Assembly: GCA_004282745.1 (NCBI GenBank)
Contig: SHMT01000014.1
Location: 1-64,000 of the forward strand
Length of the DNA: 64,000 nucleotides
Source of the DNA: Candidatus Scalindua sp. SCAELEC01
GTDB lineage: Bacteria > Planctomycetota > Brocadiia > Brocadiales > Scalinduaceae
Direction: 5' to 3'
The translations under genes were made by a program, and so were the position numbers. The notes under the pieces were generated by a model, which searched no databases, was not told the DNA's origin, and worked only from the letters and a program-made list of their open reading frames with translations. This document shows, in pieces, positions 1-64,000 of this stretch. Position 1 is the stretch's first letter, and each line of letters begins with the position of its first letter.

Positions 1-83
1 CTTAACATATTGTGTAATATGTGGTTATGATAGCACAGCCACCACAAAATATCAACCTCTTTTTTGGTATAATTTGTTATCTT

Positions 84-103
84 ATAAGCACTTAAGTGCT
101 TAT
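84..103. repeat. Perfect 20-bp palindrome at the break of the ammonia-lyase gene
   Basis: The 20 bases read the same on both strands (ATAAGCAC, then TTAA, then GTGCTTAT). The palindrome includes the premature stop codon of the ammonia-lyase gene, so it marks the junction where homology to that family ends. It could be the end of an inserted element, a rearrangement scar or a terminator-like hairpin; no T-run follows directly. Confidence 0.6.
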
Positions 104-1102
104 GGGTAGTAAATCAACGGAATCATTACTAACTATCTCACCCGTTTCCGCAAAAATCAACGGATTACCGGTGGCTGAGTTTATCTCCGTTTCCACCACG
201 TTTTTTGCATATCCTAATGCGTCTTTAGATGCACCGTGCACTTGAGGGCAGCACCGTATCGAGTATGCATCTTGCACCCTCGTACAATCGTGATGAGAAG
301 ATATTATTTCACTACCGTTTGTAAGCGTTCTTAAATTTTCCGCACTCAAAAGCTGTCCATTATGGGGCCTCGCCGCATGAATTTTTTCATTCAGTTCAAT
401 GTTTGAGCCCAAGAGAACCTCAAGACTCATACCAGCCGCTATGTCCGCTGTCTTCAACAATCTCACCGCTTCATATACCGTGAGGGCACCACTGCCCGTC
501 ATCACTTGAGTACCATTTACCAATGACAACCCCTCTCCAGCATCAAGCTCAATAATGGGAATATGTGCTGCTCTCATAGCCTGCATTCCCGACAACCGTT
601 TCCCTTTGTACACGGCCTTACCCTCACCAATCAAGACGAGTGCCACATGCGCCAGGGGAGCGAGGTCACCACTTGCCCCAACCGATCCTTTTTCCGGAAC
701 AAGAGGATGAACACCTCTGTTGAGCATCTCAACCAAAGTCTTGACCGTGTTAAAGCGTATAACCGAATGCCCTTGAGCGAGCCCCTGAATGCGTAGGAGC
801 ATTATTGCGCGAACGGTCTCTTCTTCAAAAGGGTCACCAACACCGGCAGAATGGCTCAGTATGATGTTCCTCTGCAACTCTCTTCTCTGCCCATCAGAGA
901 TAAAGACATTGCTCAAGGCCCCAAAACCTGTCGTCACGCCATAGACCTCTTGTTTATCCTTAATGGCCCTCTTAACTATTTTCTGGGCTGCCGCTATCTT
1001 ACCCCGCACCTCTTTGCCAAGGCTTACCTTGGCATATCCCCGGGCAACACGCACGATATCGGTAATCGAGAGATCTTCACCATTTACCACTACACTCTTC
1101 AT
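92..1102 (-). pseudogene. hutH: Aromatic amino acid (histidine-type) ammonia-lyase, C-terminally truncated
   Basis: The family removes ammonia from histidine, phenylalanine or tyrosine with a self-formed MIO cofactor. The N-terminal catalytic part is intact: the YGVTTGFG loop at about residues 54-61, the MIO triad Ala-Ser-Gly at 143-145 within GSVGASGDLAPL, and a family-like segment ending near NPLIF. Family members are usually about 500 residues, whereas this ORF stops at 336. Its last 12-14 residues do not match the expected SGGNFHG region. The break falls at a perfect palindrome, so the gene probably lost its C-terminal third through insertion or rearrangement and is likely inactive. Histidine versus phenylalanine/tyrosine specificity cannot be settled from what remains. 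Confidence 0.8.
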
Positions 1103-1148
1103 AAGATTCCCAATTATGGCATCAGTACTCGATAAAATTAATGCTCTA

Positions 1149-1222
1149 CTATATCCATTGCAAAATGGTTTTAGGAATTTCCGGACCGGAAATTCCTAAA
1201 ACCATTTTGTGATGGGTATATA
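1149..1222. repeat. Long palindromic repeat upstream of the ammonia-lyase fragment
   Basis: Two arms of about 34 bases (outer ATATnCCAT, inner TGGTTTTAGGAATTTCCGG) face each other around a centre near 1185. The arms match exactly over at least 24 bases. The outer ends resemble the ends of the palindromic family seen at 4099, 53954, 56863 and 57997 (TATAC-CAT and TGGTTTT), so this is probably a related but more symmetrical member. It would form a strong hairpin in RNA or DNA. Confidence 0.7.
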
Positions 1223-1443
1223 TTAAATATTTATACAAGTCTGTCAATAAAAAGTCATCCTTTATCGTTTCCTAGATCCAACTACCATCGGTTAAAAATG
1301 CATTTCATTATTACCTCAGAGGAAAAAAAGAGGAGCTCTCTCCGCTCGATTCATGCATGCTGTTGAATGCCAGGTCATGCTGTTGTAGTGTAGCGATACG
1401 GTTGTACGACCATTGACAATGGTAACACCTAGCGTATAATGGG
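1223..1443. other. Intergenic, no gene seen
   Basis: About 220 bases between the palindromic repeat and the MITE-like element. I see no open frame with a ribosome site, no RNA gene and no clear promoter. Confidence 0.5.
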
Positions 1444-1600
1444 TATATAGTGTTTGAACGAAAACTACCCATCTACTACGTTACTGCAACAATTTCGAAA
1501 TCCTCAAGTACAATTGTACGTTCCGGTTACGAAATTGTTACGCGCCTTGTACCTGGGCACTTTTCACTCAAACACAGGGTTTTCGTTCAGACACTATATA
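1444..1600. mobile_element. MITE-like element, copy 1 (145 bp, with 6-bp target duplication)
   Basis: The element covers 1450-1594. Its ends are inverted repeats of 16 bases with one mismatch: GTGTTTGAACGAAAAC at the left and GTTTTCGTTCAGACAC at the right. It is flanked by the direct 6-bp duplication TATATA (1444-1449 and 1595-1600). A second, nearly identical 145-bp copy lies at 59055-59199 with a different duplication. It has no coding capacity; an internal palindrome (GTACAATTGTAC) sits mid-element with further inverted arms around it. This fits a non-autonomous miniature transposon moved by a transposase encoded elsewhere. Confidence 0.85.
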
Positions 1601-1672
1601 ATTGAGAGACACAAACCAGAGTGGTTACCGTGAATTGTTGGAACCGCTTACCTATCCAGGGAGGGGGCGATT

Positions 1673-2089
1673 ATGTTGTATGAAAAAAGAGTACTGAAAG
1701 GAAAGAGTCCCGCTAAAAATTGGTCTATCGAAAAAACCCAAAAATTTATCATTACCGTATTGTCTTGTACGCTCATTGTCCTCGTGATAATGTGCAGTCT
1801 GTTCTACTCAAAATCAATGTTTGCTGGCAACCAAACTGAAGTAAAATCCCTCTACATTAATAGCCACCTCATTGATTGCGTGGGAGAGGGCCCTCGCACC
1901 TGCATGCAAATAAGAGAAAGCAAGTATGATGAGTGGAATACTTTCTACGACAGTATAGAAGGGTTTACCTTTGAAGCAGGATTTCTCTATCAGATAATAG
2001 TCGAAATAAGAGACGTTAAGGATCCACCTGCCGGTGGCTCATCTAAAGCCTATAAGCTGTTAGCGATAGTTTCGAAGAAAAAAGTCTAA
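1673..2089 (+). CDS. Membrane-anchored DUF4377 protein
   Basis: A basic N-terminus (residues 1-24) is followed by one hydrophobic segment at about 26-46, then a domain to residue 138 facing the periplasm. The domain has the hallmarks of DUF4377: a DCVG motif, a short CMQIRE strand, the W-x-x-FYDSIEGF turn, an aromatic-rich strand, and PPAGGSS-x-x-Y near the C-terminus. DUF4377 occurs alone or next to META domains in envelope proteins; its biochemical role is unknown. The ATG is preceded by a strong GGGAGGGG site, which supports the start. The gene stands alone, just downstream of the MITE, so its promoter may have been altered by that insertion. Confidence 0.75.
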   Translation: MLYEKRVLKGKSPAKNWSIEKTQKFIITVLSCTLIVLVIMCSLFYSKSMFAGNQTEVKSLYINSHLIDCVGEGPRTCMQIRESKYDEWNTFYDSIEGFTFEAGFLYQIIVEIRDVKDPPAGGSSKAYKLLAIVSKKKV

Positions 2090-2504
2090 ACTTCATCTAT
2101 TTGATGTCGATCATTATTCTCAAGAGGGCAACAGATCAAAAAATTGATACGCTTTTCCTGATTCGTAAAGGAGGCCAAAGAGTAAGAGTTGAATAGAACG
2201 ATTTCTCCCACCAGAATGAGTAATGTACTGGTAGCCGCAACTTCTGCAACCCTATCAAATGAATGATCCGCAGGATACCCACTTGAACGATGTAGCGCCC
2301 GGCAGGAAATCGATGGTTATACACTGACATGTAATACAAGATAGTTCAATTTAGGCAGGAATTTAATTGCTATTTAAACAATTTGTGATATATAGTACAG
2401 CCTTTGGATCGTGCTTCTTCAAGCTTTCAAGCTATCTCCTCTTCACTATTTCATACGCACCTGCTCTGTAATCAAATAACTCTTTTTCATGTAAAGGAAC
2501 GTTT
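2090..2504. other. Intergenic, no gene seen
   Basis: About 415 bases. The only open frame (minus strand, about 67 codons) has no ribosome site and no familiar composition. A GGAAC-type weak ribosome site immediately precedes the epimerase gene at 2505. Confidence 0.5.
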
Positions 2505-3473
2505 ATGAAACAAATACTTTTAACGGGCTCGGCAGGATTTATTGGTTGGAAAACCGCAGAAACACTATTGAAAAAAAAATACCGTGTCATAGGTATCGAC
2601 AATATGAACGATTATTATGACATAAAGTTAAAGCAGTTCAGGCTAAAAGAGTTAAAAAAAAACAGCAACTTCACCTTCTATAAGACAGATATTGAAAATA
2701 AGGCCGCACTAAAACGCATTTTTAACAAGCACAAAATTGAAGCCGTCATCAACCTGGCTGCTCGTGCAGGCGTCCGCTATAGTTTAGAAAACCCCAACAT
2801 CTATTTCACAACGAACTCATTGGGAACGCTTAACCTCTTAGAATCATGCAGAGAGGGTAATATCAAAAAGTTTGTTTTGGCCTCAACATCATCTCTGTAT
2901 GCTGGTCAAAAGATGCCCTTTACAGAGACATTGCCCGTTAACACCCCAATTTCCCCCTACGCAGCGAGTAAAAAAGCAGCCGAAGTTACCTGTTACACCT
3001 ACCACTATCTGTATAAAACAGATGTGACAATATTGCGCTATTTCACCGTTTACGGACCAGCGGGAAGACCGGACATGAGTGTATTCCGTTTTATCAAATG
3101 GATTGATGAAGGAAAACCGATTGAACTCTTTGGAGATGGTAGCCAAAGCCGTGATTTCACCTATGTAGATGACATTGCAAGTGGAACCGTGAAGGCCTTG
3201 AAAAAAGTAGGTTGTGAGACCATTAATCTTGGAGGAAACAAACCGTACAAATTAAATTATGCCATAAATTTGATTGAAAAATATCTTGGAAAAAAGAAAA
3301 AGGTGAAACGCTTCACATTCCACAAAGCTGATTTAAAAGCGACATGGGCCGATATCTCCAAGGCAAAGAAACTCTTAAAATGGGAACCAACCGTTAGTTT
3401 AGAAGAAGGTATCGAAAGGTCTGTCGAGTGGTATCTGTCAAACAAAAAGTGGCTCGAGAAAGTCACGCTGTGA
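2505..3473 (+). CDS. NAD-dependent sugar-nucleotide epimerase/dehydratase (UDP-glucuronate 4-epimerase-like)
   Basis: Extended short-chain dehydrogenase. The NAD-binding loop GSAGFIG is at residues 8-14. The IDNMNDYYD segment after the second strand is typical of the UDP-glucuronate/UDP-glucose 4-epimerase branch. The catalytic Ser lies in ASTSS (126-130) and the Tyr-Lys pair is Y152-K156 (YAASK). RYFTVYGPAGRPDM is the usual substrate-side motif. At 322 residues it is a complete family member. It likely epimerises a UDP-sugar in the cytoplasm for surface polysaccharide. The convergent SIS-domain gene and the NusG-like gene next to it support a polysaccharide locus. The exact substrate cannot be told. 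Confidence 0.85.
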   Translation: MKQILLTGSAGFIGWKTAETLLKKKYRVIGIDNMNDYYDIKLKQFRLKELKKNSNFTFYKTDIENKAALKRIFNKHKIEAVINLAARAGVRYSLENPNIYFTTNSLGTLNLLESCREGNIKKFVLASTSSLYAGQKMPFTETLPVNTPISPYAASKKAAEVTCYTYHYLYKTDVTILRYFTVYGPAGRPDMSVFRFIKWIDEGKPIELFGDGSQSRDFTYVDDIASGTVKALKKVGCETINLGGNKPYKLNYAINLIEKYLGKKKKVKRFTFHKADLKATWADISKAKKLLKWEPTVSLEEGIERSVEWYLSNKKWLEKVTL

Positions 3474-3494
3474 TCTCGGTGACAAAACCCTCCC

Positions 3495-4058
3495 CTACCT
3501 GAGCTTCTTATGGAGAATTTGCATAATTATGTGTGTTAAGATGAGATGGACATCTTCCACCTTCTGCATGTCATGTACCGGAGCAACAAAGGAACTCTTC
3601 GCAATCTTGGCAATCACCCCTCCATCAAAACCGGACCAGGCTATTGTTGTAACACCTCGTTCGTTTGCGTATTGAATTGCCCGGACCACATTTTTTGAGT
3701 TCCCACTCCCAGAGATTCCAATAACGATATCACCCGGATTCAGGAAATTCTTTAACTGCTCTACGAAGATATCATCATACGAACAATCATTTGCGTATGC
3801 GAGCATGGTGGGAATATTATCACAAAGGCTCATAACCTTGAACCGCTTCTCTAAACCAAGCGAAACCCCCTTATTCATATCACAGGCAAAATGAGAGGCA
3901 GTAGAACCGCTTCCTCCATTTCCCATAATAAATATCTGTTTCTCTTCTTCATAAGCCACGAGGAGAGAATTAATAATCCCCTCTACCTTCTCAAGATCAC
4001 ACCCTCTCAAAGTCTCGTGAAGATCATTCAAATATTTCAAGGTAAACTCTTTTATCAT
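3495..4058 (-). CDS. gmhA: SIS-domain phosphosugar isomerase, GmhA (sedoheptulose-7-phosphate isomerase) type
   Basis: GmhA converts sedoheptulose 7-phosphate to D-glycero-D-manno-heptose 7-phosphate, the first step of ADP- or GDP-heptose synthesis. The sugar-phosphate loop GNGGSGSTASHFACD, the second loop GISGSGNSKNVV and the C-terminal VEDVHLILTH helix are all present. The length (187 residues from this start) fits the family. I chose the ATG at 4058 because GAAAGGGGG lies eight bases before it; the upstream in-frame ATG at 4085 has no such site. It converges on the epimerase gene with a gap of about 20 bases. A related glycan heptose or N-acetyl-sugar isomerase remains possible. Confidence 0.85.
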   Translation of the reverse strand: MIKEFTLKYLNDLHETLRGCDLEKVEGIINSLLVAYEEEKQIFIMGNGGSGSTASHFACDMNKGVSLGLEKRFKVMSLCDNIPTMLAYANDCSYDDIFVEQLKNFLNPGDIVIGISGSGNSKNVVRAIQYANERGVTTIAWSGFDGGVIAKIAKSSFVAPVHDMQKVEDVHLILTHIIMQILHKKLR

Positions 4059-4098
4059 GTTCCCCCTTTCATTTTTTAGGTACAATCAAGAAATAGGA

Positions 4099-4240
4099 TA
4101 TACTAAAATCGATTTGGTTTTCGGTTTTACCCGTCCGAACGGTTGACAGGCCGGGCGGGCCGGAAACAAAATCTTGGTGAAGGTATACTCGCTCAATTTT
4201 AACTCGCATTTTATCCGAAAACCATTATGGGATGAGTATC
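4099..4240. repeat. Palindromic repeat family, copy with nested GC-rich hairpin
   Basis: The outer ends match the family seen at 53954 and 57997: left TATACTAAAAnCGATTTGG, right CCGAAAACCATTATGGGATG. Relative to those simple copies, an extra GC-rich hairpin of about 32 bases (4130-4161, CCCGTCCGAACGG ... CCGGGCGGG) sits inside the GGTTTTAC-CGG position. A similar insertion occurs at the same place in the copy at 55523. Confidence 0.7.
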
Positions 4241-4365
4241 TCTTGCCATTCTCGGTTAAAAGAGGACCGCGGTCCTGATTACCCTCTTATACAACCGGAA
4301 CACGTTAATTCAGAAGAAATGCAAAATGGTTTCGATAAACGGAGTTGACGACTCATCCAGGGTAA

Positions 4366-4869
4366 TCAGACGGGCTCCACATCAGAAATTAAGATCTCTG
4401 CTGCAGTCCCCTTTTGCATCAAGTCAATACTTATTACAAGCTTATAATTACCTCTCTTCTCAACGAGTATACCCTCTACGCCACTCAGAGGCCCAGCCTT
4501 CACCCGAACACGTGTTCCTTTCTGCAGGTACGGATACGGGTCTAATTGAACCTTACTCTCCAGAAGGATCTTGATATCCATCACCTGTTTATCGGGAACG
4601 GGTGTCGGTTTATCAATGTCGCTGCCGAGTATTTTAGTCACGCCCCTTGTATATTTAACTTCGCTTAGCTGCTCTTGGTTGACATGGGCAAACAGATAAC
4701 CGGGAAAAAGGGGTAAATCGACATACTTCTTTCGATCTTTCCTTCGGCTCAGCATATTAATCAGGGGGAGAAACGATTCTACACCTTTATCTATCAAAAA
4801 TGCGTCTACCTGCTTTTCGTGTCGAGAACGGGTCTGGACTGCATACCATTTCATATCCATAAGAGGCAT
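4366..4869 (-). CDS. NusG/RfaH-like transcription antitermination protein
   Basis: The N-terminal NGN domain starts WYAVQTRSRHEKQV and contains the PLFPGYLFA motif (about residues 53-62) that contacts RNA polymerase. A KOW domain follows near residues 118-160 (GTRVRVKAGPLSGVEGILVE). At about 165 residues it is the size of specialised NusG paralogues (UpxY, RfaH, LoaP types) that promote read-through of long polysaccharide operons. It is probably tied to the sugar genes beside it. The start is uncertain: three in-frame ATGs (4869, 4860, 4854) lie close together and none has a clear ribosome site; MKWYAVQT at 4854 would match the family best. Confidence 0.8.
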   Translation of the reverse strand: MPLMDMKWYAVQTRSRHEKQVDAFLIDKGVESFLPLINMLSRRKDRKKYVDLPLFPGYLFAHVNQEQLSEVKYTRGVTKILGSDIDKPTPVPDKQVMDIKILLESKVQLDPYPYLQKGTRVRVKAGPLSGVEGILVEKRGNYKLVISIDLMQKGTAAEILISDVEPV

Positions 4870-5447
4870 ATATTACCGACATGAGAAGAATTGGTCAAGG
4901 TTTAAAACGTTCCTTTTGACCGACCAATAGGGAGACAATGTACTCAAAGGCATAATCCTCTCAAGGGTAACGGGTTAGTACCTCCTGCGCGGCTCTACCA
5001 ACTAGGCGACATAGTCAAATGACCTGTAGGTCGGGCCGGCCCGTCCGAACCGTTTCATCCGGGCAGGCGCTCAGTTTTATGTCAGATTTGGTCGATCTGA
5101 TCGAGCAGGACCGCAGGTGTAGCCTGAGCTACAGCGAGGATATTGCGAGTGAAGAACGGCCTAAGGTGGCCTGAAAATGAGATGCCCGCCCGGCCTACCA
5201 GCCATTCGGACAGGCGAGAACAATAAGTTATACTTCCCTGGGCCCTTAACTTCCATTTGGGTGTGTGCTTACCCCTCTAACGATAGTCTTGAAAGCATTA
5301 AAAATGTAATCACACGAATTAGTTGCATGTAAGTTGAAGGGAAATTATTCTTTTGCATTTTACTCTCTAATATATTACTTATTCTACGGTTGAATCAAGT
5401 ACTATTTACTATAAAAATTTTATTTATTAAAGAGTAACCCGATTACC
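4870..5447. other. Long intergenic with GC-rich hairpin repeat fragments
   Basis: No gene seen in about 580 bases. Stretches at 5030-5055, 5065-5075 and 5183-5215 carry the same GC-rich words (CCCGCCCGGCCTACC, CCATTCGGACAGGCG) found at 4130, 55543 and 60384, so this gap holds several copies or fragments of that hairpin family. A tRNA D-arm-like word occurs near 4995-5015 but no complete tRNA could be folded. Confidence 0.55.
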
Positions 5448-5768
5448 ATGTTCCGATTTAAAAAAATTGTTGATGAACTCAAACACGCCTTTGCCACTGA
5501 TTCGGGAAAACTGACCGATGATGAGATTGCCCTTATCGAAAAATTGGCAGACTATGTGGTCAGGAGAAAGATGACGGTACCCGCCATCATGTTTCTCGAA
5601 TCAGTTGAACCCTTAAACTTTATCGGTAACCAGGCCGGCACCTTTTTTCAGCCCATTATCACAAACTTTTTCCCCGCCCATGAGTATAACCGTTTCATCA
5701 CTCTATTAGAAAAAAGAGAAGCCCTGAAAATGCTGATTCGCAAGATAGAAAAAAGGGTTAAAGGTTGA
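5448..5768 (+). CDS. Conserved-looking 106-residue protein of unknown function
   Basis: I do not recognise a family. The protein is probably soluble and helical: an acidic/basic N-terminal helix, a central segment with VPAIMFLESVEPLNF and GNQAGTFFQPI, and a lysine-rich C-terminal helix. It has no signal peptide or membrane segment. The hydrophobic core pattern and the compact ORF ending 39 bases before a tRNA gene make it look real. The ribosome site is weak. Confidence 0.55.
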   Translation: MFRFKKIVDELKHAFATDSGKLTDDEIALIEKLADYVVRRKMTVPAIMFLESVEPLNFIGNQAGTFFQPIITNFFPAHEYNRFITLLEKREALKMLIRKIEKRVKG

Positions 5769-5807
5769 CAAAGATCTCTCAAGAAAGTATATTTTAACCA
5801 AATCTAC

Positions 5808-5884
5808 GCGCCCGTAGCTCAATTGGATAGAGTGGTGGACTTCGAATCCAACGGTTGCAGGTTCAAGTCCTGCCGGGCGTACCA
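5808..5884 (+). tRNA. tRNA-Arg(TCG)
   Basis: Acceptor arm GCGCCCG pairs with CGGGCGT. The D-arm is GCTCAATTGGATAGAGT. The anticodon loop CTTCGAA gives anticodon TCG (reads CGA, arginine). The T-arm is GCAGGTTCAAGTCCTGC, and the CCA end is encoded (5882-5884). Confidence 0.93.
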
Positions 5885-6009
5885 TAGAGTGTTTTTTTCG
5901 CTTCGTATATGCCAATAATTTGCATACGTATGCTCGGGAGCAACAGCAAATAAATTTAGGAAAAGGGGAATAGTGTATTTTAAAGGCCTCTTTTCCTAAC
6001 ACAACAAAA

Positions 6010-6083
6010 GCGCCCTTAGCTCAGCCAGGCAGAGCAACTGACTCTTAATCAGTGGGTCGAAGGTTCGATTCCTTCAGGGCGCA
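6010..6083 (+). tRNA. tRNA-Lys(CTT), prophage integration target
   Basis: Acceptor arm GCGCCCT pairs with AGGGCGC, followed by discriminator A. The anticodon arm ACTGA-CTCTTAA-TCAGT gives anticodon CTT (lysine, AAG). The T-arm is GAAGGTTCGATTCCTTC. CCA is not encoded. The 3' 47 bases are repeated at 50327-50373, so integration kept the gene whole on this side. Confidence 0.95.
6037..6083 (+). other. attL core of the prophage
   Basis: This is the 47-bp stretch from the anticodon stem to the discriminator base of tRNA-Lys. It is repeated without mismatch at 50327-50373; identity stops at both ends of the block. It lies at the junction with the prophage, whose integrase gene is at the opposite end. 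Confidence 0.92.
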
Positions 6084-6206
6084 TCTCCTCCCCCCCCTAT
6101 TGTTTACACCTAAATACTTATAAATAAAAATGTTAAAACAACAAATACCAAACGTCTCAAGGTTTGCAGCTTGTTACAATCTGTGTCATTTTGGTACAAA
6201 ATAACG

Positions 6207-6255
6207 GTCACAAATCGGTCACAAAAAATAGTTTGGTCACAAATCGGTCACAAAT
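6207..6255. promoter_or_regulatory. Candidate integrase arm-binding sites, left arm
   Basis: The word GTCACAAAT (one copy GTCACAAAA) occurs at 6207, 6218, 6236 and 6247, as two pairs with an 11-bp period about 29 bp apart. The same word occurs twice with 11-bp period at 50276-50295 beside attR. Clustered short direct repeats next to both att cores are typical of arm-type sites for phage tyrosine integrases. Confidence 0.7.
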
Positions 6256-6378
6256 ATACCTCCAAAATTCCGCCATTTTAGCCTAAAATATTTTTTTACT
6301 AAAGTTTTCAAATCACCTCGATATAGTTCTGCCCCCTTTTCTTCGTCTCCGATTATCATAGTTTCCATATAGATTTAG

Positions 6379-6426
6379 GCCCACTATAGCACTCGAACCT
6401 AGGACACACGGATTATGAGTCCGTTG
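6379..6426 (-). other. Degenerate 3' half of a tRNA (CAT anticodon)
   Basis: Read on the minus strand, this contains an anticodon arm ACGGA-CTCATAA-TCCGT followed by a variable loop and a T-loop-like CCTAGGTTCGAG, then a poorly paired tail ending TGGGCC. No 5' half is seen. It resembles the 3' part of a Met/Ile-type tRNA, the kind of fragment left as an old attachment site. Confidence 0.45.
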
Positions 6427-6644
6427 CAGAGATTAATTTTTAAAGACTTAAGCAAGTATTTTGACGTTTTGTTGACAGTGATTGTTTCGATATTTATTTT
6501 ATAATTGTGGATAACTTTTTTATTTTTGTCTTCGATTTTAATAGTTGTCATATTGACTTTTTATCGGTTTAATGTTATACAATTCCCTCAACTTACGATA
6601 AGGGCGCGATATATTGTATTTTCTTTTCTATTAGGAGGCACTCT

Positions 6645-8996
6645 ATGAGAATGCGTCTTACAATTATCCTATTTTTTGCCTGTATAGTTGTATTTACTTC
6701 TACGGTTTCTGCTGTATGTGCTGATAGTTCAAAAGGTTCTCCGAAAATTGAGAATGCTCATGGGAATACTGATACGGTAGCGCAATCCATAAAGATTACC
6801 CAGGATATGAAAGATTGGATTGTAAAACACTTTGATCCTAAAGTCAGAGGTGAATACCTTTCAGTATCTGAATTAGAAGATCAAAAAGGTAAATATTTTC
6901 TCGAATTACTTTCCGGTAACGGAAAAGTATTAAGAAGAAGAGTGATGAGGTCTGCCTCTGAAGCCAAATCAATACTTAAAGAGATTAATGACGGCACTCC
7001 TCTGATAAACTATATAGATAAAATAATATATGGAGATCGTAAAGTAAACAAAACAAGAGTTTATAATAATAGCCAGAAAAACAGCGTTGGAATCGGTCAA
7101 AAGTTATTAAAACCGAAAAAGATAAATAAGACTAACAACCCTATTTCGTCCACTAACAACCTGTCCGCCTCATCAAAGAGGAGTGCAGGTAATCAGTACA
7201 ACGGATACCCTGAAGGAGTCGGACAAACGTCTGTAACTACGATAGAGCGGCAGCCAGTAGCATCGCTACAACAAGGTTCTACAAACAAGACGCATAAAGA
7301 AACAGCAGCTAACGATACAAGAGAGACTAACAAGGATAAGATCCTAGAGGATACCCGAACTCAAACCAATAATCTAGAATCCAAAATTACTAATACAAGA
7401 TCTGAATTGACTAAAAAGGCGGAGGCAGGTGAGGCAGATGCTGAGTTCAGAATGGGGCTAATGTACGCCAAGGGAGAAGGCGTAAAAAAGAACTATGTTG
7501 AAGCTGCCAAATGGTTCCGTAAAGCTGCGGAAAAAGGAGGAGCAAATGCGCAGTGTGGTCTGGGGTTTATGTACGCCAAGGGTCTCGGTGTATCGAAGAA
7601 CTATTTCGAAGCCATCAAGTGGTATCGTATGGCTGCGGATCAGGGACATAAGAAAGCAAAAAATCAGCTTACTTTGCTCAAGAAAGCCATCAATGCAGAT
7701 GTAAATAAAAAAGATAAAAATGGTTTTACACTCCTGCACCTAGCAGCGGCTAAAGGAAACCCAGAAACCATCAAGATAATGCTGGAATCTGGTGCGGATA
7801 TAGCGTCAAAAGATAAAGATGGCAGAACGTCTCTGCACATAGCAGTAATTAAAGGAGAACTAGAAGCCATCAAGGTGTTACTGGATCATGGTGCAGACGT
7901 AGAAGTTAAGGATAAGGATGGTATGAAGCCCTTGCACTTAGCTGCGGGTATAGGAAACCCAGAAACCATCAAAACAATGCTGGAATCTGGTGCAGATATA
8001 GAGTCAAAAGATAAAGGTGGCTGGACGTCTCTGCACGTAGCAGTGCTTGAAGGGGAACTAGAAGCCATCAAGGAGTTACTGGATTGTGGCGCAAATATTG
8101 AGTCCAAAAATAAGGATGGCAGGACGTCTCTGCACATAGCTGTGCTTGAAGGAGAACTAGAAGCCATCAAGGAGTTACTGGATTGTGGTGCAGACGTAGA
8201 AGTTAAGGATAAGGATGGCTGGACACCTCTGCACCTAGCAGCGACTAAAGGAAATCCAGAAACCATCAAGATAATGCTGGAATCTGGTGCAGATATAGAG
8301 TCAAAAGCTAAAGGTGGCAGAACTTCTCTGCATCTAGCAGGGCTTAATGGAGAACTAGAAGCCAGCAAGGAGTTACTGGATCATGGTGCAGACGTAGAAG
8401 TTAAGGATAAGGATGGCTGGACACCTCTGCACCTAGCAGCGACTAAGGGAAATCCAGAAACCATCAAGATAATGCTGGATCATGGTGCAGACGTAGAACT
8501 TAAGGATAAGAATGGCTGGACGCCTCTGCACCTAGCAGCGGCTAAAGGGTATCCAGAAACCATCAAGACAATGCTGGAATACGGTGCAGATATAGAGTCA
8601 AAAGATAAAGATGGGAGCACGCCTCTGAACCTAGCAGTTCTTAGAGGAGAACTAGAAGTCACCAAGAAGTTACTGGATCACGGTGCAGATATAGAGACCA
8701 AAGATAAGGATGGTAGGACGCCCCTGCTTACTGCTGTGTTTAAGGGAAAACTAGAAGCCATCAAGGTGTTACTGGATCATGGCGCAGACGTAGAAGTTAA
8801 GAATAAGGATGGTATGAAGCCCTTGCACTTAGCTGCGATTTTTGGTGAACCAGAAGTCATCAAGGTGTTACTGGTTCATGGAGCAGATCTAGAGTCCAAA
8901 GATTCTGAGGGCTTTACAGCCTTGATGTTTGCATCAGATCTAGGCCATACAGCTATAGTCCGTATACTTACCGCTTCTAAACATGTAATTAAATAA
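6645..8996 (+). CDS. Secreted Sel1- and ankyrin-repeat protein (prophage cargo)
   Basis: The protein has 783 residues. A Sec signal peptide covers about 1-27. A linker to residue 255 is rich in Ser, Thr, Asn and Lys after a folded-looking start (about 45-130). Two Sel1 repeats (A-E-F-R-M-G-L-M-Y-x-x-G type) lie at about 258-335. About 13 ankyrin repeats of 33 residues run from about 350 to the end with the usual G-x-TxLHLA and L-L-x-x-GAD words. Both repeat types bind proteins. The ATG follows AGGAGG by seven bases. The ankyrin DNA repeats are nearly identical over long stretches, which suggests recent expansion. It lies between attL and the phage tail genes on the opposite strand, so it is probably lysogenic-conversion cargo; the target is unknown. 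Confidence 0.9.
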   Translation: MRMRLTIILFFACIVVFTSTVSAVCADSSKGSPKIENAHGNTDTVAQSIKITQDMKDWIVKHFDPKVRGEYLSVSELEDQKGKYFLELLSGNGKVLRRRVMRSASEAKSILKEINDGTPLINYIDKIIYGDRKVNKTRVYNNSQKNSVGIGQKLLKPKKINKTNNPISSTNNLSASSKRSAGNQYNGYPEGVGQTSVTTIERQPVASLQQGSTNKTHKETAANDTRETNKDKILEDTRTQTNNLESKITNTRSELTKKAEAGEADAEFRMGLMYAKGEGVKKNYVEAAKWFRKAAEKGGANAQCGLGFMYAKGLGVSKNYFEAIKWYRMAADQGHKKAKNQLTLLKKAINADVNKKDKNGFTLLHLAAAKGNPETIKIMLESGADIASKDKDGRTSLHIAVIKGELEAIKVLLDHGADVEVKDKDGMKPLHLAAGIGNPETIKTMLESGADIESKDKGGWTSLHVAVLEGELEAIKELLDCGANIESKNKDGRTSLHIAVLEGELEAIKELLDCGADVEVKDKDGWTPLHLAATKGNPETIKIMLESGADIESKAKGGRTSLHLAGLNGELEASKELLDHGADVEVKDKDGWTPLHLAATKGNPETIKIMLDHGADVELKDKNGWTPLHLAAAKGYPETIKTMLEYGADIESKDKDGSTPLNLAVLRGELEVTKKLLDHGADIETKDKDGRTPLLTAVFKGKLEAIKVLLDHGADVEVKNKDGMKPLHLAAIFGEPEVIKVLLVHGADLESKDSEGFTALMFASDLGHTAIVRILTASKHVIK

Positions 8997-9314
8997 ATTC
9001 GATTACTATGAGGCATAGGAAAAGGGATACCAATTGTCAAGCTGTTGGGATGTACCTCTTGGTGATTTTGTATGCAGAAGCCGTTAAGTGATACCACAAG
9101 GTAGAAGAAAAAGAGAATGAAAGAGCGAAAAAATGACTCTTTTTCACAAACTTTCTTTGTTTAGTCATCATCCCTTTAAATATATTCTCCTATAATTTGT
9201 AACAGTGCAAATTTATTTGAAACACTATTGGGAATTCTGTTTCAAATTTTCTGTAAAAACCACCTTTTACCGGCTAGAGAAACAGCCCTGTTCCGAGCAA
9301 CATTCCTTTGAAAA
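8997..9314. terminator. Convergent gap with a possible weak terminator
   Basis: This gap separates the plus-strand ankyrin gene from the end of the minus-strand tail operon. AAAAAGAG at 9108-9115 and CTCTTTTT at 9137-9144 can pair around a loop of about 21 bases and could stop transcription from both sides. The stem is short and AT-rich. Nothing else is seen. Confidence 0.35.
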
Positions 9315-9731
9315 TTACAACACCTTAATATAACTCGATTTCGTCTCTGTATCACTCTCCGCGCCTCTCTCTGCGTATAACTGTATATCCCACTCAAAGT
9401 CAATCAAAATCGTTACGTTAGAGGTGACTCTATTTGTGCCCGGCCCTAGATTTCCAGCGCTAAACTTTTTAGACTTAATCTTAACGTCGAAATCACTCGT
9501 CCCCAGCATGACAGGGCGGCTTTTATCGCCTCTTATGTATCCAAGCTTACCGACACCTATCCAAGCCATTCCCGGCACGTTCTGAAAGGTTACGTTGTTT
9601 TTATTCTTTACAATGTAGAGGCTCAAGTTTTCGTCAATATTCGTTTCCTTGATAATGTCGGCATCCTCGGAAAAATTCCGGTATCGTATCCGTTCGTCAA
9701 GCCTCTTTTTATATTCCGCTATCATGTCCAT
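9315..9731 (-). CDS. Phage tail-end protein, paralogue of the upstream gene
   Basis: 138 residues, last gene of the tail operon. The middle (about residues 35-75) contains SLYIVKNKNNVTFQNVPG and GYIRGDKSRPVML, which closely match SLYNVTNKNGVTFQNVPG and GFIGGDRGRPAVI in the preceding gene. The two are therefore tandem paralogues. The C-terminal half differs and looks beta-rich. It starts two bases after the stop of the upstream gene. It is probably a distal tail or virion accessory protein. I know no characterised homologue. Confidence 0.6.
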   Translation of the reverse strand: MDMIAEYKKRLDERIRYRNFSEDADIIKETNIDENLSLYIVKNKNNVTFQNVPGMAWIGVGKLGYIRGDKSRPVMLGTSDFDVKIKSKKFSAGNLGPGTNRVTSNVTILIDFEWDIQLYAERGAESDTETKSSYIKVL

Positions 9732-9732
9732 T

Positions 9733-10038
9733 TTATGTTATATCCACAGTGGGCCAACTGGGCGCCGATGCACTTGAAGTCGTATTATTGGTCTTCACGG
9801 TTGCGCTTATTACAGCCGGGCGGCCCCGATCCCCTCCAATGAACCCCAAAAAACCCCGGTTTTGTATGCCTGATCCTCCGGGCACGTTCTGGAACGTCAC
9901 CCCGTTTTTATTGGTCACATTGTAGAGGCTGAAGTTGTTGCCGCTCTTGTTCTCGCTATTGATAATAACCTCCTCGGCAAAATTGCTATAATCAATAGTG
10001 GTACCAAGTGACGATATTAAATTGTCCATTCCTGCCAT
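9733..10038 (-). CDS. Phage tail-end protein (short paralogue)
   Basis: 101 residues sharing the NKNGVTFQNVPG ... GDRGRP block with the downstream gene. The C-terminal part is Ser/Thr-rich. GAGAGGTG lies five bases before the ATG. It is probably a virion-associated protein translated with the PKD-domain gene before it. Function unknown. Confidence 0.6.
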   Translation of the reverse strand: MAGMDNLISSLGTTIDYSNFAEEVIINSENKSGNNFSLYNVTNKNGVTFQNVPGGSGIQNRGFLGFIGGDRGRPAVISATVKTNNTTSSASAPSWPTVDIT

Positions 10039-10048
10039 GGTTCACCTC

Positions 10049-10927
10049 TCAAGGACTGTTTTTATCAAAATTGTGTGAAGGGTTTTTTAATGTGGAAAAT
10101 TCCACAAACGCATCATTTGTCCCGGCCTTTCTCTTCCTCCACGACCAAGAGGTCACACCCGGCGAAAGATCCGTAAACTGTACCGTCTGCACATTTGACC
10201 CATATAAAACATCCGCGACAAAATCCGCCGCAAAAGGGGCAACGTTCACGCTCTGTGTATCTGTGTCAATATCAGTTGCCGTCCATATCTGTACCCTTGT
10301 CCCGGCACTGAGAAATTCAAGACCTCCGAACGTGTACCCGGTTCCATCAAGCCAAGATTCGTTGAAAGTGGTTCCAAGCTTTGCGGTAACGTCCTCAACG
10401 GGTATCCATACGTTGTGAGTTTCAGCACTGAGAAACTTACCCGATCCCGTTTTCACCTGTGAGTCTGCCGGATTTGGAATAGTAGAAAATTGTATCTGAA
10501 GCTCTGCCACACCGGACGAATGAGAATTGAGGTTATAACTATACGTCGCCTCTCCCGCACTTACGACAAAATTACCGATAAATTGCAATTGATACTTTAG
10601 TGGCGTACTTCCGGGCGGATGGTTCGTCCAAGAGGCGGCAAGAAAGTTTGTATGTGCAGCGGCGGCCGTTCCCCCCGACCCACTTTTTGATCTACCCGAA
10701 ACAAAAGACCCGGTAACGGTATTAGATCCCGTCTGTACCCACGCCTTTAAGGTTACGTTATAGGTTCCTTGTGAAGCGTAACTATGAGTAGGATTTTGCA
10801 CATTAGACGTAAAACCGTCGCCAAAATCCCAAAGCCATTTGTTTGGACTTCCCGTGCTGGTATCGGTAAAAGCTACCGTTACGGCGTCTGTTTGTACATG
10901 TGTAAAGCTTGCAACTACGGCCATCAA
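10049..10927 (-). CDS. Phage protein with two PKD-like domains
   Basis: 292 residues. The first PKD domain is at about residues 5-75, with the signature WLWDFGDGFTS followed by NPTHSYASQGTYNVTLKA. A middle beta-rich region (about 75-225) may bind a ligand. A second, more degenerate PKD-like domain lies near 235-290 (VQFTDLSPGVTSWSWRK ... NPSHNF). PKD domains are Ig-like folds that in phages decorate tails or fibres and may bind cell-surface glycan. The start overlaps the stop of the XhlA-like gene by four bases, so translation is likely coupled. Confidence 0.75.
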   Translation of the reverse strand: MMAVVASFTHVQTDAVTVAFTDTSTGSPNKWLWDFGDGFTSNVQNPTHSYASQGTYNVTLKAWVQTGSNTVTGSFVSGRSKSGSGGTAAAAHTNFLAASWTNHPPGSTPLKYQLQFIGNFVVSAGEATYSYNLNSHSSGVAELQIQFSTIPNPADSQVKTGSGKFLSAETHNVWIPVEDVTAKLGTTFNESWLDGTGYTFGGLEFLSAGTRVQIWTATDIDTDTQSVNVAPFAADFVADVLYGSNVQTVQFTDLSPGVTSWSWRKRKAGTNDAFVEFSTLKNPSHNFDKNSP

Positions 10928-11271
10928 CCACCGCCTTTTTTAAAGTAAGTACACGCGCTAATAAACAGGGCACCGGCTGCCGCTACAATTGTCAAGACCT
11001 TAAACAATAGGGCGTTCCTGCTACTGTTTGTTTTAACTGCCGTGGTTCTACTGGCCCGGCAAATAGAAAATTCTTTATCGACTTTAATAATGCGCTCGCT
11101 TATTATCTTGTTCTCCTCCTGAATATCCATGATAAGTTCATTGAGGTGTTTAAATTTCTCATCGGTGCTCGTCTTTAGATCATCAATGCTCTTTTGGATA
11201 GCCTTGAGTGTGAAATTCAATATGGACGGATCAAAATATTTTTGAGTAGATTGACAATCTTTGTTTTCCAA
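10924..11271 (-). CDS. XhlA-like coiled-coil membrane protein (possible holin-associated)
   Basis: 115 residues: a coiled coil at about 25-70 (heptad-like pattern, rich in Lys and Glu), a short basic stretch near 72-85, and one C-terminal membrane segment at about 88-108, followed by a Lys/Gly tail. This layout (cytoplasmic coiled coil plus one C-terminal TM) is that of the XhlA/hemolysin-associated family, which helps phage lysis. It is the only lysis-type candidate in the late operon; no endolysin was found nearby. Confidence 0.5.
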   Translation of the reverse strand: MENKDCQSTQKYFDPSILNFTLKAIQKSIDDLKTSTDEKFKHLNELIMDIQEENKIISERIIKVDKEFSICRASRTTAVKTNSSRNALLFKVLTIVAAAGALFISACTYFKKGGG

Positions 11272-11291
11272 TGATACACACCCCTTTCAAT

Positions 11292-13190
11292 TTAAATGTT
11301 AAATCCGACACCCTTTGCAGTAAGACCCACGGGAGACCGTCCGTTCTTTGTATTGATACTATAATTCAATGTTTTAATAATCCCCTTAAATATCACAGAC
11401 GAAGATCTTTCAACGTTGATCTTATCCCCGATCTGATACGCGGCCGCTTCATGTAACGGCACCTCACAAGACATATCATAAACGTTGCCGAATTCCGTTA
11501 AAATAGCGTTTGCGCAGTTCCCGGCATGTGCTGCCGTCTCTATGTACGGGTTTTCGTATACGTCGCCTTTTAACGTATCTGAGACACCCGTTACGGCCCT
11601 TGTGCTCGTAACCTCTACTGTTTGCTCGATTGTACCCTTTCCGTACTCAATTTTCGTGCCCGTTAACGTCAATGTCCAATCAGCCCCAGAATAACTGACT
11701 ATGGTTCGCAAGGTAAAATTATCGACCTTTGGTTGTACGGTCAACTTGAAAACAATCTCGTTTCCCTCTTCGGTCTGCACCCAGTCTGAGTCCTGTATGC
11801 TTGTGGCCGATCCAAAGAGGTGTATAAACGTACCGCCCGCCGTATGGCTTATACTGTTTATGTTTGCCTTGGTAATCCTCACCTCGGCTATTACTTTGGG
11901 CTGTAATGCCGGCACTACTACCTCTCCCCACCCCGCCACGTCATAAAGCATTTCCGTCGTCAAAGATCCCGACTCACTGGCCAACGTCTCCGATCCACCG
12001 ATTTCGATATTTGCAAAGGTCTTGCCTACGCTCCGCACTGTCTGTTCGTTCAGGAGGCTTTCAAAGCTGACCGAAAATGCCAAGCTATCATCATAATAAA
12101 TTGATTCATCTATCATGTGATTGTCCGCGCCCGTCAAGTTCACCACCTCAGAATAGATCCGCATTGAGGGGAAAAGATTACACTCCATCTTTGCGCCTGA
12201 CAGCTCAAGGAATTTATTGATTATGTCTATTACCGATTCGTCGGAGACGCTTAAAACTGGTTGTTTTGCTGGCGTGCTGTAGTCGGCCAATGTGACGCCG
12301 TCTTCGGTAAGGTTCCAACCCTTCAGCGCCGCAATATTCTCCAGCATTGCCTTAAGGGTAGAGAATGGGCTTGAATACTTGTAAGATAAGACGCCGGGAG
12401 TGTTTAGAAACTCGCTTGATATCGGTACAAGGATTTCGCCATTAAGGGAGTCAACAAAATAATCAACCCCGTCAACAATTTCATCACTTCCCGTATAGGT
12501 AACGCCCCATATAGGCGCGTGGCCGGTTGATATCGTCCCGGAAGCATCAACCCATTGCGTACCGTCTAAAACCGTAGTTATGTCGCTTGATATGCGTTCT
12601 CCGGGGATCTGGTGTACTCCGCCGTAGTCATAGCCACTCAAGGTGTATGCCCTGTCTGATTCGTTAAATACGACGCGTTTGACAATGCCCGTGAATAGCG
12701 GCACAAAATCGACCACCACTCCAGTACTGTTTGCCGCCTGAAACGCTATCGTGACAACTTGATTCAGGAAGCTTGCCGCCTTGCTGGCTGACTTGATTAT
12801 GATACTGAAGGTTGCCGCGCCATTGTCCCGCCTCTGTACGCTTACCTCACCATGTATGCTTGACGTGAAATCAACGCCGTTAATAAATACGCTTGCTTGT
12901 ACTAAGTAGGGTATATCCGTTGTGAAGACAACCACGCCCGTATCGGGTGCCAAGACAGTAACCTCAACCGTACCCGTATAATTAAACTTGCCGTCAATGT
13001 CGCTTGTCGGGGTTATGGTCGCTTGTACGGTTCCCGTATAGGCAAAGGTCGCCGAAAACGTGCTCCCCGGCGTGACTGTTAGCGATAGTGTGCCTTCGTA
13101 CGTAAAATCGCTACCACCGCCCGAAATGGAAGTGTCGGAAGCGTTGCCACCGATAGGAGGTGCACCGATACTACTATTACTGATTACCAT
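11292..13190 (-). CDS. Phage tail/baseplate protein (late-control GPD-like hub region)
   Basis: 632 residues. The N-terminus (1-90) is Thr/Ser/Gly-rich with repeated beta-strand words (YTGTV repeats), like a flexible or Ig-like linker. From about 100 onward, VFINGVDFTSSIHGEVSVQRRDNGAATFSI and the following segments resemble tail-hub proteins of the gpD/gp27 group that sit between tube and tip. The C-terminus (GDKINVERSSSVIFKGIIKTL) fits the end of such hubs. The position after the tape measure and two tail genes supports this, but the assignment comes from pattern only. Confidence 0.6.
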   Translation of the reverse strand: MVISNSSIGAPPIGGNASDTSISGGGSDFTYEGTLSLTVTPGSTFSATFAYTGTVQATITPTSDIDGKFNYTGTVEVTVLAPDTGVVVFTTDIPYLVQASVFINGVDFTSSIHGEVSVQRRDNGAATFSIIIKSASKAASFLNQVVTIAFQAANSTGVVVDFVPLFTGIVKRVVFNESDRAYTLSGYDYGGVHQIPGERISSDITTVLDGTQWVDASGTISTGHAPIWGVTYTGSDEIVDGVDYFVDSLNGEILVPISSEFLNTPGVLSYKYSSPFSTLKAMLENIAALKGWNLTEDGVTLADYSTPAKQPVLSVSDESVIDIINKFLELSGAKMECNLFPSMRIYSEVVNLTGADNHMIDESIYYDDSLAFSVSFESLLNEQTVRSVGKTFANIEIGGSETLASESGSLTTEMLYDVAGWGEVVVPALQPKVIAEVRITKANINSISHTAGGTFIHLFGSATSIQDSDWVQTEEGNEIVFKLTVQPKVDNFTLRTIVSYSGADWTLTLTGTKIEYGKGTIEQTVEVTSTRAVTGVSDTLKGDVYENPYIETAAHAGNCANAILTEFGNVYDMSCEVPLHEAAAYQIGDKINVERSSSVIFKGIIKTLNYSINTKNGRSPVGLTAKGVGFNI

Positions 13191-13202
13191 TTTTACCCTC
13201 TC

Positions 13203-13637
13203 TTAAAAAGGCCAGCCCGGATGATTTCGCACGTCCACCGCTCGAACCTGTTCAACTGTTCCCATGCCGTTGATTGAAGGTATCGCAGTGTCGACAACAA
13301 AAAGATAGATATCTCTTGCGCTCCCCTGTGCAGTACTGAGAGATGATGTGTCCAAAAGGTTCCAAATCGATACCAAGAGTTTAACCGTTTCCATACTATC
13401 CCAACCGGGAACGTGTAAGCTGATACGCCGCACACCTTCGATTTTAACCTCTTCTATCTTTTCCCTCTTTGCAATCTCTAAAATGTTAGGGTCTGGATCT
13501 GCAACATTTCCCAACGCAAGCCACGCCAAAACCTTCCGGTATTCCCTTTGCTTAATGCTAATGGGAATGGTTGATCGGTCTGAATTCCTTACATACTCTA
13601 CTAGCTCATTGTTTACATTACGCCTTTCTGTATACAT
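13203..13637 (-). CDS. Phage tail-module protein of unknown function
   Basis: 144 residues, mixed alpha/beta, no membrane segment or signal. It shares one base with the preceding gene and is 12 bases before the hub-like gene, so it belongs to the tail operon. I see no domain I can name. Confidence 0.55.
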   Translation of the reverse strand: MYTERRNVNNELVEYVRNSDRSTIPISIKQREYRKVLAWLALGNVADPDPNILEIAKREKIEEVKIEGVRRISLHVPGWDSMETVKLLVSIWNLLDTSSLSTAQGSARDIYLFVVDTAIPSINGMGTVEQVRAVDVRNHPGWPF

Positions 13638-15010
13638 TATAGCTCTGCCTCCGCTGTCATATGGAATGCGTACCTATTGCTTGCCACGACTGCCGCGTTT
13701 ACTTGGTGCATCATTCCGCCAGTTCCAATAGTATTAAGTAATGTGACTGCGTCTATATCTGATGGGGTAACATCTACACGACGACACTTTCCCGTTGCCC
13801 CCGTTCCGGGGGAGTAAAAAGTAATTACGGGTTCCGCAAACATTTCTACCGCAAACCGCCAAGGCCTTGAGCTTGACGCTGAATTACTGCTATCAGACGC
13901 CGCCCACATAGATCCGTTGTTCTCTATTGTTCCGGGGTCAACATCAATGTTATACGTTTTCACAAAATGCCTTTGCGCCTTTGCTATATCAATTTCAATA
14001 TCTCGATACTCAAAAGGAGTTGCAACGGTTCCGGGTTCGAGTTGTATCTTTGTCATTTCAAATAAACTGCCAAGTGTGTCATTTGTTGCCACATCATTGG
14101 AATAGATAAAAATTGCAACATTCACCGCGCTTGCCGTATCAATGGAGATATTTTCAATGGTGTATCTGGCCCATGTAGCAGTAACGCCAAGATCTGCCGC
14201 AACGTTTTCCGCCGTCCAGTTAGTTGCCGGAGTTATTACGGCACCTTCCGCGTTCCACGCGCTTACCACGTCCGAAGTAACGGTATCAACTGTGCTATCC
14301 CACGCTAAAACAACCGCCCTTATATCAGATAGTTTCGTTGCGTCTGAAACTCTCGCCTCAAATGAAAACGAAACATTGCCACCTAAAACCTCTTTAAGAT
14401 TTGCATTTTCGATTACCTGTAGGTATCCAAATTTTTTGGAAATCGTTTCAACATCAAATCTCACATACGGGTCATTGCCTGAAACGCCGCCGTCGGTCTG
14501 GTGGGTAACATCAACAATGTCATTGCCATCGGATAGTAATATATATCTATCTGAAAGGTATGTGTCGTCATCATTCGTGAACGTTGTTGATGCATCAAAG
14601 ACCGTGCCTCTCTGGCCAATCTCAAACATTGGATTGATTATTAAATTTTTTAATTTTTTTCCTGAAGCTGTTGCAATATCTGTTTCAATATCGTCAACCA
14701 TCTTCTTTGTAACCGCAAGGGCCATTTTGTAGGTTTTACTTGCCGTGTTCTTGGTCGTTCCGGTGGTACCCTCTTGCGCTCTGGTCACTGTCAACGTGTC
14801 TGTCACACGGTTTGTCACTCTCACGATCTCAACATTTGGATCGTCGGCGGGATCTTTATAATCTGTCCAGTTATACCACACGAGGTTGTAGTCAAAAGTT
14901 GACGGGAGATTTGCCCCGTGTCCAGACGTCAAAGTAATACTTGTTGCGCTGGCATCATACCCGATTGAGACCGTCACCTTTCCGAAATTGTTTCGCACAT
15001 CAATTGTCAT
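13637..15010 (-). CDS. Phage tail fibre-like protein with carbohydrate-binding-type domain
   Basis: 457 residues. Residues 1-120 form a short adaptor (VSIGYDASATSITLTSG ... TRAQEGTTGT is typical of virion proteins with a repeat-turn start). At about 145, the sequence NLIINPMFEIGQRGT, followed by DDTYLSDRYILL, is the classical opening of jelly-roll domains in receptor-binding tail proteins. Later, VATPFEYRDIEIDIAKAQRH is the standard closing motif of that domain. The C-terminal region (about 360-457) probably continues the fibre tip. It is the likely host-recognition protein of this phage. Confidence 0.75.
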   Translation of the reverse strand: MTIDVRNNFGKVTVSIGYDASATSITLTSGHGANLPSTFDYNLVWYNWTDYKDPADDPNVEIVRVTNRVTDTLTVTRAQEGTTGTTKNTASKTYKMALAVTKKMVDDIETDIATASGKKLKNLIINPMFEIGQRGTVFDASTTFTNDDDTYLSDRYILLSDGNDIVDVTHQTDGGVSGNDPYVRFDVETISKKFGYLQVIENANLKEVLGGNVSFSFEARVSDATKLSDIRAVVLAWDSTVDTVTSDVVSAWNAEGAVITPATNWTAENVAADLGVTATWARYTIENISIDTASAVNVAIFIYSNDVATNDTLGSLFEMTKIQLEPGTVATPFEYRDIEIDIAKAQRHFVKTYNIDVDPGTIENNGSMWAASDSSNSASSSRPWRFAVEMFAEPVITFYSPGTGATGKCRRVDVTPSDIDAVTLLNTIGTGGMMHQVNAAVVASNRYAFHMTAEAEL

Positions 15011-15027
15011 AATTTACCGTTCCCCCA

Positions 15028-15435
15028 TTAAGCAACTGTTATTTTAGGTGTAATTTCAATGGTCTTTGTGTCAGCAACATTGAAAGGCCCGGTTGAAAAG
15101 TGTTCGACAAAGATTATCTCTCCCGCCGTACCTGACGCCACGTTGCAAATGAAATAGCCGTACACGTTGCCCCAATCCTCCCCGGCGGTAAAGGTCTTTG
15201 CCAAGTTGGTCGCAATATCAGCCGCGCCGCTCCAATCCGCGTCATTGAGTTGGATTCTTGCGTATCCTGTTAATGCGAGCTCGGTTATTGTGGCAAGCGT
15301 TATTGTCTCCGCCGGTTCTGTCGTATCTGTGTATAATCCAAGGTAGAGAGAGTTTGCCCCTCTCGATGTCTGTACATTTTTAATATACCAAGAGATGATA
15401 TCTATCTCGCCTTCGTTGGTGAGTTTTCCGCCCAT
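15028..15435 (-). CDS. Small phage tail-associated protein
   Basis: 135 residues, beta-rich and acidic, with the pattern SLYLGLYTD ... ITELALTGYARIQL that recurs in small virion proteins near tail fibres. It lies two bases before the next tail gene. The exact role is unknown. Confidence 0.55.
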   Translation of the reverse strand: MGGKLTNEGEIDIISWYIKNVQTSRGANSLYLGLYTDTTEPAETITLATITELALTGYARIQLNDADWSGAADIATNLAKTFTAGEDWGNVYGYFICNVASGTAGEIIFVEHFSTGPFNVADTKTIEITPKITVA

Positions 15436-15437
15436 TC

Positions 15438-15839
15438 TTATACCTCCGTAAATGTCGCCGTAAATGTCCTTATGTTTGAAATTTTGTCGTGATTGTCTTC
15501 ATAGGCCGTAAGTAATACCGTACTGTTGAAATCCGCCGTTTCTGTATAGGTTCCGGTTGCCTCATACCACAATTTCAAGGTTGCCGTTATCCCTGCCTCA
15601 AAAAGACTCTCCAAGTAGGTATGAATATCAATTTCATAGAGTGTGCCCGTTAAGGTAATTACCTTTTTGTTATACCGTAGTGTTTGCGTTACAAGTGTTC
15701 CGTCTTGTGTCCGCCTTGGCGCCATTGGCCGTTGATGGTCTCGGCTGAATGTTAGCCCGGCGGGCGCATCTGCAAAGTTTATGATCTGCGTTCCAAGTGG
15801 CCCGGACGATGGAATGATCTCAACAAACTTGATTGCCAT
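15438..15839 (-). CDS. Phage distal tail-like protein
   Basis: 133 residues, beta-rich. MAIKFVEIIPSSGPLGTQI is followed by an Arg-rich loop and a long C-terminal sheet (RTFTATFTEV). Size, position right after the lipoprotein and tape measure, and the fold-like pattern suggest a tail-tip ring component. This is inference from context. Confidence 0.5.
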   Translation of the reverse strand: MAIKFVEIIPSSGPLGTQIINFADAPAGLTFSRDHQRPMAPRRTQDGTLVTQTLRYNKKVITLTGTLYEIDIHTYLESLFEAGITATLKLWYEATGTYTETADFNSTVLLTAYEDNHDKISNIRTFTATFTEV

Positions 15840-15842
15840 GTT

Positions 15843-16421
15843 TTAAAGCTCTCCCTTTTCCGGCACTTGGCCCATTAGCATTTTTAACATTACCTCTTTG
15901 GTTTTTAATACCGTTGAATACAAATCAAGCCCGGCCTCCGTTGTCGGCCTTGTAACGTTTACCCGTAAGGTCAAACCGTCGCCTATCGTCTCCTCTTTTG
16001 CCTCTTCAGCCTTAAGTAAACCTCTCGCGTATTTCAATTCTGCCTTTTCAATCCTGCGTAAACCGTAGACACATATTGCCGCCTTGCCTTTGGCATCAAA
16101 TATACTTTGGCTCTCATATGCCGCACCGGACAGGATCGAGAGAACGCCAAGAGTACCACGGCCCGCATTGCCTGAGACACCAAGCAACCCCGACATAATC
16201 CCGCTACCTCGGCCCACGGTAGTTGAAGCATAACGTAAGGCCGTTCCACCGTAAATGATATCTGAACACATAATTTTAAGATCTCCGGCATATGACAAGA
16301 TCTGTTTGTCTGTTATTCCTTGATCGAATTTGACCGGCTTAACAATAAAACTCTGTTGTACGGTAGTGGCACACCCTGAAAAACAAATCATTACAATGAG
16401 AAAGAGTAGTAATTTTTTCAT
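15843..16421 (-). CDS. Phage-encoded lipoprotein in the tail operon
   Basis: 192 residues. A lipoprotein signal peptide ends in the lipobox FSGC at about residue 17 (LFLIVMICFSGCATT). The mature protein has a Gly-rich hydrophobic stretch near 70-100 (a possible amphipathic or buried helix) and a helical C-terminal half. It sits between the tape measure and the tail genes, one base after the tape measure stop. Phage lipoproteins can block superinfection or receptor use (as in T5 llp), which is a reasonable guess here but not shown. Confidence 0.7.
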   Translation of the reverse strand: MKKLLLFLIVMICFSGCATTVQQSFIVKPVKFDQGITDKQILSYAGDLKIMCSDIIYGGTALRYASTTVGRGSGIMSGLLGVSGNAGRGTLGVLSILSGAAYESQSIFDAKGKAAICVYGLRRIEKAELKYARGLLKAEEAKEETIGDGLTLRVNVTRPTTEAGLDLYSTVLKTKEVMLKMLMGQVPEKGEL

Positions 16422-16422
16422 A

Positions 16423-18519
16423 TCAATATGGCCTTCGGCCCCTCCCGTGGATAATGTTTAATGTTTTAATGTCGTTAAGAAATTCGCTTGCCGTGTGTTT
16501 GTCGGTCTTCATGGCGTGGCTCTTGCCGTCAAGTAGCAAGTTTACGTTAACGCTCTGGCCGCCCTCCTCCTGTACAAAACCGCCCTCTTGAAACTTTTGA
16601 ACCTTACCGCTTGACATCGCCCTCGTAATGGCTGACATATCCATACGGTTGATTGCAGAAATAGTATTGACACCCAACGCCTTAACGGCCTCTTTCCTGA
16701 CAACAAACTCCCCGGCCTCCGCTAACACTGAAACCTTGTCGCCTCCACCGTAACCCGGCAAATGTGCGCCTTGTTGCGCGTGAACCTGTCCGCCCACCTT
16801 GAACCTTTGCCGGTTATCGGCCGCGCTTATCTCGTCCCGGTTGTTTTGTGCTGCAATTTTAAAGGTCTCGCTGGCCACCTCTGTAAGCCCTAATTTATCA
16901 GTTAGGAAACCAACACCCTGACCAAGCAATAAAAACGGTTCTAATGCCTCCTTGAATGCAAGTTTTACCTGTCTGGCAATGTCTATTACCTTACCGGCTG
17001 CCTTAACCATAAACGAGATACTATCGGCAACCTTTGCGATGAATTCCGGCAAGTTGTCGGTCATTGATTGTATTCCCTCTCTTAGCGCCTCAAGTTGTGG
17101 TCTTACCTTTTCAAGTATTGGATCTAATCCGCCTGAGTCCACAAGCTCTTTAAAACCGATTGCAAGGTCGCCAAGATCCGCGATAACGTCGACGATCTCG
17201 TCTCTGAACTGATCCCCGATAACGCGCGCCATATTATCAAAGGCTGTCTTGGCCTTATCGATCCGCACCTCTGCACTACCCATACGGATTCCAACCTCGG
17301 CAACTCTCGATCCTGTAGCGTTTAGGGCCACTTCAGTAACCTTGTTGACTCCCTCCAAATTAGAAAAAACCTTTGTGAGCCTTGCGGCCTGTTCGGCCCC
17401 GAATATTACGGCCGTTGATTGTAATTTTTGCTCATCTGTCAGATTTTTAAAGGCGTCCGCCAAGTCGAAAGAAATATCGCGAGCGCTTCTTAAGGCGCCG
17501 GACTCAGTTAATGTGTTGACCCCCAACTCTTTGAGTTTGTCCCCTGCTTCCTTTGTGGGCCTGACTAGCTTAACAAGTCCTGTCTTTAAGGCGTTGGCCG
17601 CCTCGTTTCCTGATCCAAACACCTCGATAATAGGTGTCAAGAAACCGGCTGTCTCTTCTATGGTGAGGCCCGCCGCCTGTGCTATTGGTGAAAGCGTAGC
17701 AACACCCGCCGCCAACTCCTTGAGGTTTGTACCGAAATTATTTGAAACCTCATTTAGTATGTCCGTCAATCTCCCTGCCTCTTTTGCCTCCACTCCAAAG
17801 CCCTTAAGTGACGCCTTAATCCTTTCGCTGGCCTTTTCAACGGTTATACCCCCGGCGATAGCTGTTTCAATCGCTATAACCTGCAAATCAAAGGCGTCTT
17901 TAATGCTAAAGCCTGCTTGCTTGAATGCCGTTGCACCTGCGAGCACGTCGGTTGCACTGACGCCAAAGACCTCCGACAATCCCGTCGCCGTCTTGATGAA
18001 GTCTTCCGCGTTGCCTTCTGTGTCCCCCAATACTTTCTGAAGATCCAAAACGGCACCCTCGAATTTTACGGATTCACCGAAAGCTTTTACTCCCAAAGCA
18101 ACACCCACGGCCGCAACGGCTGCACCCAATAAACCGGCGCCTTTCGTGACGGTTGCAAGTGGACTTTTTAAACTTGATATCGATTTTCCGAACGTTACAT
18201 TTGAGCGGCCAAGCTCTCTATTGTTGCGCTCTATCTTTCTGGTCATTTCGGTATGCGCCCTCTGGATATCGTTGGCGCTGGCCGTACCGCTCCTCTTGAT
18301 CTTCTCAAACTGTTCTTTGGCCCGGCGGCTACTCTCTTTTATAGCCTTCTCAGACCTTATGCCCATTGACTTAAAAGCCTGAGAAATTTCTTTTGATTCT
18401 TTGTCCGCGTCTTCCCTCATCTCCCGAAAGGATCTACTCACGGCCTGTTTTAAATCTCCAATGGTCTCTTGTCCCTCTCTGGTATCACCGCCTATTTTGA
18501 TTTTTACGTCTTTCCCCAT
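16423..18519 (-). CDS. Phage tail tape measure protein
   Basis: 698 residues. A long N-terminal coiled coil (about 1-120) rich in Lys, Glu and Arg is followed by the conserved TP901-type core from about 140 (FGVSATDVLAGATAFKQAG, GVEAKEAGRLTDILNEVS, FGTNLKELAAGVATLSPIA, VFGSGNEAANALKTGL). Membrane-like segments lie near 130-150 and 500-530. A glycine-rich GGQVHAQQGAHLPGYGGGDKV motif lies near 580, typical of tape measures. It sets tail length and enters the host envelope at infection. Confidence 0.93.
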   Translation of the reverse strand: MGKDVKIKIGGDTREGQETIGDLKQAVSRSFREMREDADKESKEISQAFKSMGIRSEKAIKESSRRAKEQFEKIKRSGTASANDIQRAHTEMTRKIERNNRELGRSNVTFGKSISSLKSPLATVTKGAGLLGAAVAAVGVALGVKAFGESVKFEGAVLDLQKVLGDTEGNAEDFIKTATGLSEVFGVSATDVLAGATAFKQAGFSIKDAFDLQVIAIETAIAGGITVEKASERIKASLKGFGVEAKEAGRLTDILNEVSNNFGTNLKELAAGVATLSPIAQAAGLTIEETAGFLTPIIEVFGSGNEAANALKTGLVKLVRPTKEAGDKLKELGVNTLTESGALRSARDISFDLADAFKNLTDEQKLQSTAVIFGAEQAARLTKVFSNLEGVNKVTEVALNATGSRVAEVGIRMGSAEVRIDKAKTAFDNMARVIGDQFRDEIVDVIADLGDLAIGFKELVDSGGLDPILEKVRPQLEALREGIQSMTDNLPEFIAKVADSISFMVKAAGKVIDIARQVKLAFKEALEPFLLLGQGVGFLTDKLGLTEVASETFKIAAQNNRDEISAADNRQRFKVGGQVHAQQGAHLPGYGGGDKVSVLAEAGEFVVRKEAVKALGVNTISAINRMDMSAITRAMSSGKVQKFQEGGFVQEEGGQSVNVNLLLDGKSHAMKTDKHTASEFLNDIKTLNIIHGRGRRPY

Positions 18520-18522
18520 AGT

Positions 18523-19041
18523 TTAGCTCTTTAACTTTACCCCCGCACCGACAAGCGCCTTAACCGGATCAACTCTTTTTGTCCCGGTCAACCTCTCAAC
18601 GGCTGTTTGTTGAAATAGCCTCACCTGTGGCAAGGTGTATTCTAAAATATCAGAAAATTTGTGGCCTTGATGGATAAGGAAGTCAAACGCAATAGCAAGC
18701 TTACTCGCGACAATTACGTCCCTTTTCTTTGCTTTCTGCGCTTTGATCTGTTGCTCTTCAGCATCGCCGAAATTAAGCTCGATGAAGACCTCGACAAGAT
18801 TGTTTAAAACCTCGATAGGTAATTCATCGATATCGATATCAATTGAATTCTCAACCAACTTTATTATATGAGGCAAGTATTCTACCTCCTTGGCTTCTCC
18901 CTCTTGTAGCTTTGCGACGCGGCACGCTAGGCCAATCTCCTTGACCTTAAGCGGCCGCATGAATGCCCGCAATACTTGACCGTCGGGAAGCTCCAGGACG
19001 ATAAACTTCTCACTAAAAAACTGGTCTGGTTTATCCAACAA
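18523..19041 (-). CDS. Tail assembly chaperone-like protein
   Basis: About 172 residues, charged and helical, placed between the tail tube and tape measure genes, where tail assembly chaperones lie. EKFIVLELPDGQVLRAFMRPLKVKE at the start resembles gpG-type proteins. I chose the TTG at 19041 because GGGAG sits six bases before it. The upstream in-frame GTG at 19113 would overlap the tube gene by more than 80 bases. The start lies inside the 3' end of the tube gene, in the +1 frame, so coupled translation or a +1 frameshift at the CTTTTTG stretch are both conceivable. Confidence 0.6.
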   Translation of the reverse strand: MLDKPDQFFSEKFIVLELPDGQVLRAFMRPLKVKEIGLACRVAKLQEGEAKEVEYLPHIIKLVENSIDIDIDELPIEVLNNLVEVFIELNFGDAEEQQIKAQKAKKRDVIVASKLAIAFDFLIHQGHKFSDILEYTLPQVRLFQQTAVERLTGTKRVDPVKALVGAGVKLKS

Positions 19042-19774
19042 AAAGCGCTCCCATTGGTTCGGTCGGCGTTGTGGACTTATCAACCAGAACGTTAAGGATA
19101 ATATTTGCCTCACTCCAATTGTCAGGCGTAATTGCTGTATCGCCTTCGATCTTTAGCTCTGCGTTGTTGATCTTCCATGTTAAAGCCTGACCGTTTGAGA
19201 CCTCGATTTCAATTCTTGCCGAACCTGTGATTGTGAAGTCTTTACCCGGAACAACTTTGAATCTATTCCTCGCGGCTGACGTGTAATTTAATTCTAATGT
19301 CAAACCGGTGGTGATACTTCCCCCGTCTATAATTTTTATTTCACCGGTTGTAGCGTTCACAATCTCATAGTCGGTACCCTCAACATAAGTGGGAGTACCA
19401 CCCGTACCGTCAATCGTTAGCGATGAAATATTCGTTTCAGCCGTAAAGATAGAACGGTCTAATATTACGGGTGCCGTTGCTGCTTCGTCGGTTATTGTTG
19501 CCCCTGCCTGATTAGACGCCGCCTTGCCGCTACCAAACATAAGTATGTTCATGTTGTCGGCGCTGAATTCATCTATATTGAAAGACAACCCCATTGAGGA
19601 TTCAGTAACAAGGGTTTTGTCTCTCTGCCTTGCACCATCTGAAAAAGTGAAATGCTCAAGCGTTGTAATTGCACGCTGCAAGTTAATACTCGGTATATTC
19701 CCCAAATCGAGGAACCCGTTTCCGTCGTTGAAAAACACACGACCCGAACCGATTAGATAGTTTTCCGTTCCCAT
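19031..19774 (-). CDS. Phage major tail tube protein
   Basis: 247 residues. SGRVFFNDGNGFLDLGNIPSI at the start, followed by HFTFSDGARQRDKTLVTESS, is typical of siphophage tube subunits. The C-terminal half reads like an Ig-like extension (ITGSARIEIEVSNGQ ... SEANIILNVLVDKS). It comes just after the tail terminator and before the chaperone and tape measure genes, the usual order. Confidence 0.85.
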   Translation of the reverse strand: MGTENYLIGSGRVFFNDGNGFLDLGNIPSINLQRAITTLEHFTFSDGARQRDKTLVTESSMGLSFNIDEFSADNMNILMFGSGKAASNQAGATITDEAATAPVILDRSIFTAETNISSLTIDGTGGTPTYVEGTDYEIVNATTGEIKIIDGGSITTGLTLELNYTSAARNRFKVVPGKDFTITGSARIEIEVSNGQALTWKINNAELKIEGDTAITPDNWSEANIILNVLVDKSTTPTEPMGALFVG

Positions 19775-19784
19775 AATTCCCCCT

Positions 19785-20237
19785 TTATGCTAAATTAAAC
19801 GGCGCGAACGCCTTTGTTAAATATCTCATCTCAAAAGTCATGAGGATTGAGGCAATCTTTTTGTCGTTTTGCCCAAAACCAAATGATTCATTTTGTACGG
19901 GTTTGGTATCCTGTACCAAGTTTGAAAACCCCGTGTCGGTACCGATAGCCTTAATAATGTCCGCCATAATATCGCGCATATCAGCACCCGACGTCGCCCC
20001 GGAAACCTTGGCCTCGATCTCAACCGTTAAGGTGTAAATGTGATTACCGCCCCTGACCTCTACCTCTTCCCCCGTGTCCCGTATGTCCATTGCTGGTAAT
20101 TCCGAAACCTGAAAGTCGGTCGTACGCCACTCGAAGACATTCGACCCGATATTCGTTTCATACCCATTGCCGGTCGTAATGGTCTGCATGCGCGTCTTTA
20201 ACGCCGCCATGATTTGTTCTCTGATACTATCAGCCAT
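19785..20237 (-). CDS. Tail terminator / gpU-like protein
   Basis: 150 residues. MADSIREQIMAALKTRMQTI, the central LPAMDIRDTGEEVEV and the C-terminal FGFGQNDKKIASILMTFEMRYLT match the pattern of lambda gpU-type tail terminators. It lies between the head-tail joining gene and the tube gene, as in lambda. It would close the growing tail tube. Confidence 0.65.
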   Translation of the reverse strand: MADSIREQIMAALKTRMQTITTGNGYETNIGSNVFEWRTTDFQVSELPAMDIRDTGEEVEVRGGNHIYTLTVEIEAKVSGATSGADMRDIMADIIKAIGTDTGFSNLVQDTKPVQNESFGFGQNDKKIASILMTFEMRYLTKAFAPFNLA

Positions 20238-20240
20238 TTT

Positions 20241-20540
20241 TTAATCCTGTGATAAAAGTACATTAGTTAGGCCGGTTCCGTCCGGCTGAATGCCTATAAC
20301 GTTGTATACAACGCTGTCAATCGTCATTGTGTCGCCATGCGCAAGTCCTGATACGTCGCTTGTCTTGACGGTAACTTGTGGCTGAAGCGTTTCGATGTCA
20401 ACGTCGTCTTGTTGATCCTCAAGGAAGGCATTATCAAAAATGCCTTGGATTGTCCCCGAATTATAGGTGATATCAACAGCGAATTCGTCCGAATCAAGGA
20501 ACGTGTCAAGGTCTGTTAATATGTCATCTTTTAAAGCCAT
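20241..20540 (-). CDS. Head-tail joining protein (lambda FII-like)
   Basis: 99 residues, acidic and beta-rich; VTVKTSDVSGLAHGDTMTIDSVVYNVIGIQPDGTG is the pattern of the FII/Gifsy attachment family that links the head neck to the tail. Size and gene position (capsid, FII, U, V order) agree. Confidence 0.7.
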   Translation of the reverse strand: MALKDDILTDLDTFLDSDEFAVDITYNSGTIQGIFDNAFLEDQQDDVDIETLQPQVTVKTSDVSGLAHGDTMTIDSVVYNVIGIQPDGTGLTNVLLSQD

Positions 20541-20615
20541 AATAGTATTTGTGACGGCCTAGCTGCTCCAACCAGACCGCCACACACTCCCCTTTATAAA
20601 ATTTATACGATACCC

Positions 20616-21575
20616 TTAAACACCTGTTACCAATCCACCGGCACCAGTATAGATAAAGGCTTCGTCAACATTCTGTCTTGCCCGGTAAACGTTACTTCTT
20701 TTCTGCTCTTCCCTGTACTGTTCAACGACAACGCTTTCAGGGCTGTCACCAGTCCAGAGGAATGTCCTCCCGATTGCCGGTTCAAGCATATTCTCACCCG
20801 TAGCGATTTTGAACAAGCCGACAAGGGTTGTGTCCCAAATATCGGTAAGAGACGATGTCTTACCCTTCTTCGCCGTATCTCTTATGGCATTGCCGGTCAA
20901 GACTCTATCAACACCGAAATACTGAGCAAGCACCCTTTTTTGTGCGTCCTCTCCACCTATCTCGATAGGGTTTGTATACTTCAGTGCTTCCCTGAGTTCA
21001 TTCGTTTCGATAAGCTCATCAAATACGCTCTTTGCCAGTGCCAAAACATTGGGAATTATGCCCCTGTTGTTTCTCATCTTCTTTTTAAGGGCAATCACAT
21101 CGGCCCTTGGCGTAGCATTGGTCGCATCACTCCAAACTGCTGCGGCCGCCTGCTGCGTTGGAATATTGGTAGTATTAAAGGTCATATTCGCAATACGCTT
21201 CTCCTGCGCCCTCAAGACCTTATCCATGGCCCTTTGGGTAGATATAACCTCGGCGTCAAAGAACGACGCGTAAAGCTCGCGCTCTACATCGTCGAGAAGA
21301 TCTTCGAAACCGTACTCCTCACAATCATAAGAACCGGTCGAAAACTCGTAATCATCCCTTTTGTAATCTCCCCTTGGCGCCCTTTTAAGTTCAGCCTCTT
21401 TGAACATAGCTTCAATAGGTATCTTGGGATAATTACTTTTCTTCTGTAACACGTTTTTAAACGGCATTAATACCGTCCCGATAAAGCCCGCCTGCTCCGC
21501 ATCAATCATATACTCGAAAGCAACGTCTCCTAGATCACGCCTCAACTCAGCCGATCCGCTTTTTAATATTGGCAT
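20616..21575 (-). CDS. Major capsid protein
   Basis: 319 residues, complete. It has an N-terminal helical arm, YPKIPIEAMFKEAELKRAPRGDYKR, then a long helix (VERELYASFFDAEVISTQRAMDK), and a C-terminal half with WTGDSPESVVVEQYREEQKRSNVYRARQNVDEAFI. The closing motif is common in capsid proteins of the HK97 fold. It is flanked by decoration and joining genes. The product forms the icosahedral shell. Confidence 0.87.
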   Translation of the reverse strand: MPILKSGSAELRRDLGDVAFEYMIDAEQAGFIGTVLMPFKNVLQKKSNYPKIPIEAMFKEAELKRAPRGDYKRDDYEFSTGSYDCEEYGFEDLLDDVERELYASFFDAEVISTQRAMDKVLRAQEKRIANMTFNTTNIPTQQAAAAVWSDATNATPRADVIALKKKMRNNRGIIPNVLALAKSVFDELIETNELREALKYTNPIEIGGEDAQKRVLAQYFGVDRVLTGNAIRDTAKKGKTSSLTDIWDTTLVGLFKIATGENMLEPAIGRTFLWTGDSPESVVVEQYREEQKRSNVYRARQNVDEAFIYTGAGGLVTGV

Positions 21576-21637
21576 CTTTTGCCCTCCTCAAATAAGAATT
21601 GGTATAAAAATAAATTTTTCCAAAAAATTTGGGCAAT

Positions 21638-21689
21638 AAAAAAGGCAAGTATCCTGTAAGGGTGTTGGCCCCAACAAGCCTTGCCTTTT
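21638..21689 (-). terminator. Structured hairpin with T-run between decoration and capsid genes
   Basis: On the minus strand, AAAAGGCAAG and CTTGCCTTTTTTATT form the outer stem, with an inner GTTGG/CCAAC arm pair. It follows the decoration gene and precedes the capsid gene by about 60 bases. It has the look of an intrinsic terminator or attenuator that could alter the decoration-to-capsid expression ratio. Confidence 0.6.
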
Positions 21690-21740
21690 AAATCGTTGCC
21701 TCTCGTATGCCTACGAAAGACTAGCCCGTATTCAATTGTC

Positions 21741-22502
21741 TTACGCTGCAAAGTGTAACGAGTAAACCGGCTTCGTTACTGCACCGGCCAGTGTTCCCGT
21801 TGCCGCCGCCCTTATCAACAAGCGGTCGCCTACTGTAACATTGAGATTTGCTGCCGTACCGTGCAATGTCAATGTCCTCTTTGTATTTGCCGCTATTGCT
21901 GCGCCTCCGGTTGCCTTGGTCGTGTTGCCGTCTACAGCCGCAAGCATGGCGTCTGTTCCTGTCCCGTCCTGACCCAAATTGGTAATTGAGAACGTGACAT
22001 AATTTGTGTCATTTGCCGCAAGTGCTGCAAGGCTGGAAAAATCGGCCTGTGTCAACTTTCCGGTCATTGGTGCAATGACATACTCGTCGGTATCGCCAGT
22101 TGTTGCGATAGACGCCCCGGACTCGCTCAAGTTCCTGTCATTCGTATGGAATGGCAAGACCTCGATTATGTCACCGTCTGCCGTTGCTGCCTCAATTGCG
22201 GTACCTATCTGCGCACCGTTTGCGATACTCGATATCTTGCCGGATGCAGCCCCGTAAATGGCAGTCCCCGCGCTAATGGCTCCACTTGCCACCATCTCAT
22301 GTGAACCCACATCATTTCTTGGCCTTACCGCAACAACTGCGGCGGCTGCGGCGGGAGCTAGCACTGTACCGATATACCCTTCACCGGCTCCGGCAAGCTC
22401 TACCTCGATAGGACTTGTCGTACTCCCCGATTTAATCTTGACTCTCTGCCCTTGGGTCAAGGCAACGTTTGCCGTAAATGTTAAGTTACCCTCTGTTCTC
22501 AT
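21741..22502 (-). CDS. Head decoration / capsid cement protein (DUF2190-like start)
   Basis: 253 residues. The N-terminal half (LTFTANVALTQGQRVKIKSG, IGTVLAP, GTAIYGAASGKIS) is like DUF2190 capsid-cement domains. The C-terminal half is Ala/Thr-rich beta structure. It lies between the protease/scaffold gene and the capsid gene, in the place of lambda gpD. Ribosome site GGGGGG is close upstream. Confidence 0.75.
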   Translation of the reverse strand: MRTEGNLTFTANVALTQGQRVKIKSGSTTSPIEVELAGAGEGYIGTVLAPAAAAAVVAVRPRNDVGSHEMVASGAISAGTAIYGAASGKISSIANGAQIGTAIEAATADGDIIEVLPFHTNDRNLSESGASIATTGDTDEYVIAPMTGKLTQADFSSLAALAANDTNYVTFSITNLGQDGTGTDAMLAAVDGNTTKATGGAAIAANTKRTLTLHGTAANLNVTVGDRLLIRAAATGTLAGAVTKPVYSLHFAA

Positions 22503-22551
22503 AGCGTTCCCCCCTCATAAAAATTAATTCTGTTAAAATGTGACTCTAATC

Positions 22552-23097
22552 TTAGGCTGCAATATATGCCGCGTGTTCCTCTGGATGAGACTTTGCAACG
22601 GCCTTCATTGCATCAGTCTTTGTACACTTGTGCTCTGCCTGATATTCTGCGACCAAAGTCTTGAAATCTTTCTTATCGGATTCCTCGTTCGTTTCGGCCT
22701 CTTCATCAACCGGCTTTACTGCTTCATTTGCAAGAGTATTTAAACCCTTGGCGTTCCGGTTCTTCTCGGCTGCCAGTATTGTGACGGCTGCCTGTTCGCC
22801 GGTTGTCTTGCCGTCATACTTTAGTTTTTCAACAAGCGCCTCATGTCCGGGTAAAGATTGCCCCTCAACTGCCTTGATCCTCTCGGCCTCCGATTTTGCG
22901 CCTTCAGAGATACCCGCCAACCTGCCAACCTTTTCACCCTCGGCATGGCCAGCGTCGAAAGACTCCTTGTCAATGGCATCGCGGTTTGACTCAACACCAA
23001 GAGTAAAAATCTCGTCGTAAACTTCCGGGTAATTCTCCTTGACCCTGTCCGCCGTCAAAACTTCTTTTGTTTTCTTCGTCTTACTAATTGCTGTCAT
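22552..23097 (-). CDS. Nested scaffold protein from an internal start (lambda Nu3-like)
   Basis: An in-frame ATG at 23097 (MTAISKTKKTKE) is preceded by AAAGGGGGGCT at about 23101-23111, a strong ribosome site. It would give a 181-residue protein equal to the C-terminal scaffold part of the protease gene. Lambda makes Nu3 from inside gene C in exactly this way. The charge, the helical pattern and the C-terminal basic stretch fit a capsid scaffold. Confidence 0.7.
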   Translation of the reverse strand: MTAISKTKKTKEVLTADRVKENYPEVYDEIFTLGVESNRDAIDKESFDAGHAEGEKVGRLAGISEGAKSEAERIKAVEGQSLPGHEALVEKLKYDGKTTGEQAAVTILAAEKNRNAKGLNTLANEAVKPVDEEAETNEESDKKDFKTLVAEYQAEHKCTKTDAMKAVAKSHPEEHAAYIAA

Positions 23098-23961
23098 TTC
23101 AGCCCCCCTTTGAAAATTGCTATCAATATTCTCTTCGCTCTGCGCCTCTTTTACCCTCTGTAAAAGTTCACCCGACGCGACCACCTCATCAACCAAACCG
23201 GCCTCAACCCCTTGGCTGCCTAAAAATATTTGACCGTCTGCCATTTCAGACAAAACCACCTCCACGTTAACACCCCGAAACGTTGCAATATCCTGCACAA
23301 AGGCGTCGTATAGGTGGTCAACCTGTCTTTGTAGCTCGGCGCGTCCCTCTTCGGTAAGTGGCGCCGTACGTGACGTGATCCTTTTCTTGCTTCCAGCCGT
23401 TATTTCCGTTGTCTTGATACCCAACCGTTTTTCAAGCTCAGAAACGTCAACGTGTGAGACCACAACACCAATCGATCCCGTAATTGCCGCCTCATCAGTA
23501 ACAAAGACCTCATGAGCGGCGGCCCCGATCCAATAAGCTGCCGACGTCATCATTGAAGACGTTACCGCGATAATATGCTTTCTCTCTCTTGCCTCAAATA
23601 CAAGGTTTGCAAACTCCTGCACACAGAACACAACGCCTCCCGGAGAATCGATATCAAGTATAATTGATTCAATGTTTTCGTTTTCAATGAGCGTGTTGAA
23701 ATCCCGCGTCATTATGTCAAGTGTTGCACCGCCGAAGATCCACGCCCAAATGTCCATTTTTGGCTGAATAACTCCCTCTATCTGCATGACTCCGACGTTA
23801 TCTTCGGTGAAGAAAGAGGGGCCAAACCTTGCAAGCCTCTTTTCATCTTCAAAAAACCCGGCAATGTCTTCGGCCTTAACGTCCTCTAGGCTGCTTTTGA
23901 TTTTGTCAAGCTCTTCAGGCAGTATTGACCACATACTCGGTAGCTGTTGTATTGTTTTCAT
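22552..23961 (-). CDS. S49-family prohead protease with scaffold tail (lambda gpC-like)
   Basis: 469 residues from the start at 23961, which has AGGGGGCG nine bases before it; the longer in-frame start at 24003 lacks such a site. The protease domain (about 45-280) has the SppA-type IDSPGG word, SSMMTSAAYWIG (catalytic serine region) and TGSIGV. From about 290 to the end the protein is charged and helical (EKNRNAKGL ... KCTKTDAMK), as expected for a scaffold. A second strong ribosome site lies inside. The product matures the prohead. Confidence 0.87.
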   Translation of the reverse strand: MKTIQQLPSMWSILPEELDKIKSSLEDVKAEDIAGFFEDEKRLARFGPSFFTEDNVGVMQIEGVIQPKMDIWAWIFGGATLDIMTRDFNTLIENENIESIILDIDSPGGVVFCVQEFANLVFEARERKHIIAVTSSMMTSAAYWIGAAAHEVFVTDEAAITGSIGVVVSHVDVSELEKRLGIKTTEITAGSKKRITSRTAPLTEEGRAELQRQVDHLYDAFVQDIATFRGVNVEVVLSEMADGQIFLGSQGVEAGLVDEVVASGELLQRVKEAQSEENIDSNFQRGAEMTAISKTKKTKEVLTADRVKENYPEVYDEIFTLGVESNRDAIDKESFDAGHAEGEKVGRLAGISEGAKSEAERIKAVEGQSLPGHEALVEKLKYDGKTTGEQAAVTILAAEKNRNAKGLNTLANEAVKPVDEEAETNEESDKKDFKTLVAEYQAEHKCTKTDAMKAVAKSHPEEHAAYIAA

Positions 23962-23965
23962 ACTT

Positions 23966-24064
23966 TTAACGCCCCCTATTACGTTTACTTGACGCATTCG
24001 CAAGCTGTTTCTGTTTGCGCCTCTGGTTACGCTCTTTGGTCTTTTGCTTATTTGGCTTTGCCAT
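23966..24064 (-). CDS. 32-residue very basic protein between portal and protease genes
   Basis: This short frame overlaps the portal stop (TAATG) and ends just before the protease start. The product is almost entirely Lys, Arg, Gln and Asn (MAKPNKQKTKERNQRRKQKQ and on). Coupled translation and tight packing support that it is made. It may bind DNA or the acidic scaffold; no known homologue is recalled. Confidence 0.55.
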   Translation of the reverse strand: MAKPNKQKTKERNQRRKQKQLANASSKRNRGR

Positions 24065-25662
24065 TACTCGTCGTCCTCCTCGTCCCCGTCTTCAAGCTCT
24101 TTCTCGGTTTTGTCCGGTATAACAGCGCTCGACGATCCCGGCGACGCTTTACCCCTTACCCCGGCCATTATTTCGGCCTCTTTTTTGATCCTGTCAACTT
24201 TCTGATCCCAATCGGTACCAGTAAGTGCGGCGGTCTCCTCCGCCCTTGTAGATATACCCAACTCGATCCGTTTTTCAACGGCGCTTATCTCGCGTTGTGG
24301 ATCTATGCTACCCTGTGCCGGGCCAATCCAAACATTTGATAAATAGGCGTCTCTCTTCTGTGGATCATCAAGGAAACCCGGTGCTATAATCCTACCTCGT
24401 AAAACTGCCTCCTCCATCCATGCCTCAAAGACGAGATTGCAAAAGTGGTGCACTAACCACTCGCGGCGTGTTAAAAATACTTTCCAAGCATTCAACATTG
24501 CAGAACGTGCGGCACTGTAAGACTTGGTAAAATGCATTACCAGTAATTCAAACGGCAAACCCAATGCAACGCCAATTTGTCTAAGTATGGCCTGTACAAA
24601 CGGATCAAATGACGTGTTAGGCCGTCCCGGATTCGCAAAAGATACCTTTTGGTCTTTTGCCAACTGCACTACCGCGCCCGCACCCATTTTATAGTCCTTG
24701 TCAGTGGTTGCCGATCCTGTCTCCCCTGTCGGCTCAAAAGGTGAAAACCCCATACCTGTGGGCGTCTCCAGAAACACAGTAAAAAGGGAAGAGACAACGG
24801 CCGCCATTAGCTCTGCCTCTGTGTACTTTCCAAGCTGGTGTAACTGTTCAATAACCGGCGCCAGATAGGGCACACCTCTTGTCTGGCCCGGCCTTAGCTG
24901 TTCATACACATGAATAACGTTTCGCCTACCTGATTTTGTAAAAGCCGGTATCTTTCTCCATTTCCTTTCAAAGGATATTCTGGCATCTGCCCCCGGATGC
25001 TGTGTCCTGATATGGTAAAACCTTGGCGTGCCGTCTTTCTCTCTCTCTATACCACCCGATAATTGCTTGGTGTCTCTAAGCTTCTTTTCGTTGCATACGC
25101 GGTCGGCCTCAACAATCTGTAGGCGCGTACCATACAGTGATGTCTTAAGCTCTTTAAAGGGTAACAGGACAAAGCAATCGCCGCTCTCAAGTGTCGAACG
25201 TAGTACCAATTTTTGAAGGTCATAAAAGTTGTTGCGTCTACTTACGTCACAATCAAGCGACTTTGCCCACCCGTTAAACTCTCTTTCGGTCTTCCGTTGC
25301 CATTCTTCCGCCTCCTCTTCAGTGAGGCCAAGAGTTTTACGGTCAATCCTCGACTGCATCTTTAGCCCGCCGCCAACAACATGTACAAGGTTTGTACCTA
25401 CGGCGCCGGTTGCTACTGGCGTATTTCTCAGCAGATCCCTGCTTCTCTCCCTCAAAACTCCCAAATCACCCAAAGTGTCAGAGTCTGCGTCTCCGCCCTT
25501 TGGGTTAAATGAGTGTGTCTGTCGCCTACCTTTTGAGGCACCCGTATAAGCCCCGGCCAATGCCATGGCATAGCGGGATTTCATTCTATTTGCACCCCAA
25601 GTCGGAGAAACATACTCAATAGCTTTATCAATTACGGTTTTCTTGATTTCAATATTTTTCAT
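24064..25662 (-). CDS. Phage portal protein (lambda family)
   Basis: About 532 residues from the ATG at 25662, which overlaps the stop of the gpW-like gene (ATGA) and has GAGGGGG upstream. The family words are VSPTWGANRMKSRYAMALAGAY, LRNTPVATGAVGTNLVHVVGGGL, LRSTLESGDCFVLLPFKE, GVPYLAPVIEQLHQLGKYTEAELMAAV and FELLVMHFTKSYSAARSAM. The acidic C-terminal tail is normal for this family. It forms the dodecameric DNA gate of the head. Confidence 0.93.
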   Translation of the reverse strand: MKNIEIKKTVIDKAIEYVSPTWGANRMKSRYAMALAGAYTGASKGRRQTHSFNPKGGDADSDTLGDLGVLRERSRDLLRNTPVATGAVGTNLVHVVGGGLKMQSRIDRKTLGLTEEEAEEWQRKTEREFNGWAKSLDCDVSRRNNFYDLQKLVLRSTLESGDCFVLLPFKELKTSLYGTRLQIVEADRVCNEKKLRDTKQLSGGIEREKDGTPRFYHIRTQHPGADARISFERKWRKIPAFTKSGRRNVIHVYEQLRPGQTRGVPYLAPVIEQLHQLGKYTEAELMAAVVSSLFTVFLETPTGMGFSPFEPTGETGSATTDKDYKMGAGAVVQLAKDQKVSFANPGRPNTSFDPFVQAILRQIGVALGLPFELLVMHFTKSYSAARSAMLNAWKVFLTRREWLVHHFCNLVFEAWMEEAVLRGRIIAPGFLDDPQKRDAYLSNVWIGPAQGSIDPQREISAVEKRIELGISTRAEETAALTGTDWDQKVDRIKKEAEIMAGVRGKASPGSSSAVIPDKTEKELEDGDEEDDE

Positions 25663-25874
25663 ATCGGAGTAATCCCCCTCGCAACTACACCACCACTGCT
25701 TAGAGTATTTACCATTTTGTTCCAATACTCTATTTGCTCTTGCAAGTATTTCACATCCGCTCTGGTCAACGTCCTGTTGCCGATGTTATACGATTGTCCT
25801 GACGCAATTTTTGTGCTGGCGTCAAGCCATGTAGTAAGTTGTGCCTGTGCTTGAACAAGTGTTATTCCCGCCAT
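25659..25874 (-). CDS. Head-tail connector gpW-like (DUF6148 type)
   Basis: 71 residues. LVQAQAQLTTWLDASTKIASG, then NRTLTRADVKYLQEQIEYW, is the standard pattern of this small connector found next to lambda-type portals. It overlaps the portal start by four bases. Confidence 0.85.
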   Translation of the reverse strand: MAGITLVQAQAQLTTWLDASTKIASGQSYNIGNRTLTRADVKYLQEQIEYWNKMVNTLSSGGVVARGITPI

Positions 25875-25878
25875 AGCG

Positions 25879-26049
25879 TTATTTCTCCGCCTTTTTAATA
25901 CCCATTCTTAAGAACACACCCATTATGCCAAGCATTGATTCAACGGTACCCTCTGGAATGACAAAGGCTCCGGTTGCTTCACCTACTGCCTTGGCTATGG
26001 CCACAACACCAGTAACAATACCCGTATACACCGTTTTACTCGTCCACAT
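25879..26049 (-). CDS. 56-residue hydrophobic phage protein
   Basis: A short frame between terminase and gpW-like genes. The product has a Gly/Val/Ala-rich membrane-like segment (VYTGIVTGVVAIAKAVGEA, about residues 7-25), a short middle and a second hydrophobic stretch (SMLGIMGVFLRMG), ending in basic residues. A GAGGGG-type site precedes the ATG. Possible small membrane or connector protein; not recognised. Confidence 0.55.
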   Translation of the reverse strand: MWTSKTVYTGIVTGVVAIAKAVGEATGAFVIPEGTVESMLGIMGVFLRMGIKKAEK

Positions 26050-26063
26050 AAAACCCTCCCCCT

Positions 26064-27950
26064 TTATAAATCGTCTATCGTAAGACCCGGATTAAGCATA
26101 ACAGTCCGCTTTTTAGGTGCTGGCCTCTGTGGTTGCTCACTTTGTGGCGCGGCTGTCTTTTCAACCAAAATTGCAAGCTGTTCAAGCATTTGGTTTATTG
26201 TCATGGTCGGGTACACCATAAAAGCAAATATGTTCAGCGCTGCGATTGCATAAACGAACATGTCAAGCGCCTCGTTTCTTTGTCCTGTCTTCACCCATTC
26301 CCTTTTGGGGAAGCCCTTGGAAAATTTTGTGACGGCTTTCTCGGCTGTTAATTGCTGGAAATAGTCTTCAGGCAATTTTTTAGAGAAATGAACATAACCC
26401 GGCCCCGGTTCACCAATTCCCAACCGATTGAAGAGTAAATCTTTTGCCGTATCAACGCCGATACTAAAAAGATAGACGCCGGATTTCTGCCTTGATGGTT
26501 TTCCCGATATAGGTAAACCCGCAACGCTTGAACCCTTAATGGAGTACACCTTTCTTGTCTCTCTCGGTTTTGTAAACTCATACACCTCATTTGTGTAGTG
26601 ACCCCCGGTATCAATAGCAACACATGATATGCGCATGATTCCTTTCTCATGGGCATAGGTCTTGAGTAACGCCCGGTCAAGGTTATCCCATATCTGAGGT
26701 CTCGAAAGATCCCCGTACAAAGTCACGTAATCCAAAATATATGACTCTTCGTCTCTGGCCCATCCGACTACCGTAAGCTCGATACGATCGTCTTGCGTAT
26801 CAACACCGGCCGTAATTAAGCATATTTCTTTCTGGATATAGTCTGTTGGGAAATCTTCACGCCGGTTAAATAACCCCGTGTATTCAACTTCCTTTCCTGT
26901 GGCCTCCCACGTCTCCCCCAAAATAGTATTTGTCCATGTCTTTTGGAGGTTAACGTTTTTCGTCCTCTTGAATTCGAGGAAATCGGTAACGATCTCGTGC
27001 CAAGACATCCAACCCAATGGACTATAGAGGGCCGACAAGTGAAAGCCCGGATACTCTCCGTCCGGATTTTCCGCAATCCATCTACCACGACTCAACATGG
27101 CCGTTTTGTGGCGCTCTTCGATTAATGCGCCGCACTCATTGCAGGCGTAACACACATCGCTTGTTAATCTGTATTTCTTGTGCTCAAAGTGTATGCCGCT
27201 CCATTTTAAGGCCTGATACCCTCCGCAATGTGGGCAAGGAACGTTGAACCATCGCTGGTCTGATTTGTCGAATTCCCTTTCGATTCTGGACAAGCCCTTG
27301 AGTGTTGGCGTTGACGGGAGAAAAATCTTTCTTCTTGAAAACGTTGCTGTCCTCTTCTCGGCAATCTTCACTGGGTCGCCTTCGTCGTCTAGGTCGGCCG
27401 GGTAGGCGTCCACCTCATCAAGCGCAAGGTATCGAATCGGCATGGATCGAAGGCCCGCCGCACTATTTGCCCCGGTCAACATCAACACACCGCCGGGAAA
27501 CTCTTTAACGAGCAAGGTATTTCCTGAGTCTCTTTCTCTTGACGGGCTGACCCGATCATTTAAAACGTCTGTCTCTTTAATGGCCGTTGCAATCCTCTGT
27601 TTGCTGACCTTCTTTGCAAGTTCTAACGTCGGCTGAACCATGAGAAATGGGCCGGGCGCCATGTGTATAACGTAGCCAATCCAATTATTGATACCCTCTG
27701 TGGCCCCAATCTGTGACGCCTTCATAAACACAACACGCTTGCACGGGTGACACGGTGACAGACAATCCATTATCTCGCGCATATACGGCGTGCGGTCTGT
27801 CCTCCACTTTCCCGGCTCCGCCCCGCCTTCACTAGAAAGCATACGGTACTTGTCCGCCCATTCTGAAATGGTGACGTCTGGATCAAACTTGAGGCCACGA
27901 CGAAAAGAATCGTTGTATAAAAGCTCTGCATTTGTTAACAATGCGACCAT
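26064..27950 (-). CDS. Terminase large subunit (lambda gpA family)
   Basis: 628 residues. The ATPase has a Walker A-like ASQIGATE at 78-85 after KRVVFMK, and a Walker B-like YLALDEVDAYP near 170-180. A zinc-type CPHC/CYACNECG region follows. The nuclease half holds VDTQDDRIELTVVGWA and GGHYTNEVYEF (acidic residues). It packages DNA into the prohead and cuts it. It follows the small subunit with no gap. Confidence 0.95.
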   Translation of the reverse strand: MVALLTNAELLYNDSFRRGLKFDPDVTISEWADKYRMLSSEGGAEPGKWRTDRTPYMREIMDCLSPCHPCKRVVFMKASQIGATEGINNWIGYVIHMAPGPFLMVQPTLELAKKVSKQRIATAIKETDVLNDRVSPSRERDSGNTLLVKEFPGGVLMLTGANSAAGLRSMPIRYLALDEVDAYPADLDDEGDPVKIAEKRTATFSRRKIFLPSTPTLKGLSRIEREFDKSDQRWFNVPCPHCGGYQALKWSGIHFEHKKYRLTSDVCYACNECGALIEERHKTAMLSRGRWIAENPDGEYPGFHLSALYSPLGWMSWHEIVTDFLEFKRTKNVNLQKTWTNTILGETWEATGKEVEYTGLFNRREDFPTDYIQKEICLITAGVDTQDDRIELTVVGWARDEESYILDYVTLYGDLSRPQIWDNLDRALLKTYAHEKGIMRISCVAIDTGGHYTNEVYEFTKPRETRKVYSIKGSSVAGLPISGKPSRQKSGVYLFSIGVDTAKDLLFNRLGIGEPGPGYVHFSKKLPEDYFQQLTAEKAVTKFSKGFPKREWVKTGQRNEALDMFVYAIAALNIFAFMVYPTMTINQMLEQLAILVEKTAAPQSEQPQRPAPKKRTVMLNPGLTIDDL

Positions 27951-28483
27951 TAAACGCCCTCAATAGCGGTTTGAATTTCACGCAATAGAATAGTCCTTAC
28001 CTCTTCAGACTTACGGCCGGTCAAGGCTGCAAATTCTGCTTGAACCCTGTCCGGTATATTTAACAACTGATCCCGTATTTTTCTTGCCATGTTGAAAGCC
28101 GCACTCTCAACGTCAACGGCTTTCACATACTCTTTGATCTTCTCCTTGTACTCTAATTCCGCAAGTTTTGCCTTGTACCCCTCCTTGAATGCTTTGGCCT
28201 TGCTGAACGTCGCGCCGTCATTCTGTCGGTCGTTCTTTGCCTCTTCAGTCTTCTTGCCGCCGATCTTGAGTTTTGTCCTCCCGTGCGTCATGTCGATATT
28301 CTTTGCAAGCTGCTTTTTTGCAAGTACCGGATCAACTTTCCCCTCAACAAGATCCATTTTGCCCGTCTTAATGTGCTTCGCCAAAGTTGTCGTTGTAATG
28401 CCTAACATCTTGGCAAATGCCCTCTGACTTATGAGTTTCTTTGACTTAGCGCCTTTTTTCGAATTGGTTGTTGAATTGCTCAT
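27950..28483 (-). CDS. Terminase small subunit
   Basis: 177 residues. A helix-turn-helix lies near residues 17-42 (ISQRAFAKMLGITTTTLAKHI), then a basic linker, a coiled helical part (AKAFKEGYKAKLAELEYKEK) and a C-terminal oligomerisation helix (NMARKIRDQLLNIPDRVQAEFAAL), like Nu1-type subunits. It overlaps the large subunit by one base. It would bind the packaging site on phage DNA. Confidence 0.85.
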   Translation of the reverse strand: MSNSTTNSKKGAKSKKLISQRAFAKMLGITTTTLAKHIKTGKMDLVEGKVDPVLAKKQLAKNIDMTHGRTKLKIGGKKTEEAKNDRQNDGATFSKAKAFKEGYKAKLAELEYKEKIKEYVKAVDVESAAFNMARKIRDQLLNIPDRVQAEFAALTGRKSEEVRTILLREIQTAIEGV

Positions 28484-29045
28484 CTAATTCCTTTTGAAAA
28501 TTCCGCCTTACTGCGGTGTCTATTAATCTTCTGACCCGGCGCGACCCGTAAAGATCCGCGATACTTGGCCCCAACAAAGTACGGCGTTTTGTTCGCCTCG
28601 CTTCGCCCTTTTTATAAAACCCCTCTTTCGGATCTCGAACGAAAACAAACTTGTTGTCATCACCTCGGCGCCATGTAGAGATAAAAGCACCCTTGATATT
28701 TTTGGTTTTCTTCTTAACCCTAACCCGTACACCTTTGGCCGTCTTCTTGGCCCCGTATAGCATCAACCCCCGACGGGATTGCAAAACGTTGATAGTGAAA
28801 CCTACAAAGGCGCGTCTTGCGTCTGCACGCTTCAGGATTACTTTCCTACCGGCCCCGGAAATCTTCAGCGCCTTGGCTGGAATGTTGTAATTTGATTTGA
28901 TAAATTTGGCCGCCTCACGGTTTGCACCCCGGCCGACTTTGTTTAGCGTGTTAACGGCTGCTTTCTGATAAGCGCTTGACATATCATCGAAAAGCGCGTC
29001 TATCTCTCTTACGTCGAATTCGAAAGTTAGTAACCCGTTCCCCAT
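28446..29045 (-). CDS. Minor tail protein Z-like
   Basis: 199 residues, basic. The pattern YQKAAVNTLNKVGRGANREAAKFI, later RRGLMLYGAKKTAKGVRV and FVRDPKEGFYKKG, fits the prophage minor tail protein Z family that helps head-tail joining. The position is unusual: it lies before terminase and overlaps the small-subunit start by about 40 bases, whereas in lambda Z lies after the capsid genes. Confidence 0.7.
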   Translation of the reverse strand: MGNGLLTFEFDVREIDALFDDMSSAYQKAAVNTLNKVGRGANREAAKFIKSNYNIPAKALKISGAGRKVILKRADARRAFVGFTINVLQSRRGLMLYGAKKTAKGVRVRVKKKTKNIKGAFISTWRRGDDNKFVFVRDPKEGFYKKGEARRTKRRTLLGPSIADLYGSRRVRRLIDTAVRRNFQKELDEQFNNQFEKRR

Positions 29046-29341
29046 GACTTATAAAAATAGACAATCTTGAGAAATAAACTAGGTTAGAAATTTGAAAACA
29101 TGACAATTTATTACACCATAAAACAATAAAGCTGTGGTAAGTGGTGAGTTGCCAATAATTTGCGCATGTGCAAGTTTTTTATACCATAGCGGCAACCCAC
29201 CGCATTTGAAATGGACAAAAATATTGTACATGGATACATATACGCCATTTTTGCCGTTTGGAAGACTCCGGGTTACATGCTGGGTCATGCTTCCCGGATA
29301 GCTACCCTCTGCGTAAGTGTGGGAGGCTTACGGAGGGAATT
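29046..29341. other. Gap upstream of the packaging genes, possible packaging site or promoter
   Basis: About 300 bases without a gene inside an otherwise gapless operon, just before the Z-like and terminase genes. It is AT-rich in its left half. A late promoter or the cos/pac site could be here; I see no decisive motif. Confidence 0.35.
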
Positions 29342-29992
29342 TCATAAGTATTTTTTGCATATCTCGACGAAAACCTTGTCGCCGTCTTTACTCTTGGTTT
29401 TCTTTTCTGCCTTGGTTAAGGCTTTGTGGACTGTCTCCGCGTCTTGCTTACAGACAACGAAAGTAAATTTTTCCGCGTTTCCCTCTTGTTCTTCCCCTGC
29501 AGCGTCGTCGTCTCCCTCTTCACCTTCTGTTTCCTCTGGTTCAAAATACCCTAGTTTGAATTCTCCGAAATTTAAATCAGGTAAAGAGAGTTCGAGTTCA
29601 AGGGCGCCAATGTCATCTTCAAGTCCTGCGTCGTGAATATACGCGTATAATTCCTCTTCCGAAACCTTACCGTGTTGGCTGACGTACTGGAGTAAAAACC
29701 GCTTCGCCTGCTTCTTACTGTCTGCGTGGATCTCAACGGCTGGGATTGTGTCGGGCACCTTTATGCCCTCAAGTCTCATTTGCTTTAAGGTTTTCAACCT
29801 CTGGTGACAATCCAAGGCGTAAAACTTGCCCCTGTTCCTCCAAACGAGACCGGGAGAAATGATACCATGCTCAAGCATGCTGGTTTTTAGTTTTCCGTAA
29901 TCCTCTTCCGACATCTCTTTCAAATTGCCTTGAAAGTAAATGACGTCATCAATCTTGACGTTTAACATCTTGCCGACTTTGCTTTTTATCAC
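29342..29992 (-). CDS. ParB/sulfiredoxin-like nuclease-fold phage protein
   Basis: 216 residues. The N-terminal half has a ParB-type fold pattern (LKEMSEEDYGKLKTSMLEHG, ALDCHQRLKTLKQMRLEG), the middle an acidic linker rich in Glu and Asp (near 155-170), and a basic C-terminus. Such proteins often sit before phage terminases. The start is probably GTG at 29992 or ATG at 29968; neither has a good site. DNA binding is likely but the role is unknown. Confidence 0.65.
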   Translation of the reverse strand: MIKSKVGKMLNVKIDDVIYFQGNLKEMSEEDYGKLKTSMLEHGIISPGLVWRNRGKFYALDCHQRLKTLKQMRLEGIKVPDTIPAVEIHADSKKQAKRFLLQYVSQHGKVSEEELYAYIHDAGLEDDIGALELELSLPDLNFGEFKLGYFEPEETEGEEGDDDAAGEEQEGNAEKFTFVVCKQDAETVHKALTKAEKKTKSKDGDKVFVEICKKYL

Positions 29993-30110
29993 CCCTTGCC
30001 CCTCCCCACTTTCGTAAGTCTTTTGTGTATTGAAGATTAGAAAACAATTCTGTCACTAGCGAAAACCTGCGGTCTGCTGATACCCTCAAGCCCTGCACCC
30101 TCTAAAGTAC

Positions 30111-30419
30111 CTACGCAACACCTTTTAGCGGTTCCTCTTCAACGTGCCCACTTATCAAAGACACATTGTCTCCAACCATTACCCGGCGTCTCACCTCAAA
30201 CCCCGGCACCATTTCTTTTCGCCACCCATGCTTGTTGACGTTAACCTCTTCTCCCGTCTCAAACACCTCAAACAAGCCCCGCCCTTTTGAAGAGGGGGAA
30301 TTATCCAACAGCTTACACATATACTCGGCCCGTGTCATAGACAATGGCTGCGTAACAACGATTTGAAACGCTCCTATTCTTTTATCACCCCTCTCGATTC
30401 TTTTTATAATCTGCCTCAT
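30111..30419 (-). CDS. Small phage protein of unknown function
   Basis: About 102 residues from the ATG at 30419, which follows AGGGGAGGAAGT closely. Basic start, then FQIVVTQPLSMTRAEYMCKLLDNS and a beta-rich rest. No family recognised. It lies between the ParB-like gene and the early genes. Confidence 0.5.
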   Translation of the reverse strand: MRQIIKRIERGDKRIGAFQIVVTQPLSMTRAEYMCKLLDNSPSSKGRGLFEVFETGEEVNVNKHGWRKEMVPGFEVRRRVMVGDNVSLISGHVEEEPLKGVA

Positions 30420-30461
30420 ACTTCCTCCCCTTTTTCTCAAAACGGTTAACGTAAAATATAT

Positions 30462-30743
30462 CTATACAACCGCCCCCTTTCTTTCTAGATAGTCTTCCCA
30501 TTCCTGCATTACCCGTTTTTTAACTAATAGCGATTGTTCCATTGAGAGATTGCAAAATTGATTTTCAAGGAACGTCTCAAGATTCGTAAGCCTTTGTTGA
30601 ATTATGCAAGCCATGTCCTTACTACACCCGCTTGCTTTTGGCGGCATACCCTCGCTTACCTCCTTTTTTGTCTCTATTAGACGTGCTTCTCCGTCTTTAA
30701 TTGATATCCTCTTTGTCTCACTTAAATGACTCCTCAATTTCAC
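30462..30743 (-). CDS. Small phage protein, unknown
   Basis: 93 residues, soluble, helical C-terminal half (CIIQQRLTNLETFLENQF ... VMQEWEDYLERKG). No recognisable domain. Belongs to the minus-strand early operon. Confidence 0.5.
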   Translation of the reverse strand: MKLRSHLSETKRISIKDGEARLIETKKEVSEGMPPKASGCSKDMACIIQQRLTNLETFLENQFCNLSMEQSLLVKKRVMQEWEDYLERKGAVV

Positions 30744-30805
30744 GCCCTTTCTTTAAAAAATTTAACATTCGCTCAACACGACAAGATCCGTCATTGCATT
30801 CTTCG

Positions 30806-31021
30806 TTATTCTCCACAACTCATATCCTCCAATAATGCCGCCTCTGGTGTAAGTCCTTCGTCGTAATAATCCCACCAACATTCCGGGCCGCACGTCTCGA
30901 CCACATCCGCCGTAATGCCGTGACTTTCCATTGCCACACTCGTCAAGGATGACAACCACGTCACAAACTTACTATTCTTCACGTTGTCGTAATACTCTTG
31001 TACCGCTTCCTCTTTCGTCAT
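30806..31021 (-). CDS. Small acidic phage protein, unknown
   Basis: 71 residues, strongly acidic (EEAVQEYYDNV ... EDMSCGE), with one WWDYYDEG patch. Small acidic early proteins in phages often bind host enzymes, but nothing specific can be said. A ribosome site (AGGAGGG) lies before the ATG. Confidence 0.5.
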   Translation of the reverse strand: MTKEEAVQEYYDNVKNSKFVTWLSSLTSVAMESHGITADVVETCGPECWWDYYDEGLTPEAALLEDMSCGE

Positions 31022-31043
31022 AAACTAAATCCCTCCTTTTAAA

Positions 31044-31301
31044 TTAAGAATTCCCCTTGCAAAGATTAATCATTCTCAAATTAAGCTTGTAAAACGCTAT
31101 CAAATGCTTTTCAAACGCTTTGAAGTCTTTGCCCCATGTCCTATTGAGACCGTCTTCCATTTCCAACATATTCGCCCATAATGACGGGTGCCGCTTCTCT
31201 GCGTAATCGTATGTGTTCTCCTCGAAACGTTCATTCAAAGCCGCCATGCACTTATCAAATTTGTTCAAGTATGGATCTTTTGTTGATTCTTCAGCCTTCA
31301 T
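31044..31301 (-). CDS. Small phage protein, unknown
   Basis: 85 residues, helical, charged (DKCMAALNERFEENTYDYAEKR). The start overlaps the end of the primase-helicase gene by 11 bases, so the two are probably translated together. No domain recognised. Confidence 0.55.
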   Translation of the reverse strand: MKAEESTKDPYLNKFDKCMAALNERFEENTYDYAEKRHPSLWANMLEMEDGLNRTWGKDFKAFEKHLIAFYKLNLRMINLCKGNS

Positions 31302-32952
31302 AGAGAGTTTCCTTGAATGTTGGTTGCTGTATCTTGTGGGCGTCTTGATATCTACCCGTTGCCGTATCGAACCTCACTTGCGCAAGTCCCGGTCTCCCTA
31401 TCTCACGAAAACGCACCTTTTGTACGTGTATCTCGACTTCTTTGCTTTCGTCCATCTCGTCACGGTAGACACACAACACGTTATCCGCTTTGTTCCTCCA
31501 GTGAGCCGATCCCGATATATCATACGCCGTTGGCGGTGGATACTTCCCCGTTGCCTTATCCTTTTGCGGTTTCATGGGGTGGGCCACTACCCATACGTGA
31601 ACGTCATACGCCCGTGAGAATGCCCGGAACTTAGTTAAGCTTTGAGAAATATACTCGGTCTCTGAGAGATTACCCGGCCTTGTGTGGTCAATCTCGTTCC
31701 ACGGATCTACGACCATTCCCTTGATCCCGTGACGCTTGACGCATATTTGCGCAAGTTTCAAAATGTCGTCAACTCGGTACTGCATATCAATACCCGGCAT
31801 TAAGTGTTTGAATCTCCCGGAAAGCCAAAGAATTGCACTTTCGATCTCTTCAGGCGTCATGCGTTCCCGGTATCCCTTGTTGAATGGTTTGCCTATGTAC
31901 GTTGACGCCATGCGCTGTATAAACTGATTGACCGGGTTGTTTTCGGGGGAGAATATCGCAAAGTGCCAGCCGTCTTTTCTGGCAATGTTTATCAATGCCG
32001 CCGTCAACCATGAAGATTTCCCGTGTGAAGGAATTCCGGTTACAATAGAGATTTGCCCCTCTTTGACTGTGTAGAATTGGTCAACGTTGTTTAGGCCCGT
32101 AGAAACACCGCCCTTGATCCCGCCTTCTCGGTACTCGTCGAAAATGTCCTGTCTGAAGTCGTTAGCCGAATATATTCCCTTAATGGGAACAAGTACCGCA
32201 TCCTCGACCACGTTTATCAAATGCGCCTTGCCAAGCTTGCACAATACGTCGTTTGCGTCCTTGCACCCTTCCGGCCATACCATGCGCCAACACTTGATTG
32301 GATCTAGGCGCCTGATTAATTCCCGTTGCAATGTCATACCCGGCGCGTCGTTGTCAACGGCAAGAATGATTTTTGTTGCATCGTTGAAAATATCTATGCA
32401 ATTGTCGATATAGTCGAATTTCGACTTAAACCCCTTCGTGTTTGGTGAGGGTGCCCCGTCTGGAACACTGATAACGTTCGTGTACCCAACCTCCTCAAGA
32501 CTCAATTTGTCAATCTCCCCCTCGGTAATAATTATCTCGTTTTCGTCTGTTACGTCGTCAAGACCATAGAAGACCCGGTCACGGTCTGGTGTCTGCTTAA
32601 ATTTCTTGTCAAGGCTTCGGTACTTGATATTGACAAGGTCGCCATTCCAGAAATAGGGAAACTTAATAAATCCGTCTTCAAACTCAATTTTGTTTCTCTT
32701 CAGAGTATCCACCGTTATGCCTCGCTTTGCGAAATACTCAACAACATTTGCCGGTAACTTGCCCTTGAGTACTTTCCCGTCAATGGGTGGCTTCCTCCCC
32801 TTGCCACCCTCAAGCATTTTTCCCGCATCGTCTATCACGCCGCTATAATGGCAATGGTGACAATAGAAAAGATTGCCTGTGACGGATAAGCACCTCTCTT
32901 GTGAATTCTTTCTCTTTGGTGAACACTTTGGACACGTTGTACGGTCGTTCAA
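31291..32952 (-). CDS. Bifunctional primase-helicase (T7 gp4 / DnaG-DnaB type)
   Basis: 553 residues. The N-terminal zinc domain has CPKC at 7-10 and CHHCH near 32-36. The TOPRIM domain has IIITEGEIDKLSLEE near 138 and LAVDNDAPG near 198. The DnaB-type RecA domain has the Walker A motif GIPSHGKSS near 305, then FSPEN, and VVDPWNEID and HPMKPQKD toward the end. The enzyme unwinds DNA and primes synthesis at the phage fork. There is no phage DNA polymerase in the window, so the host polymerase is probably used. Confidence 0.93.
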   Translation of the reverse strand: MNDRTTCPKCSPKRKNSQERCLSVTGNLFYCHHCHYSGVIDDAGKMLEGGKGRKPPIDGKVLKGKLPANVVEYFAKRGITVDTLKRNKIEFEDGFIKFPYFWNGDLVNIKYRSLDKKFKQTPDRDRVFYGLDDVTDENEIIITEGEIDKLSLEEVGYTNVISVPDGAPSPNTKGFKSKFDYIDNCIDIFNDATKIILAVDNDAPGMTLQRELIRRLDPIKCWRMVWPEGCKDANDVLCKLGKAHLINVVEDAVLVPIKGIYSANDFRQDIFDEYREGGIKGGVSTGLNNVDQFYTVKEGQISIVTGIPSHGKSSWLTAALINIARKDGWHFAIFSPENNPVNQFIQRMASTYIGKPFNKGYRERMTPEEIESAILWLSGRFKHLMPGIDMQYRVDDILKLAQICVKRHGIKGMVVDPWNEIDHTRPGNLSETEYISQSLTKFRAFSRAYDVHVWVVAHPMKPQKDKATGKYPPPTAYDISGSAHWRNKADNVLCVYRDEMDESKEVEIHVQKVRFREIGRPGLAQVRFDTATGRYQDAHKIQQPTFKETLYEG

Positions 32953-32965
32953 TCTCTCCCCTTTC

Positions 32966-33616
32966 TCAATATGCTAATTGTGACGGCTGATTAATTTTTT
33001 GTTGTTGTTGCTGTTCGTCTTTTCTATGCCATGCAAGAATGGTTGAATAGTGGCATTTGTATTTTTTGCCTGTGCTGGCAATGTAAAGATCAAGGTTTTG
33101 TATTTTGTTATTTGTGCCGGTTTCAGTAAATTGGTCACAGAGTTTTTTATATTGGTCTTCAGTCAGGTACACACCTTCGAGAAACTTTTTCTTTTTTATA
33201 TATTTTTTCTTTTTATTTATTTCTTCTATTTCTTTAATTCTTTCTTTGTTCCCACTTGCGTCCCACTTGCGTCCCACTTCTGTCCCATAGTAAGATTTCA
33301 AATCTTGGTAAGTGCTGTAATTAAAGACTGTTATAATGCTAAATCTGTGTCCCACTTTTATTCCAATTATGTTCAATTTTTCCAACCTCTTTATTTTCCT
33401 GTGTAGCGTGCTTTTTGGTAGCTTTAAACGCTCGCTTGCGCTTATTGATCCGTGTATAAATTGGCCCTTTTCTAACACAACTCCCGACACTTTTTTCGGC
33501 TCTTCCTCCCATGATGCTTTAACCAAACAATACACAAAAACACGAAGTAAATTTCCGTCTTGAAACACTTCATGGTTAATTAAATTTCGTGACAATTTAA
33601 TATATCCTCCGTCCAA
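32966..33616 (-). CDS. Phage replication initiator / replisome organiser-like protein
   Basis: 216 residues. A winged-helix N-terminal half starts GGYIKLSRNLINHEVF and contains LLRVFVYCLVKA and SERLKLPKSTLHRKIKRLEKLNI, the pattern of replisome-organiser proteins. A Lys-rich linker near 125-140 (KKKKYIKKKK) and a DnaD-like C-terminal part with QQQQQ follow. It precedes the primase-helicase by 13 bases, as expected for an origin-binding loader. Confidence 0.8.
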   Translation of the reverse strand: MDGGYIKLSRNLINHEVFQDGNLLRVFVYCLVKASWEEEPKKVSGVVLEKGQFIHGSISASERLKLPKSTLHRKIKRLEKLNIIGIKVGHRFSIITVFNYSTYQDLKSYYGTEVGRKWDASGNKERIKEIEEINKKKKYIKKKKFLEGVYLTEDQYKKLCDQFTETGTNNKIQNLDLYIASTGKKYKCHYSTILAWHRKDEQQQQQKINQPSQLAY

Positions 33617-33706
33617 TCACTCCCCCTCGTTTCTTTACTTTGTAATTTCTTCTATGTCTTTCTTGATAGTGTTCATGTTTCCTCTTTGCTTTCCGATAAT
33701 TCATTT

Positions 33707-33913
33707 ATGGATATAACATCAACAGTACATCCCAAGATATTTATAATAAACGGCTTTAGTTTTCAGGTTGTTTCTGATTGCCGACTTACAGACATCCAAG
33801 CAGGCAAGATTGCTAGGCATTTTTATCGCACTCACAGGATAAAGATGGAAGATCAAGGAAAGGTGCATCAAGTGCATTTTCAAATGGATCAAGATTCTTT
33901 AGGGCTCCTATAA
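33707..33913 (+). CDS. Possible small plus-strand protein (moron), unknown
   Basis: 68 residues, opposite to the surrounding operon. FIINGFSFQVVSDCRLTDIQAGKIARHFYRTH looks like a genuine small domain and not a chance frame. It overlaps the 3' end of the next minus-strand gene by about 100 bases, so one of the two may be mis-called. No ribosome site is clear. Confidence 0.35.
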   Translation: MDITSTVHPKIFIINGFSFQVVSDCRLTDIQAGKIARHFYRTHRIKMEDQGKVHQVHFQMDQDSLGLL

Positions 33914-34181
33914 GTAGTGGAATATACTTCCTATGCATGACTCCGCGAGTGTTTGTATGTGAAAATATAATTTCAATGCTCTCCGTGCTGTCATATACTA
34001 TTGCTATTGGTGCAAAATCGTGCATGGTTCTTTGCCCTTCACTGCAATCTTCATTTGTGGAGATAAGCATATTTAATGCTTGTTTCAACTCCGTATCCCT
34101 CTTAATAGCCTCAGACTTAGCGCACTTTGGACACGGGCCGTAGTTGCTGTATTTAATTTTATGTTTTTTACAATAAATCAT
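33813..34181 (-). CDS. Small zinc-finger-type phage protein
   Basis: About 122 residues from the ATG at 34181 (MIYCKKHKIKYSNYG), which just overlaps the stop of the upstream gene. CKKH and CPKC near the start look like a zinc-binding knuckle; the rest is mixed. Function unknown. The last 30 residues overlap a plus-strand frame. Confidence 0.5.
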   Translation of the reverse strand: MIYCKKHKIKYSNYGPCPKCAKSEAIKRDTELKQALNMLISTNEDCSEGQRTMHDFAPIAIVYDSTESIEIIFSHTNTRGVMHRKYIPLLIGALKNLDPFENALDAPFLDLPSLSCECDKNA

Positions 34182-34564
34182 AATTCGTTCGCTCTCGCTT
34201 TCGTTTCCCATTCCCGGCAAAATAATTTGATTTTTTCATTGTTTGCCTTGTCGTCATATATCAATTCTCCACCCTTAAAAACTGCCAAATGGTCAGACTC
34301 AGTGTGCTTTGCGTCACCATTAATTACAAACACAATAATGTTGCTGTTTTTGGTAATCCTACTGTACATTATCTCTTGCCCTTTAGTTAATGGCGCCCCG
34401 ACGCTTTTCCACTCAAGCAACAACAAACAGCCGTTAGCCTCCACGGCCCCGTCAATATCTCCGATACGGATCTTGCCACTAAATGCGCTATCTGTGAAAC
34501 CCCAATCGGGAGTCTGTTCCTTGATATAGCAACCTTGTGTCTCGCAATTATGCCGAATAGTCAC
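34178..34564 (-). CDS. PD-(D/E)XK-type nuclease-like phage protein
   Basis: 128 residues. GDIDGAVEANGCLLLLEWKS near residues 36-55 gives the D ... E-x-K core of the restriction-endonuclease fold, which needs metal ions. Cysteines lie near the N-terminus (CETQGC). It overlaps the methyltransferase fusion gene by four bases. It may process phage DNA junctions or act as a small resolvase-type nuclease. Confidence 0.65.
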   Translation of the reverse strand: MTIRHNCETQGCYIKEQTPDWGFTDSAFSGKIRIGDIDGAVEANGCLLLLEWKSVGAPLTKGQEIMYSRITKNSNIIVFVINGDAKHTESDHLAVFKGGELIYDDKANNEKIKLFCREWETKARANEL

Positions 34565-35661
34565 GCCACCACCTTTAAGATCTCACCGTACTTTCGAAAC
34601 TCACTCGTAAACAAATCGTCATTATCTCCACGGTAAAAGAGAGTCTGGCCTTGCCTCGCGCTAAGTGAATCAGAATCAGGATTGACAAACGATAACCTCC
34701 CCTTGGTAAAGCAAACAAGGCTAGATTCCGCCAACAAGCTATGAAACCACTTTGTATCAGAAGAGTTATTTGTTAAAACAATGTAGTTGTCTATATTCTC
34801 AGCTAACAACTTTTCGATAAATTGTGCTATTTCTGGCATTGAATACGGAGGATTTAACCACACCCTCGAATTGTTCCAGCTTTCACACAAGCCGTTATTC
34901 TCTTTTGTGAAATACTTTTTTGCCTGTACCGTCTTTTGTGCAAACTCACTTGACGCGGGATCTAATTCAATGCTTCTCAAAACAAGCCTTGTTGACTCTA
35001 TGACCTCCGGCGGTGTATACCAGTCGTTGACCTTATTGGATATGTGAAAACTGCCGTCTTGCTTTTTCGGCACTTCTAATAAACGCGGGTGCCGTTGTGT
35101 TTGTCGGTATGCCTCCCCGACTGTCAACCTGCCTTCGCTTACCTCTTCCAATAAACTCGGCCTTATATTTCTTATCTCCGTTACTTTCTCCACTTCATCC
35201 GCTTTGGTAGTGATTGTCCTTTGGCGGGGGTACGTTCTACCGTCTGTGGTTTTTCTATCGCATTGGCGGATTTCGCCAATACTCTCTAATTTCTTTCGTG
35301 TAGCTCCCACCGTTTCATGATTAACCCCCAACCCCTTGGCAATCTGTCTATCTGACAACTCCGGCGTTTCCTTTATTTGCGCAATCCTTAACGATTCCTT
35401 TTGCGTCCTGTTCAAATGCCGCCTTGCAAGATTAAGTTTCCGCACATGCAACCGCTTTTCCTCTTCACTCAATCCGTCACGCACAACAACAGCATAATCA
35501 GTAATCCCCAACTCTTCACAAATCTGTTTCCTGTGGTGTCCGTCAAGAATGTTGCCCTCTTCATCAAGCTCAATAGGTATCTGTACCCCTCTTTCTTGAA
35601 TATCCTTTTTTAACTCTTCGTATTCCTCGCTTGTAAGCTCCGGGAATAATTGATATTTCAA
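34561..35661 (-). CDS. ParB-like domain fused to phage N6-adenine methyltransferase
   Basis: 366 residues. The ParB/Srx-like N-terminus (about 1-90) has LTSEEYEELKKDIQERGVQIP and ILDGHHRKQICEELGI. A helix-turn-helix (LSDRQIAKGLGVNHETV, about 98-114) follows. From about 205 there is a phage Dam-type methyltransferase with NDWYTPPEVIES, the catalytic WLNPPYSMPEI near 267, and FTKGRLSF. It likely methylates adenine in phage DNA for protection or regulation. The ParB part may bring it to specific sites. Confidence 0.85.
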   Translation of the reverse strand: MKYQLFPELTSEEYEELKKDIQERGVQIPIELDEEGNILDGHHRKQICEELGITDYAVVVRDGLSEEEKRLHVRKLNLARRHLNRTQKESLRIAQIKETPELSDRQIAKGLGVNHETVGATRKKLESIGEIRQCDRKTTDGRTYPRQRTITTKADEVEKVTEIRNIRPSLLEEVSEGRLTVGEAYRQTQRHPRLLEVPKKQDGSFHISNKVNDWYTPPEVIESTRLVLRSIELDPASSEFAQKTVQAKKYFTKENNGLCESWNNSRVWLNPPYSMPEIAQFIEKLLAENIDNYIVLTNNSSDTKWFHSLLAESSLVCFTKGRLSFVNPDSDSLSARQGQTLFYRGDNDDLFTSEFRKYGEILKVVA

Positions 35662-35681
35662 ACGTTTCGCCCTCCCCTAAC

Positions 35682-36152
35682 TTATAAAATTTCTTTTTCA
35701 AATTCCTTCAACACACACCAAGCCCAACCATGCGGACTTTCCCAAACTTTAATAATGCACGTTACAGACTCGCGCCCCTTAACAAATTTAATTTCATGTA
35801 CACCTGCTTTTAAGCCAAAAAGAGGCAACGGTATTGTGTCGCCTTTACTCGAAACCCTCTCGTATTGTGCGTATCTGTGTTTGCTGAAAGAAGGCAACAA
35901 GCGGAATTCACGACAAAATTGCTTTGTTCTCATGTTGATACTCTGTACCATTTGCTTGACTTTCTTAACTGTTTTAAAAAGGGCAAATTCGTAGAGGTGC
36001 GCGTATTCGTGGTATTCCTTCCGGGCGTGCTCAACAAGTCGCTTTTCAACGCATCGTGACTCTTTAGCCACTACCAACCCGCCAAAATCCTGCCACTTGT
36101 CGTTCTCGTCAACCCTCGCTCTAATGTAGTAATAGGCGTTATTTTTACCCAT
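35682..36152 (-). CDS. Phage protein of unknown function
   Basis: 156 residues, soluble, basic, with a central region KKVKQMVQSINMRTKQFCREF and a C-terminal ESPHGWAWCVLKEFEKE. It is packed against neighbours (8-base overlap upstream). No domain recognised. Confidence 0.55.
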   Translation of the reverse strand: MGKNNAYYYIRARVDENDKWQDFGGLVVAKESRCVEKRLVEHARKEYHEYAHLYEFALFKTVKKVKQMVQSINMRTKQFCREFRLLPSFSKHRYAQYERVSSKGDTIPLPLFGLKAGVHEIKFVKGRESVTCIIKVWESPHGWAWCVLKEFEKEIL

Positions 36153-36369
36153 GCACCCGGCACCCTTTCTCTCTGATTAAAAACAATCTATGCTCTAACC
36201 CCTCTTGATACTTCATAACGTCTTTATATAGCCGTGAGGCTTTCCAAAACACGCCACACCTTACGCAAAAGTTCTGACTCGCATATGAAGTCATGATTGA
36301 AGTGTTTTGGCATGTGTGGTGCCTTGGAACTTTTAACACCTGTTTTAATGTTTCAAGTTGTAGGACCAT
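36145..36369 (-). CDS. Small CxxC phage protein, unknown
   Basis: 74 residues with a CVRCGVFWKASRLYKD stretch, which may bind zinc with the earlier HTCQN cysteine. It overlaps the next gene. A plausible early-operon protein with no known function. Confidence 0.45.
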   Translation of the reverse strand: MVLQLETLKQVLKVPRHHTCQNTSIMTSYASQNFCVRCGVFWKASRLYKDVMKYQEGLEHRLFLIREKGCRVHG

Positions 36370-36506
36370 TTAGAATTTCCACCTTTTCAATTTGGTATAT
36401 TCAAGGATTGAAAATCAGCAATTACATATTTATTAAAATTATTTTCTAAAGAACTCATAATAGCTTGTCGATAATGCATCCAATGAACAAGTCGCTAGGA
36501 GACAAA

Positions 36507-36728
36507 ATGAAATACTGGTATTACAAAACAGCACAAGACACAATTTACATTGTGAAAGCTAATCAAGATTATGATGTCCTGTTCAAAGGTGACTGTATAG
36601 GGACATTTGATGACCCGCAACAAGCAGTAGAAAACTTAGTTAGTGGTCACACAATTTTGGCAGCTTATGGCGACTTAAGCACGTTTGACATACCCGAAGA
36701 AATAGAAGCATGGCAACAAGGCCGATAG
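36507..36728 (+). CDS. Plus-strand moron protein, unknown
   Basis: 73 residues read against the operon. I chose the ATG at 36507 because AGGAGA lies about five bases before it; the longer frame starting at 36465 has no such site. The sequence MKYWYYKTAQDTIYIVKANQD and the acidic Ala/Ile-rich end suggest a small beta-alpha domain. A separate AT-rich upstream region (36375-36500) gives it its own promoter. Prophage genes in this opposite orientation are often expressed in the lysogen, so an immunity or defence role is possible but unproven. Confidence 0.5.
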   Translation: MKYWYYKTAQDTIYIVKANQDYDVLFKGDCIGTFDDPQQAVENLVSGHTILAAYGDLSTFDIPEEIEAWQQGR

Positions 36729-36738
36729 AATAAATGAT

Positions 36739-37059
36739 TCATTTCGGAACATGCCACCCCCACGGATTAGAAAATCGTATATCTACAAGGTGTTCAATAT
36801 GCACCACTCTTTCATCTTGATTTTCTGGTAGATCAATATATTTCCCCTTTCCAAGTTCCATTATCATCAAAAATACATTTGCCGCATAAGGACAAGCTCC
36901 GAATATTTCTGAATATGCTTGTCTTTCTCCTTCATTCAGCCTGTATCTATCACCTTTTATATCCTCACGCATGATCTGTAATACGTGGCGTTCTCTAAGC
37001 TTTTTTTGCCCGTTTCGTCTTCTTAACTTTTGCTTTATCACTTGGAATAAGCCTTTCAT
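36739..37059 (-). CDS. Small phage protein of unknown function
   Basis: 106 residues. A Lys/Arg-rich start (about 1-30) is followed by a helical middle and VVHIEHLVDIRFSNPWGWHVPK at the end. No domain recognised. Part of the minus-strand operon, convergent with the plus-strand moron. Confidence 0.5.
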   Translation of the reverse strand: MKGLFQVIKQKLRRRNGQKKLRERHVLQIMREDIKGDRYRLNEGERQAYSEIFGACPYAANVFLMIMELGKGKYIDLPENQDERVVHIEHLVDIRFSNPWGWHVPK

Positions 37060-37091
37060 AAAGCGTTATCTCCGATCTTGGAAATTCCCTG

Positions 37092-37886
37092 TCAATAAAA
37101 TGGTGAACGTGTTTCTCTGTTTAATATTTCCCCTGACGACCAACCCTTCTTGTATCTGCTTACAAGTGTAGTTCTTGGAATTTTCAACAATCCACTCCAT
37201 TGTGATAAGTTCAAAGTCACTCCATTGTGAGTCAAATTTATGTTGTTTCTTTTATTTGTAGACTGCTCCTTACGTGTCGCCCATTTACAATTGGCGGGTT
37301 CGTAGTTCCCGTCATTGTTTATCCTGTCGAGGCTAGTTTTGTTCGGTCGCTCCCCCATGTCGGATAAAAAATTCTCAAATGATTCAAGCCACCTCGTACA
37401 AACTTTTATGCCCCTGCCCCCATAATTGTTATAAGCGGCATTGCCCGTGTCAGTGCATCGCCTTTTCATGTTTACCCAAACACTATATGTGCTGGTCTTT
37501 GACATACCATGGCTCATTGTGGCAATTCTTGTGCGTTCACTACGCAAACAGCCGCATGATTGAATCTTGCCATTTTTCATATCCGCACCCCTTACAATTT
37601 TCATCTTTCCACAAGAGCATAAAACACGCCAGTAGCCTTCACGTCTTGGGCTTCTGTATCCAAACCCTAATACCGTAAGTCGTCCAAAACGGTGCCCCGT
37701 TATATCTTCACTTTTGGATATACACCCACAAGACCTAGTATCTCCGTTTTTTAAACAATAACCCATTACAACCTTACTTTTTCCACAATCACAAAGTACA
37801 AGCCAGCACGCATTTTTATGTTTATTTAAATGTGAAAACCCCAACACTTCCAATCTTCCAAACCTTAAACCTTTAAGCTGGTTCAT
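37092..37886 (-). CDS. HNH-type phage endonuclease with duplicated zinc-ribbon units
   Basis: 264 residues. Two tandem units of about 60 residues at the start share G-x-R-F-G-R-L-x-V-L-G-F, then C-x-CGK, then SCGC, so they probably bind zinc and DNA. From about 130, TYSVWVNMKRRC and NNYGGRGIKVC are followed by the HNH-like motif TSLDRINNDGNYEPANCKW with ATRKEQ. The C-terminal part is a DNA-binding tail. Such genes are free-standing homing-type nucleases or phage packaging helpers. It directly follows the RusA gene. Confidence 0.8.
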   Translation of the reverse strand: MNQLKGLRFGRLEVLGFSHLNKHKNACWLVLCDCGKSKVVMGYCLKNGDTRSCGCISKSEDITGHRFGRLTVLGFGYRSPRREGYWRVLCSCGKMKIVRGADMKNGKIQSCGCLRSERTRIATMSHGMSKTSTYSVWVNMKRRCTDTGNAAYNNYGGRGIKVCTRWLESFENFLSDMGERPNKTSLDRINNDGNYEPANCKWATRKEQSTNKRNNINLTHNGVTLNLSQWSGLLKIPRTTLVSRYKKGWSSGEILNRETRSPFY

Positions 37887-38365
37887 TAGTATTCACCCTC
37901 CAATTCATACAAAGTAATCTCAACCCTTGGGCGGGCTTTATCAAGAAACCAGTAAATACTTTTTTGCCTAATAAGCCGGTCATTCTTGATAATTCCAGAA
38001 TTTTGAAGCATATCCATTACCAAGGATTCATCTAGGTCTTTACGACGAGACGCATAAAACATGTTGCAATGCAAAAGAACATTGCACGTAATCAGATTTA
38101 AGGTTGACCCGCTTTCCTCAAGGGTGCGCCTCCGATCCCCTACCTGCTTGAGAAATGACTCGCAATACTCCCGCGCCCCTTTGCTCTTGATAAACAGCTT
38201 ACGCCCCGTAGCCTTATTCATTGCAACCTTGCGAGAGTTGGCCTTACTGCACGGCTCCCCGAAAACCGTCATTCTAAATAAGGGTTTATGTGTTCCACTA
38301 GGTGCCGTATGTGATTCAATATCAAAGCTAAACTGTCCTTCTGTAGCTGTTAATGTATCGCTCAT
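37886..38365 (-). CDS. rusA: RusA-like Holliday junction resolvase
   Basis: 159 residues from the ATG at 38365, which follows GAAAGGT. The family motif RKDLDESLVMDMLQNSGII near the C-terminus carries the catalytic aspartates, and RMTVFGEPCSKANSRK near the start matches RusA. It cuts four-way junctions made during recombination and replication, in line with the annealase and nuclease genes upstream. A longer N-terminus is open but would overlap the membrane-protein gene more. Confidence 0.85.
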   Translation of the reverse strand: MSDTLTATEGQFSFDIESHTAPSGTHKPLFRMTVFGEPCSKANSRKVAMNKATGRKLFIKSKGAREYCESFLKQVGDRRRTLEESGSTLNLITCNVLLHCNMFYASRRKDLDESLVMDMLQNSGIIKNDRLIRQKSIYWFLDKARPRVEITLYELEGEY

Positions 38366-38507
38366 ACCTTTCGTCCCTCTCCCTTTTCTCCGCCTTTGTC
38401 TTGCCCCGTACAAACGGCCAAACAACATGTTTAATAAATAGCCCGAACACCAAGACAATGCCCGAACCTAAAACAACCATTCTATGTAATGCTTTTCGTT
38501 CATTCAT
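38328..38507 (-). CDS. Small single-pass membrane protein, unknown
   Basis: 59 residues. One transmembrane segment at about residues 9-27 (MVVLGSGIVLVFGLFIKHVVW) precedes a very charged Arg/Glu/Lys tail. AAGGGGG lies before the ATG at 38507. It overlaps both the upstream gene (ATGAATGA) and the RusA start. Function unknown. Confidence 0.55.
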   Translation of the reverse strand: MNERKALHRMVVLGSGIVLVFGLFIKHVVWPFVRGKTKAEKRERDERYERYINSYRRTV

Positions 38508-38694
38508 TTTCGTGACCCCCTTCATTTTCAATGTCGTCGACAAATAAAAGAGCGCTGCTTTCTGTTTCTTTAAAATTATTTCCCTTGTGCTGGCACAACT
38601 CACGCATAGCGCCTAATGTGTAACGGTTATCGAAGTGGACGCAGAGAACGTCCCAACCTCTTACACACATTTTTTTACACAAAACTTTTAACAT
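38500..38694 (-). CDS. Small phage protein, unknown
   Basis: 64 residues, Cys-rich start (CKKMCVRGWDVLC), acidic end. The start overlaps the stop of the FnIII gene (TAATG) and the end overlaps the next start, so it is part of a chain of coupled genes. No domain recognised. Confidence 0.45.
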   Translation of the reverse strand: MLKVLCKKMCVRGWDVLCVHFDNRYTLGAMRELCQHKGNNFKETESSALLFVDDIENEGGHENE

Positions 38695-39104
38695 TAGCTG
38701 TTAACCTCAATTATTACTGTAATACTTAAGCCTGAAGGATCGACAGGGGATAGCGATTCTGCCTCCTCTGACGGCCCCGACTCGTTACCGTGCTTGTCAA
38801 ATGCTGTAAGGACAAAATAGCCCGGCTTCACATTGTCAATGACAACGGTCTCAGTTCCGGCCCCTATGGTAGCCAAGGCAAAAGTTTTCCCGAATTGATA
38901 CCCGCCGGAAGTATCCGAACGGTAAAGCCTATACCCGTCAAGATCCTTCTCCGTGTTGGCGTCCCATACAAAAGTAAGGTTCTGTACCTTCTTAACCTCT
39001 TGAGCGTCTGACGCCTTGCAATAGATAAGGACGACAATCAAGGTAACGAAAAGAGAAATTACTATGTATGCCAAATCAACGCGCTTATTTAAAAAATTCT
39101 TCAT
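38694..39104 (-). CDS. Membrane-anchored or secreted fibronectin type III-like protein
   Basis: 136 residues. A signal peptide or membrane anchor lies at about 10-31 (AYIVISLFVTLIVVLIY), with a likely cut near SDAQ. The following domain has the FnIII pattern LTFVWDANTEKDLDGYRLYRS, then VDNVKPGYFVLTAFDKHGNESGPS. It would face outside the cytoplasm. A surface-exposed protein in the early region could act on superinfecting phages or on cell contact, but the sequence only shows the fold. Confidence 0.7.
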   Translation of the reverse strand: MKNFLNKRVDLAYIVISLFVTLIVVLIYCKASDAQEVKKVQNLTFVWDANTEKDLDGYRLYRSDTSGGYQFGKTFALATIGAGTETVVIDNVKPGYFVLTAFDKHGNESGPSEEAESLSPVDPSGLSITVIIEVNS

Positions 39105-39420
39105 GTGTACCCCTCCAATTATTAGTATTTAAAATGAGGCAAAGCCGGTCGAAACGTAGCCCCTGTTATACCTTTATCCCTAGTCTGTTCCCCGAATAAA
39201 TGAAAGGCTTACAGAATCGACCAGCAATGTCCCAAATATTACTGATACCCTACATATCAATAGGTTTACTCATGCAATGTTCTCTCAATCCATAGGCCCA
39301 CCCCCTTTCGATTAATCACTCACTTTCTTTACACCTGTTTTTTAATTGGGGAGAAGGCGCCACCGCGAGGGAAAAGCACGAATACAAAAAAACTCACGGC
39401 CCAATGTGTCGGCGCTCCTC
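39105..39420. other. Gap without a gene in the early operon
   Basis: About 315 bases. Only frames below 25 codons are open. A promoter for the downstream early genes or an origin could be here, but no clear motif or iteron set was seen. Confidence 0.4.
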
Positions 39421-39600
39421 CTATTTCACGATAAGCCGTTTTGTAAGATGGGCCGTATCACCCCTTGTTTCTCTTGCTATTTTCAAGCTATCCTCTAAGC
39501 CCTCAATGTAACTATGGCGGGCCTTGAGGGTTTTCTTTTCTTGACCGATTTTCGCTTCAAGCCCGTTTATATACTCCTCCAATTTCGTAGCTCTTGCCAT
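39421..39600 (-). CDS. Small coiled-coil phage protein, unknown
   Basis: 59 residues from the ATG at 39600, which has AAAGGGGGGGC upstream with suitable spacing. Coiled-coil pattern (LEEYINGLEAKIGQEKKTLKAR). The longer open frame upstream overlaps the preceding gene and is probably not used. Confidence 0.55.
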   Translation of the reverse strand: MARATKLEEYINGLEAKIGQEKKTLKARHSYIEGLEDSLKIARETRGDTAHLTKRLIVK

Positions 39601-39604
39601 AAAA

Positions 39605-39829
39605 TTAAGCCCCCCCTTTCTTGTGTGGCGGAAAATCCTTTTTGACGTTCCTTTCCAGAGTCTCGGCAATGATAAGATCATAGTTATTCCTTGCCGCCTC
39701 CCGATCACACATGTCGTTATACATTGACCACATTTTCTTAAGTGTGTAAACCGGGCACGAAACCGACGGTGACTCGACCGCCTGTTCTATGCATGCAACT
39801 AGATAATGCTTTAATTGTCTGATAGTCAT
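39605..39829 (-). CDS. Small phage protein, unknown
   Basis: 74 residues, helical. It contains CIEQAVESPSVSCPVYTLKKMW and a basic end (HKKGGA). GGGGG precedes the start. No family recognised. Confidence 0.5.
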   Translation of the reverse strand: MTIRQLKHYLVACIEQAVESPSVSCPVYTLKKMWSMYNDMCDREAARNNYDLIIAETLERNVKKDFPPHKKGGA

Positions 39830-39840
39830 TGAACCCCCTA

Positions 39841-40521
39841 TTAATACCTAGAACCGGCAACGGACTTTTCTGGATAAAACTCAACGCCGGGTATATTCAC
39901 CTTGCCCTTTGTGGATCTTGCAATATTGCCCAACGTCTTTTCATCAACGACAAGATATTGCCTCGGTATTTTCTTTACGTCGATAATCTTAAATTTCCAA
40001 ATCTCTTTAAAACTTACCCCTTTGGCCTTTTCAACCTTTGGCGGCACGATAGGAACGGGCACGCTTTGCGCCTCAAGTCTGGTCTCCTCTGCCTTCTCCT
40101 CTTGCCCTTTCTCCTCCTGCTTGTCGGCCTTCTTCTCAAGTTTCTCTTTCTGCTTATCTGCCTTGGCCTGTGCTTCCCTCTCTTCTCTCTTCCTCTCTGC
40201 CTCCTGTTCATTGGTATACTTCACCAAGGCCGCCTTGATAAGTGTCTCGGCCCTCTTAAGGCTTAAAAGTGGCCCACTGTTAGCGGTCGCCCCATAACCG
40301 AAAAACTCATTCAATCGTTTCACACCTCGTTGAAATGGCGTAACAAGGTCTTTACGCTCCTTTTCAATCTCCGCCGCTTGCGTTTTTATGCTTCGCAATA
40401 CTGAGACTTGATAGTCATAGCTATCTTGATCTTTTACGAGTATCTTCTTTGCCGTTTCGAAAACGCTCAAAGCCTTGGCTTTGGTATCTTCCATTTGTCG
40501 TGTAATGTTTACCTCTGGCAT
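39841..40521 (-). CDS. Coiled-coil phage protein of the recombination module
   Basis: 226 residues. The central part (about 95-150) is a strongly charged coiled coil (KYTNEQEAERKREEREAQ, KADKQEEKGQEEKAEE). The C-terminal part (IWKFKIIDVKKIPRQYLVVD, KGKVNIPGVEFYPE) is a conserved-looking domain often found next to phage annealases. It is probably an accessory to annealing and nuclease action; direct evidence is lacking. Confidence 0.65.
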   Translation of the reverse strand: MPEVNITRQMEDTKAKALSVFETAKKILVKDQDSYDYQVSVLRSIKTQAAEIEKERKDLVTPFQRGVKRLNEFFGYGATANSGPLLSLKRAETLIKAALVKYTNEQEAERKREEREAQAKADKQKEKLEKKADKQEEKGQEEKAEETRLEAQSVPVPIVPPKVEKAKGVSFKEIWKFKIIDVKKIPRQYLVVDEKTLGNIARSTKGKVNIPGVEFYPEKSVAGSRY

Positions 40522-40530
40522 AACTCCCCC

Positions 40531-41106
40531 TTAATTTAAATTTAAAAGTCCGTGTAAATTTTTAACTTGATAGATTTGCTTGCACGCTAGAAAAGTGGGA
40601 AAAAGTGACCTGTCGCGCTCGTGTGACTCTATCTTATATTTGCCGGTAGGTCTTAAGTACACGCTGTACCTGTCAGCGTCCGGCATTCCCTTGGCGTGTG
40701 AATACGCGCATAATTGTAAGCCGTCAACGTATCGGTTAACGCCTGTCTTATAGTCCCATATAGCGCCCCTTGTGCGCCTGTCAAGCGTCCCGCAATAGTC
40801 ATACGTCTTATGGTATACCCTCTCCTCTGTAGCAAGCGTCTTGTGTTTGAAATCCTTCTTAAATTGAAAGTACGCTTTAATATAGGGCCAAATCTCTTTC
40901 TCAACTGACGAAGGATCAAGCGTCCCTTTTTCAATGTAGTGAATCGCAAGGTGTACGGCCTTCCCACGCTCCCGGTAATAGACTCCCCCGTCATTACTGT
41001 GGCTTACGAAAGGGAAAGCTGCGTTTATAATCTGCGTCACTGATGGGATAACCCGCCCGTTTTCGTCACGGTAAATATGCGTTTCTTCGTCAAGCGTTAT
41101 AAGCAT
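40531..41106 (-). CDS. PD-(D/E)XK phage exonuclease-like protein
   Basis: 191 residues. YDYCGTLDRRTRGAIWDYKTG holds the D ... D-x-K nuclease core. TLATEERVYHKTY and RYVDGLQLCAYSHAKGM (QLxxY motif of RecB-type nucleases) agree with it. The gene overlaps the end of the annealase gene by ten bases. With the annealase it would act as an exonuclease-annealase (Red-type) pair. Confidence 0.82.
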   Translation of the reverse strand: MLITLDEETHIYRDENGRVIPSVTQIINAAFPFVSHSNDGGVYYRERGKAVHLAIHYIEKGTLDPSSVEKEIWPYIKAYFQFKKDFKHKTLATEERVYHKTYDYCGTLDRRTRGAIWDYKTGVNRYVDGLQLCAYSHAKGMPDADRYSVYLRPTGKYKIESHERDRSLFPTFLACKQIYQVKNLHGLLNLN

Positions 41107-41891
41107 TCAGCCGCCCTTTTAGACCACGCCTCAAAGACTTCACCTCTTCTGTCTTGCGGGATATCTTCCGGCAAATCAAAACCCATTTCTCGTAATACCT
41201 CCTTGAAAGCTATCTCTCCAAGGGTATCCCGGAAAGACTCCCATGTCTTACGCCACCCGTCGTCATTCTCGTTTGGCCTCATCTTGGTTCCCTTTTTTTT
41301 GCTGCCGCCATTTGAAGCGTTCGGCGTTTCTTTTACCTCTTTTGGAATTACCATTTCATTAATTGATTCATTGTTGCCTAACTCATCAACTGTGTACAGT
41401 CCTCCAAGATCCTCAGTAAAAGCCTCCCGCAACCCTGCAACAAGGGCGCATTTTCTCAGCATGGTTTTCGGTCTCTGTTTCCATTGGCGGTTGACGGTTC
41501 CGTCTGCCTTCTTTCCTATGTATTCCTCAAGATTCACCGTAACGCTTATAGGCACCTGATACCCGTCAATGAATACGCGACAAGTCGCCTGTTTACCGTC
41601 CTCGGAGACTTCAACCTCATGGCCCCGGTATTTACTGTTACTTTGTGCCCGCCTTAAAATCGCGTCCTTGCCTATGACAATGGCGGCCTTGTCCCTGTTT
41701 CCATACTTGATTAAATACGCGTCTTTGATCCACGGGTTAAGGTTCCGGGCCTTGCACATCTTCATAAAAAATACGATCTCTTGGTCTGACGGCTTACCCT
41801 CACCAGAAACCAAGTAACCCCGAACAACATCAGCCGTTAAAACGACCTTTTCCGTACCAACTTGATAAGATACTTGTAACTCGTTCCCCAC
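41097..41891 (-). CDS. bet: Phage single-strand annealing protein (Redbeta/RecT type)
   Basis: 264 residues. The domain is marked by IVFFMKMCKARNLNPWIKDAYLIKYG, AAIVIGKDAILRRAQSN, YRGHEVEV and KTMLRKCALVAGLREAF, the pattern of Bet/RecT proteins. The acidic C-terminal part varies in this family. Start GTG with AAAGGGG before it. It pairs single strands during recombination-based replication. Confidence 0.92.
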   Translation of the reverse strand: MGNELQVSYQVGTEKVVLTADVVRGYLVSGEGKPSDQEIVFFMKMCKARNLNPWIKDAYLIKYGNRDKAAIVIGKDAILRRAQSNSKYRGHEVEVSEDGKQATCRVFIDGYQVPISVTVNLEEYIGKKADGTVNRQWKQRPKTMLRKCALVAGLREAFTEDLGGLYTVDELGNNESINEMVIPKEVKETPNASNGGSKKKGTKMRPNENDDGWRKTWESFRDTLGEIAFKEVLREMGFDLPEDIPQDRRGEVFEAWSKRAAECL

Positions 41892-41892
41892 A

Positions 41893-42081
41893 TTAACCCC
41901 TTTCTTTTAAGATTCTGGCCAATAGCTTGACCTGTGTTGTGATAGTTTCGACGTAGTAGCTTGACGTAAGTTTGTTCTTATCCGGCTTTTCATCCACGGC
42001 GTCACTTATCATGTTGTCTAGCAGTTCCATAATCTCGTGTTGCTTTTGCATTGCCTTGGTTTTCAGTTCGATATTATCCAC
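41893..42081 (-). CDS. Small phage protein, unknown
   Basis: 62 residues, helical (MQKQHEIMELLDNMISDAVDEK). GTG start, overlapping the upstream gene by eight bases. Part of the early operon between regulator and annealase genes. Unknown role. Confidence 0.5.
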   Translation of the reverse strand: MDNIELKTKAMQKQHEIMELLDNMISDAVDEKPDKNKLTSSYYVETITTQVKLLARILKERG

Positions 42082-42256
42082 AGAGCACGACCCCCGCTTG
42101 ATTTCGTTCTATTACTGCAACCTCAATTTCAAGGTCTTGTCGATACCTGTCAACCCTGACGAACTCTTCAAAACTGTTAAACCTTCCCACGTTGATCACC
42201 TTCCTAACAAGTGACAACTGTAAGACCTTCATTTCCATTTGTGATAGTACTTCCAT
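42074..42256 (-). CDS. Small phage protein, unknown
   Basis: 60 residues from the ATG at 42256, which follows GGAGG by eight bases. The mixed sequence FNSFEEFVRVDRYRQDLEIEV shows no known motif. Confidence 0.5.
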   Translation of the reverse strand: MEVLSQMEMKVLQLSLVRKVINVGRFNSFEEFVRVDRYRQDLEIEVAVIERNQAGVVLCG

Positions 42257-42309
42257 TTTTGAGACCTCCAAAAAGTTAAGGATTTAAATGATTATTTAAA
42301 TTCCTCCCC

Positions 42310-42507
42310 TTAAGACTTTTTGTTGTCGAAGCGCCACAATTCAAGTTCAGAGAGTTTGAAATATAATCTCCCGTTCGGTTTGTCCTGATAGAATGGGAAC
42401 CTCATGATTCCCGCTTTTGTATCAGCAACAAAGCCGTCTAACGACCGCCTTGATAATCCCAAAAACTTCGCCGCCTCTTGAATTTTGACGTATGGTTCTC
42501 TCGCCAT
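42310..42507 (-). CDS. Excisionase-like helix-turn-helix protein
   Basis: 65 residues. KIQEAAKFLGLSRRSLDGFV is a MerR/Xis-type helix-turn-helix, followed by FYQDKPNGRLYFKLSELELWRF, the wing and strand of the excisionase family. It probably directs integrase toward excision and may bind the att arms. Confidence 0.75.
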   Translation of the reverse strand: MAREPYVKIQEAAKFLGLSRRSLDGFVADTKAGIMRFPFYQDKPNGRLYFKLSELELWRFDNKKS

Positions 42508-42519
42508 AAAAACACCCTC

Positions 42520-42846
42520 TCAACTCTTCTGTAATTGCTTCGCCGCCTTACGCCGCGCCTCCCCGCTTATGTTCATTTGGTTCCCTGCTTCGTCCCGTGC
42601 CCGCTTTGTACGCTTGTCCCGTCTCGGAATGTCCTCTTCATTGATACCAAAAAACTTTGCCAACAACTGACGCAACCATTTAGCCTCACAATGGCCCAAT
42701 TTCACTAGCGTAAATCTATCAGCCGTCCAAGCGATATTTCTCCTTTGAAACTCCTTCTTATGCTTCTTGTAAATCTCTTCAGCCGCTTTAGCGTTTGTCC
42801 ACCTCCTCTTGATTAACTCTTGAGTAATAGGATTGTCATAATCCAA
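42520..42846 (-). CDS. Cro-like regulator, first gene of the lytic operon
   Basis: 108 residues from TTG 42846, which has GGGAGG eight bases upstream (a GTG at 42855 lies too close to that site). DYDNPITQELIKRRW and FGINEEDIPRRD suggest a small DNA-binding fold with a basic C-terminus. It is divergent from the CI-type repressor across the 550-base control region, as Cro is in lambda. No clear helix-turn-helix match, so the role is from position. Confidence 0.55.
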   Translation of the reverse strand: MDYDNPITQELIKRRWTNAKAAEEIYKKHKKEFQRRNIAWTADRFTLVKLGHCEAKWLRQLLAKFFGINEEDIPRRDKRTKRARDEAGNQMNISGEARRKAAKQLQKS

Positions 42847-42896
42847 AATTCTCACCTCCCAGTTACAAAAATATTAAAAAAAACTAAACAAATCAC

Positions 42897-42931
42897 TTGA
42901 CATACCGATACTTATCTAATATAAGTTAGAT
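42897..42931 (+). promoter_or_regulatory. Promoter with overlapping palindromic operator in the immunity region
   Basis: TTGACA at 42897-42902, a 17-bp spacer and TATAAG at 42920-42925 make a near-ideal sigma70-type promoter on the plus strand. The palindrome ATCTAATATAAGTTAGAT (42914-42931, six-base arms) covers its -10 box, so a repressor could block it. It points toward the 32-codon frame at 42990. Confidence 0.6.
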
Positions 42932-42989
42932 TTGATAGACGTACCGGTGCTGTTTGTGGTGTTCTTAATACCATCTAGGTACTTTCAGT

Positions 42990-43088
42990 ATGTCAAATCT
43001 CTTATTACTGCTCTTTGCTACTTTGTCGTTAGTAACAGCCTTGCTCTTTTTCTGGCAACGGCTTACGTATACTAAGGACTATATATAA
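42990..43088 (+). CDS. 32-residue single-pass membrane peptide
   Basis: An open frame in the immunity region: MSNLLLLLFATLSLVTALLF followed by FWQRLTYTKDYI. One membrane helix (about 3-21), then aromatic and basic residues, like small hydrophobic phage or type I toxin peptides. A strong promoter and operator lie about 60 bases upstream, and a weak AGG ribosome site precedes it. A perfect 7-bp hairpin lies downstream (43120-43139). Coding is not proven. Confidence 0.4.
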   Translation: MSNLLLLLFATLSLVTALLFFWQRLTYTKDYI

Positions 43089-43343
43089 TGCCCGTTTTTG
43101 AGGCGTTATAAACGTGCCCATGGTTGCTCGAACAACCATAAGCATATAAGAATGAAGTAGTTACCTTCCAAGCACCACTTCTCAACGGAATTAGTACGTC
43201 TAAATTTTCCAAAAACATAATACGTTTGAATAAAATTTAATACTTTTTACCCATATCAAAAAGCTTAGGAGCGATATACACACTCTAAGTTAAACTTGAT
43301 ATGTATGTATTATCGTCAATATAGTGTATATGTCAACAAAATT

Positions 43344-43394
43344 ATGCACAAATTCGTGCATATAACTTTCTAACAATCTCCGATATAATCAGTT
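43344..43394 (+). promoter_or_regulatory. Repressor promoter and 18-bp operator (leaderless start)
   Basis: ATGCACAAATTCGTGCAT (43344-43361) is an almost perfect palindrome and a good CI operator candidate. TATAAT at 43384-43389 is six bases before the repressor ATG at 43395, with no ribosome site between, so the repressor mRNA is probably leaderless, as for lambda cI from PRM. The -35 region is poor, in line with an activator-dependent promoter next to the operator. Confidence 0.55.
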
Positions 43395-43874
43395 ATGATA
43401 AAAAAAAATACTTTGGAAAATGAAAAAAATACTTTCAAGGGCAGGATTTTAGAATGCATCGGCGATAAAAAGCCCTATACTTGGGGCAAGTCTGCCGGAT
43501 TGGATAGAGGGCTTTTGAATAGAATATTCAACGATGGCAAGATTCCAACATGGGAACCGTTGGTCTTGATCTCTGAAAGCCTCGGTAAATCGATAAATTG
43601 GTTATTGACCGGAACTGAGCACCCTCTAGACAAGCCTAATCCTAATGCCTGCCTAGTCCACTGCAACGCAGACGAGCAACACGTTGTTAATAAGCTGGTT
43701 GAAATATTTAGGAATGATGATGAAACACACAAAATTTTGGTAACCCACAATATTAATACCCTTTGTGGTGATAAGCTATGGGTGAGAATGGGAAAACCGG
43801 AAAGACGTAAAAAACCCGATGGGCGGCAAGGGATGCCGGAACGACGGACAAGGGTGTTTCTTTATAAGAATTGA
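43395..43874 (+). CDS. CI-type phage repressor
   Basis: 159 residues. An XRE-like helix-turn-helix lies at about 15-72 (YTWGKSAGLDRGLLNRIFNDGKIPTWEPL ... NWLLTG). The C-terminal part (GRQGMPERRTRVFLYKN) is short, so this is the small-repressor type and may lack the self-cleaving peptidase domain. It is divergent from the lytic operon with operators between. The 3' end of this gene is repeated as scars at 45051 and 46899, which matters for the origin of the cargo region. Confidence 0.82.
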   Translation: MIKKNTLENEKNTFKGRILECIGDKKPYTWGKSAGLDRGLLNRIFNDGKIPTWEPLVLISESLGKSINWLLTGTEHPLDKPNPNACLVHCNADEQHVVNKLVEIFRNDDETHKILVTHNINTLCGDKLWVRMGKPERRKKPDGRQGMPERRTRVFLYKN

Positions 43875-43989
43875 AATGGGTTGTGATTTACTGAAAGTGT
43901 TTTAGTTGAAAGTAGTGCAGTCGAAGTCTGTTTAAATTTTAAGCATAAGAAATATTTCTACTACATCATTACGGAATGAGGCACTACTA

Positions 43990-44985
43990 ATGATTAAAAA
44001 ACCAACAGTTTTTATTTTGGGAGCTGGTGCAAGCATTCCATATGGATATCCATCAGGTGAAACCCTTGTAACTGAAACAGTATCAGAGCTATTGGGGAAG
44101 CGGATGTTATTTCAAATATGCAGAAAAATGGATTTCACAGAATGTGAAATTAACGAATTTGCCAATACACTTAATCGTTCTGGTGACAAGTCTATTGATG
44201 CATTCCTTGAACGCAATTCAGGATTTATTAAATTGGGGAAAGTAGTAATCACCCTTAAACTTATTCAGAAAGAAAATGAAGAATCTTTGTTTTCATTTCA
44301 TGATGATAAATGGTATGGAGACGTAGTAAATGAACTAAAGCCATCCTCAGTAGATAGCTTTGATAACAATGTTTCGTTTTTAACATTTAATTACGATAGG
44401 TCATTCGAACATTACCTGTTTCTTTCAATAAAAAACAGCTATGAAGAAATAAAAGATGTTAAGCAATGCGCTGAAATAGTTAGTTCTATACCTATAATAC
44501 ATTTACATGGTCAGATTGGAAAATTACCTTGGCAATCTAATGATGGCTCTGGAAGACAGTATAGTGAAAGCTTTGAAGAAATTAAATATATTAGAAAAAC
44601 ATTATCTCGGAATGTAGAGTATCTTGGGTCTACTCTTGCTAAAGCAAGGCATTATATAGTCAATATCAGCAAACAAATTAAAATTATCCATGAGAAAGAG
44701 TTAGATAGTGATGATGAATTTCAAAAAGCTAAGATATTATTGAATAACGCAGAAAATATTTATTTTTTAGGGTTTGGTTATCACGATGTCAATCTAAAAA
44801 GATTAAACATATCTCAAATATCACCAATATCACCAAAGATTAAAAGAAATATTGATGGAACATCTTATGGTATTGGTGCCGCTAAAAGAAAACATATTAA
44901 CTCAGTAACAAATGGGAGAATTAATTTACCTGAAAAAAATTATAAAATAATTGAGTTTCTTAAAGAAAGAGTACTATTTGAATAG
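43990..44985 (+). CDS. SIR2-like (NAD-binding) protein, candidate phage-defence effector
   Basis: 331 residues. The SIR2-type Rossmann core has GAGASIPYGYPSG (11-23), FNYD (133-136) and HLHG (171-174, the His used by NAD hydrolases/deacetylases of this fold). The middle and C-terminal parts are unlike sirtuins and similar in style to SIR2 domains of defence proteins, which deplete NAD on infection. The C-terminal domain (185-331) is unassigned, with GFGYHDVNLKRL near 258 as in SIR2-like defence proteins. It lies in AT-rich cargo between the repressor and scar 1, in a classic place for superinfection-exclusion genes. Function is inferred. Confidence 0.75.
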   Translation: MIKKPTVFILGAGASIPYGYPSGETLVTETVSELLGKRMLFQICRKMDFTECEINEFANTLNRSGDKSIDAFLERNSGFIKLGKVVITLKLIQKENEESLFSFHDDKWYGDVVNELKPSSVDSFDNNVSFLTFNYDRSFEHYLFLSIKNSYEEIKDVKQCAEIVSSIPIIHLHGQIGKLPWQSNDGSGRQYSESFEEIKYIRKTLSRNVEYLGSTLAKARHYIVNISKQIKIIHEKELDSDDEFQKAKILLNNAENIYFLGFGYHDVNLKRLNISQISPISPKIKRNIDGTSYGIGAAKRKHINSVTNGRINLPEKNYKIIEFLKERVLFE

Positions 44986-45050
44986 TTAGAGTGAGCGCTT
45001 CAAGTCTTAGGTTAGCAATCAACCAACCACCAAAAAGGCTGTGGTCAAAC

Positions 45051-45110
45051 CCACGTCCGGGAATGCCTGAAAGAAGGACAAGGGTATTTCTTTATAAGAG
45101 TGAGAATTAA
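45051..45110 (+). pseudogene. Scar: copy of the 3' end of a CI-type repressor gene
   Basis: In-frame codons 45063-45110 read MPERRTRVFLYKSEN then stop. They match the end of the intact repressor (MPERRTRVFLYKN then stop, 43833-43874). The DNA upstream does not continue the repressor. This is a remnant of a second repressor gene, left at the end of the SIR2 cargo. Confidence 0.85.
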
Positions 45111-45178
45111 CCGAATACAATTTTCTTCCGATAATTTCTCTGGTAAAGAGTCCGTTTTCACTTTTTAGAGGTATGGCC

Positions 45179-45784
45179 ATGAGATATTTAGTACTAATAA
45201 TCTGTATTGTATTTTCAACCAGTATAGCGTCTGCGATCCCCAGCGATGAGGCACAAAATAAGGTGAAGAATCTGCCATGTAAAACAGGTGGCACGGTGGA
45301 TGAACACCTGACCAAAAAAGCTGATATTCCAGCCATGGACGATATGGGATGGAGCGCTTACCCTTTAGACGACGGAGCATTCCATGTTGAAAGGTTTATG
45401 ATTTTAAGCGACAGGATGCGGTTAATTTATAGATGGCATGTTGACACCCAAGGCAATGTTACTGCTGTTAATGGAAAAGCAAAAAGTATTACGGTACCTA
45501 ATAAATATACCCACTATATCGAGTCACGAGACAAAGCCAACACAAGAATCGATCATAAATCTGGGGACAATGTGGTACTTCGGAACAAATCTGATGACGC
45601 ATTTGCAATACACAAAGATGCAGAGCTAAGTAATATAACAAATTTATTTTCCAACGGCATTAAAGCCACTATCAAAAGTTTTAAGACGTTCCCCGACAAA
45701 CCAACAGCATACAAAGTGCAACTGACTTTAGGAGACGGAAGCATCTATAACGGGTGGGTTCCCGGAAATGTTATAAACAATTAA
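45179..45784 (+). CDS. Secreted prophage cargo protein, unknown
   Basis: 201 residues from the ATG at 45179, for which AGAGG is well placed. A Sec signal peptide covers about 1-20 (MRYLVLIICIVFSTSIASA). The mature part is soluble, beta-rich (FHVERFMILSDRMRLIYRWHVD, YKVQLTLGDGSIYNGWVPG). No family recognised. The membrane-protein gene follows 39 bases later on the same strand, so they may form one unit, perhaps a surface-exclusion or toxin-type pair. Confidence 0.55.
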   Translation: MRYLVLIICIVFSTSIASAIPSDEAQNKVKNLPCKTGGTVDEHLTKKADIPAMDDMGWSAYPLDDGAFHVERFMILSDRMRLIYRWHVDTQGNVTAVNGKAKSITVPNKYTHYIESRDKANTRIDHKSGDNVVLRNKSDDAFAIHKDAELSNITNLFSNGIKATIKSFKTFPDKPTAYKVQLTLGDGSIYNGWVPGNVINN

Positions 45785-45823
45785 TTATGGCAACACTAAC
45801 GCTAAGTTTCTAGAGGAAGTAAA

Positions 45824-46699
45824 ATGGACTCTAAAAAGCAGACAAAAATCAATAATCGTCAGAAGATGGATATAGCATCTTTGTCACTAGACAAAGTTAC
45901 TCTCAGAAAGTTTTGCGATATTCTTCAAGAGAGAGCTAATTCAGCTGCTGAAATTGAGCTAGGTTTTTTCAAAAGAAACGAACAATCTCATGGGGAATAT
46001 GAGGATAACAGAAAAACTCTCAGAGAATCGTTTAAGTTAAAAATTACTATATCTGGTAAGGATGGTGAACAATTGTGGGGTTCGATTGTAGAGGTATTTG
46101 ACTCAGCAAATTTTCCAGAGGAAGTAAGATCACTTTACGTTGATAGTGAGAGTACACTTAGGCATGTCCACAATTATTATCCACATAATTCTTTTCAGAT
46201 ATTCCTGGATTTCAACAAACCTAAAATATTTGACATGTCTTTATTGCCTAGTCAAGGTACACCTAATCAATCAAAAATTGAAGTACAAGGTTACGATGCC
46301 ACGTGGGTTAATGGCGTTTTTAGTGAACTTAAACAATTTATTGATAAACGTTCTTCTACTCTATCTATAGTCCACAGCCATAGCATATATGACATATTAC
46401 TTTTGGTTTTGGGATTTCCATCTTCATTTTGGGTTTGCAGTAAACTATCAAATCAAATAGAAACTGCATTTGAGAGTGGTAGCGTTTTCGTGATAAACGC
46501 TCTTTACCTTTATGTTTTTGTTATAACTCTGTTTATATTTAGAGTCTTATTTCATTATATAAGGTGGGTCTGTCCGTTAGTAGAGTATCAAAGTAAGGAC
46601 AATAAAATATTTGCGCACAGAGCTGTCTCAGCATTATTATGTATAGGTTGGTTCGGTCAGATTGCTTATGATGTTGTAAAATGGTTATTCAAGACTTAA
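45824..46699 (+). CDS. Membrane protein of the cargo region, unknown
   Basis: 291 residues. The N-terminal two thirds (about 1-175) are soluble, with a charged helical start and a beta-rich middle (FQIFLDFNKPKIFDMSLLPS). Three hydrophobic segments follow near 185-205, 224-250 and 265-283. Soluble sensor plus membrane domain is a common layout of abortive-infection effectors. No domain I can name. It ends about 90 bases before the integrase scar. Confidence 0.55.
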   Translation: MDSKKQTKINNRQKMDIASLSLDKVTLRKFCDILQERANSAAEIELGFFKRNEQSHGEYEDNRKTLRESFKLKITISGKDGEQLWGSIVEVFDSANFPEEVRSLYVDSESTLRHVHNYYPHNSFQIFLDFNKPKIFDMSLLPSQGTPNQSKIEVQGYDATWVNGVFSELKQFIDKRSSTLSIVHSHSIYDILLLVLGFPSSFWVCSKLSNQIETAFESGSVFVINALYLYVFVITLFIFRVLFHYIRWVCPLVEYQSKDNKIFAHRAVSALLCIGWFGQIAYDVVKWLFKT

Positions 46700-46789
46700 A
46701 AAGTTCTCCAACTAAGACACTCTCAAGCTTGCGTCTTTTATGATATTGTTTCCTTTTAAAGCAAACCAACACCTAAAAATTAGAACAAA

Positions 46790-46831
46790 ATGTCAATACG
46801 TAAAAGGAGAAACAACTGGTATGCAGACTTC
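46790..46831 (+). pseudogene. Scar: copy of the 5' end of an integrase gene
   Basis: Fourteen codons read MSIRKRRNNWYADF, matching the start of the intact integrase at 49272 (MPIYKRGKTWYADL). After this, the frame runs into the 48-bp repeat. The fragment is what remains of an integrase gene at the end of a former cargo unit. Confidence 0.8.
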
Positions 46832-46850
46832 AAAAAACAACCATCCCCAC

Positions 46851-46898
46851 CCACCCAAGAAAACCAGTGGTCAAAATTGAAGGGGTGGGGATAGGTGA
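46851..46898. repeat. 48-bp direct repeat, copy 1, with hairpin potential
   Basis: Identical over 48 bases to 47494-47541. It begins CCACCCAAGAAAACC and ends GGGGTGGGGATAGGTGA. With the bases just before it (ATCCCCACCC at 46843-46852), GGGTGGGGAT can pair to make a stem. The two copies flank the gene at 46988. Confidence 0.9.
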
Positions 46899-46931
46899 AG
46901 ACGGACTAAGGTATTTCTTTATAAGAATTGA
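46899..46931 (+). pseudogene. Scar: second copy of the 3' end of a CI-type repressor gene
   Basis: Codons read RRTKVFLYKN then stop, as in the intact repressor (RRTRVFLYKN then stop). It follows directly on the 48-bp repeat. It starts another cargo unit, which holds the gene at 46988. Confidence 0.82.
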
Positions 46932-46987
46932 ATTGAGCCTTGGCTTTTTAAAAACCGCATATTTATGTTTTATCACAGGAACTAATC

Positions 46988-47446
46988 ATGGAATTTCTAG
47001 AAACTATTGAAGAGTATGAAGATAACGGAAATGGCGAGTACGCATGGAGTCGTTGTGACGCTCCCAAAGCAATCGAGGCGATTGCTGCTTTGGGTAAAGC
47101 CTTCATTGGAGGAGAAGTATTGTTAGCTGTTGGAAAAAAAATCAAAGAAGACAGTCCAATAGTTAAAGGGCCTTCAGACAGTTTTGTGATGTCTGACCCT
47201 CATCAGTCTGGAATGGAGGAATCCCTTCCCATGAAGAATGGGACTTGGAGAACTTTTACTTGGAATATTGACCCTCGAAAACCATCTGAACTATTATGGG
47301 TCGACTATGTTGCTAGGACGGCGAATGAAACTCTAGAGGTTGTCAAGAAATTTCCCGATGAGGGAGAATTAGATATTCCAGAAGGATCTGAGCTTTATTA
47401 CTGCTTATGCTGGACCTCAGAAAATGAACCGCCTCAAGAGGGATAA
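46988..47446 (+). CDS. Small acidic cargo protein, unknown (immunity-protein-like style)
   Basis: 152 residues, acidic, no membrane segment. KAIEAIAALGKAFIGGEVLLAVGKK is a helical repeat-like stretch; NGTWRTFTWNIDPRKPSELLWVDYVA is beta-rich. The style (small, acidic, alone between repeats) recalls immunity proteins of contact-dependent toxins, but I know no sure family. It forms a one-gene unit between the two 48-bp repeats. Confidence 0.5.
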   Translation: MEFLETIEEYEDNGNGEYAWSRCDAPKAIEAIAALGKAFIGGEVLLAVGKKIKEDSPIVKGPSDSFVMSDPHQSGMEESLPMKNGTWRTFTWNIDPRKPSELLWVDYVARTANETLEVVKKFPDEGELDIPEGSELYYCLCWTSENEPPQEG

Positions 47447-47493
47447 CTAATCAGGTAAACTAAAGTTAGTAAACCTTGAGACACCCCCCCCAA

Positions 47494-47541
47494 CCACCCA
47501 AGAAAACCAGTGGTCAAAATTGAAGGGGTGGGGATAGGTGA
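47494..47541. repeat. 48-bp direct repeat, copy 2
   Basis: Exact copy of 46851-46898. The sequence after it lacks the repressor 3' end found after copy 1. Recombination between the two copies would delete exactly the unit with the gene at 46988. Confidence 0.9.
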
Positions 47542-47578
47542 TAAGATATTTAGTTATTCAGAAATTTTTCAAAATTTG

Positions 47579-47625
47579 TTATGATATTCGTAATGCACAG
47601 ACGCAATATATTTCGAATATCATAA
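47579..47625. promoter_or_regulatory. 12-bp perfect inverted repeat before the TIGR04255-type operon
   Basis: TTATGATATTCG at 47579-47590 and CGAATATCATAA at 47614-47625 face each other across 23 bases. They lie about 105 bases before the operon at 47731. It could be an operator for a regulator of the operon or an RNA hairpin. Confidence 0.5.
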
Positions 47626-47730
47626 CGTCCATATATTTAACGATAAGCTGACTGTTGAGTTCGTCTTCACTCCACTCGAACGCCATTAACAGGCTATCCA
47701 TATTGCATTTAACATTAAGAGGAAAATTTA

Positions 47731-48477
47731 ATGAATGAAAATGGAATAAATGATAAAAATTTAAATAAAAACGGTATCAAAAATTTTATACTTAGGATTG
47801 ATTTAATAAAAAATAAAATATTAGATATTAGTAAAATAGCAGATGCTATGGCAAGTTATTTTGATAGGGCAGAAAAAAGACAATTAAGTAATTTTACCTT
47901 AAAATTTACTAATGATGATTCCAAATTAACAAAAGAAGAAGTCTTTAATTTTGTTCTAATTTCAGAAACAAAATCAGTATCAATGACATTTTCAGAAATA
48001 GAAAATGCTTTTTGGATAAAAAGTTCTCAATATAGAAACAATTTGATTTATAAAGAACTTATTAAAAAAGTAATTGAAGAAATTTCGACCATTTGTAATG
48101 AAACTGAGGCTAAAAGAATTGGTCTTCGTTATATTAACGAATTTAAATGTGAGAAAATTAGTCATGTTGGGCAAATTTATGGAAAAAGATTAACCACAAT
48201 TACTAAGGCTATGATGAAGGAAGAAAATCAAAGCAGAGTAATAGGAATGGAACATTATAATAATGATGAATATAAGTTGCGATTACAATACGGTATTCCA
48301 AACAACTTTTATCCTTCTGTTATTACGTTATGTCCACTACTATTGGACATCGATTCTTATACTGAATGTACATGCAATATCTCTGATTTTGAAAAAATTA
48401 TTTCTGATTTAAATCATGCTGCTTATGGAAAATTTATAAAAGAAATGAATCCAAAATATTTGGAGGAATTAAAATGA
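47731..48477 (+). CDS. TIGR04255-type cargo protein
   Basis: 248 residues, Lys/Asn/Ile-rich, in strongly AT-rich DNA. RIGLRYINEF near the middle and SVSMTFSEIENAFWIKSSQYRN are typical of the TIGR04255 family, which is spread sporadically among bacteria and mobile elements and has no settled function. Its stop overlaps the next ATG (ATGA). Together with the two next frames it forms a compact unit before the integrase. Confidence 0.65.
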   Translation: MNENGINDKNLNKNGIKNFILRIDLIKNKILDISKIADAMASYFDRAEKRQLSNFTLKFTNDDSKLTKEEVFNFVLISETKSVSMTFSEIENAFWIKSSQYRNNLIYKELIKKVIEEISTICNETEAKRIGLRYINEFKCEKISHVGQIYGKRLTTITKAMMKEENQSRVIGMEHYNNDEYKLRLQYGIPNNFYPSVITLCPLLLDIDSYTECTCNISDFEKIISDLNHAAYGKFIKEMNPKYLEELK

Positions 48478-48647
48478 ATCCAGAGTATATTAATCCTATT
48501 CCTGAAAGCCCTAAAAGACTTATAGAAATAAAAGAAAATGAGCAAAAAACACCAGAGAGAATCACAATTGAATACCAGACAACAGGAGAGTTTAAAGATA
48601 TCAGCAAGGAAGTCTCAAGTGAGCCAGGAGAGAGTTTCACAAGGTGA
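48474..48647 (+). CDS. 57-residue protein, middle gene of the TIGR04255 unit
   Basis: MNPEYINPIPESPKRLIEI starts at the ATG that overlaps the upstream stop and has a perfect GGAGG site eight bases before it. Charged, Pro/Glu-rich. Its frame overlaps the next gene by about 110 bases in a different phase. Small size and coupling suggest an antitoxin-like or adaptor role, which is only a guess. Confidence 0.55.
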   Translation: MNPEYINPIPESPKRLIEIKENEQKTPERITIEYQTTGEFKDISKEVSSEPGESFTR

Positions 48648-49149
48648 TATATTCCAAGATATCGAAATCCTAGAAAATATTGATGTTGAAAAATCAATAA
48701 TTCGGGTACAAAAAATTCTTTTCCCCTTTGTCGTATGTCTGAATCAAGAATGTGATCTTGAAAAAGATTACAAAAACAATGAAAGCATGTTATGCAATAA
48801 TAATCTGCTTCATATTGCTATTGCCCCAGCCTTCATATTTGACCAGTACTTGACTGGAACACATTGGGGAAGTATATTTTCCTGTAATAAACCGCAAAAA
48901 AGGAAAGATACCATAATCAGGAATATAATGGATAATGAAATACCTAGGTATCACTATTTAAAATTCTCAGAACTTGACATGCCAGAACTAATTATTGATT
49001 TCAAACACTTTTTTACTGTTAATAGAAATAAATTGTATAATCAACTTGATAGTCGTTTATGCTCTCTTGACGATTTATTTAAAGAAAAAATAAATCAACG
49101 GTTTTCTAATTATGTATCAAGAATTGGACTACCTGAACATAAAAGGTAA
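48538..49149 (+). CDS. Third protein of the TIGR04255 unit, unknown
   Basis: 203 residues. The conserved-looking part begins near residue 34 (SQGDIFQDIEILENI) and contains FPFVVCLNQECDLEKD, a pattern I associate with partners of TIGR04255 proteins. The true start may be the ATG at 48538 or a GTG near 48619; both lie inside the middle frame. No membrane segment. Function unknown. Confidence 0.6.
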   Translation: MSKKHQRESQLNTRQQESLKISARKSQVSQERVSQGDIFQDIEILENIDVEKSIIRVQKILFPFVVCLNQECDLEKDYKNNESMLCNNNLLHIAIAPAFIFDQYLTGTHWGSIFSCNKPQKRKDTIIRNIMDNEIPRYHYLKFSELDMPELIIDFKHFFTVNRNKLYNQLDSRLCSLDDLFKEKINQRFSNYVSRIGLPEHKR

Positions 49150-49271
49150 GACAATTGATAATCGCCTACCAAAAAAGATTCAGCCAACAACAAAAAGCGT
49201 AGCGTCTGATTTTTAACGTTAAACCTTCAAAACCAAATTAACACCAAACAAACAAAAAAAATTATAACCAA

Positions 49272-50276
49272 ATGCCAATATATAAAAGAGGGAAAACATG
49301 GTATGCAGACCTATATGTTAACGGTAAAAGATCTCGCAAGAGGTTGAGCACAAACAAAGCTACAGCCCAAAAAATGTACGAAGAGATATTGAAACGTAAA
49401 GATTTTTCTCCGTTTGGTACTCTTGGTTACAACTATGACTTAGAAAAAATTCAAAAACAATTTTTGTTGGAAATGGAACCGCGGGTAAGCGCCAAGACAT
49501 TACATGATTACAACGTCTTTCTCAATGGCGTGACCAATCGCCTGAAGGGTACACCCTTTGATTCCGTAAGAAACGATTTCAACGCATACATTCTCCAGAG
49601 ACAAAAACAGGGGATATCAGCACGCAGCCTTAACCTTACCATTGAATTGTCAAGACGCATGTTTCGACATGCGATAGAAACAAAGCTTATCCCGACAGAC
49701 CCCCTCTCCGGTATCCAAAAACTTAAGGGCGCCAAGAAAATAAAACGGGCACTCACGCCCGATGAGATAAAACCCCTCCTTGATAATTCAGGGCAATATA
49801 AAATCATTTGGTTAACATTTCTTCATACAGGATTAAGGCGATCCGAACTAGTAGAATTGAAATGGAAAGACGTTGACCTTGACAAAGGCATTATCAGTAT
49901 TGTGAAAAATCAGCCCGGAAAAGGTGTCGGAACCATACCAATGTCCGAAAAAATAAAAAAAGAGTTGAAATTATTGAAACAGGGAGAACCGGACGACTAC
50001 GTATTTACAACGAAGAATGGAACACCCTACCGGAACAATCTCATGAGGGCGTTCCGCGAATGCCTGAAAAGGGCGGGAATCGATCAAGAAGGTATATCAA
50101 TCCATAGCTTGCGATACACCTTTGCAACGAAGCTTGCCAGCCAAAACAAACACCCAAAACTTATACAAGCATTAATGAGGCATAAGCACATTTCTACCTC
50201 AATGGATATCTACACAGACGTATACAAAAAGGATCTGCACGGCGCAGTCGACGACTTGGATTTCGATCAAGACTAG
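49272..50276 (+). CDS. int: Tyrosine integrase of the prophage
   Basis: 334 residues. The N-terminal arm-binding part is KRGKTWYADLYVNGKRSRKRL. A SAM-like core-binding part covers about 50-150. The catalytic part has the first Arg in HTGLRRSELVELKWKDV, HSLRYTFATKL with His and the second Arg, RHKHISTSM, and the nucleophile in MDIYTDV. Its stop is about 50 bases from the attR core. Two pairs of short repeats near each att site are likely its arm sites. Confidence 0.93.
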   Translation: MPIYKRGKTWYADLYVNGKRSRKRLSTNKATAQKMYEEILKRKDFSPFGTLGYNYDLEKIQKQFLLEMEPRVSAKTLHDYNVFLNGVTNRLKGTPFDSVRNDFNAYILQRQKQGISARSLNLTIELSRRMFRHAIETKLIPTDPLSGIQKLKGAKKIKRALTPDEIKPLLDNSGQYKIIWLTFLHTGLRRSELVELKWKDVDLDKGIISIVKNQPGKGVGTIPMSEKIKKELKLLKQGEPDDYVFTTKNGTPYRNNLMRAFRECLKRAGIDQEGISIHSLRYTFATKLASQNKHPKLIQALMRHKHISTSMDIYTDVYKKDLHGAVDDLDFDQD

Positions 50277-50295
50277 TCACAAATCAGTCACAAAT
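50275..50295. promoter_or_regulatory. Candidate integrase arm-binding sites, right arm
   Basis: AGTCACAAAT occurs at 50275-50284 and 50286-50295 (11-bp period), beginning in the last codons of the integrase gene and about 30 bases from the attR core. The word matches the four copies at 6207-6255. Confidence 0.7.
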
Positions 50296-50326
50296 ATCCA
50301 TAAGTCTCATTGCTTATTGTTGCTTT

Positions 50327-50373
50327 ACTGACTCTTAATCAGTGGGTCGAAGGTTCGATTCCTTCAGGGCGCA
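50327..50373 (+). other. attR core
   Basis: An exact 47-bp copy of the 3' part of tRNA-Lys(CTT) at 6037-6083. It is not a full tRNA: the 5' half is missing. The next sequence is the reverse-strand integrase remnant. Confidence 0.92.
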
Positions 50374-51022
50374 CTTTATTTTTCAAGGACTTAGGACTTT
50401 TTGGGTGGTTTGAATTTTGGTCGAATGTCACCAAATTGTCACACTTTTTATTTTCCCCGTTTTCACTTAGGACTTTATCGAGGAGATTTACAGCACGCCT
50501 TTTATGGCTGGGTGATAGGTGCGCATACCTCATGGTCATGGTCAAGGTTTTATGTCCAAGTAGTTCTTTTACGCTGGTCAAATCGATTCCTCCCATTACA
50601 AAATGAGAAGCAAAGGTATGCCTTGAATCTTGAAATCTGAAATCAAGAATACTGGCCTTTTCTAATGCAGTAGCGAAACTCTTCTTGATGGTTCCGAAGG
50701 GCTTCCCGGTTCTCTCGTCCGGGAACACAAAAGCACCCTTCTTACTTGATAGCATATCCTGAAATAAATACTCAAGAGTTGTGTTTATTGGAATCTCTTT
50801 CAATTCACCATTTTTAGTAATATCAAGCAAAACAAAACCGTGGTTTAAGTCTACTTGCTCCCATTTAAGGTTTAATATCTCACTTTTACGCATACCGGCG
50901 TGAATCGCGACCATTACAATCAACTTTAAATGTGGTGAACAACAATCGATGAGCGTTCGACACTCTTCAATAGTTAAAAATCTAAGACTTCTATTGTTCT
51001 CAGGTAAACAATTTAACCCTTC
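50339..51022 (-). pseudogene. Second, degraded tyrosine integrase ending in the tRNA-derived site
   Basis: The open part has about 228 codons and lacks an N-terminal third: codons reach upstream to LRFLTIEECRTLID before an in-frame stop at 51023-51025. The catalytic part has HAGMRKSEILNLKW (first Arg), QDSRHTFASHF (second Arg; the usual first His is Gln) and LLGHKTLTMTMRYAHLSP (Tyr). The last residues KVRPEGIEPSTH are encoded by the complement of the tRNA-Lys 3' end. It belongs to an older element that used the same attachment site. Confidence 0.82.
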
Positions 51023-51382
51023 TTATTTTTTGTCAGCGTCATCCGGTTAGGTTTTTGCGTAACAAATTAAGAACAAAATAATTTTTTTGGAGACATTTTT
51101 TTGCTTTAATAAAATTAAAATGTCTTTATTACGTCAAAGAAGTTCCGTAAAAGCATCCAGACGTACTGTCCGTTTCATATTCATCCCACACCTTACTCTC
51201 GCCTCTTACAACCTTTTTCATAGTAACAAGCTTATCGTAAACATTTTTTCCTGCTTCTTGGGTGTTTTACGGTGCCCCAACTGAGACAAATTAATGTTGA
51301 ATTCAGGGTAAGTGAGGTGCCATATGTAATCTTACATGTGCCACTTCCAATGCAGAAGCACCTTGTAAGTAATCTATCCCCG
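51023..51382. other. Intergenic, no gene seen
   Basis: About 360 bases next to the old integrase remnant. Plus-strand frames here lack ribosome sites and familiar composition. It may hold the decayed N-terminal part of the integrase, but I cannot follow it. Confidence 0.4.
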
Positions 51383-51699
51383 TCAGCTTGTACGGCAAGT
51401 AAATCTGTCTTTTTTCTCGGTATAGACCTGCGGCAAAAGGGCTACCAATAATGTAACAAGAAAACTGACAAACATCGTCTTGTAAATACCAATAAAGTCA
51501 TTCATGTATTTTAGCTTCAGATCTTTATCATCCGGAAAATCGTAAGTAATATGAAAACCGATAGTAAACCCCAATACGATAATTCCAACCAAGACGATGC
51601 CCCATATGATGGATGAAATCAAAGAGAACTGGAAAAAAGATAATATTCTCTTTTCTTTTTTCCCTCAGGATTTCCTTTCGGATGCTTCTCATCTTTCAT
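51383..51699 (-). pseudogene. Frameshifted two-TM membrane protein, unknown
   Basis: An ATG at 51699 opens MKDEKHPKGNPEGKKKREYY, stops after 26 codons, and a frame shifted by one base continues as IIWGIVLVGIIVLGFTIGF with a second membrane segment near the C-terminus (MFVSFLVTLLVALLP). One added T in the run CTTTTTTCC would join both parts into one protein of about 105 residues. So it is a frameshifted gene, or a slippage product. Unknown family. Confidence 0.5.
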
Positions 51700-51933
51700 C
51701 GCCTCATTCCCCACAATTTCAATTTTTATGTAGGGCATGCATTGCATGCCGATCTAAAACAAGCTATTTAATCATACAAGATAAACAATCCATATTTAAT
51801 CGATCGAAATAATCATTTAAGAAAACAAAACCCATTGCAATAATATTATATTGAATGTAGACTTAAACAGAGTAAAGTAAAATTTTATCATAATTCAATT
51901 TACTATATCAGAATTTCAAGCAATAATAATGAG

Positions 51934-52266
51934 ATGACGCAATGTAATAACATAAAAAAAGAGATAATAAAGCTTCTACAACATCAAGATATCTATAAAA
52001 TATTTATTTTTGGGTCGTACGCAGTTGGTAAAGTTCATAGTGATAGCGATGTAGACCTATTAGTTATTCTTAACAAAAACGGTGTAAGCAATAATTACAA
52101 GTCACTACTCGAAAATAAAAGGACGATATCGAAACTGTTGCATGAATTAAGGAAATCAGTGCCAATCGATCTTCTTGTATATACAAAGGATGAATGGGAA
52201 ATACTTAAGAATTCCAAAAGTTCATTCATAAAACGCATCGAAAAGGAGTGTGTTAGCCTTTTATGA
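51934..52266 (+). CDS. MNT-type nucleotidyltransferase (antitoxin-like)
   Basis: 110 residues. FGSYAVGKVHSDSDVDLLVI holds the GS motif (27-28) and the Asp residues (37, 39, 41) of the minimal nucleotidyltransferase fold. In MntA-HepT pairs this enzyme adds AMP to the HEPN toxin to silence it. Its stop overlaps the next start by four bases. Confidence 0.87.
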   Translation: MTQCNNIKKEIIKLLQHQDIYKIFIFGSYAVGKVHSDSDVDLLVILNKNGVSNNYKSLLENKRTISKLLHELRKSVPIDLLVYTKDEWEILKNSKSSFIKRIEKECVSLL

Positions 52267-52664
52267 TGAAAAGAACGACCGCATGGTTAGAATTTGCGGA
52301 CAGAGATCTTGAAGCTGCCAAGAAACTTGTTAATTATGAATACCTGGCTAATATAGTTATTTTTCATTCACAGCAATGTGTTGAGAAATGCTTAAAAGCC
52401 ATATTGGAAGAGCATAATCAGAATTTTCCTAAAATTCACGGCGTAACAAAGTTTTATGAACTCGCCCGTAAAAACACAAACATCTCATTACCGATAAGCG
52501 ATGATGAACTTGACCTTGTTGACAATGTAAACATTGACACTAGATATCCAGCTAACTTTGGACTACTGCCTTCAGGATTTCCCACAAAGGACGGCGCAAC
52601 ATCTCTTATTAGCATTGCAAAGAAGGTCTATCAGTCAACCATTAATGAGCTCAAGCAATCCTGA
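52263..52664 (+). CDS. HEPN-domain protein (toxin partner of the MNT gene)
   Basis: 133 residues, helical. WLEFADRDLEAAKKLV, FHSQQCVEKCLKAIL, HGVTKFYELA and the TRYP word are typical of the HEPN family that partners with minimal nucleotidyltransferases. HEPN toxins cut RNA. The RYP sequence near the C-terminal helix may be the active site. Pair order and coupling are standard. Confidence 0.85.
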   Translation: MMKRTTAWLEFADRDLEAAKKLVNYEYLANIVIFHSQQCVEKCLKAILEEHNQNFPKIHGVTKFYELARKNTNISLPISDDELDLVDNVNIDTRYPANFGLLPSGFPTKDGATSLISIAKKVYQSTINELKQS

Positions 52665-53023
52665 ACAATACAAATACTTACTCATTTTGACCATTAACTT
52701 TTTTACAATTTCCAAAGAACAAAAACCAAGATAGAGCCAAGTAGGGCATGTAAAACACATCAAACCAAATTACACACGCAAAACCAAACAAATGGGTAGT
52801 CCTACCAAAAACCATGTCGGACAATCATTGCCCACCCTACTCACCAAAATTGCATCGTTTGTATCATTAACGCCGTCACCACCCCAATCCGGAGGATAAA
52901 GCTCATTTCTTACGAATCGATGAAACGTTGAATATGGGTATTTTTTTTAATAAGTAGCCACAGACTTACACTGACGAGAAAAAACCAGGAGACAACTTAA
53001 ATTGTATTTGTTACATTGTTTGC
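52665..53023. other. Intergenic, no gene seen
   Basis: About 360 bases downstream of the HEPN gene, AT-rich. No gene, RNA or clear terminator was found. Confidence 0.45.
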
Positions 53024-53251
53024 ATGAGCCCAACTGTATTCAAAGAAGGAAAATATCGGTTTCACTTTTTCTCAAAATAAGAAGAAAGAATCCATATACA
53101 TGTTGTTTCCCCTGATGGAGAGGCTAAATTCTGGTTAGAACCAACTATTTCATTAGCAAATTTTTACGGTTTAACAAAGAAAAAACTCAATCCTTTACGA
53201 AAAACAGTAGAGAGGCATAAAAATTATTTATCATCCACGTTACTAATATGA
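53024..53251 (+). pseudogene. DUF4160 protein with one internal stop
   Basis: From the ATG at 53024 the frame reads MSPTVFKEGKYRFHFFSK, then a TAA at codon 19, then EERIHIHVVSPDGEAKFWLEP, continuing to a stop at 53249-53251. The family words (TVFxxGxYRFxFFS, HIHV, GEAKFWLEP) are those of DUF4160, small proteins of toxin-antitoxin type loci. A single nonsense change has broken it. The end overlaps the convergent recombinase gene. Confidence 0.8.
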
Positions 53252-53931
53252 ATCCTGTTGTAAGATTTGTCCTTATCTATCGATATTGTTTTTGCTTCCT
53301 TTTTCATCTCTTCTTTTAATTTCCTCGTTTCAATGAAGTTAATGAGGTTACTTTGTGAACATCCCAACTTTCTTGAAATCGCCGCTACAGATACCCTATA
53401 CTTCAATTCCATTTTAATAAACTCTTCTTTTCCGTCAAGCATACTTGTACCCCTGCTACCTTTAGACATTCCAAGCTGTTTACCTTTTGCTCTTTCAGCC
53501 TCTAAACCTTCCTTAGTGTGTTCGGATATCAACTCCCTTTCGATTTCTGCCAGCATTGAGAAACAAGATATCAAGGGAATGGTCTGGACATTATTTTTAC
53601 CATTTATATGAATGTCCTCTTTGATAGTGATAAACCGGATCTTCTTGGCTATCAAATCATCGACGGTACACGAGATCTGGCCAACTGATCTTCCGAGCCT
53701 TGACAATTCGCTAACAATTAATGTATCGCCTGCATTAAGGTCTTCCATCAGTTCATCAATACTTCGATACTTTTCATCCTGACAGTCTGTTGCTTCAATC
53801 ATTATAAAATCACTCACATTGATTTTATGTATTCGGGCATATTCTAATATGGATAACTTCTGAATATTTATATCCTGATCCTCTGTTGAAACCCGGCAAT
53901 AAGCATAAACTTTGCACTTGCTCTTTTTCAT
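53224..53931 (-). CDS. Serine recombinase (resolvase/invertase family)
   Basis: 235 residues. YAYCRVSTEDQD has the catalytic Ser15, and SELSRLGRS near 75-83 has the conserved Arg residues. ISCFSMLAEIERELISEHTKEGLEAERAKGK is the long E-helix, and a short HTH (VSVAAISRKLGCSQSNLINFI) lies near 180-200. A Lys-rich tail follows. It may invert or resolve DNA of an old mobile element. The palindromic repeat family copy at 53954 lies immediately upstream. Confidence 0.9.
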   Translation of the reverse strand: MKKSKCKVYAYCRVSTEDQDINIQKLSILEYARIHKINVSDFIMIEATDCQDEKYRSIDELMEDLNAGDTLIVSELSRLGRSVGQISCTVDDLIAKKIRFITIKEDIHINGKNNVQTIPLISCFSMLAEIERELISEHTKEGLEAERAKGKQLGMSKGSRGTSMLDGKEEFIKMELKYRVSVAAISRKLGCSQSNLINFIETRKLKEEMKKEAKTISIDKDKSYNRIHISNVDDK

Positions 53932-53953
53932 CAGGCAACCCTCACTTTCACAA

Positions 53954-54066
53954 TTATACTACAACCTATTTGGTTTTCGGTTTTACCGGAAACCAAATCT
54001 TGGTTGCAGTTATACTCGCTCAATTTTATCTCGGATTTTATCCGAAAACCATTATGAGATGAGTAT
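53954..54066. repeat. Palindromic repeat family, simple copy
   Basis: Contains TTTGGTTTTCGGTTTTACCGG, ACCAAATCTTGGTTG, ATACTCGCTCAATTTTATC and ends CCGAAAACCATTATGAGATG. It is nearly identical to 57997-58111 over about 100 bases. Ends are imperfect inverted repeats (TATACT ... TGGTTTTCGG). It lies just upstream of the recombinase gene. Confidence 0.75.
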
Positions 54067-54069
54067 ATA

Positions 54070-54264
54070 TTAAAATAATCTAATATAAAACTTTATTGTA
54101 ATATAACATATCAATAAGATCCATAGTATTGTTTTTTCGTTCTTTTGTGCGTCTGCTGCAACGACTGGATCCGTATTTTTACATTCTTTGAGGCTTGGAG
54201 GATAGTATTGCCAACACTTACATTCTTCTATCATACCTCCATAAAGTGTGCTTTCTACAGGCAT
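54070..54264 (-). CDS. Small Cys-containing membrane protein, unknown
   Basis: 64 residues from the ATG at 54264 (AAGGGG eight bases upstream). The N-terminal half has four cysteines or polar stretches (EECKCWQYY, KECKNTDP) and the C-terminal part one membrane segment (ILWILLICYITIKFYI). It may be a thiol or metal-binding membrane protein; no family recognised. Confidence 0.45.
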   Translation of the reverse strand: MPVESTLYGGMIEECKCWQYYPPSLKECKNTDPVVAADAQKNEKTILWILLICYITIKFYIRLF

Positions 54265-54394
54265 TGGGTTCACCCCTTCTGCTTACTGTCTAATGCACAA
54301 CATTAACACATTGCTGTTCATACACTAGAAGGGAATCGGACCCAGGTAGTATAATACATTCATTACAGCCCTTTACATGCGAAAATAGTAACTA

Positions 54395-54420
54395 GTGTCT
54401 GAACGAAAACCCTGTGTTTG
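54395..54420. mobile_element. Truncated end of the MITE-like element
   Basis: GTGTCTGAACGAAAACCCTG and the next bases equal one end of the 145-bp element (inverted). Homology stops at 54420 where the GC-rich patch begins, so this is a half-element cut by a later event. Confidence 0.75.
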
Positions 54421-54900
54421 GATAACTAGAAATGGAACAGTCATGGGGAGTCGCGGTAGGAATGCTGATCACCCAGCACCCCTGCACAGATCCATACTTG
54501 CGGAACTACCGCATACGGTTCCTACCCCGAGTATTTGGCATCAAAGCGAACACTCTGACGCACCCGGCCCAGTCCATTCGACGCGAAGATCCGGCTTTGC
54601 ATCCGGTTCGCGGCTTCCTGTTCCGAGTTCCCTCTTGGCCGGCGTCCTTCCCTCCATCAACTCCGCTGAGACTCTCGTCCCATTGTTCGCCGACTTCCCA
54701 GGTACTTTGTTGCCGTCCGACTCCTCGGGGGAAGAAACAAACACAGTCACCCGCGGTCACCCCAGTGAGAACCCCAATTGACCAACATCCCATTATATGC
54801 GTTTGTAGCCGCTAGCTTTAGATTGCGTTTTTTACCGCTAGAGGAGCTCAGGCAAGTTGCGCAACCTTCAGGTTGCGGCTACAAGGTCGCAGTATCGAAC
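54421..54900. other. GC-rich patch of foreign composition
   Basis: This stretch is much richer in G and C than its flanks. Long overlapping frames exist on both strands without ribosome sites, which GC-rich DNA gives by chance. It begins exactly at the truncated MITE end. A short inverted pair (GTAGCCGC / GCGGCTAC) occurs near 54810-54890. It may be the remnant of an insertion element or intron; I cannot name it. Confidence 0.45.
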
Positions 54901-55067
54901 TCGAGCCAGACATGAGGGGGCAAATTACAGAATTGCCTTCTCTTTGTCAGCACTTTTTGAAATGTTCACCTGTATATTGCCTGCCTGAATAGAGAGAATT
55001 TACAGTCAGACAATACACAGGCCTCTGATAATTTTACTGCATCTTACAAGTAGTAGGTCATATCAAA
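54901..55067. other. Intergenic, no gene seen
   Basis: A short AT-richer stretch between the GC-rich patch and the heavy-metal-binding gene. No feature seen. Confidence 0.4.
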
Positions 55068-55460
55068 CTATCCTTTCGTTACTGAGAATCCCAGACCTTC
55101 AACTGTTTCGATGAGCTTATCTGCTTTAGCCTTTCCGCTCTCAACTTCAACAACAGCCTTACCACTTTCATGATCTACTTTTGCATCTTTAACCCCCGGA
55201 CACTCTGTAAGGGCCTTCTGTATTTTACTTGAACAACCTCCGCATGTCATACCCGTAATGTTTAAGATCACTTCATCGCTATCGGATTCTGACGTTGACG
55301 CCTTTTGCATTTTGGCATCACCCACTTTACCACTTTTTGATACATTACAGCAGGAATCTCCCGCCACTGCTTCAGAGAACTTCAATACAGTTGAAGAACA
55401 TACCAGTGCAAATACAAAAACTGACAAATAGGTAAAACTTGCCTTTACGTATCGAAACAT
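55068..55460 (-). CDS. Exported heavy-metal-associated (MerP-like) domain protein
   Basis: 130 residues from the ATG at 55460, which has GGAAGGAG upstream (the longer frame from 55478 lacks one). A signal peptide lies at about 1-33. CC near residue 37 and a Ser/Lys-rich linker precede an HMA domain at about 63-130, with the metal-binding GMTCGGC (Cys at 73 and 76). It probably binds copper or mercury in the periplasm. No transporter lies next to it. Confidence 0.85.
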   Translation of the reverse strand: MFRYVKASFTYLSVFVFALVCSSTVLKFSEAVAGDSCCNVSKSGKVGDAKMQKASTSESDSDEVILNITGMTCGGCSSKIQKALTECPGVKDAKVDHESGKAVVEVESGKAKADKLIETVEGLGFSVTKG

Positions 55461-55522
55461 AATTACAACTCCTTCCATTAATTAACGGGTTCAATAGAAC
55501 CAATATAAAGACTCTTTCGCAA

Positions 55523-55702
55523 CCTCTTTGCTTTTCGGTTTTACCCGTCCGAACGGCGGACAGGCCGGGCGGGTCGAAAACCAAATCTTGGTTGCCTGCC
55601 CGACAAGTCATTCAGGCGGGCAGTTATCCCCGGACAAAAGCCGAGGACTTTACTCGCTCATTTATCTCGGATTTTATCCGAAAATATTATGAGATGAGTA
55701 TA
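55523..55702. repeat. Palindromic repeat family, enlarged copy with nested GC-rich hairpins
   Basis: It has the family ends (CTTTTCGGTTTTAC ... CCGAAAA-ATTATGAGATG). The GC-rich hairpin (55543-55575) sits at the same place as in the 4099 copy. A second GC-rich hairpin (GCCTGCCCG ... CGGGCAG, near 55598-55622) has entered the AATCTTGGTTG part. So this copy was invaded twice. Confidence 0.7.
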
Positions 55703-55977
55703 GATTTTACCATATACGTTTTTAAGACTCATATCATGTTGTGCATGTCCGGACCACCGATATATACCCATCACGAATTGGTTTTCGATTTTACTGGATA
55801 TTCAGTCTAATAATTCCCTTATCTTCTATTTTGAAACAAATTTATCGTGACAAAAGTTTCCACATTAATTTACATCCACATTAATTCTTATTGATTTAAT
55901 ACCAGAACTGACTCATAATGAACAATTAAACCCGATATACCCATTGCAAATTGATTTTCTGAATTTCTGGAGTTTGA

Positions 55978-56835
55978 ATGGCAAAAGTCTTAATAGCTGG
56001 TTGCGGAGACATTGGTACTGGTCTTGGTAAAGCCCTCATTCAAAAAGGACACTCTGTAGTCGGATTGAGACGTTATCCTCCTAGTGAAACAATGGGTATT
56101 CGCTTTTTTTCGGCAGATCTAACGAGCCCTTCCACCTTGGAAGGTATGGATACTGATTTCGATCAGGTTTTCTTAGTGGCGGCACCAAAGGAACATGATG
56201 TACAAGCCTATAGAGAAATTTATGATATGGGGTTAAATAATTTATTACATGCGTTTTCAAAAAACCAACACAAGCCTCATTGGATATCAGTATCTTCGAC
56301 CAGCGTCTATAGTCAGGTAACAGGAGAATGGGTTGATGAAAACTCGTTTACCGAACCGGGAAAGTTTAAGGGACAGTTACAACTGTTATCGGAACAGAGA
56401 GTTCTGACTGAGAACAAGAGTAATCTGATAGTACGTTTCTCCGGGATTTATGGCCCGGGACGTAAACGAATGTTAGGAATAGCCAAGAAAGGCGGCCCGG
56501 TACAATTGAGACCACCTTATTATACTAATCGAATTCATAAAGAAGACTGCATCGGTGTCTTGATGTTTCTATTCGAAAAAAGACTGGACGGTGTAAAATT
56601 ACATTCACACTATCTAGCGAGTGATGATGAACCTGCCCCAATGTGGGAGGTAGTTTCATGGCTGGCAGAGCAACTTAGGTGCGGAAAACCAGAAATCAAA
56701 CTGACAGATAAGGATACCACTCAAAACAAGAGGTGCTGTAATAAACGATTAAGAGAGCTGGGATACCGTTTTCAATATCCAACATACAAAGAAGGGTATC
56801 AGCGGTTACTAAAAGACGATAACAGTTTTTTATAA
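55978..56835 (+). CDS. NAD(P)-dependent SDR epimerase, YeeZ-like
   Basis: 285 residues. The Rossmann loop is AGCGDIGTGLG near residues 7-17. ISVSSTSVYS near 104-113 and the YGPGRKRM loop fit the atypical SDR group around YeeZ. The tyrosine of the usual YxxxK pair is not clear, which is normal in this group. It probably acts on a sugar-type substrate in the cytoplasm. The substrate is unknown. The start ATG is weakly supported. Confidence 0.82.
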   Translation: MAKVLIAGCGDIGTGLGKALIQKGHSVVGLRRYPPSETMGIRFFSADLTSPSTLEGMDTDFDQVFLVAAPKEHDVQAYREIYDMGLNNLLHAFSKNQHKPHWISVSSTSVYSQVTGEWVDENSFTEPGKFKGQLQLLSEQRVLTENKSNLIVRFSGIYGPGRKRMLGIAKKGGPVQLRPPYYTNRIHKEDCIGVLMFLFEKRLDGVKLHSHYLASDDEPAPMWEVVSWLAEQLRCGKPEIKLTDKDTTQNKRCCNKRLRELGYRFQYPTYKEGYQRLLKDDNSFL

Positions 56836-56862
56836 ATATACCGTTAAAAGACCTTAAAAGGA

Positions 56863-56936
56863 ATATGCCCATTACGGAGTGGTTTTAAGAATTTCAGGGC
56901 AAGAGTTTGTCCGAAAACCATTATGAGATGAGTACA
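56863..56936. repeat. Palindromic repeat family, short copy
   Basis: ATATGCCCATTACGGAGTGG at the left and CCGAAAACCATTATGAGATG at the right. The middle is short. It lies between the YeeZ-like gene and the end of the convergent TIGR01777 gene, where it could act as a terminator hairpin. Confidence 0.6.
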
Positions 56937-57812
56937 CTAGGAAACGCAATCGCTGACAGCCGTTTCGATTTCCGGAAACAAAAAGGTGAAACCGCTGTCC
57001 ATAAGTCTTTTCGGTATTACATTCTGACCCTTTGTGAGTATTTGAGAACCCTCACCCAATTTTAGCCGGAGCGCAAACTTTGGTACCCGGAAAAAGGTGG
57101 GCTTGCAGAGCGCTTTTCCCAGGGCAACGGTCAAACCTTTATTTGTCGTGGGATTGAACGCCGTAAGATTATATATACCTTCATACGCAGTATTTTCTAT
57201 TACCGCTTGGTAGGCACGTAACAGGTCATCTATATGTACCCATGAGAATGGCTGCTTACCGTCTCCAATTGTACCTCCTATACCCAACTTAAATGGGAAA
57301 AGCATCTTCTTGAGTGCGCCGCCATCCTTACCCAGGACCACTCCAAAGCGGAAAATAACCGTTCTGATCCCACGTTTTCCAGCCTTGAGTGCCTCCTGTT
57401 CCCAATCACCTGCAAGATTCCCGAGGAAATCATTGGCTTTCACATGGTTCTCCTCTGAATGTGTTCCCTCTGTGGCATAATAGCCTATGGCAGATGTGGA
57501 AATAAGCAGTTTCGGTTTCTGGTTTACGAGTGAGCAAGCGTACACAAGCTTTCGGGTAACATCAATCCTGCTTTTATACAGGGTCTCTTTATACGTTTCT
57601 GTCCATTTTTCAATAATCGGTGCGCCAGCCAGATTAATAAGTATATCTGTTCCATCTATTCTTTCCGCAAGAACCTCAGGGGCAAGCGTAAAATCCTTTC
57701 TTCCGAGAGGCAGAACCTCGTAATTCTCTGAATGAAAGGCCTTGGTCAAATGGGATCCAACAAATCCACTTGCACCACTCATGGCAATTTTATGGTTGAT
57801 TTTCCCCTCCAT
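56937..57812 (-). CDS. TIGR01777 family SDR epimerase (YfcH-like)
   Basis: About 291 residues from the ATG at 57812, which follows GAAGGGAG by eight bases. SGASGFVGSHL is the NAD(P) loop near residues 12-22. LINLAGAPIIEKWTETYK and SRIDVT are hallmarks of TIGR01777; SAIGYYATEG has the Ser/Tyr active region. The C-terminal DUF1731-like part (VPKFALRLKLGEGSQILTKG, PKRLMDSGF) is complete. Catalytic substrate is unknown in this family. Confidence 0.88.
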   Translation of the reverse strand: MEGKINHKIAMSGASGFVGSHLTKAFHSENYEVLPLGRKDFTLAPEVLAERIDGTDILINLAGAPIIEKWTETYKETLYKSRIDVTRKLVYACSLVNQKPKLLISTSAIGYYATEGTHSEENHVKANDFLGNLAGDWEQEALKAGKRGIRTVIFRFGVVLGKDGGALKKMLFPFKLGIGGTIGDGKQPFSWVHIDDLLRAYQAVIENTAYEGIYNLTAFNPTTNKGLTVALGKALCKPTFFRVPKFALRLKLGEGSQILTKGQNVIPKRLMDSGFTFLFPEIETAVSDCVS

Positions 57813-57996
57813 TAGTATACTCCCTTCGTAAAAATATAAAAATAATGAACCCAAAGATTCTCATGGGGATACTCTGAAATTAGCAACACGGGAAAATGAC
57901 ATTCTCGCAACAAAACAATCTCTGATCCTGATGATTTTCAAATAGCCGTAATCACTCAGCCTCTTGTGAATGTCTCTTATGTTGTATTCTTTTTAA

Positions 57997-58111
57997 TATA
58001 TACTAAAACCGATTTGGTTTTCGGCTTTATCGGAAACCAAATCTTGGTTGCAGTTATACTCGCTCAATTTTATCTCGGATTTTATCCGAAAACCATTATG
58101 AGATGAGTATA
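57997..58111. repeat. Palindromic repeat family, simple copy
   Basis: Nearly identical to 53954-54066, with TATACTAAAACCGATTTGG at the left and CCGAAAACCATTATGAGATG at the right. It lies just downstream of the methyltransferase gene, as if serving as its terminator. Confidence 0.75.
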
Positions 58112-58116
58112 ACAGA

Positions 58117-58893
58117 CTAATCAAAATATTTATCATAAAATTCTCTGGGGACATCATATTTCTTTCTGCCAGCAACAGCAAAGTAATACAGTGGTTCTCC
58201 TTCTATTGAAACACGGTGACGGTATCTCTCTAAATGATATAAATCCATATACTTAGAGAAAACTAAATCTCTGATCATCCTTGAAAACCCGCTGGTGTCA
58301 CTATTATCAAGGAATGTCTCTTTAATATTAAATGCCACCCAGCCTTCTGATTGGATGATATTAAATGCTACCATAAATGCCTTGGGTGGAATGTCACCAA
58401 ACCCTAAAGCAGCAACTGTTGTCAAACAGTTTAAAGACCACGAGGATAAATCCTCTGCCTCGCTTTCATCCAAATTACACAAATCTATAGTATCATAAGC
58501 ATCATATACATGTGGCCTGTCTCGTTCAGTTGCCCGTTTTGCTTCCGGAATAATGTCAATACCTACAAGCCTAGAAACACCATGTTTTTTCAGTTCGGAA
58601 CCCATTATTCCATTTCCTGCCCCTACGTCTAAGACCCTGAGTTCCGTGAAGTTTTCATTTGTTTGTGCCAGACTGGTGCTAAGAATTTCAGTCACTTTTT
58701 TTGGAGAGCAGCATTTGAGACGATCATAAAAGATCTGTTCATATAATCCGGGGATGTTATAAATGACATCGTAATCATGAAATTTAATCTTTTTTTTCCC
58801 CTTAGACTCTAGTAAATAAAAAAAGGCTTCGTCCTGGTCAGCATTTTGGCATTCACTTTTCGGAAATTGGATTCTGTGTCGTTTGTTATCCAT
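58117..58893 (-). CDS. Class I SAM-dependent methyltransferase
   Basis: 258 residues. RVLDVGAGNGIMG near 85-97 is motif I for SAM binding, and VGIDIIPEAKR is the acidic residue after strand 2. VAALGFGDIPPKAF fits motif post-II, and GWVAFNIKETFLD the later strand. It probably methylates a small molecule. It is a single gene; the substrate is not known. The N-terminal 80 residues are a helical cap. Confidence 0.82.
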   Translation of the reverse strand: MDNKRHRIQFPKSECQNADQDEAFFYLLESKGKKKIKFHDYDVIYNIPGLYEQIFYDRLKCCSPKKVTEILSTSLAQTNENFTELRVLDVGAGNGIMGSELKKHGVSRLVGIDIIPEAKRATERDRPHVYDAYDTIDLCNLDESEAEDLSSWSLNCLTTVAALGFGDIPPKAFMVAFNIIQSEGWVAFNIKETFLDNSDTSGFSRMIRDLVFSKYMDLYHLERYRHRVSIEGEPLYYFAVAGRKKYDVPREFYDKYFD

Positions 58894-59048
58894 AGATTTT
58901 TTCTAATGAAAAATTTTTAATTAGTATAAAATAAAAAACCATTATACGTCGATTTATTTTTTAAATCACCAAAATTGTCATATTGTCACAATAGTGAGCG
59001 TAGAAAAGTATATATTTTATTCAGAATTCTCCTTTTGTCCTTTTTTCA

Positions 59049-59205
59049 TAATTCGTGTTTGAACGAAAACTACCCATCTACTACGTTGCTGCAACAATTT
59101 CGAAATCCTCAAGTACAATTGTACGTTCCGGTTACGATATTGTTACGCGCCTTGTACCTGGGCACTTTTCATTCAAACACAGGGTTTTCGTTCAGACACT
59201 AATTC
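59049..59205. mobile_element. MITE-like element, copy 2 (145 bp, 6-bp target duplication TAATTC)
   Basis: Element 59055-59199 is flanked by TAATTC at 59049-59054 and 59200-59205. It has the same length as copy 1 and differs at only a few positions. Ends are the same imperfect inverted repeats. It sits about 20 bases before the HD-GYP start, so it may affect that gene's expression. Confidence 0.87.
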
Positions 59206-59224
59206 AGATTTTTTATTCCAGTAA

Positions 59225-60256
59225 ATGATTAATTGTCCGATTTATAGATTACCGGGAAAATTATTACAAACTTTTTACGGTTTTATTGTAATAGAGACGA
59301 TGAAAGACCCTAGCGATCTAGAATTGAGTAAAGAAATACATTATTTCCCCGCAAAACATACATTGTATGATAAATATGAAAAGACACGGCTATATTACAG
59401 AGACGTCTCAAACAATTTTTTCCTTTACAAAGATAAAGGCATTACATTACCCAAAATAAGGGTAGAGAGGTGTAAAATCCCACAGCTGTATATTAGTGAA
59501 AGCGATAAGCTAGAGTCCATAATGGAAATGCAGGATGTATTTAATAAGCAAATAATAGAAGATATACATTCAGGCAATTTACCTTCTGTGAAGAATACCC
59601 TTGTTACACTCATGAACGAAACACTCTCTGAGCCCAGAAGCGGAAACCTTCAAGGGCTTAGTAAAACAATAGATACACTCATTGATGGCTATTCAAAACA
59701 ACCTCAATTTTTTTCAACAATAGCAACATTATCAACAAATAATTACTCAACCACAATTCATTCGATTAATGTCAGTGCAATGGCCTTAGGCCTCTGTATA
59801 AATATGGGGTTCAATGAAAAGAAAACCAAAGAAATTGGTCTCGCAGCGTTGTTACACGATACCGGTAAGATTTATGTCCCGAATGAAATCCTTAATGCCC
59901 AAAGACGACTTACAGATAACGAATTTCGAATAATACAAAAACACCCTCTTGAAGGCTATAAAATCCTTAAAGGGGCAGGGTTTAGTGAAACAATTTGTCA
60001 GGTCACCTATCAGCATCACGAAAAACTCAATGGATTCGGATACCCAAAAGGCCTACAGACCAATAACATAAATAATGCAAGTCAATTAGTGGGACTCCTA
60101 GATTTTTATGAGGCAATAACAAATCACGATAGGCCATATCGTAGGGCTGATACTCCTATTGATGCATTAAGCATTATTAAAGTATGTGTTGATAAGGGAG
60201 AGCTTAACAGCGATATTTTTGAAGCAATGGTGCAATACCTGAGTTTTAGCAAATAA
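59225..60256 (+). CDS. HD-GYP domain protein (c-di-GMP phosphodiesterase type)
   Basis: 343 residues. An N-terminal part to about 165 resembles the regulatory module that precedes many HD-GYP domains. The catalytic domain has HD at 211-212 (LLHDTGKIYVP), HHE at 264-266 and GYP at 272-274 in HHEKLNGFGYP (Asn for the usual Asp). It would break down cyclic di-GMP. The start is uncertain: the ATG at 59225 lies 20 bases after the MITE and lacks a ribosome site; the next in-frame ATG is at 59300. Confidence 0.87.
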   Translation: MINCPIYRLPGKLLQTFYGFIVIETMKDPSDLELSKEIHYFPAKHTLYDKYEKTRLYYRDVSNNFFLYKDKGITLPKIRVERCKIPQLYISESDKLESIMEMQDVFNKQIIEDIHSGNLPSVKNTLVTLMNETLSEPRSGNLQGLSKTIDTLIDGYSKQPQFFSTIATLSTNNYSTTIHSINVSAMALGLCINMGFNEKKTKEIGLAALLHDTGKIYVPNEILNAQRRLTDNEFRIIQKHPLEGYKILKGAGFSETICQVTYQHHEKLNGFGYPKGLQTNNINNASQLVGLLDFYEAITNHDRPYRRADTPIDALSIIKVCVDKGELNSDIFEAMVQYLSFSK

Positions 60257-60731
60257 TACGTTTTTTTATTACTGTTTGGAAAAATAGTATCTGTAACGTT
60301 AGCTCACGTAAAACTTCATGATCGTATCGATTAGGTCACAAGCCAGAGCGACCTGGTCGTCCGCCCGTGTCTCTTCGCCAGCCCCCGTCCGAATGGACGG
60401 TAGGCCGGGCGGGCGACACTCTTTCTGGCGGGGACGCTGGCTGGGACACGTAAACATTTTTTACTTCTCAAGATTTTCCAGGCCGAGTCTTTGTCCACCG
60501 TGACTTTTAATTTACATTGAATTTTCTCTACAATTCAACTCGTTTTAACTCTCGATACTCTTGCAGTTGTCTTTCTCAACATGTTTTGTAAAATCACAAC
60601 ATTTCTTATAACAAAATATAATTCTGTTTCTCAATCTTTAGTTTTATGTCCCATTTTAACCATGGCTTACAAAATTACTTCCTGAAATAAACATAAATGG
60701 TACTGTATTTGTTGCTTACGTCGTACCCATT
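60257..60731. other. Intergenic with GC-rich hairpin repeat
   Basis: About 475 bases. The GC-rich module (60384-60416: CCCCGTCCGAATGGACGG then TAGGCCGGGCGGGCG) is here alone, not inside a palindromic repeat. Longer inverted words around it (GTCGTCCGCCCG / CGGGCGGGCGAC) can fold with it. No gene seen. A CAT-type start for the next gene lies at 60732. Confidence 0.5.
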
Positions 60732-61130
60732 ATGGACATAGCAGACAAAAACAATTGTGATGAACATTTTAAAGATTTCCTTGCGAAAAAATTGGGAATA
60801 GATAGGTCCACAATCCCAAATCCTGGTATTTGGTTTGGAACCGGAGAAACCTATAGTGCACTATCTTTGAAGCTTGATTTACTGACCACGGAAAAAATTG
60901 ATACGGTATTAGACAAGACACAAGACCAGAATATGCACTTTGCGGAGACGGCCATAAAGTTGGGTTTCATAAAAAAAGAACAATCGGAAAAGATATTACA
61001 ATTACAGCTTTTCCATAAGAAACAGACCCTCCTTGAAATGATGCTACTGAACAACCAAATAAAACTGGAAGACATATGGGTGATTCTTTCCGAGTATGAA
61101 CCACCCAATAGGGTAATTACTAGTCTATGA
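60732..61130 (+). CDS. Small protein with MshEN-like helical pattern, unknown
   Basis: 132 residues. FLAKKLGIDRSTIP, LSLKLDLLTTEKIDTVLDKTQ and AIKLGFIKKEQSEKILQLQL resemble the helical units at the start of type II/IV secretion ATPases (MshEN/T2SSE-N). Here they stand alone. MshEN units can bind c-di-GMP, so a link to the HD-GYP gene next door is conceivable. Chemotaxis genes follow. Confidence 0.5.
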   Translation: MDIADKNNCDEHFKDFLAKKLGIDRSTIPNPGIWFGTGETYSALSLKLDLLTTEKIDTVLDKTQDQNMHFAETAIKLGFIKKEQSEKILQLQLFHKKQTLLEMMLLNNQIKLEDIWVILSEYEPPNRVITSL

Positions 61131-61457
61131 ACTACTCTTTGATTAAACCCATAAAATTGACAATTGGTATTTCCTTTGCGTAACAAAATATCAGAAAAAG
61201 GGTAAGGTATTACAGATCTATTCCGATAAGTTAGCAAGAATCAAAGAACTATCTAAGATCGGATCTTTATTTTCTATTGCCCTTTTATTAAAGGGCCAGT
61301 CTCTTTCTCGTGCACTTCTCGGAACTGCACGACGAAAGAAATCAAACCCGTTTTTCCTTATTAAAACCCCAAACATCATAGTAGAGCCACAATTAAAATT
61401 CTGTACTAAATCCTATTACCTTACTAAGGATTACCTTACACATTTAAAGGAGAAAAC
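61131..61457. other. Intergenic, no gene seen
   Basis: About 330 bases before cheW. No gene or clear regulatory motif beyond the AAAGGAG ribosome site just before the cheW start. Confidence 0.45.
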
Positions 61458-61946
61458 ATGCAACCAGGAGTACAAAATTGTACCGTTGATGAAGGTAAAT
61501 TTCTAACGTTTGTCATCAATAAAGAAGAGTACGGCATTGAGATCCTCAAGGTGAGAGAGATCATTGGCGTTATCGGCATTACGCCGGTACCACAAACCCC
61601 GGATTACTTGAAAGGAGTCATTAATCTACGGGGCAAGGTAATCCCCATAATCGATCTAAGGCTTAAGTTTTCAATGCAAGAAGAGGAGCATAAACAAGAG
61701 ACTTGTATTATTGTAGTTGAGGTGAACAATGCACCAATTGGCATTATTGTTGACAATGTCTCTGAGGTGCTTGATATCAGGGGTGAGGAGGTAGAGGATA
61801 CCCCGCAATTCGGCCATAATATAGATACAGACTATATTACGGGACTTGGAAAAGCAAAAGAGAAGATTATTATCTTGCTTGATATAGAAAAGGTGCTATC
61901 GAGTGAAGAGATAGAAATGGTTGAGAAAATCACTGAGAATGGGTAA
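61458..61946 (+). CDS. cheW: CheW chemotaxis coupling protein
   Basis: 162 residues. FLTFVINKEEYGIEILKVREIIG, VPQTPDYLKGVINLRGKVIPIIDLR and VNNAPIGIIVDNVSEVLDI are standard for CheW. It links chemoreceptors to the CheA kinase in the cytoplasm. The receptor gene follows 134 bases later. AAAGGAG supports the start. Confidence 0.95.
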   Translation: MQPGVQNCTVDEGKFLTFVINKEEYGIEILKVREIIGVIGITPVPQTPDYLKGVINLRGKVIPIIDLRLKFSMQEEEHKQETCIIVVEVNNAPIGIIVDNVSEVLDIRGEEVEDTPQFGHNIDTDYITGLGKAKEKIIILLDIEKVLSSEEIEMVEKITENG

Positions 61947-62080
61947 TGAGATAATTTAGGTGAAGAGTCTATGCAGGATCAGGAGTGAAGAGTAAAAAGC
62001 ATGGAAGATAATTCCTCTTTTCATATTAAATTATTTCAATAGAGACTATTTAAAAACCACAGAAAAGGAGAAAGTAAATA

Positions 62081-64000
62081 ATGACTGTAGGCAAAAAATT
62101 TGCGCTAGTATTCTCAATTTTTTTTGTAACCGTATTTGTCGGCGCTTTTATTGTATTTAATACTATCAAGAGTCAGCATGGAGATAAACAGACAGTTAAT
62201 CTTGCCGGGAGACAGAGCATGTTGACTCAAAAATATACGAAAGAGTACATTGATGAACTGATTCCCCTCCAGGTTCGCCACAGCACCCTGAAGGCTGCAG
62301 AAATCGCAACGCTCCAGATCGTGGAGGACAGGAAACAGTATACGAAGAACATCGTCGTAAAGCTCAAAAAGGACGGTGTCCTGGACGTACACCCTAATAG
62401 GAATTATGCCAAGATCGATGGCGGTATCCCCCTCCCGGCAACGTTTGTTCAGGAGGTTTCCTCCAACATAAACGAGAAAGGTGTCTACAGTTATAATCTC
62501 TTAAGCAAGTGGAACATAAACAGAGACAAAGGGCTAAAAACAGACTTCGAGAAAGAGGCTTTCGACCATCTCTACTCTAAAAAGGGAAAGTCATTCTCCC
62601 GTTTATTGGTACATAACGGTCTCTACACCCTTCGTTACGCAACCGCTGATGTCGCATCAGCAAAGGGGTGTGTAAGTTGTCATAATGCACATGAGGAGAG
62701 CCCTAAGAATGACTTCAAACTGGGAGACGTTATGGGAATCCTTATAGTCAACATCCCTATCGGTACGGTAAGTCATGAAACAGAGGAGTTCTTTGCGGAT
62801 TCCGGGGACAAGGAATTTGGGGCAGTCTCTTTCCTCAAGACAAAGAAGGTCTTTGATACAACCCTTGCAGCCCTCATGAATGGCGGGGAAGCGCCTCTTG
62901 ATCTTGAAATGACGAGTTTTGCCACACTCCCTGCCACAGAAGACGTTAAGATCAAGAGCAAACTGAATGAGGTGAAACAGCTCTGGGAGAAGACACAGGA
63001 AAATTTTAATACCCTTTCAACGGTTGAACCAAATTCCGCAGAGTATATCGTTGCCTATGGTACTGCCTATGACAGTGCCAATGCTACCATGAAGGGGATG
63101 AATGAAGCGGTTGCTCTGTACCAGGCAAATTCAGAGAAGAAATCAACGATGCTCATGTGGATCCAAGGTTGTTCTGTAGCTCTTGTCTGTCTGGTAATAG
63201 GGCTTGGATGGGTGTTCTTTGCACGTCCATTAATCACTTTCCTACGAGAGCTGGCAGACAAATTAGGGGATGGAGCCGAGCAGGTTGCATCAGCATCAGG
63301 TCAAATTTCATCCTCAAGCCAAAGCCTCGCACAAGGGGCATCGGAACAGGCATCCTCTATCGAGGAGACCTCGGCATCCATGGAGGAGATGTCCTCGACG
63401 ACAAAGCAGAATGCAAATAACGCAAAAGAGGCGGCCCAACTCGCATCTCTCTGCAATAGCACGGCAGAGTCAGGGAGCAAGTCTGTGCATGAGATGAACG
63501 ATGCGATGAACGATATTAACGATAGCAGTAAAAAGATCAGTGATATCATAAAGGTGATAGATGGCATAGCATTCCAGACAAACCTCCTCGCCTTGAATGC
63601 AGCAGTAGAGGCAGCCCGGGCAGGGGAACATGGGAAAGGGTTTGCGGTAGTGGCTGAAGAGGTGAGAAATCTTGCTCAGAGGAGCGCCGCTGCGGCTAAA
63701 GATACAACGGAATTGATTGAGGATTGTGTTGGGAAGGCAAATGCGGGTACAGAGCTATCGGTAAGGTGTAAGGAGGTGTTGGCTGGTATTGTAACAAACG
63801 TGAAGAAGGTAAACACCCTCATAGAAGAGATCGCTACGGCATCGGATGAGCAGGCAGACGGAATAGACCAGGTGAGTCAGGCCGTTCAACAGATGGACCA
63901 GGTAACACAGCAGAATGCGGCCAATGCCGAAGAGACTGCGGCAGCAAGTGAAGAGATGTCGGCACAATCGCAGACACTCCTTGATCAGGTCAAGATATTA
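62081..64000 (+). CDS. Methyl-accepting chemotaxis protein with haem-binding sensor domain (partial)
   Basis: The first 640 codons are in the window; the end is not. An N-terminal membrane segment ([18 protein letters not shown], about 8-26) precedes a periplasmic domain with [15 protein letters not shown] and a CVSCH motif (CxxCH, residues 197-201) that can bind haem c, as in Tll0287-like (DUF3365) sensors. A second membrane segment lies near 360-385. The signalling part holds the hairpin tip region [35 protein letters not shown] split over about 493-527. It would sense redox state, oxygen or a similar ligand. ATG follows AAAGGAG. Confidence 0.92.

Follow-up and report, generated by a model that had tools for sequence, protein, structure and literature searches.

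A gene for a predicted exported Sel1-ankyrin protein inside the left end of a tRNA-Lys prophage of Candidatus Scalindua: probable lysogenic-conversion cargo

The window analysed here is a stretch of 64,000 nucleotides from Candidatus Scalindua sp. SCAELEC01, an ammonium oxidiser of the anammox family (contig SHMT01000014.1, positions 1 to 64,000), and it contains a 44.3 kb prophage inserted in tRNA-Lys(CTT). An open reading frame of 783 aa (6645-8996, plus strand), identified from the list of open reading frames and its translation, lies 561 bp within the left end of this prophage, next to attL. It has an ATG start with a ribosome site, AGGAGG, 6 nt 5' of it, and it reads inward, on the strand opposite to that of the late genes. 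The features of the locus are:

6010-6083, plus strand: tRNA-Lys (CTT), of which the 3' 47 bp (6037-6083) are the attL core (ARAGORN, Rfam, 47 bp exact repeat)
6206-6256, plus strand: integrase arm-type repeats GGTCACAAAT[C/A], three listed copies and one truncated, with the same motif by attR
6378-6427, minus strand: degenerate tRNA-Met(CAT) remnant, 3' part, found between attL and the ankyrin gene; it matches this genome's own tRNA-Met at C88 over 50 bp (90% identity)
6472-6500, plus strand: weak promoter-like TTGACA-17-TATTTT (promoter scan, which shows no excess over shuffles)
6645-8996, plus strand: predicted exported Sel1-ankyrin protein, 783 aa (open reading frame, Pfam, AGGAGG at 6633-6638)
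6645-6722, plus strand: predicted Sec signal peptide, residues 1-26, cleaved between VSA and V or between VCA and D, lipobox absent (hydrophobicity and direct reading)
6723-7430, plus strand: private segment, residues 27-262 (without relatives; structure models)
7434-7658, plus strand: two Sel1 repeats, residues 264-338 (Pfam PF08238)
7713-8993, plus strand: 13 ankyrin (ANK) repeats of 33 aa or 99 bp each (Pfam, repeat alignment, model)
9315-27950, minus strand: late prophage genes from tail to terminase, converging on the ankyrin gene (PHROGs)
49272-50276, plus strand: tyrosine integrase adjoining attR (Pfam PF00589)
50327-50373, plus strand: attR core, identical to 6037-6083 (47 bp exact direct repeat)

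The ends of the prophage are marked by the exact repeat of the tRNA-Lys 3' end and, just within both, by the arm-type motif RGTCACAAAT[C/A], at 6206-6256 and 50275-50296. The integrase ends about 50 bp from attR, and between the repeats are structural genes for terminase, portal, head protease, tape measure and tail. The element thus has the make-up of a temperate tailed phage that a tyrosine integrase inserted into a tRNA gene, and this bears out the first-pass annotation in placing the ankyrin gene on a prophage and beside its attL. Above the curated threshold, Rfam detects two tRNAs only. Promoter-like sites around the ankyrin gene are no commoner than in shuffled sequence.

Integrases or their relics adjoin tRNA-Lys also in three relatives (G002, G004, and G006), which makes this tRNA gene an integration hotspot. 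The bases just past attR, 50374-50397, resemble what immediately follows tRNA-Lys in three genomes of the family, as would be expected if the element had split that site, but the matching DNA in those genomes may itself be relics of other integrases, so that the likeness marks the site rather than virgin chromosome. A C-terminal 194 aa piece of a second tyrosine recombinase (50339-50923, minus strand) runs into the attR tRNA fragment.

The window has other features as well. By the integrase there is an AT-rich block, 43990-49149, in which PADLOC detects a SIR2-like gene (E 8e-7) and which also has several open reading frames without a family match; these are possible defence genes. The tail module includes a PKD-domain gene at 10049-10927. 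A dispersed repeat of approximately 180 bp at 5067-5249, perhaps a MITE or else an RNA element, has at least 18 further copies of 86-94% identity in the same genome, with shorter and weaker copies in family members. Another, of approximately 110-140 bp, is present at 4099-4239, 53955-54067, 55578-55702, and 57999-58112, with an 89% identical copy in the congener Candidatus Scalindua sp. RBC_AMX3 (G001).

All of the features of Sec export can be read at the N-terminus of the ankyrin protein: an n-region, MRMR, is followed by a hydrophobic core at residues 5-16 (Kyte-Doolittle mean 3.23) and then by the VSA and VCA signal peptidase sites, so that export, as the first-pass annotation had it, stands as a prediction. 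Sel1 and ankyrin repeats are combined in one protein, again as that annotation stated, with the Sel1 repeats scoring 76.7 bits in Pfam against a cut-off of 30.7 (E 1e-21) and several ANK families above cut-off (E 1e-124). The ANK units number 13, from residue 357 to the C-terminus, the last of them degenerate, a copy number to be treated with care if the assembly is a short-read metagenome, as its 104 contigs suggest. This combination of domains is ordinary. In an AlphaFold model made without an alignment, the Sel1 and ANK parts would form one continuous helical solenoid, with pLDDT mostly 75-96 and lower toward the C-terminus, while confidence is low for residues up to approximately 264. Models of residues 27-262 suggest a possible small alpha-beta domain at about 52-130, a low-complexity linker, and a long helix at 225-260. 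Repeat positions 5, 13, 14, and 22 are the most variable in an otherwise fixed ANK framework, and positions 5, 13, and 14 are target contacts in designed ankyrins. Pfam and PADLOC revealed neither an enzyme domain nor a toxin domain in the protein.

There are no orthologues of the protein in 59 relatives or in IMG/VR. Residues 27-262 have no relatives among the 59 related genomes; parts of this segment had no match in PDB, and the N-terminal segment had none in 392 genomes of the phylum, where a single match at E 0.005 was rejected as it sits in an unrelated open reading frame. There is a weak structural lead to UPF0339/YegP (DUF1508) at residues ~71-118, with five members among the matches listed (Z 2.9-4.8; model pLDDT 58.6). 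PF07411 scored nowhere in the 59 genomes nor in the source genome, and these residues gave no Foldseek match below E 0.1 and no Pfam match. Matches of the protein to PDC-M72A, Ankyrin, and MzaA in PADLOC are limited to the generic ANK part and were rejected. Searched against viral models with Foldseek, the protein matched chiefly generic ANK proteins from giant viruses and poxviruses.

The ankyrin repeats had been described as nearly identical at the DNA level and the array as young. Pairs of repeats taken in register (repeats 1-12, excluding the degenerate 13th) are only 60-92% identical, which makes near-identity an overstatement; identities of 92-97% are reached by out-of-register 99 bp windows only, the best being 92% at lag 99, 97% at lag 198, 92% at lag 297, 93% at lag 495, and 95% at lag 891. 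Two repeat types alternate irregularly, the clearest groups being 1, 3, 6, and 9 and 2, 5, 7, and 11, with repeat 8 mixed. What holds of the description is that the homogeneity exceeds the codon-redraw expectation. When synonymous codons were re-drawn with the protein fixed (500 draws), the maximum in those windows was 0.87; matched residues use the same codon in 63-76% of cases, against ~41% when permuted; and in four other readable ANK genes of the order the best lag window is at most 0.57-0.70. Since this homogeneity goes beyond protein constraint, the array has grown by DNA duplication with homogenisation. It is not freshly made, and its youth is not supported as claimed, since every repeat pair tested still has synonymous differences (NG86 dS 0.13-0.61). 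In all nine of the closest repeat pairs dN is below dS.

The tRNA-Lys locus was compared in relatives, where the same gene without the prophage would have spoken against carriage by the phage. The ankyrin gene is absent from this locus in the congener G001 and in the other family genomes compared, and this absence supports its being prophage cargo. In G001 (contig C24, JALDRB010000007.1) the same NusG-like gene, open reading frame, tRNA-Arg, and tRNA-Lys are present, at 77-78% DNA identity, and in G004 ordinary genes follow tRNA-Lys. At 2.6 kb past tRNA-Lys, G001 carries a tail-gene remnant of ~550 bp with 55-73% protein identity to the genes at 9315-10927, and between this remnant and tRNA-Lys there are a TIR-TPR gene in two frames (L061, 10829-12202) and a small open reading frame. 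The region from attL to the end of the tail genes therefore holds different genes in the source genome and in G001, and from the equivalent placing of the TIR-TPR gene it looks like a swappable, variable cargo slot, although the comparison is with one congener and a decayed prophage. A chromosomal gene merely lying beside the prophage was rejected: 561 bp separate the exact att repeat from the gene, which is on the prophage side of it and past the arm-type sites, and relatives lack the gene at the locus.

Such cargo is unusual for a phage, as had been remarked in the first-pass annotation: of 50,697 phage records, 38 have ANK similarity, and Wolbachia phage accounts for 13 of these. Exported ANK proteins on prophages are, for all that, a rare yet known kind, of which ankyphages and phage WO are examples. 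The ANKp proteins of the 'ankyphages' of sponge symbionts (Jahn et al. 2019, cited in PMC7064744 and PMC8245591) are phage-encoded secreted ankyrins. The present protein resembles them in being phage-encoded, in its ankyrin repeats, in its predicted signal peptide, and in being probably cargo, a likeness of features. It differs in that its host is an anammox-family planctomycete that is not a known symbiont, and in its Sel1 repeats, private N-terminal segment, and 13 repeats. Wolbachia phage WO (KX522565, HQ906662) also has ankyrin on a temperate phage and gives the best matches among phage records, 33.5% over 65% of the query, but any two ANK arrays would be as similar, and the WO proteins have PRANC or TPR domains and an obligate endosymbiont as host. 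Closer to the host, chromosomal exported ANK proteins of the Brocadiales (L008, L012) share a hydrophobic N-terminus and ANK repeats; their similarity is weak, at 30-36%, and their arrays are not homogeneous, the best lag window being 0.59-0.70 against 0.97 here. The presence of such proteins at other loci of the order means that export alone is no pointer to phage function.

Prophages of Mycobacterium abscessus have toxin-immunity cassettes beside their attachment junctions that are transcribed inward and expressed in lysogens (PMC8092301), an arrangement with which the reading of the Scalindua region as a slot agrees. The likeness is in the location by an attachment junction and the inward direction, against the late genes (example L091; PMC8092301); the difference is that the ankyrin gene has a predicted Sec signal and is without a toxin or WXG partner.

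On the observed gene, its domains, the prophage ends, the absence from the locus in relatives, and the duplication signal, the best explanation is probably that this is a lysogenic-conversion (moron) gene for an exported binding protein that changes the envelope or extracellular interactions of the lysogen. One moron feature of the gene is its position inside the att repeats. Another is that no ANK match came from the 12 viral contigs, some of them fragments, whose terminase or tail genes are related, a set without an internal positive control. The 44.3 kb phage would bring the gene in a variable slot between its attachment site and the end of its tail module, and the gene, transcribed inward against the late genes, would be expressed in the lysogen. 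The product would leave the cytoplasm by the predicted Sec pathway, and there its modelled Sel1-ANK solenoid would bind a protein partner, so that the lysogen may interact differently with grazers, or else with rival phages or toxins. The array would have been built as DNA units of one to three repeats were duplicated, and recombination among the copies would keep them alike; its length may therefore vary.

What such a protein might bind could be read in two ways, between which the evidence gives no choice. Possibly the protein serves immunity or superinfection exclusion from a place in the envelope, where the solenoid would bind and neutralise an incoming toxin or phage entry protein. In polymorphic toxin systems, those of planctomycetes among them, ANK and Sel1 proteins are repeatedly found in the role of immunity or trafficking partner (PMC3482391). 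In mycobacterial prophages ANK-similar immunity genes adjoin integrases, and here the congener has TIR-TPR in the same slot and a SIR2-like gene lies at the opposite end of the prophage. On the other hand, ANK immunity proteins are usually cytoplasmic, no toxin-family open reading frame was found beside the ankyrin gene, and PADLOC matches are confined to the generic ANK part. The other reading, put forward tentatively, is that the protein, once secreted, targets protist grazers, or an animal host, by binding their receptors or signalling proteins, and so cuts uptake of the lysogen. Secreted phage-encoded ankyrins suppress phagocytic uptake by sponge cells, as reported in PMC7064744 and under the name ANKp in PMC8245591, and ankyrin genes are abundant in coral phages (PMC11309003). 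Predicted export and ANK repeats are common to the present protein and the ankyphage effectors. The Scalindua family is, however, regarded as free-living and anaerobic, and generic ANK similarity to ANKp would say little.

It is unlikely that the segment was brought by a different mobile element, a user of tRNA-Met, and is now a passenger without function for the phage, heading for decay. The tRNA-Met(CAT) remnant at 6378-6427, 218 bp upstream of the gene, is possibly the relic attachment site of another element, or else a tRNA fragment, and GC3 is 0.31 in the N-terminal part of the gene compared with 0.48-0.53 in the phage structural genes. But the frame is intact across 783 codons behind a good ribosome site, no second copy of the tRNA-Met fragment flanks the gene, and the excess of dS over dN is as purifying selection would give. 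A phage structural protein encoded apart from the others, such as a fibre accessory, is very improbable: the gene does neighbour the tail module, with its PKD-domain gene, but its product carries a predicted signal peptide, its strand is the opposite of that of the late genes, and the related virus contig L069, whose tail genes are 34-58% identical, has no ANK gene.

As lysogenic-conversion cargo, the gene might be taken further. A phage of a free-living anammox family would give its host a secreted Sel1-ankyrin binder, its array remodelled by recombination, against protist grazers or rival phages, from a swappable attachment-site slot filled by immune-type genes (TIR-TPR) in other members of the phage group; in this full form the proposal is rather doubtful. 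Within the limits of the literature search, ankyrin cargo of anammox phages was not the subject of any paper found. Most of the known secreted ankyrins carried by phages come from animal symbionts, and this case in the anammox family suggests that they occur outside symbionts too. The tRNA-Lys attachment-site slot would be a place of variable cargo that could be mined across Scalindua genomes.
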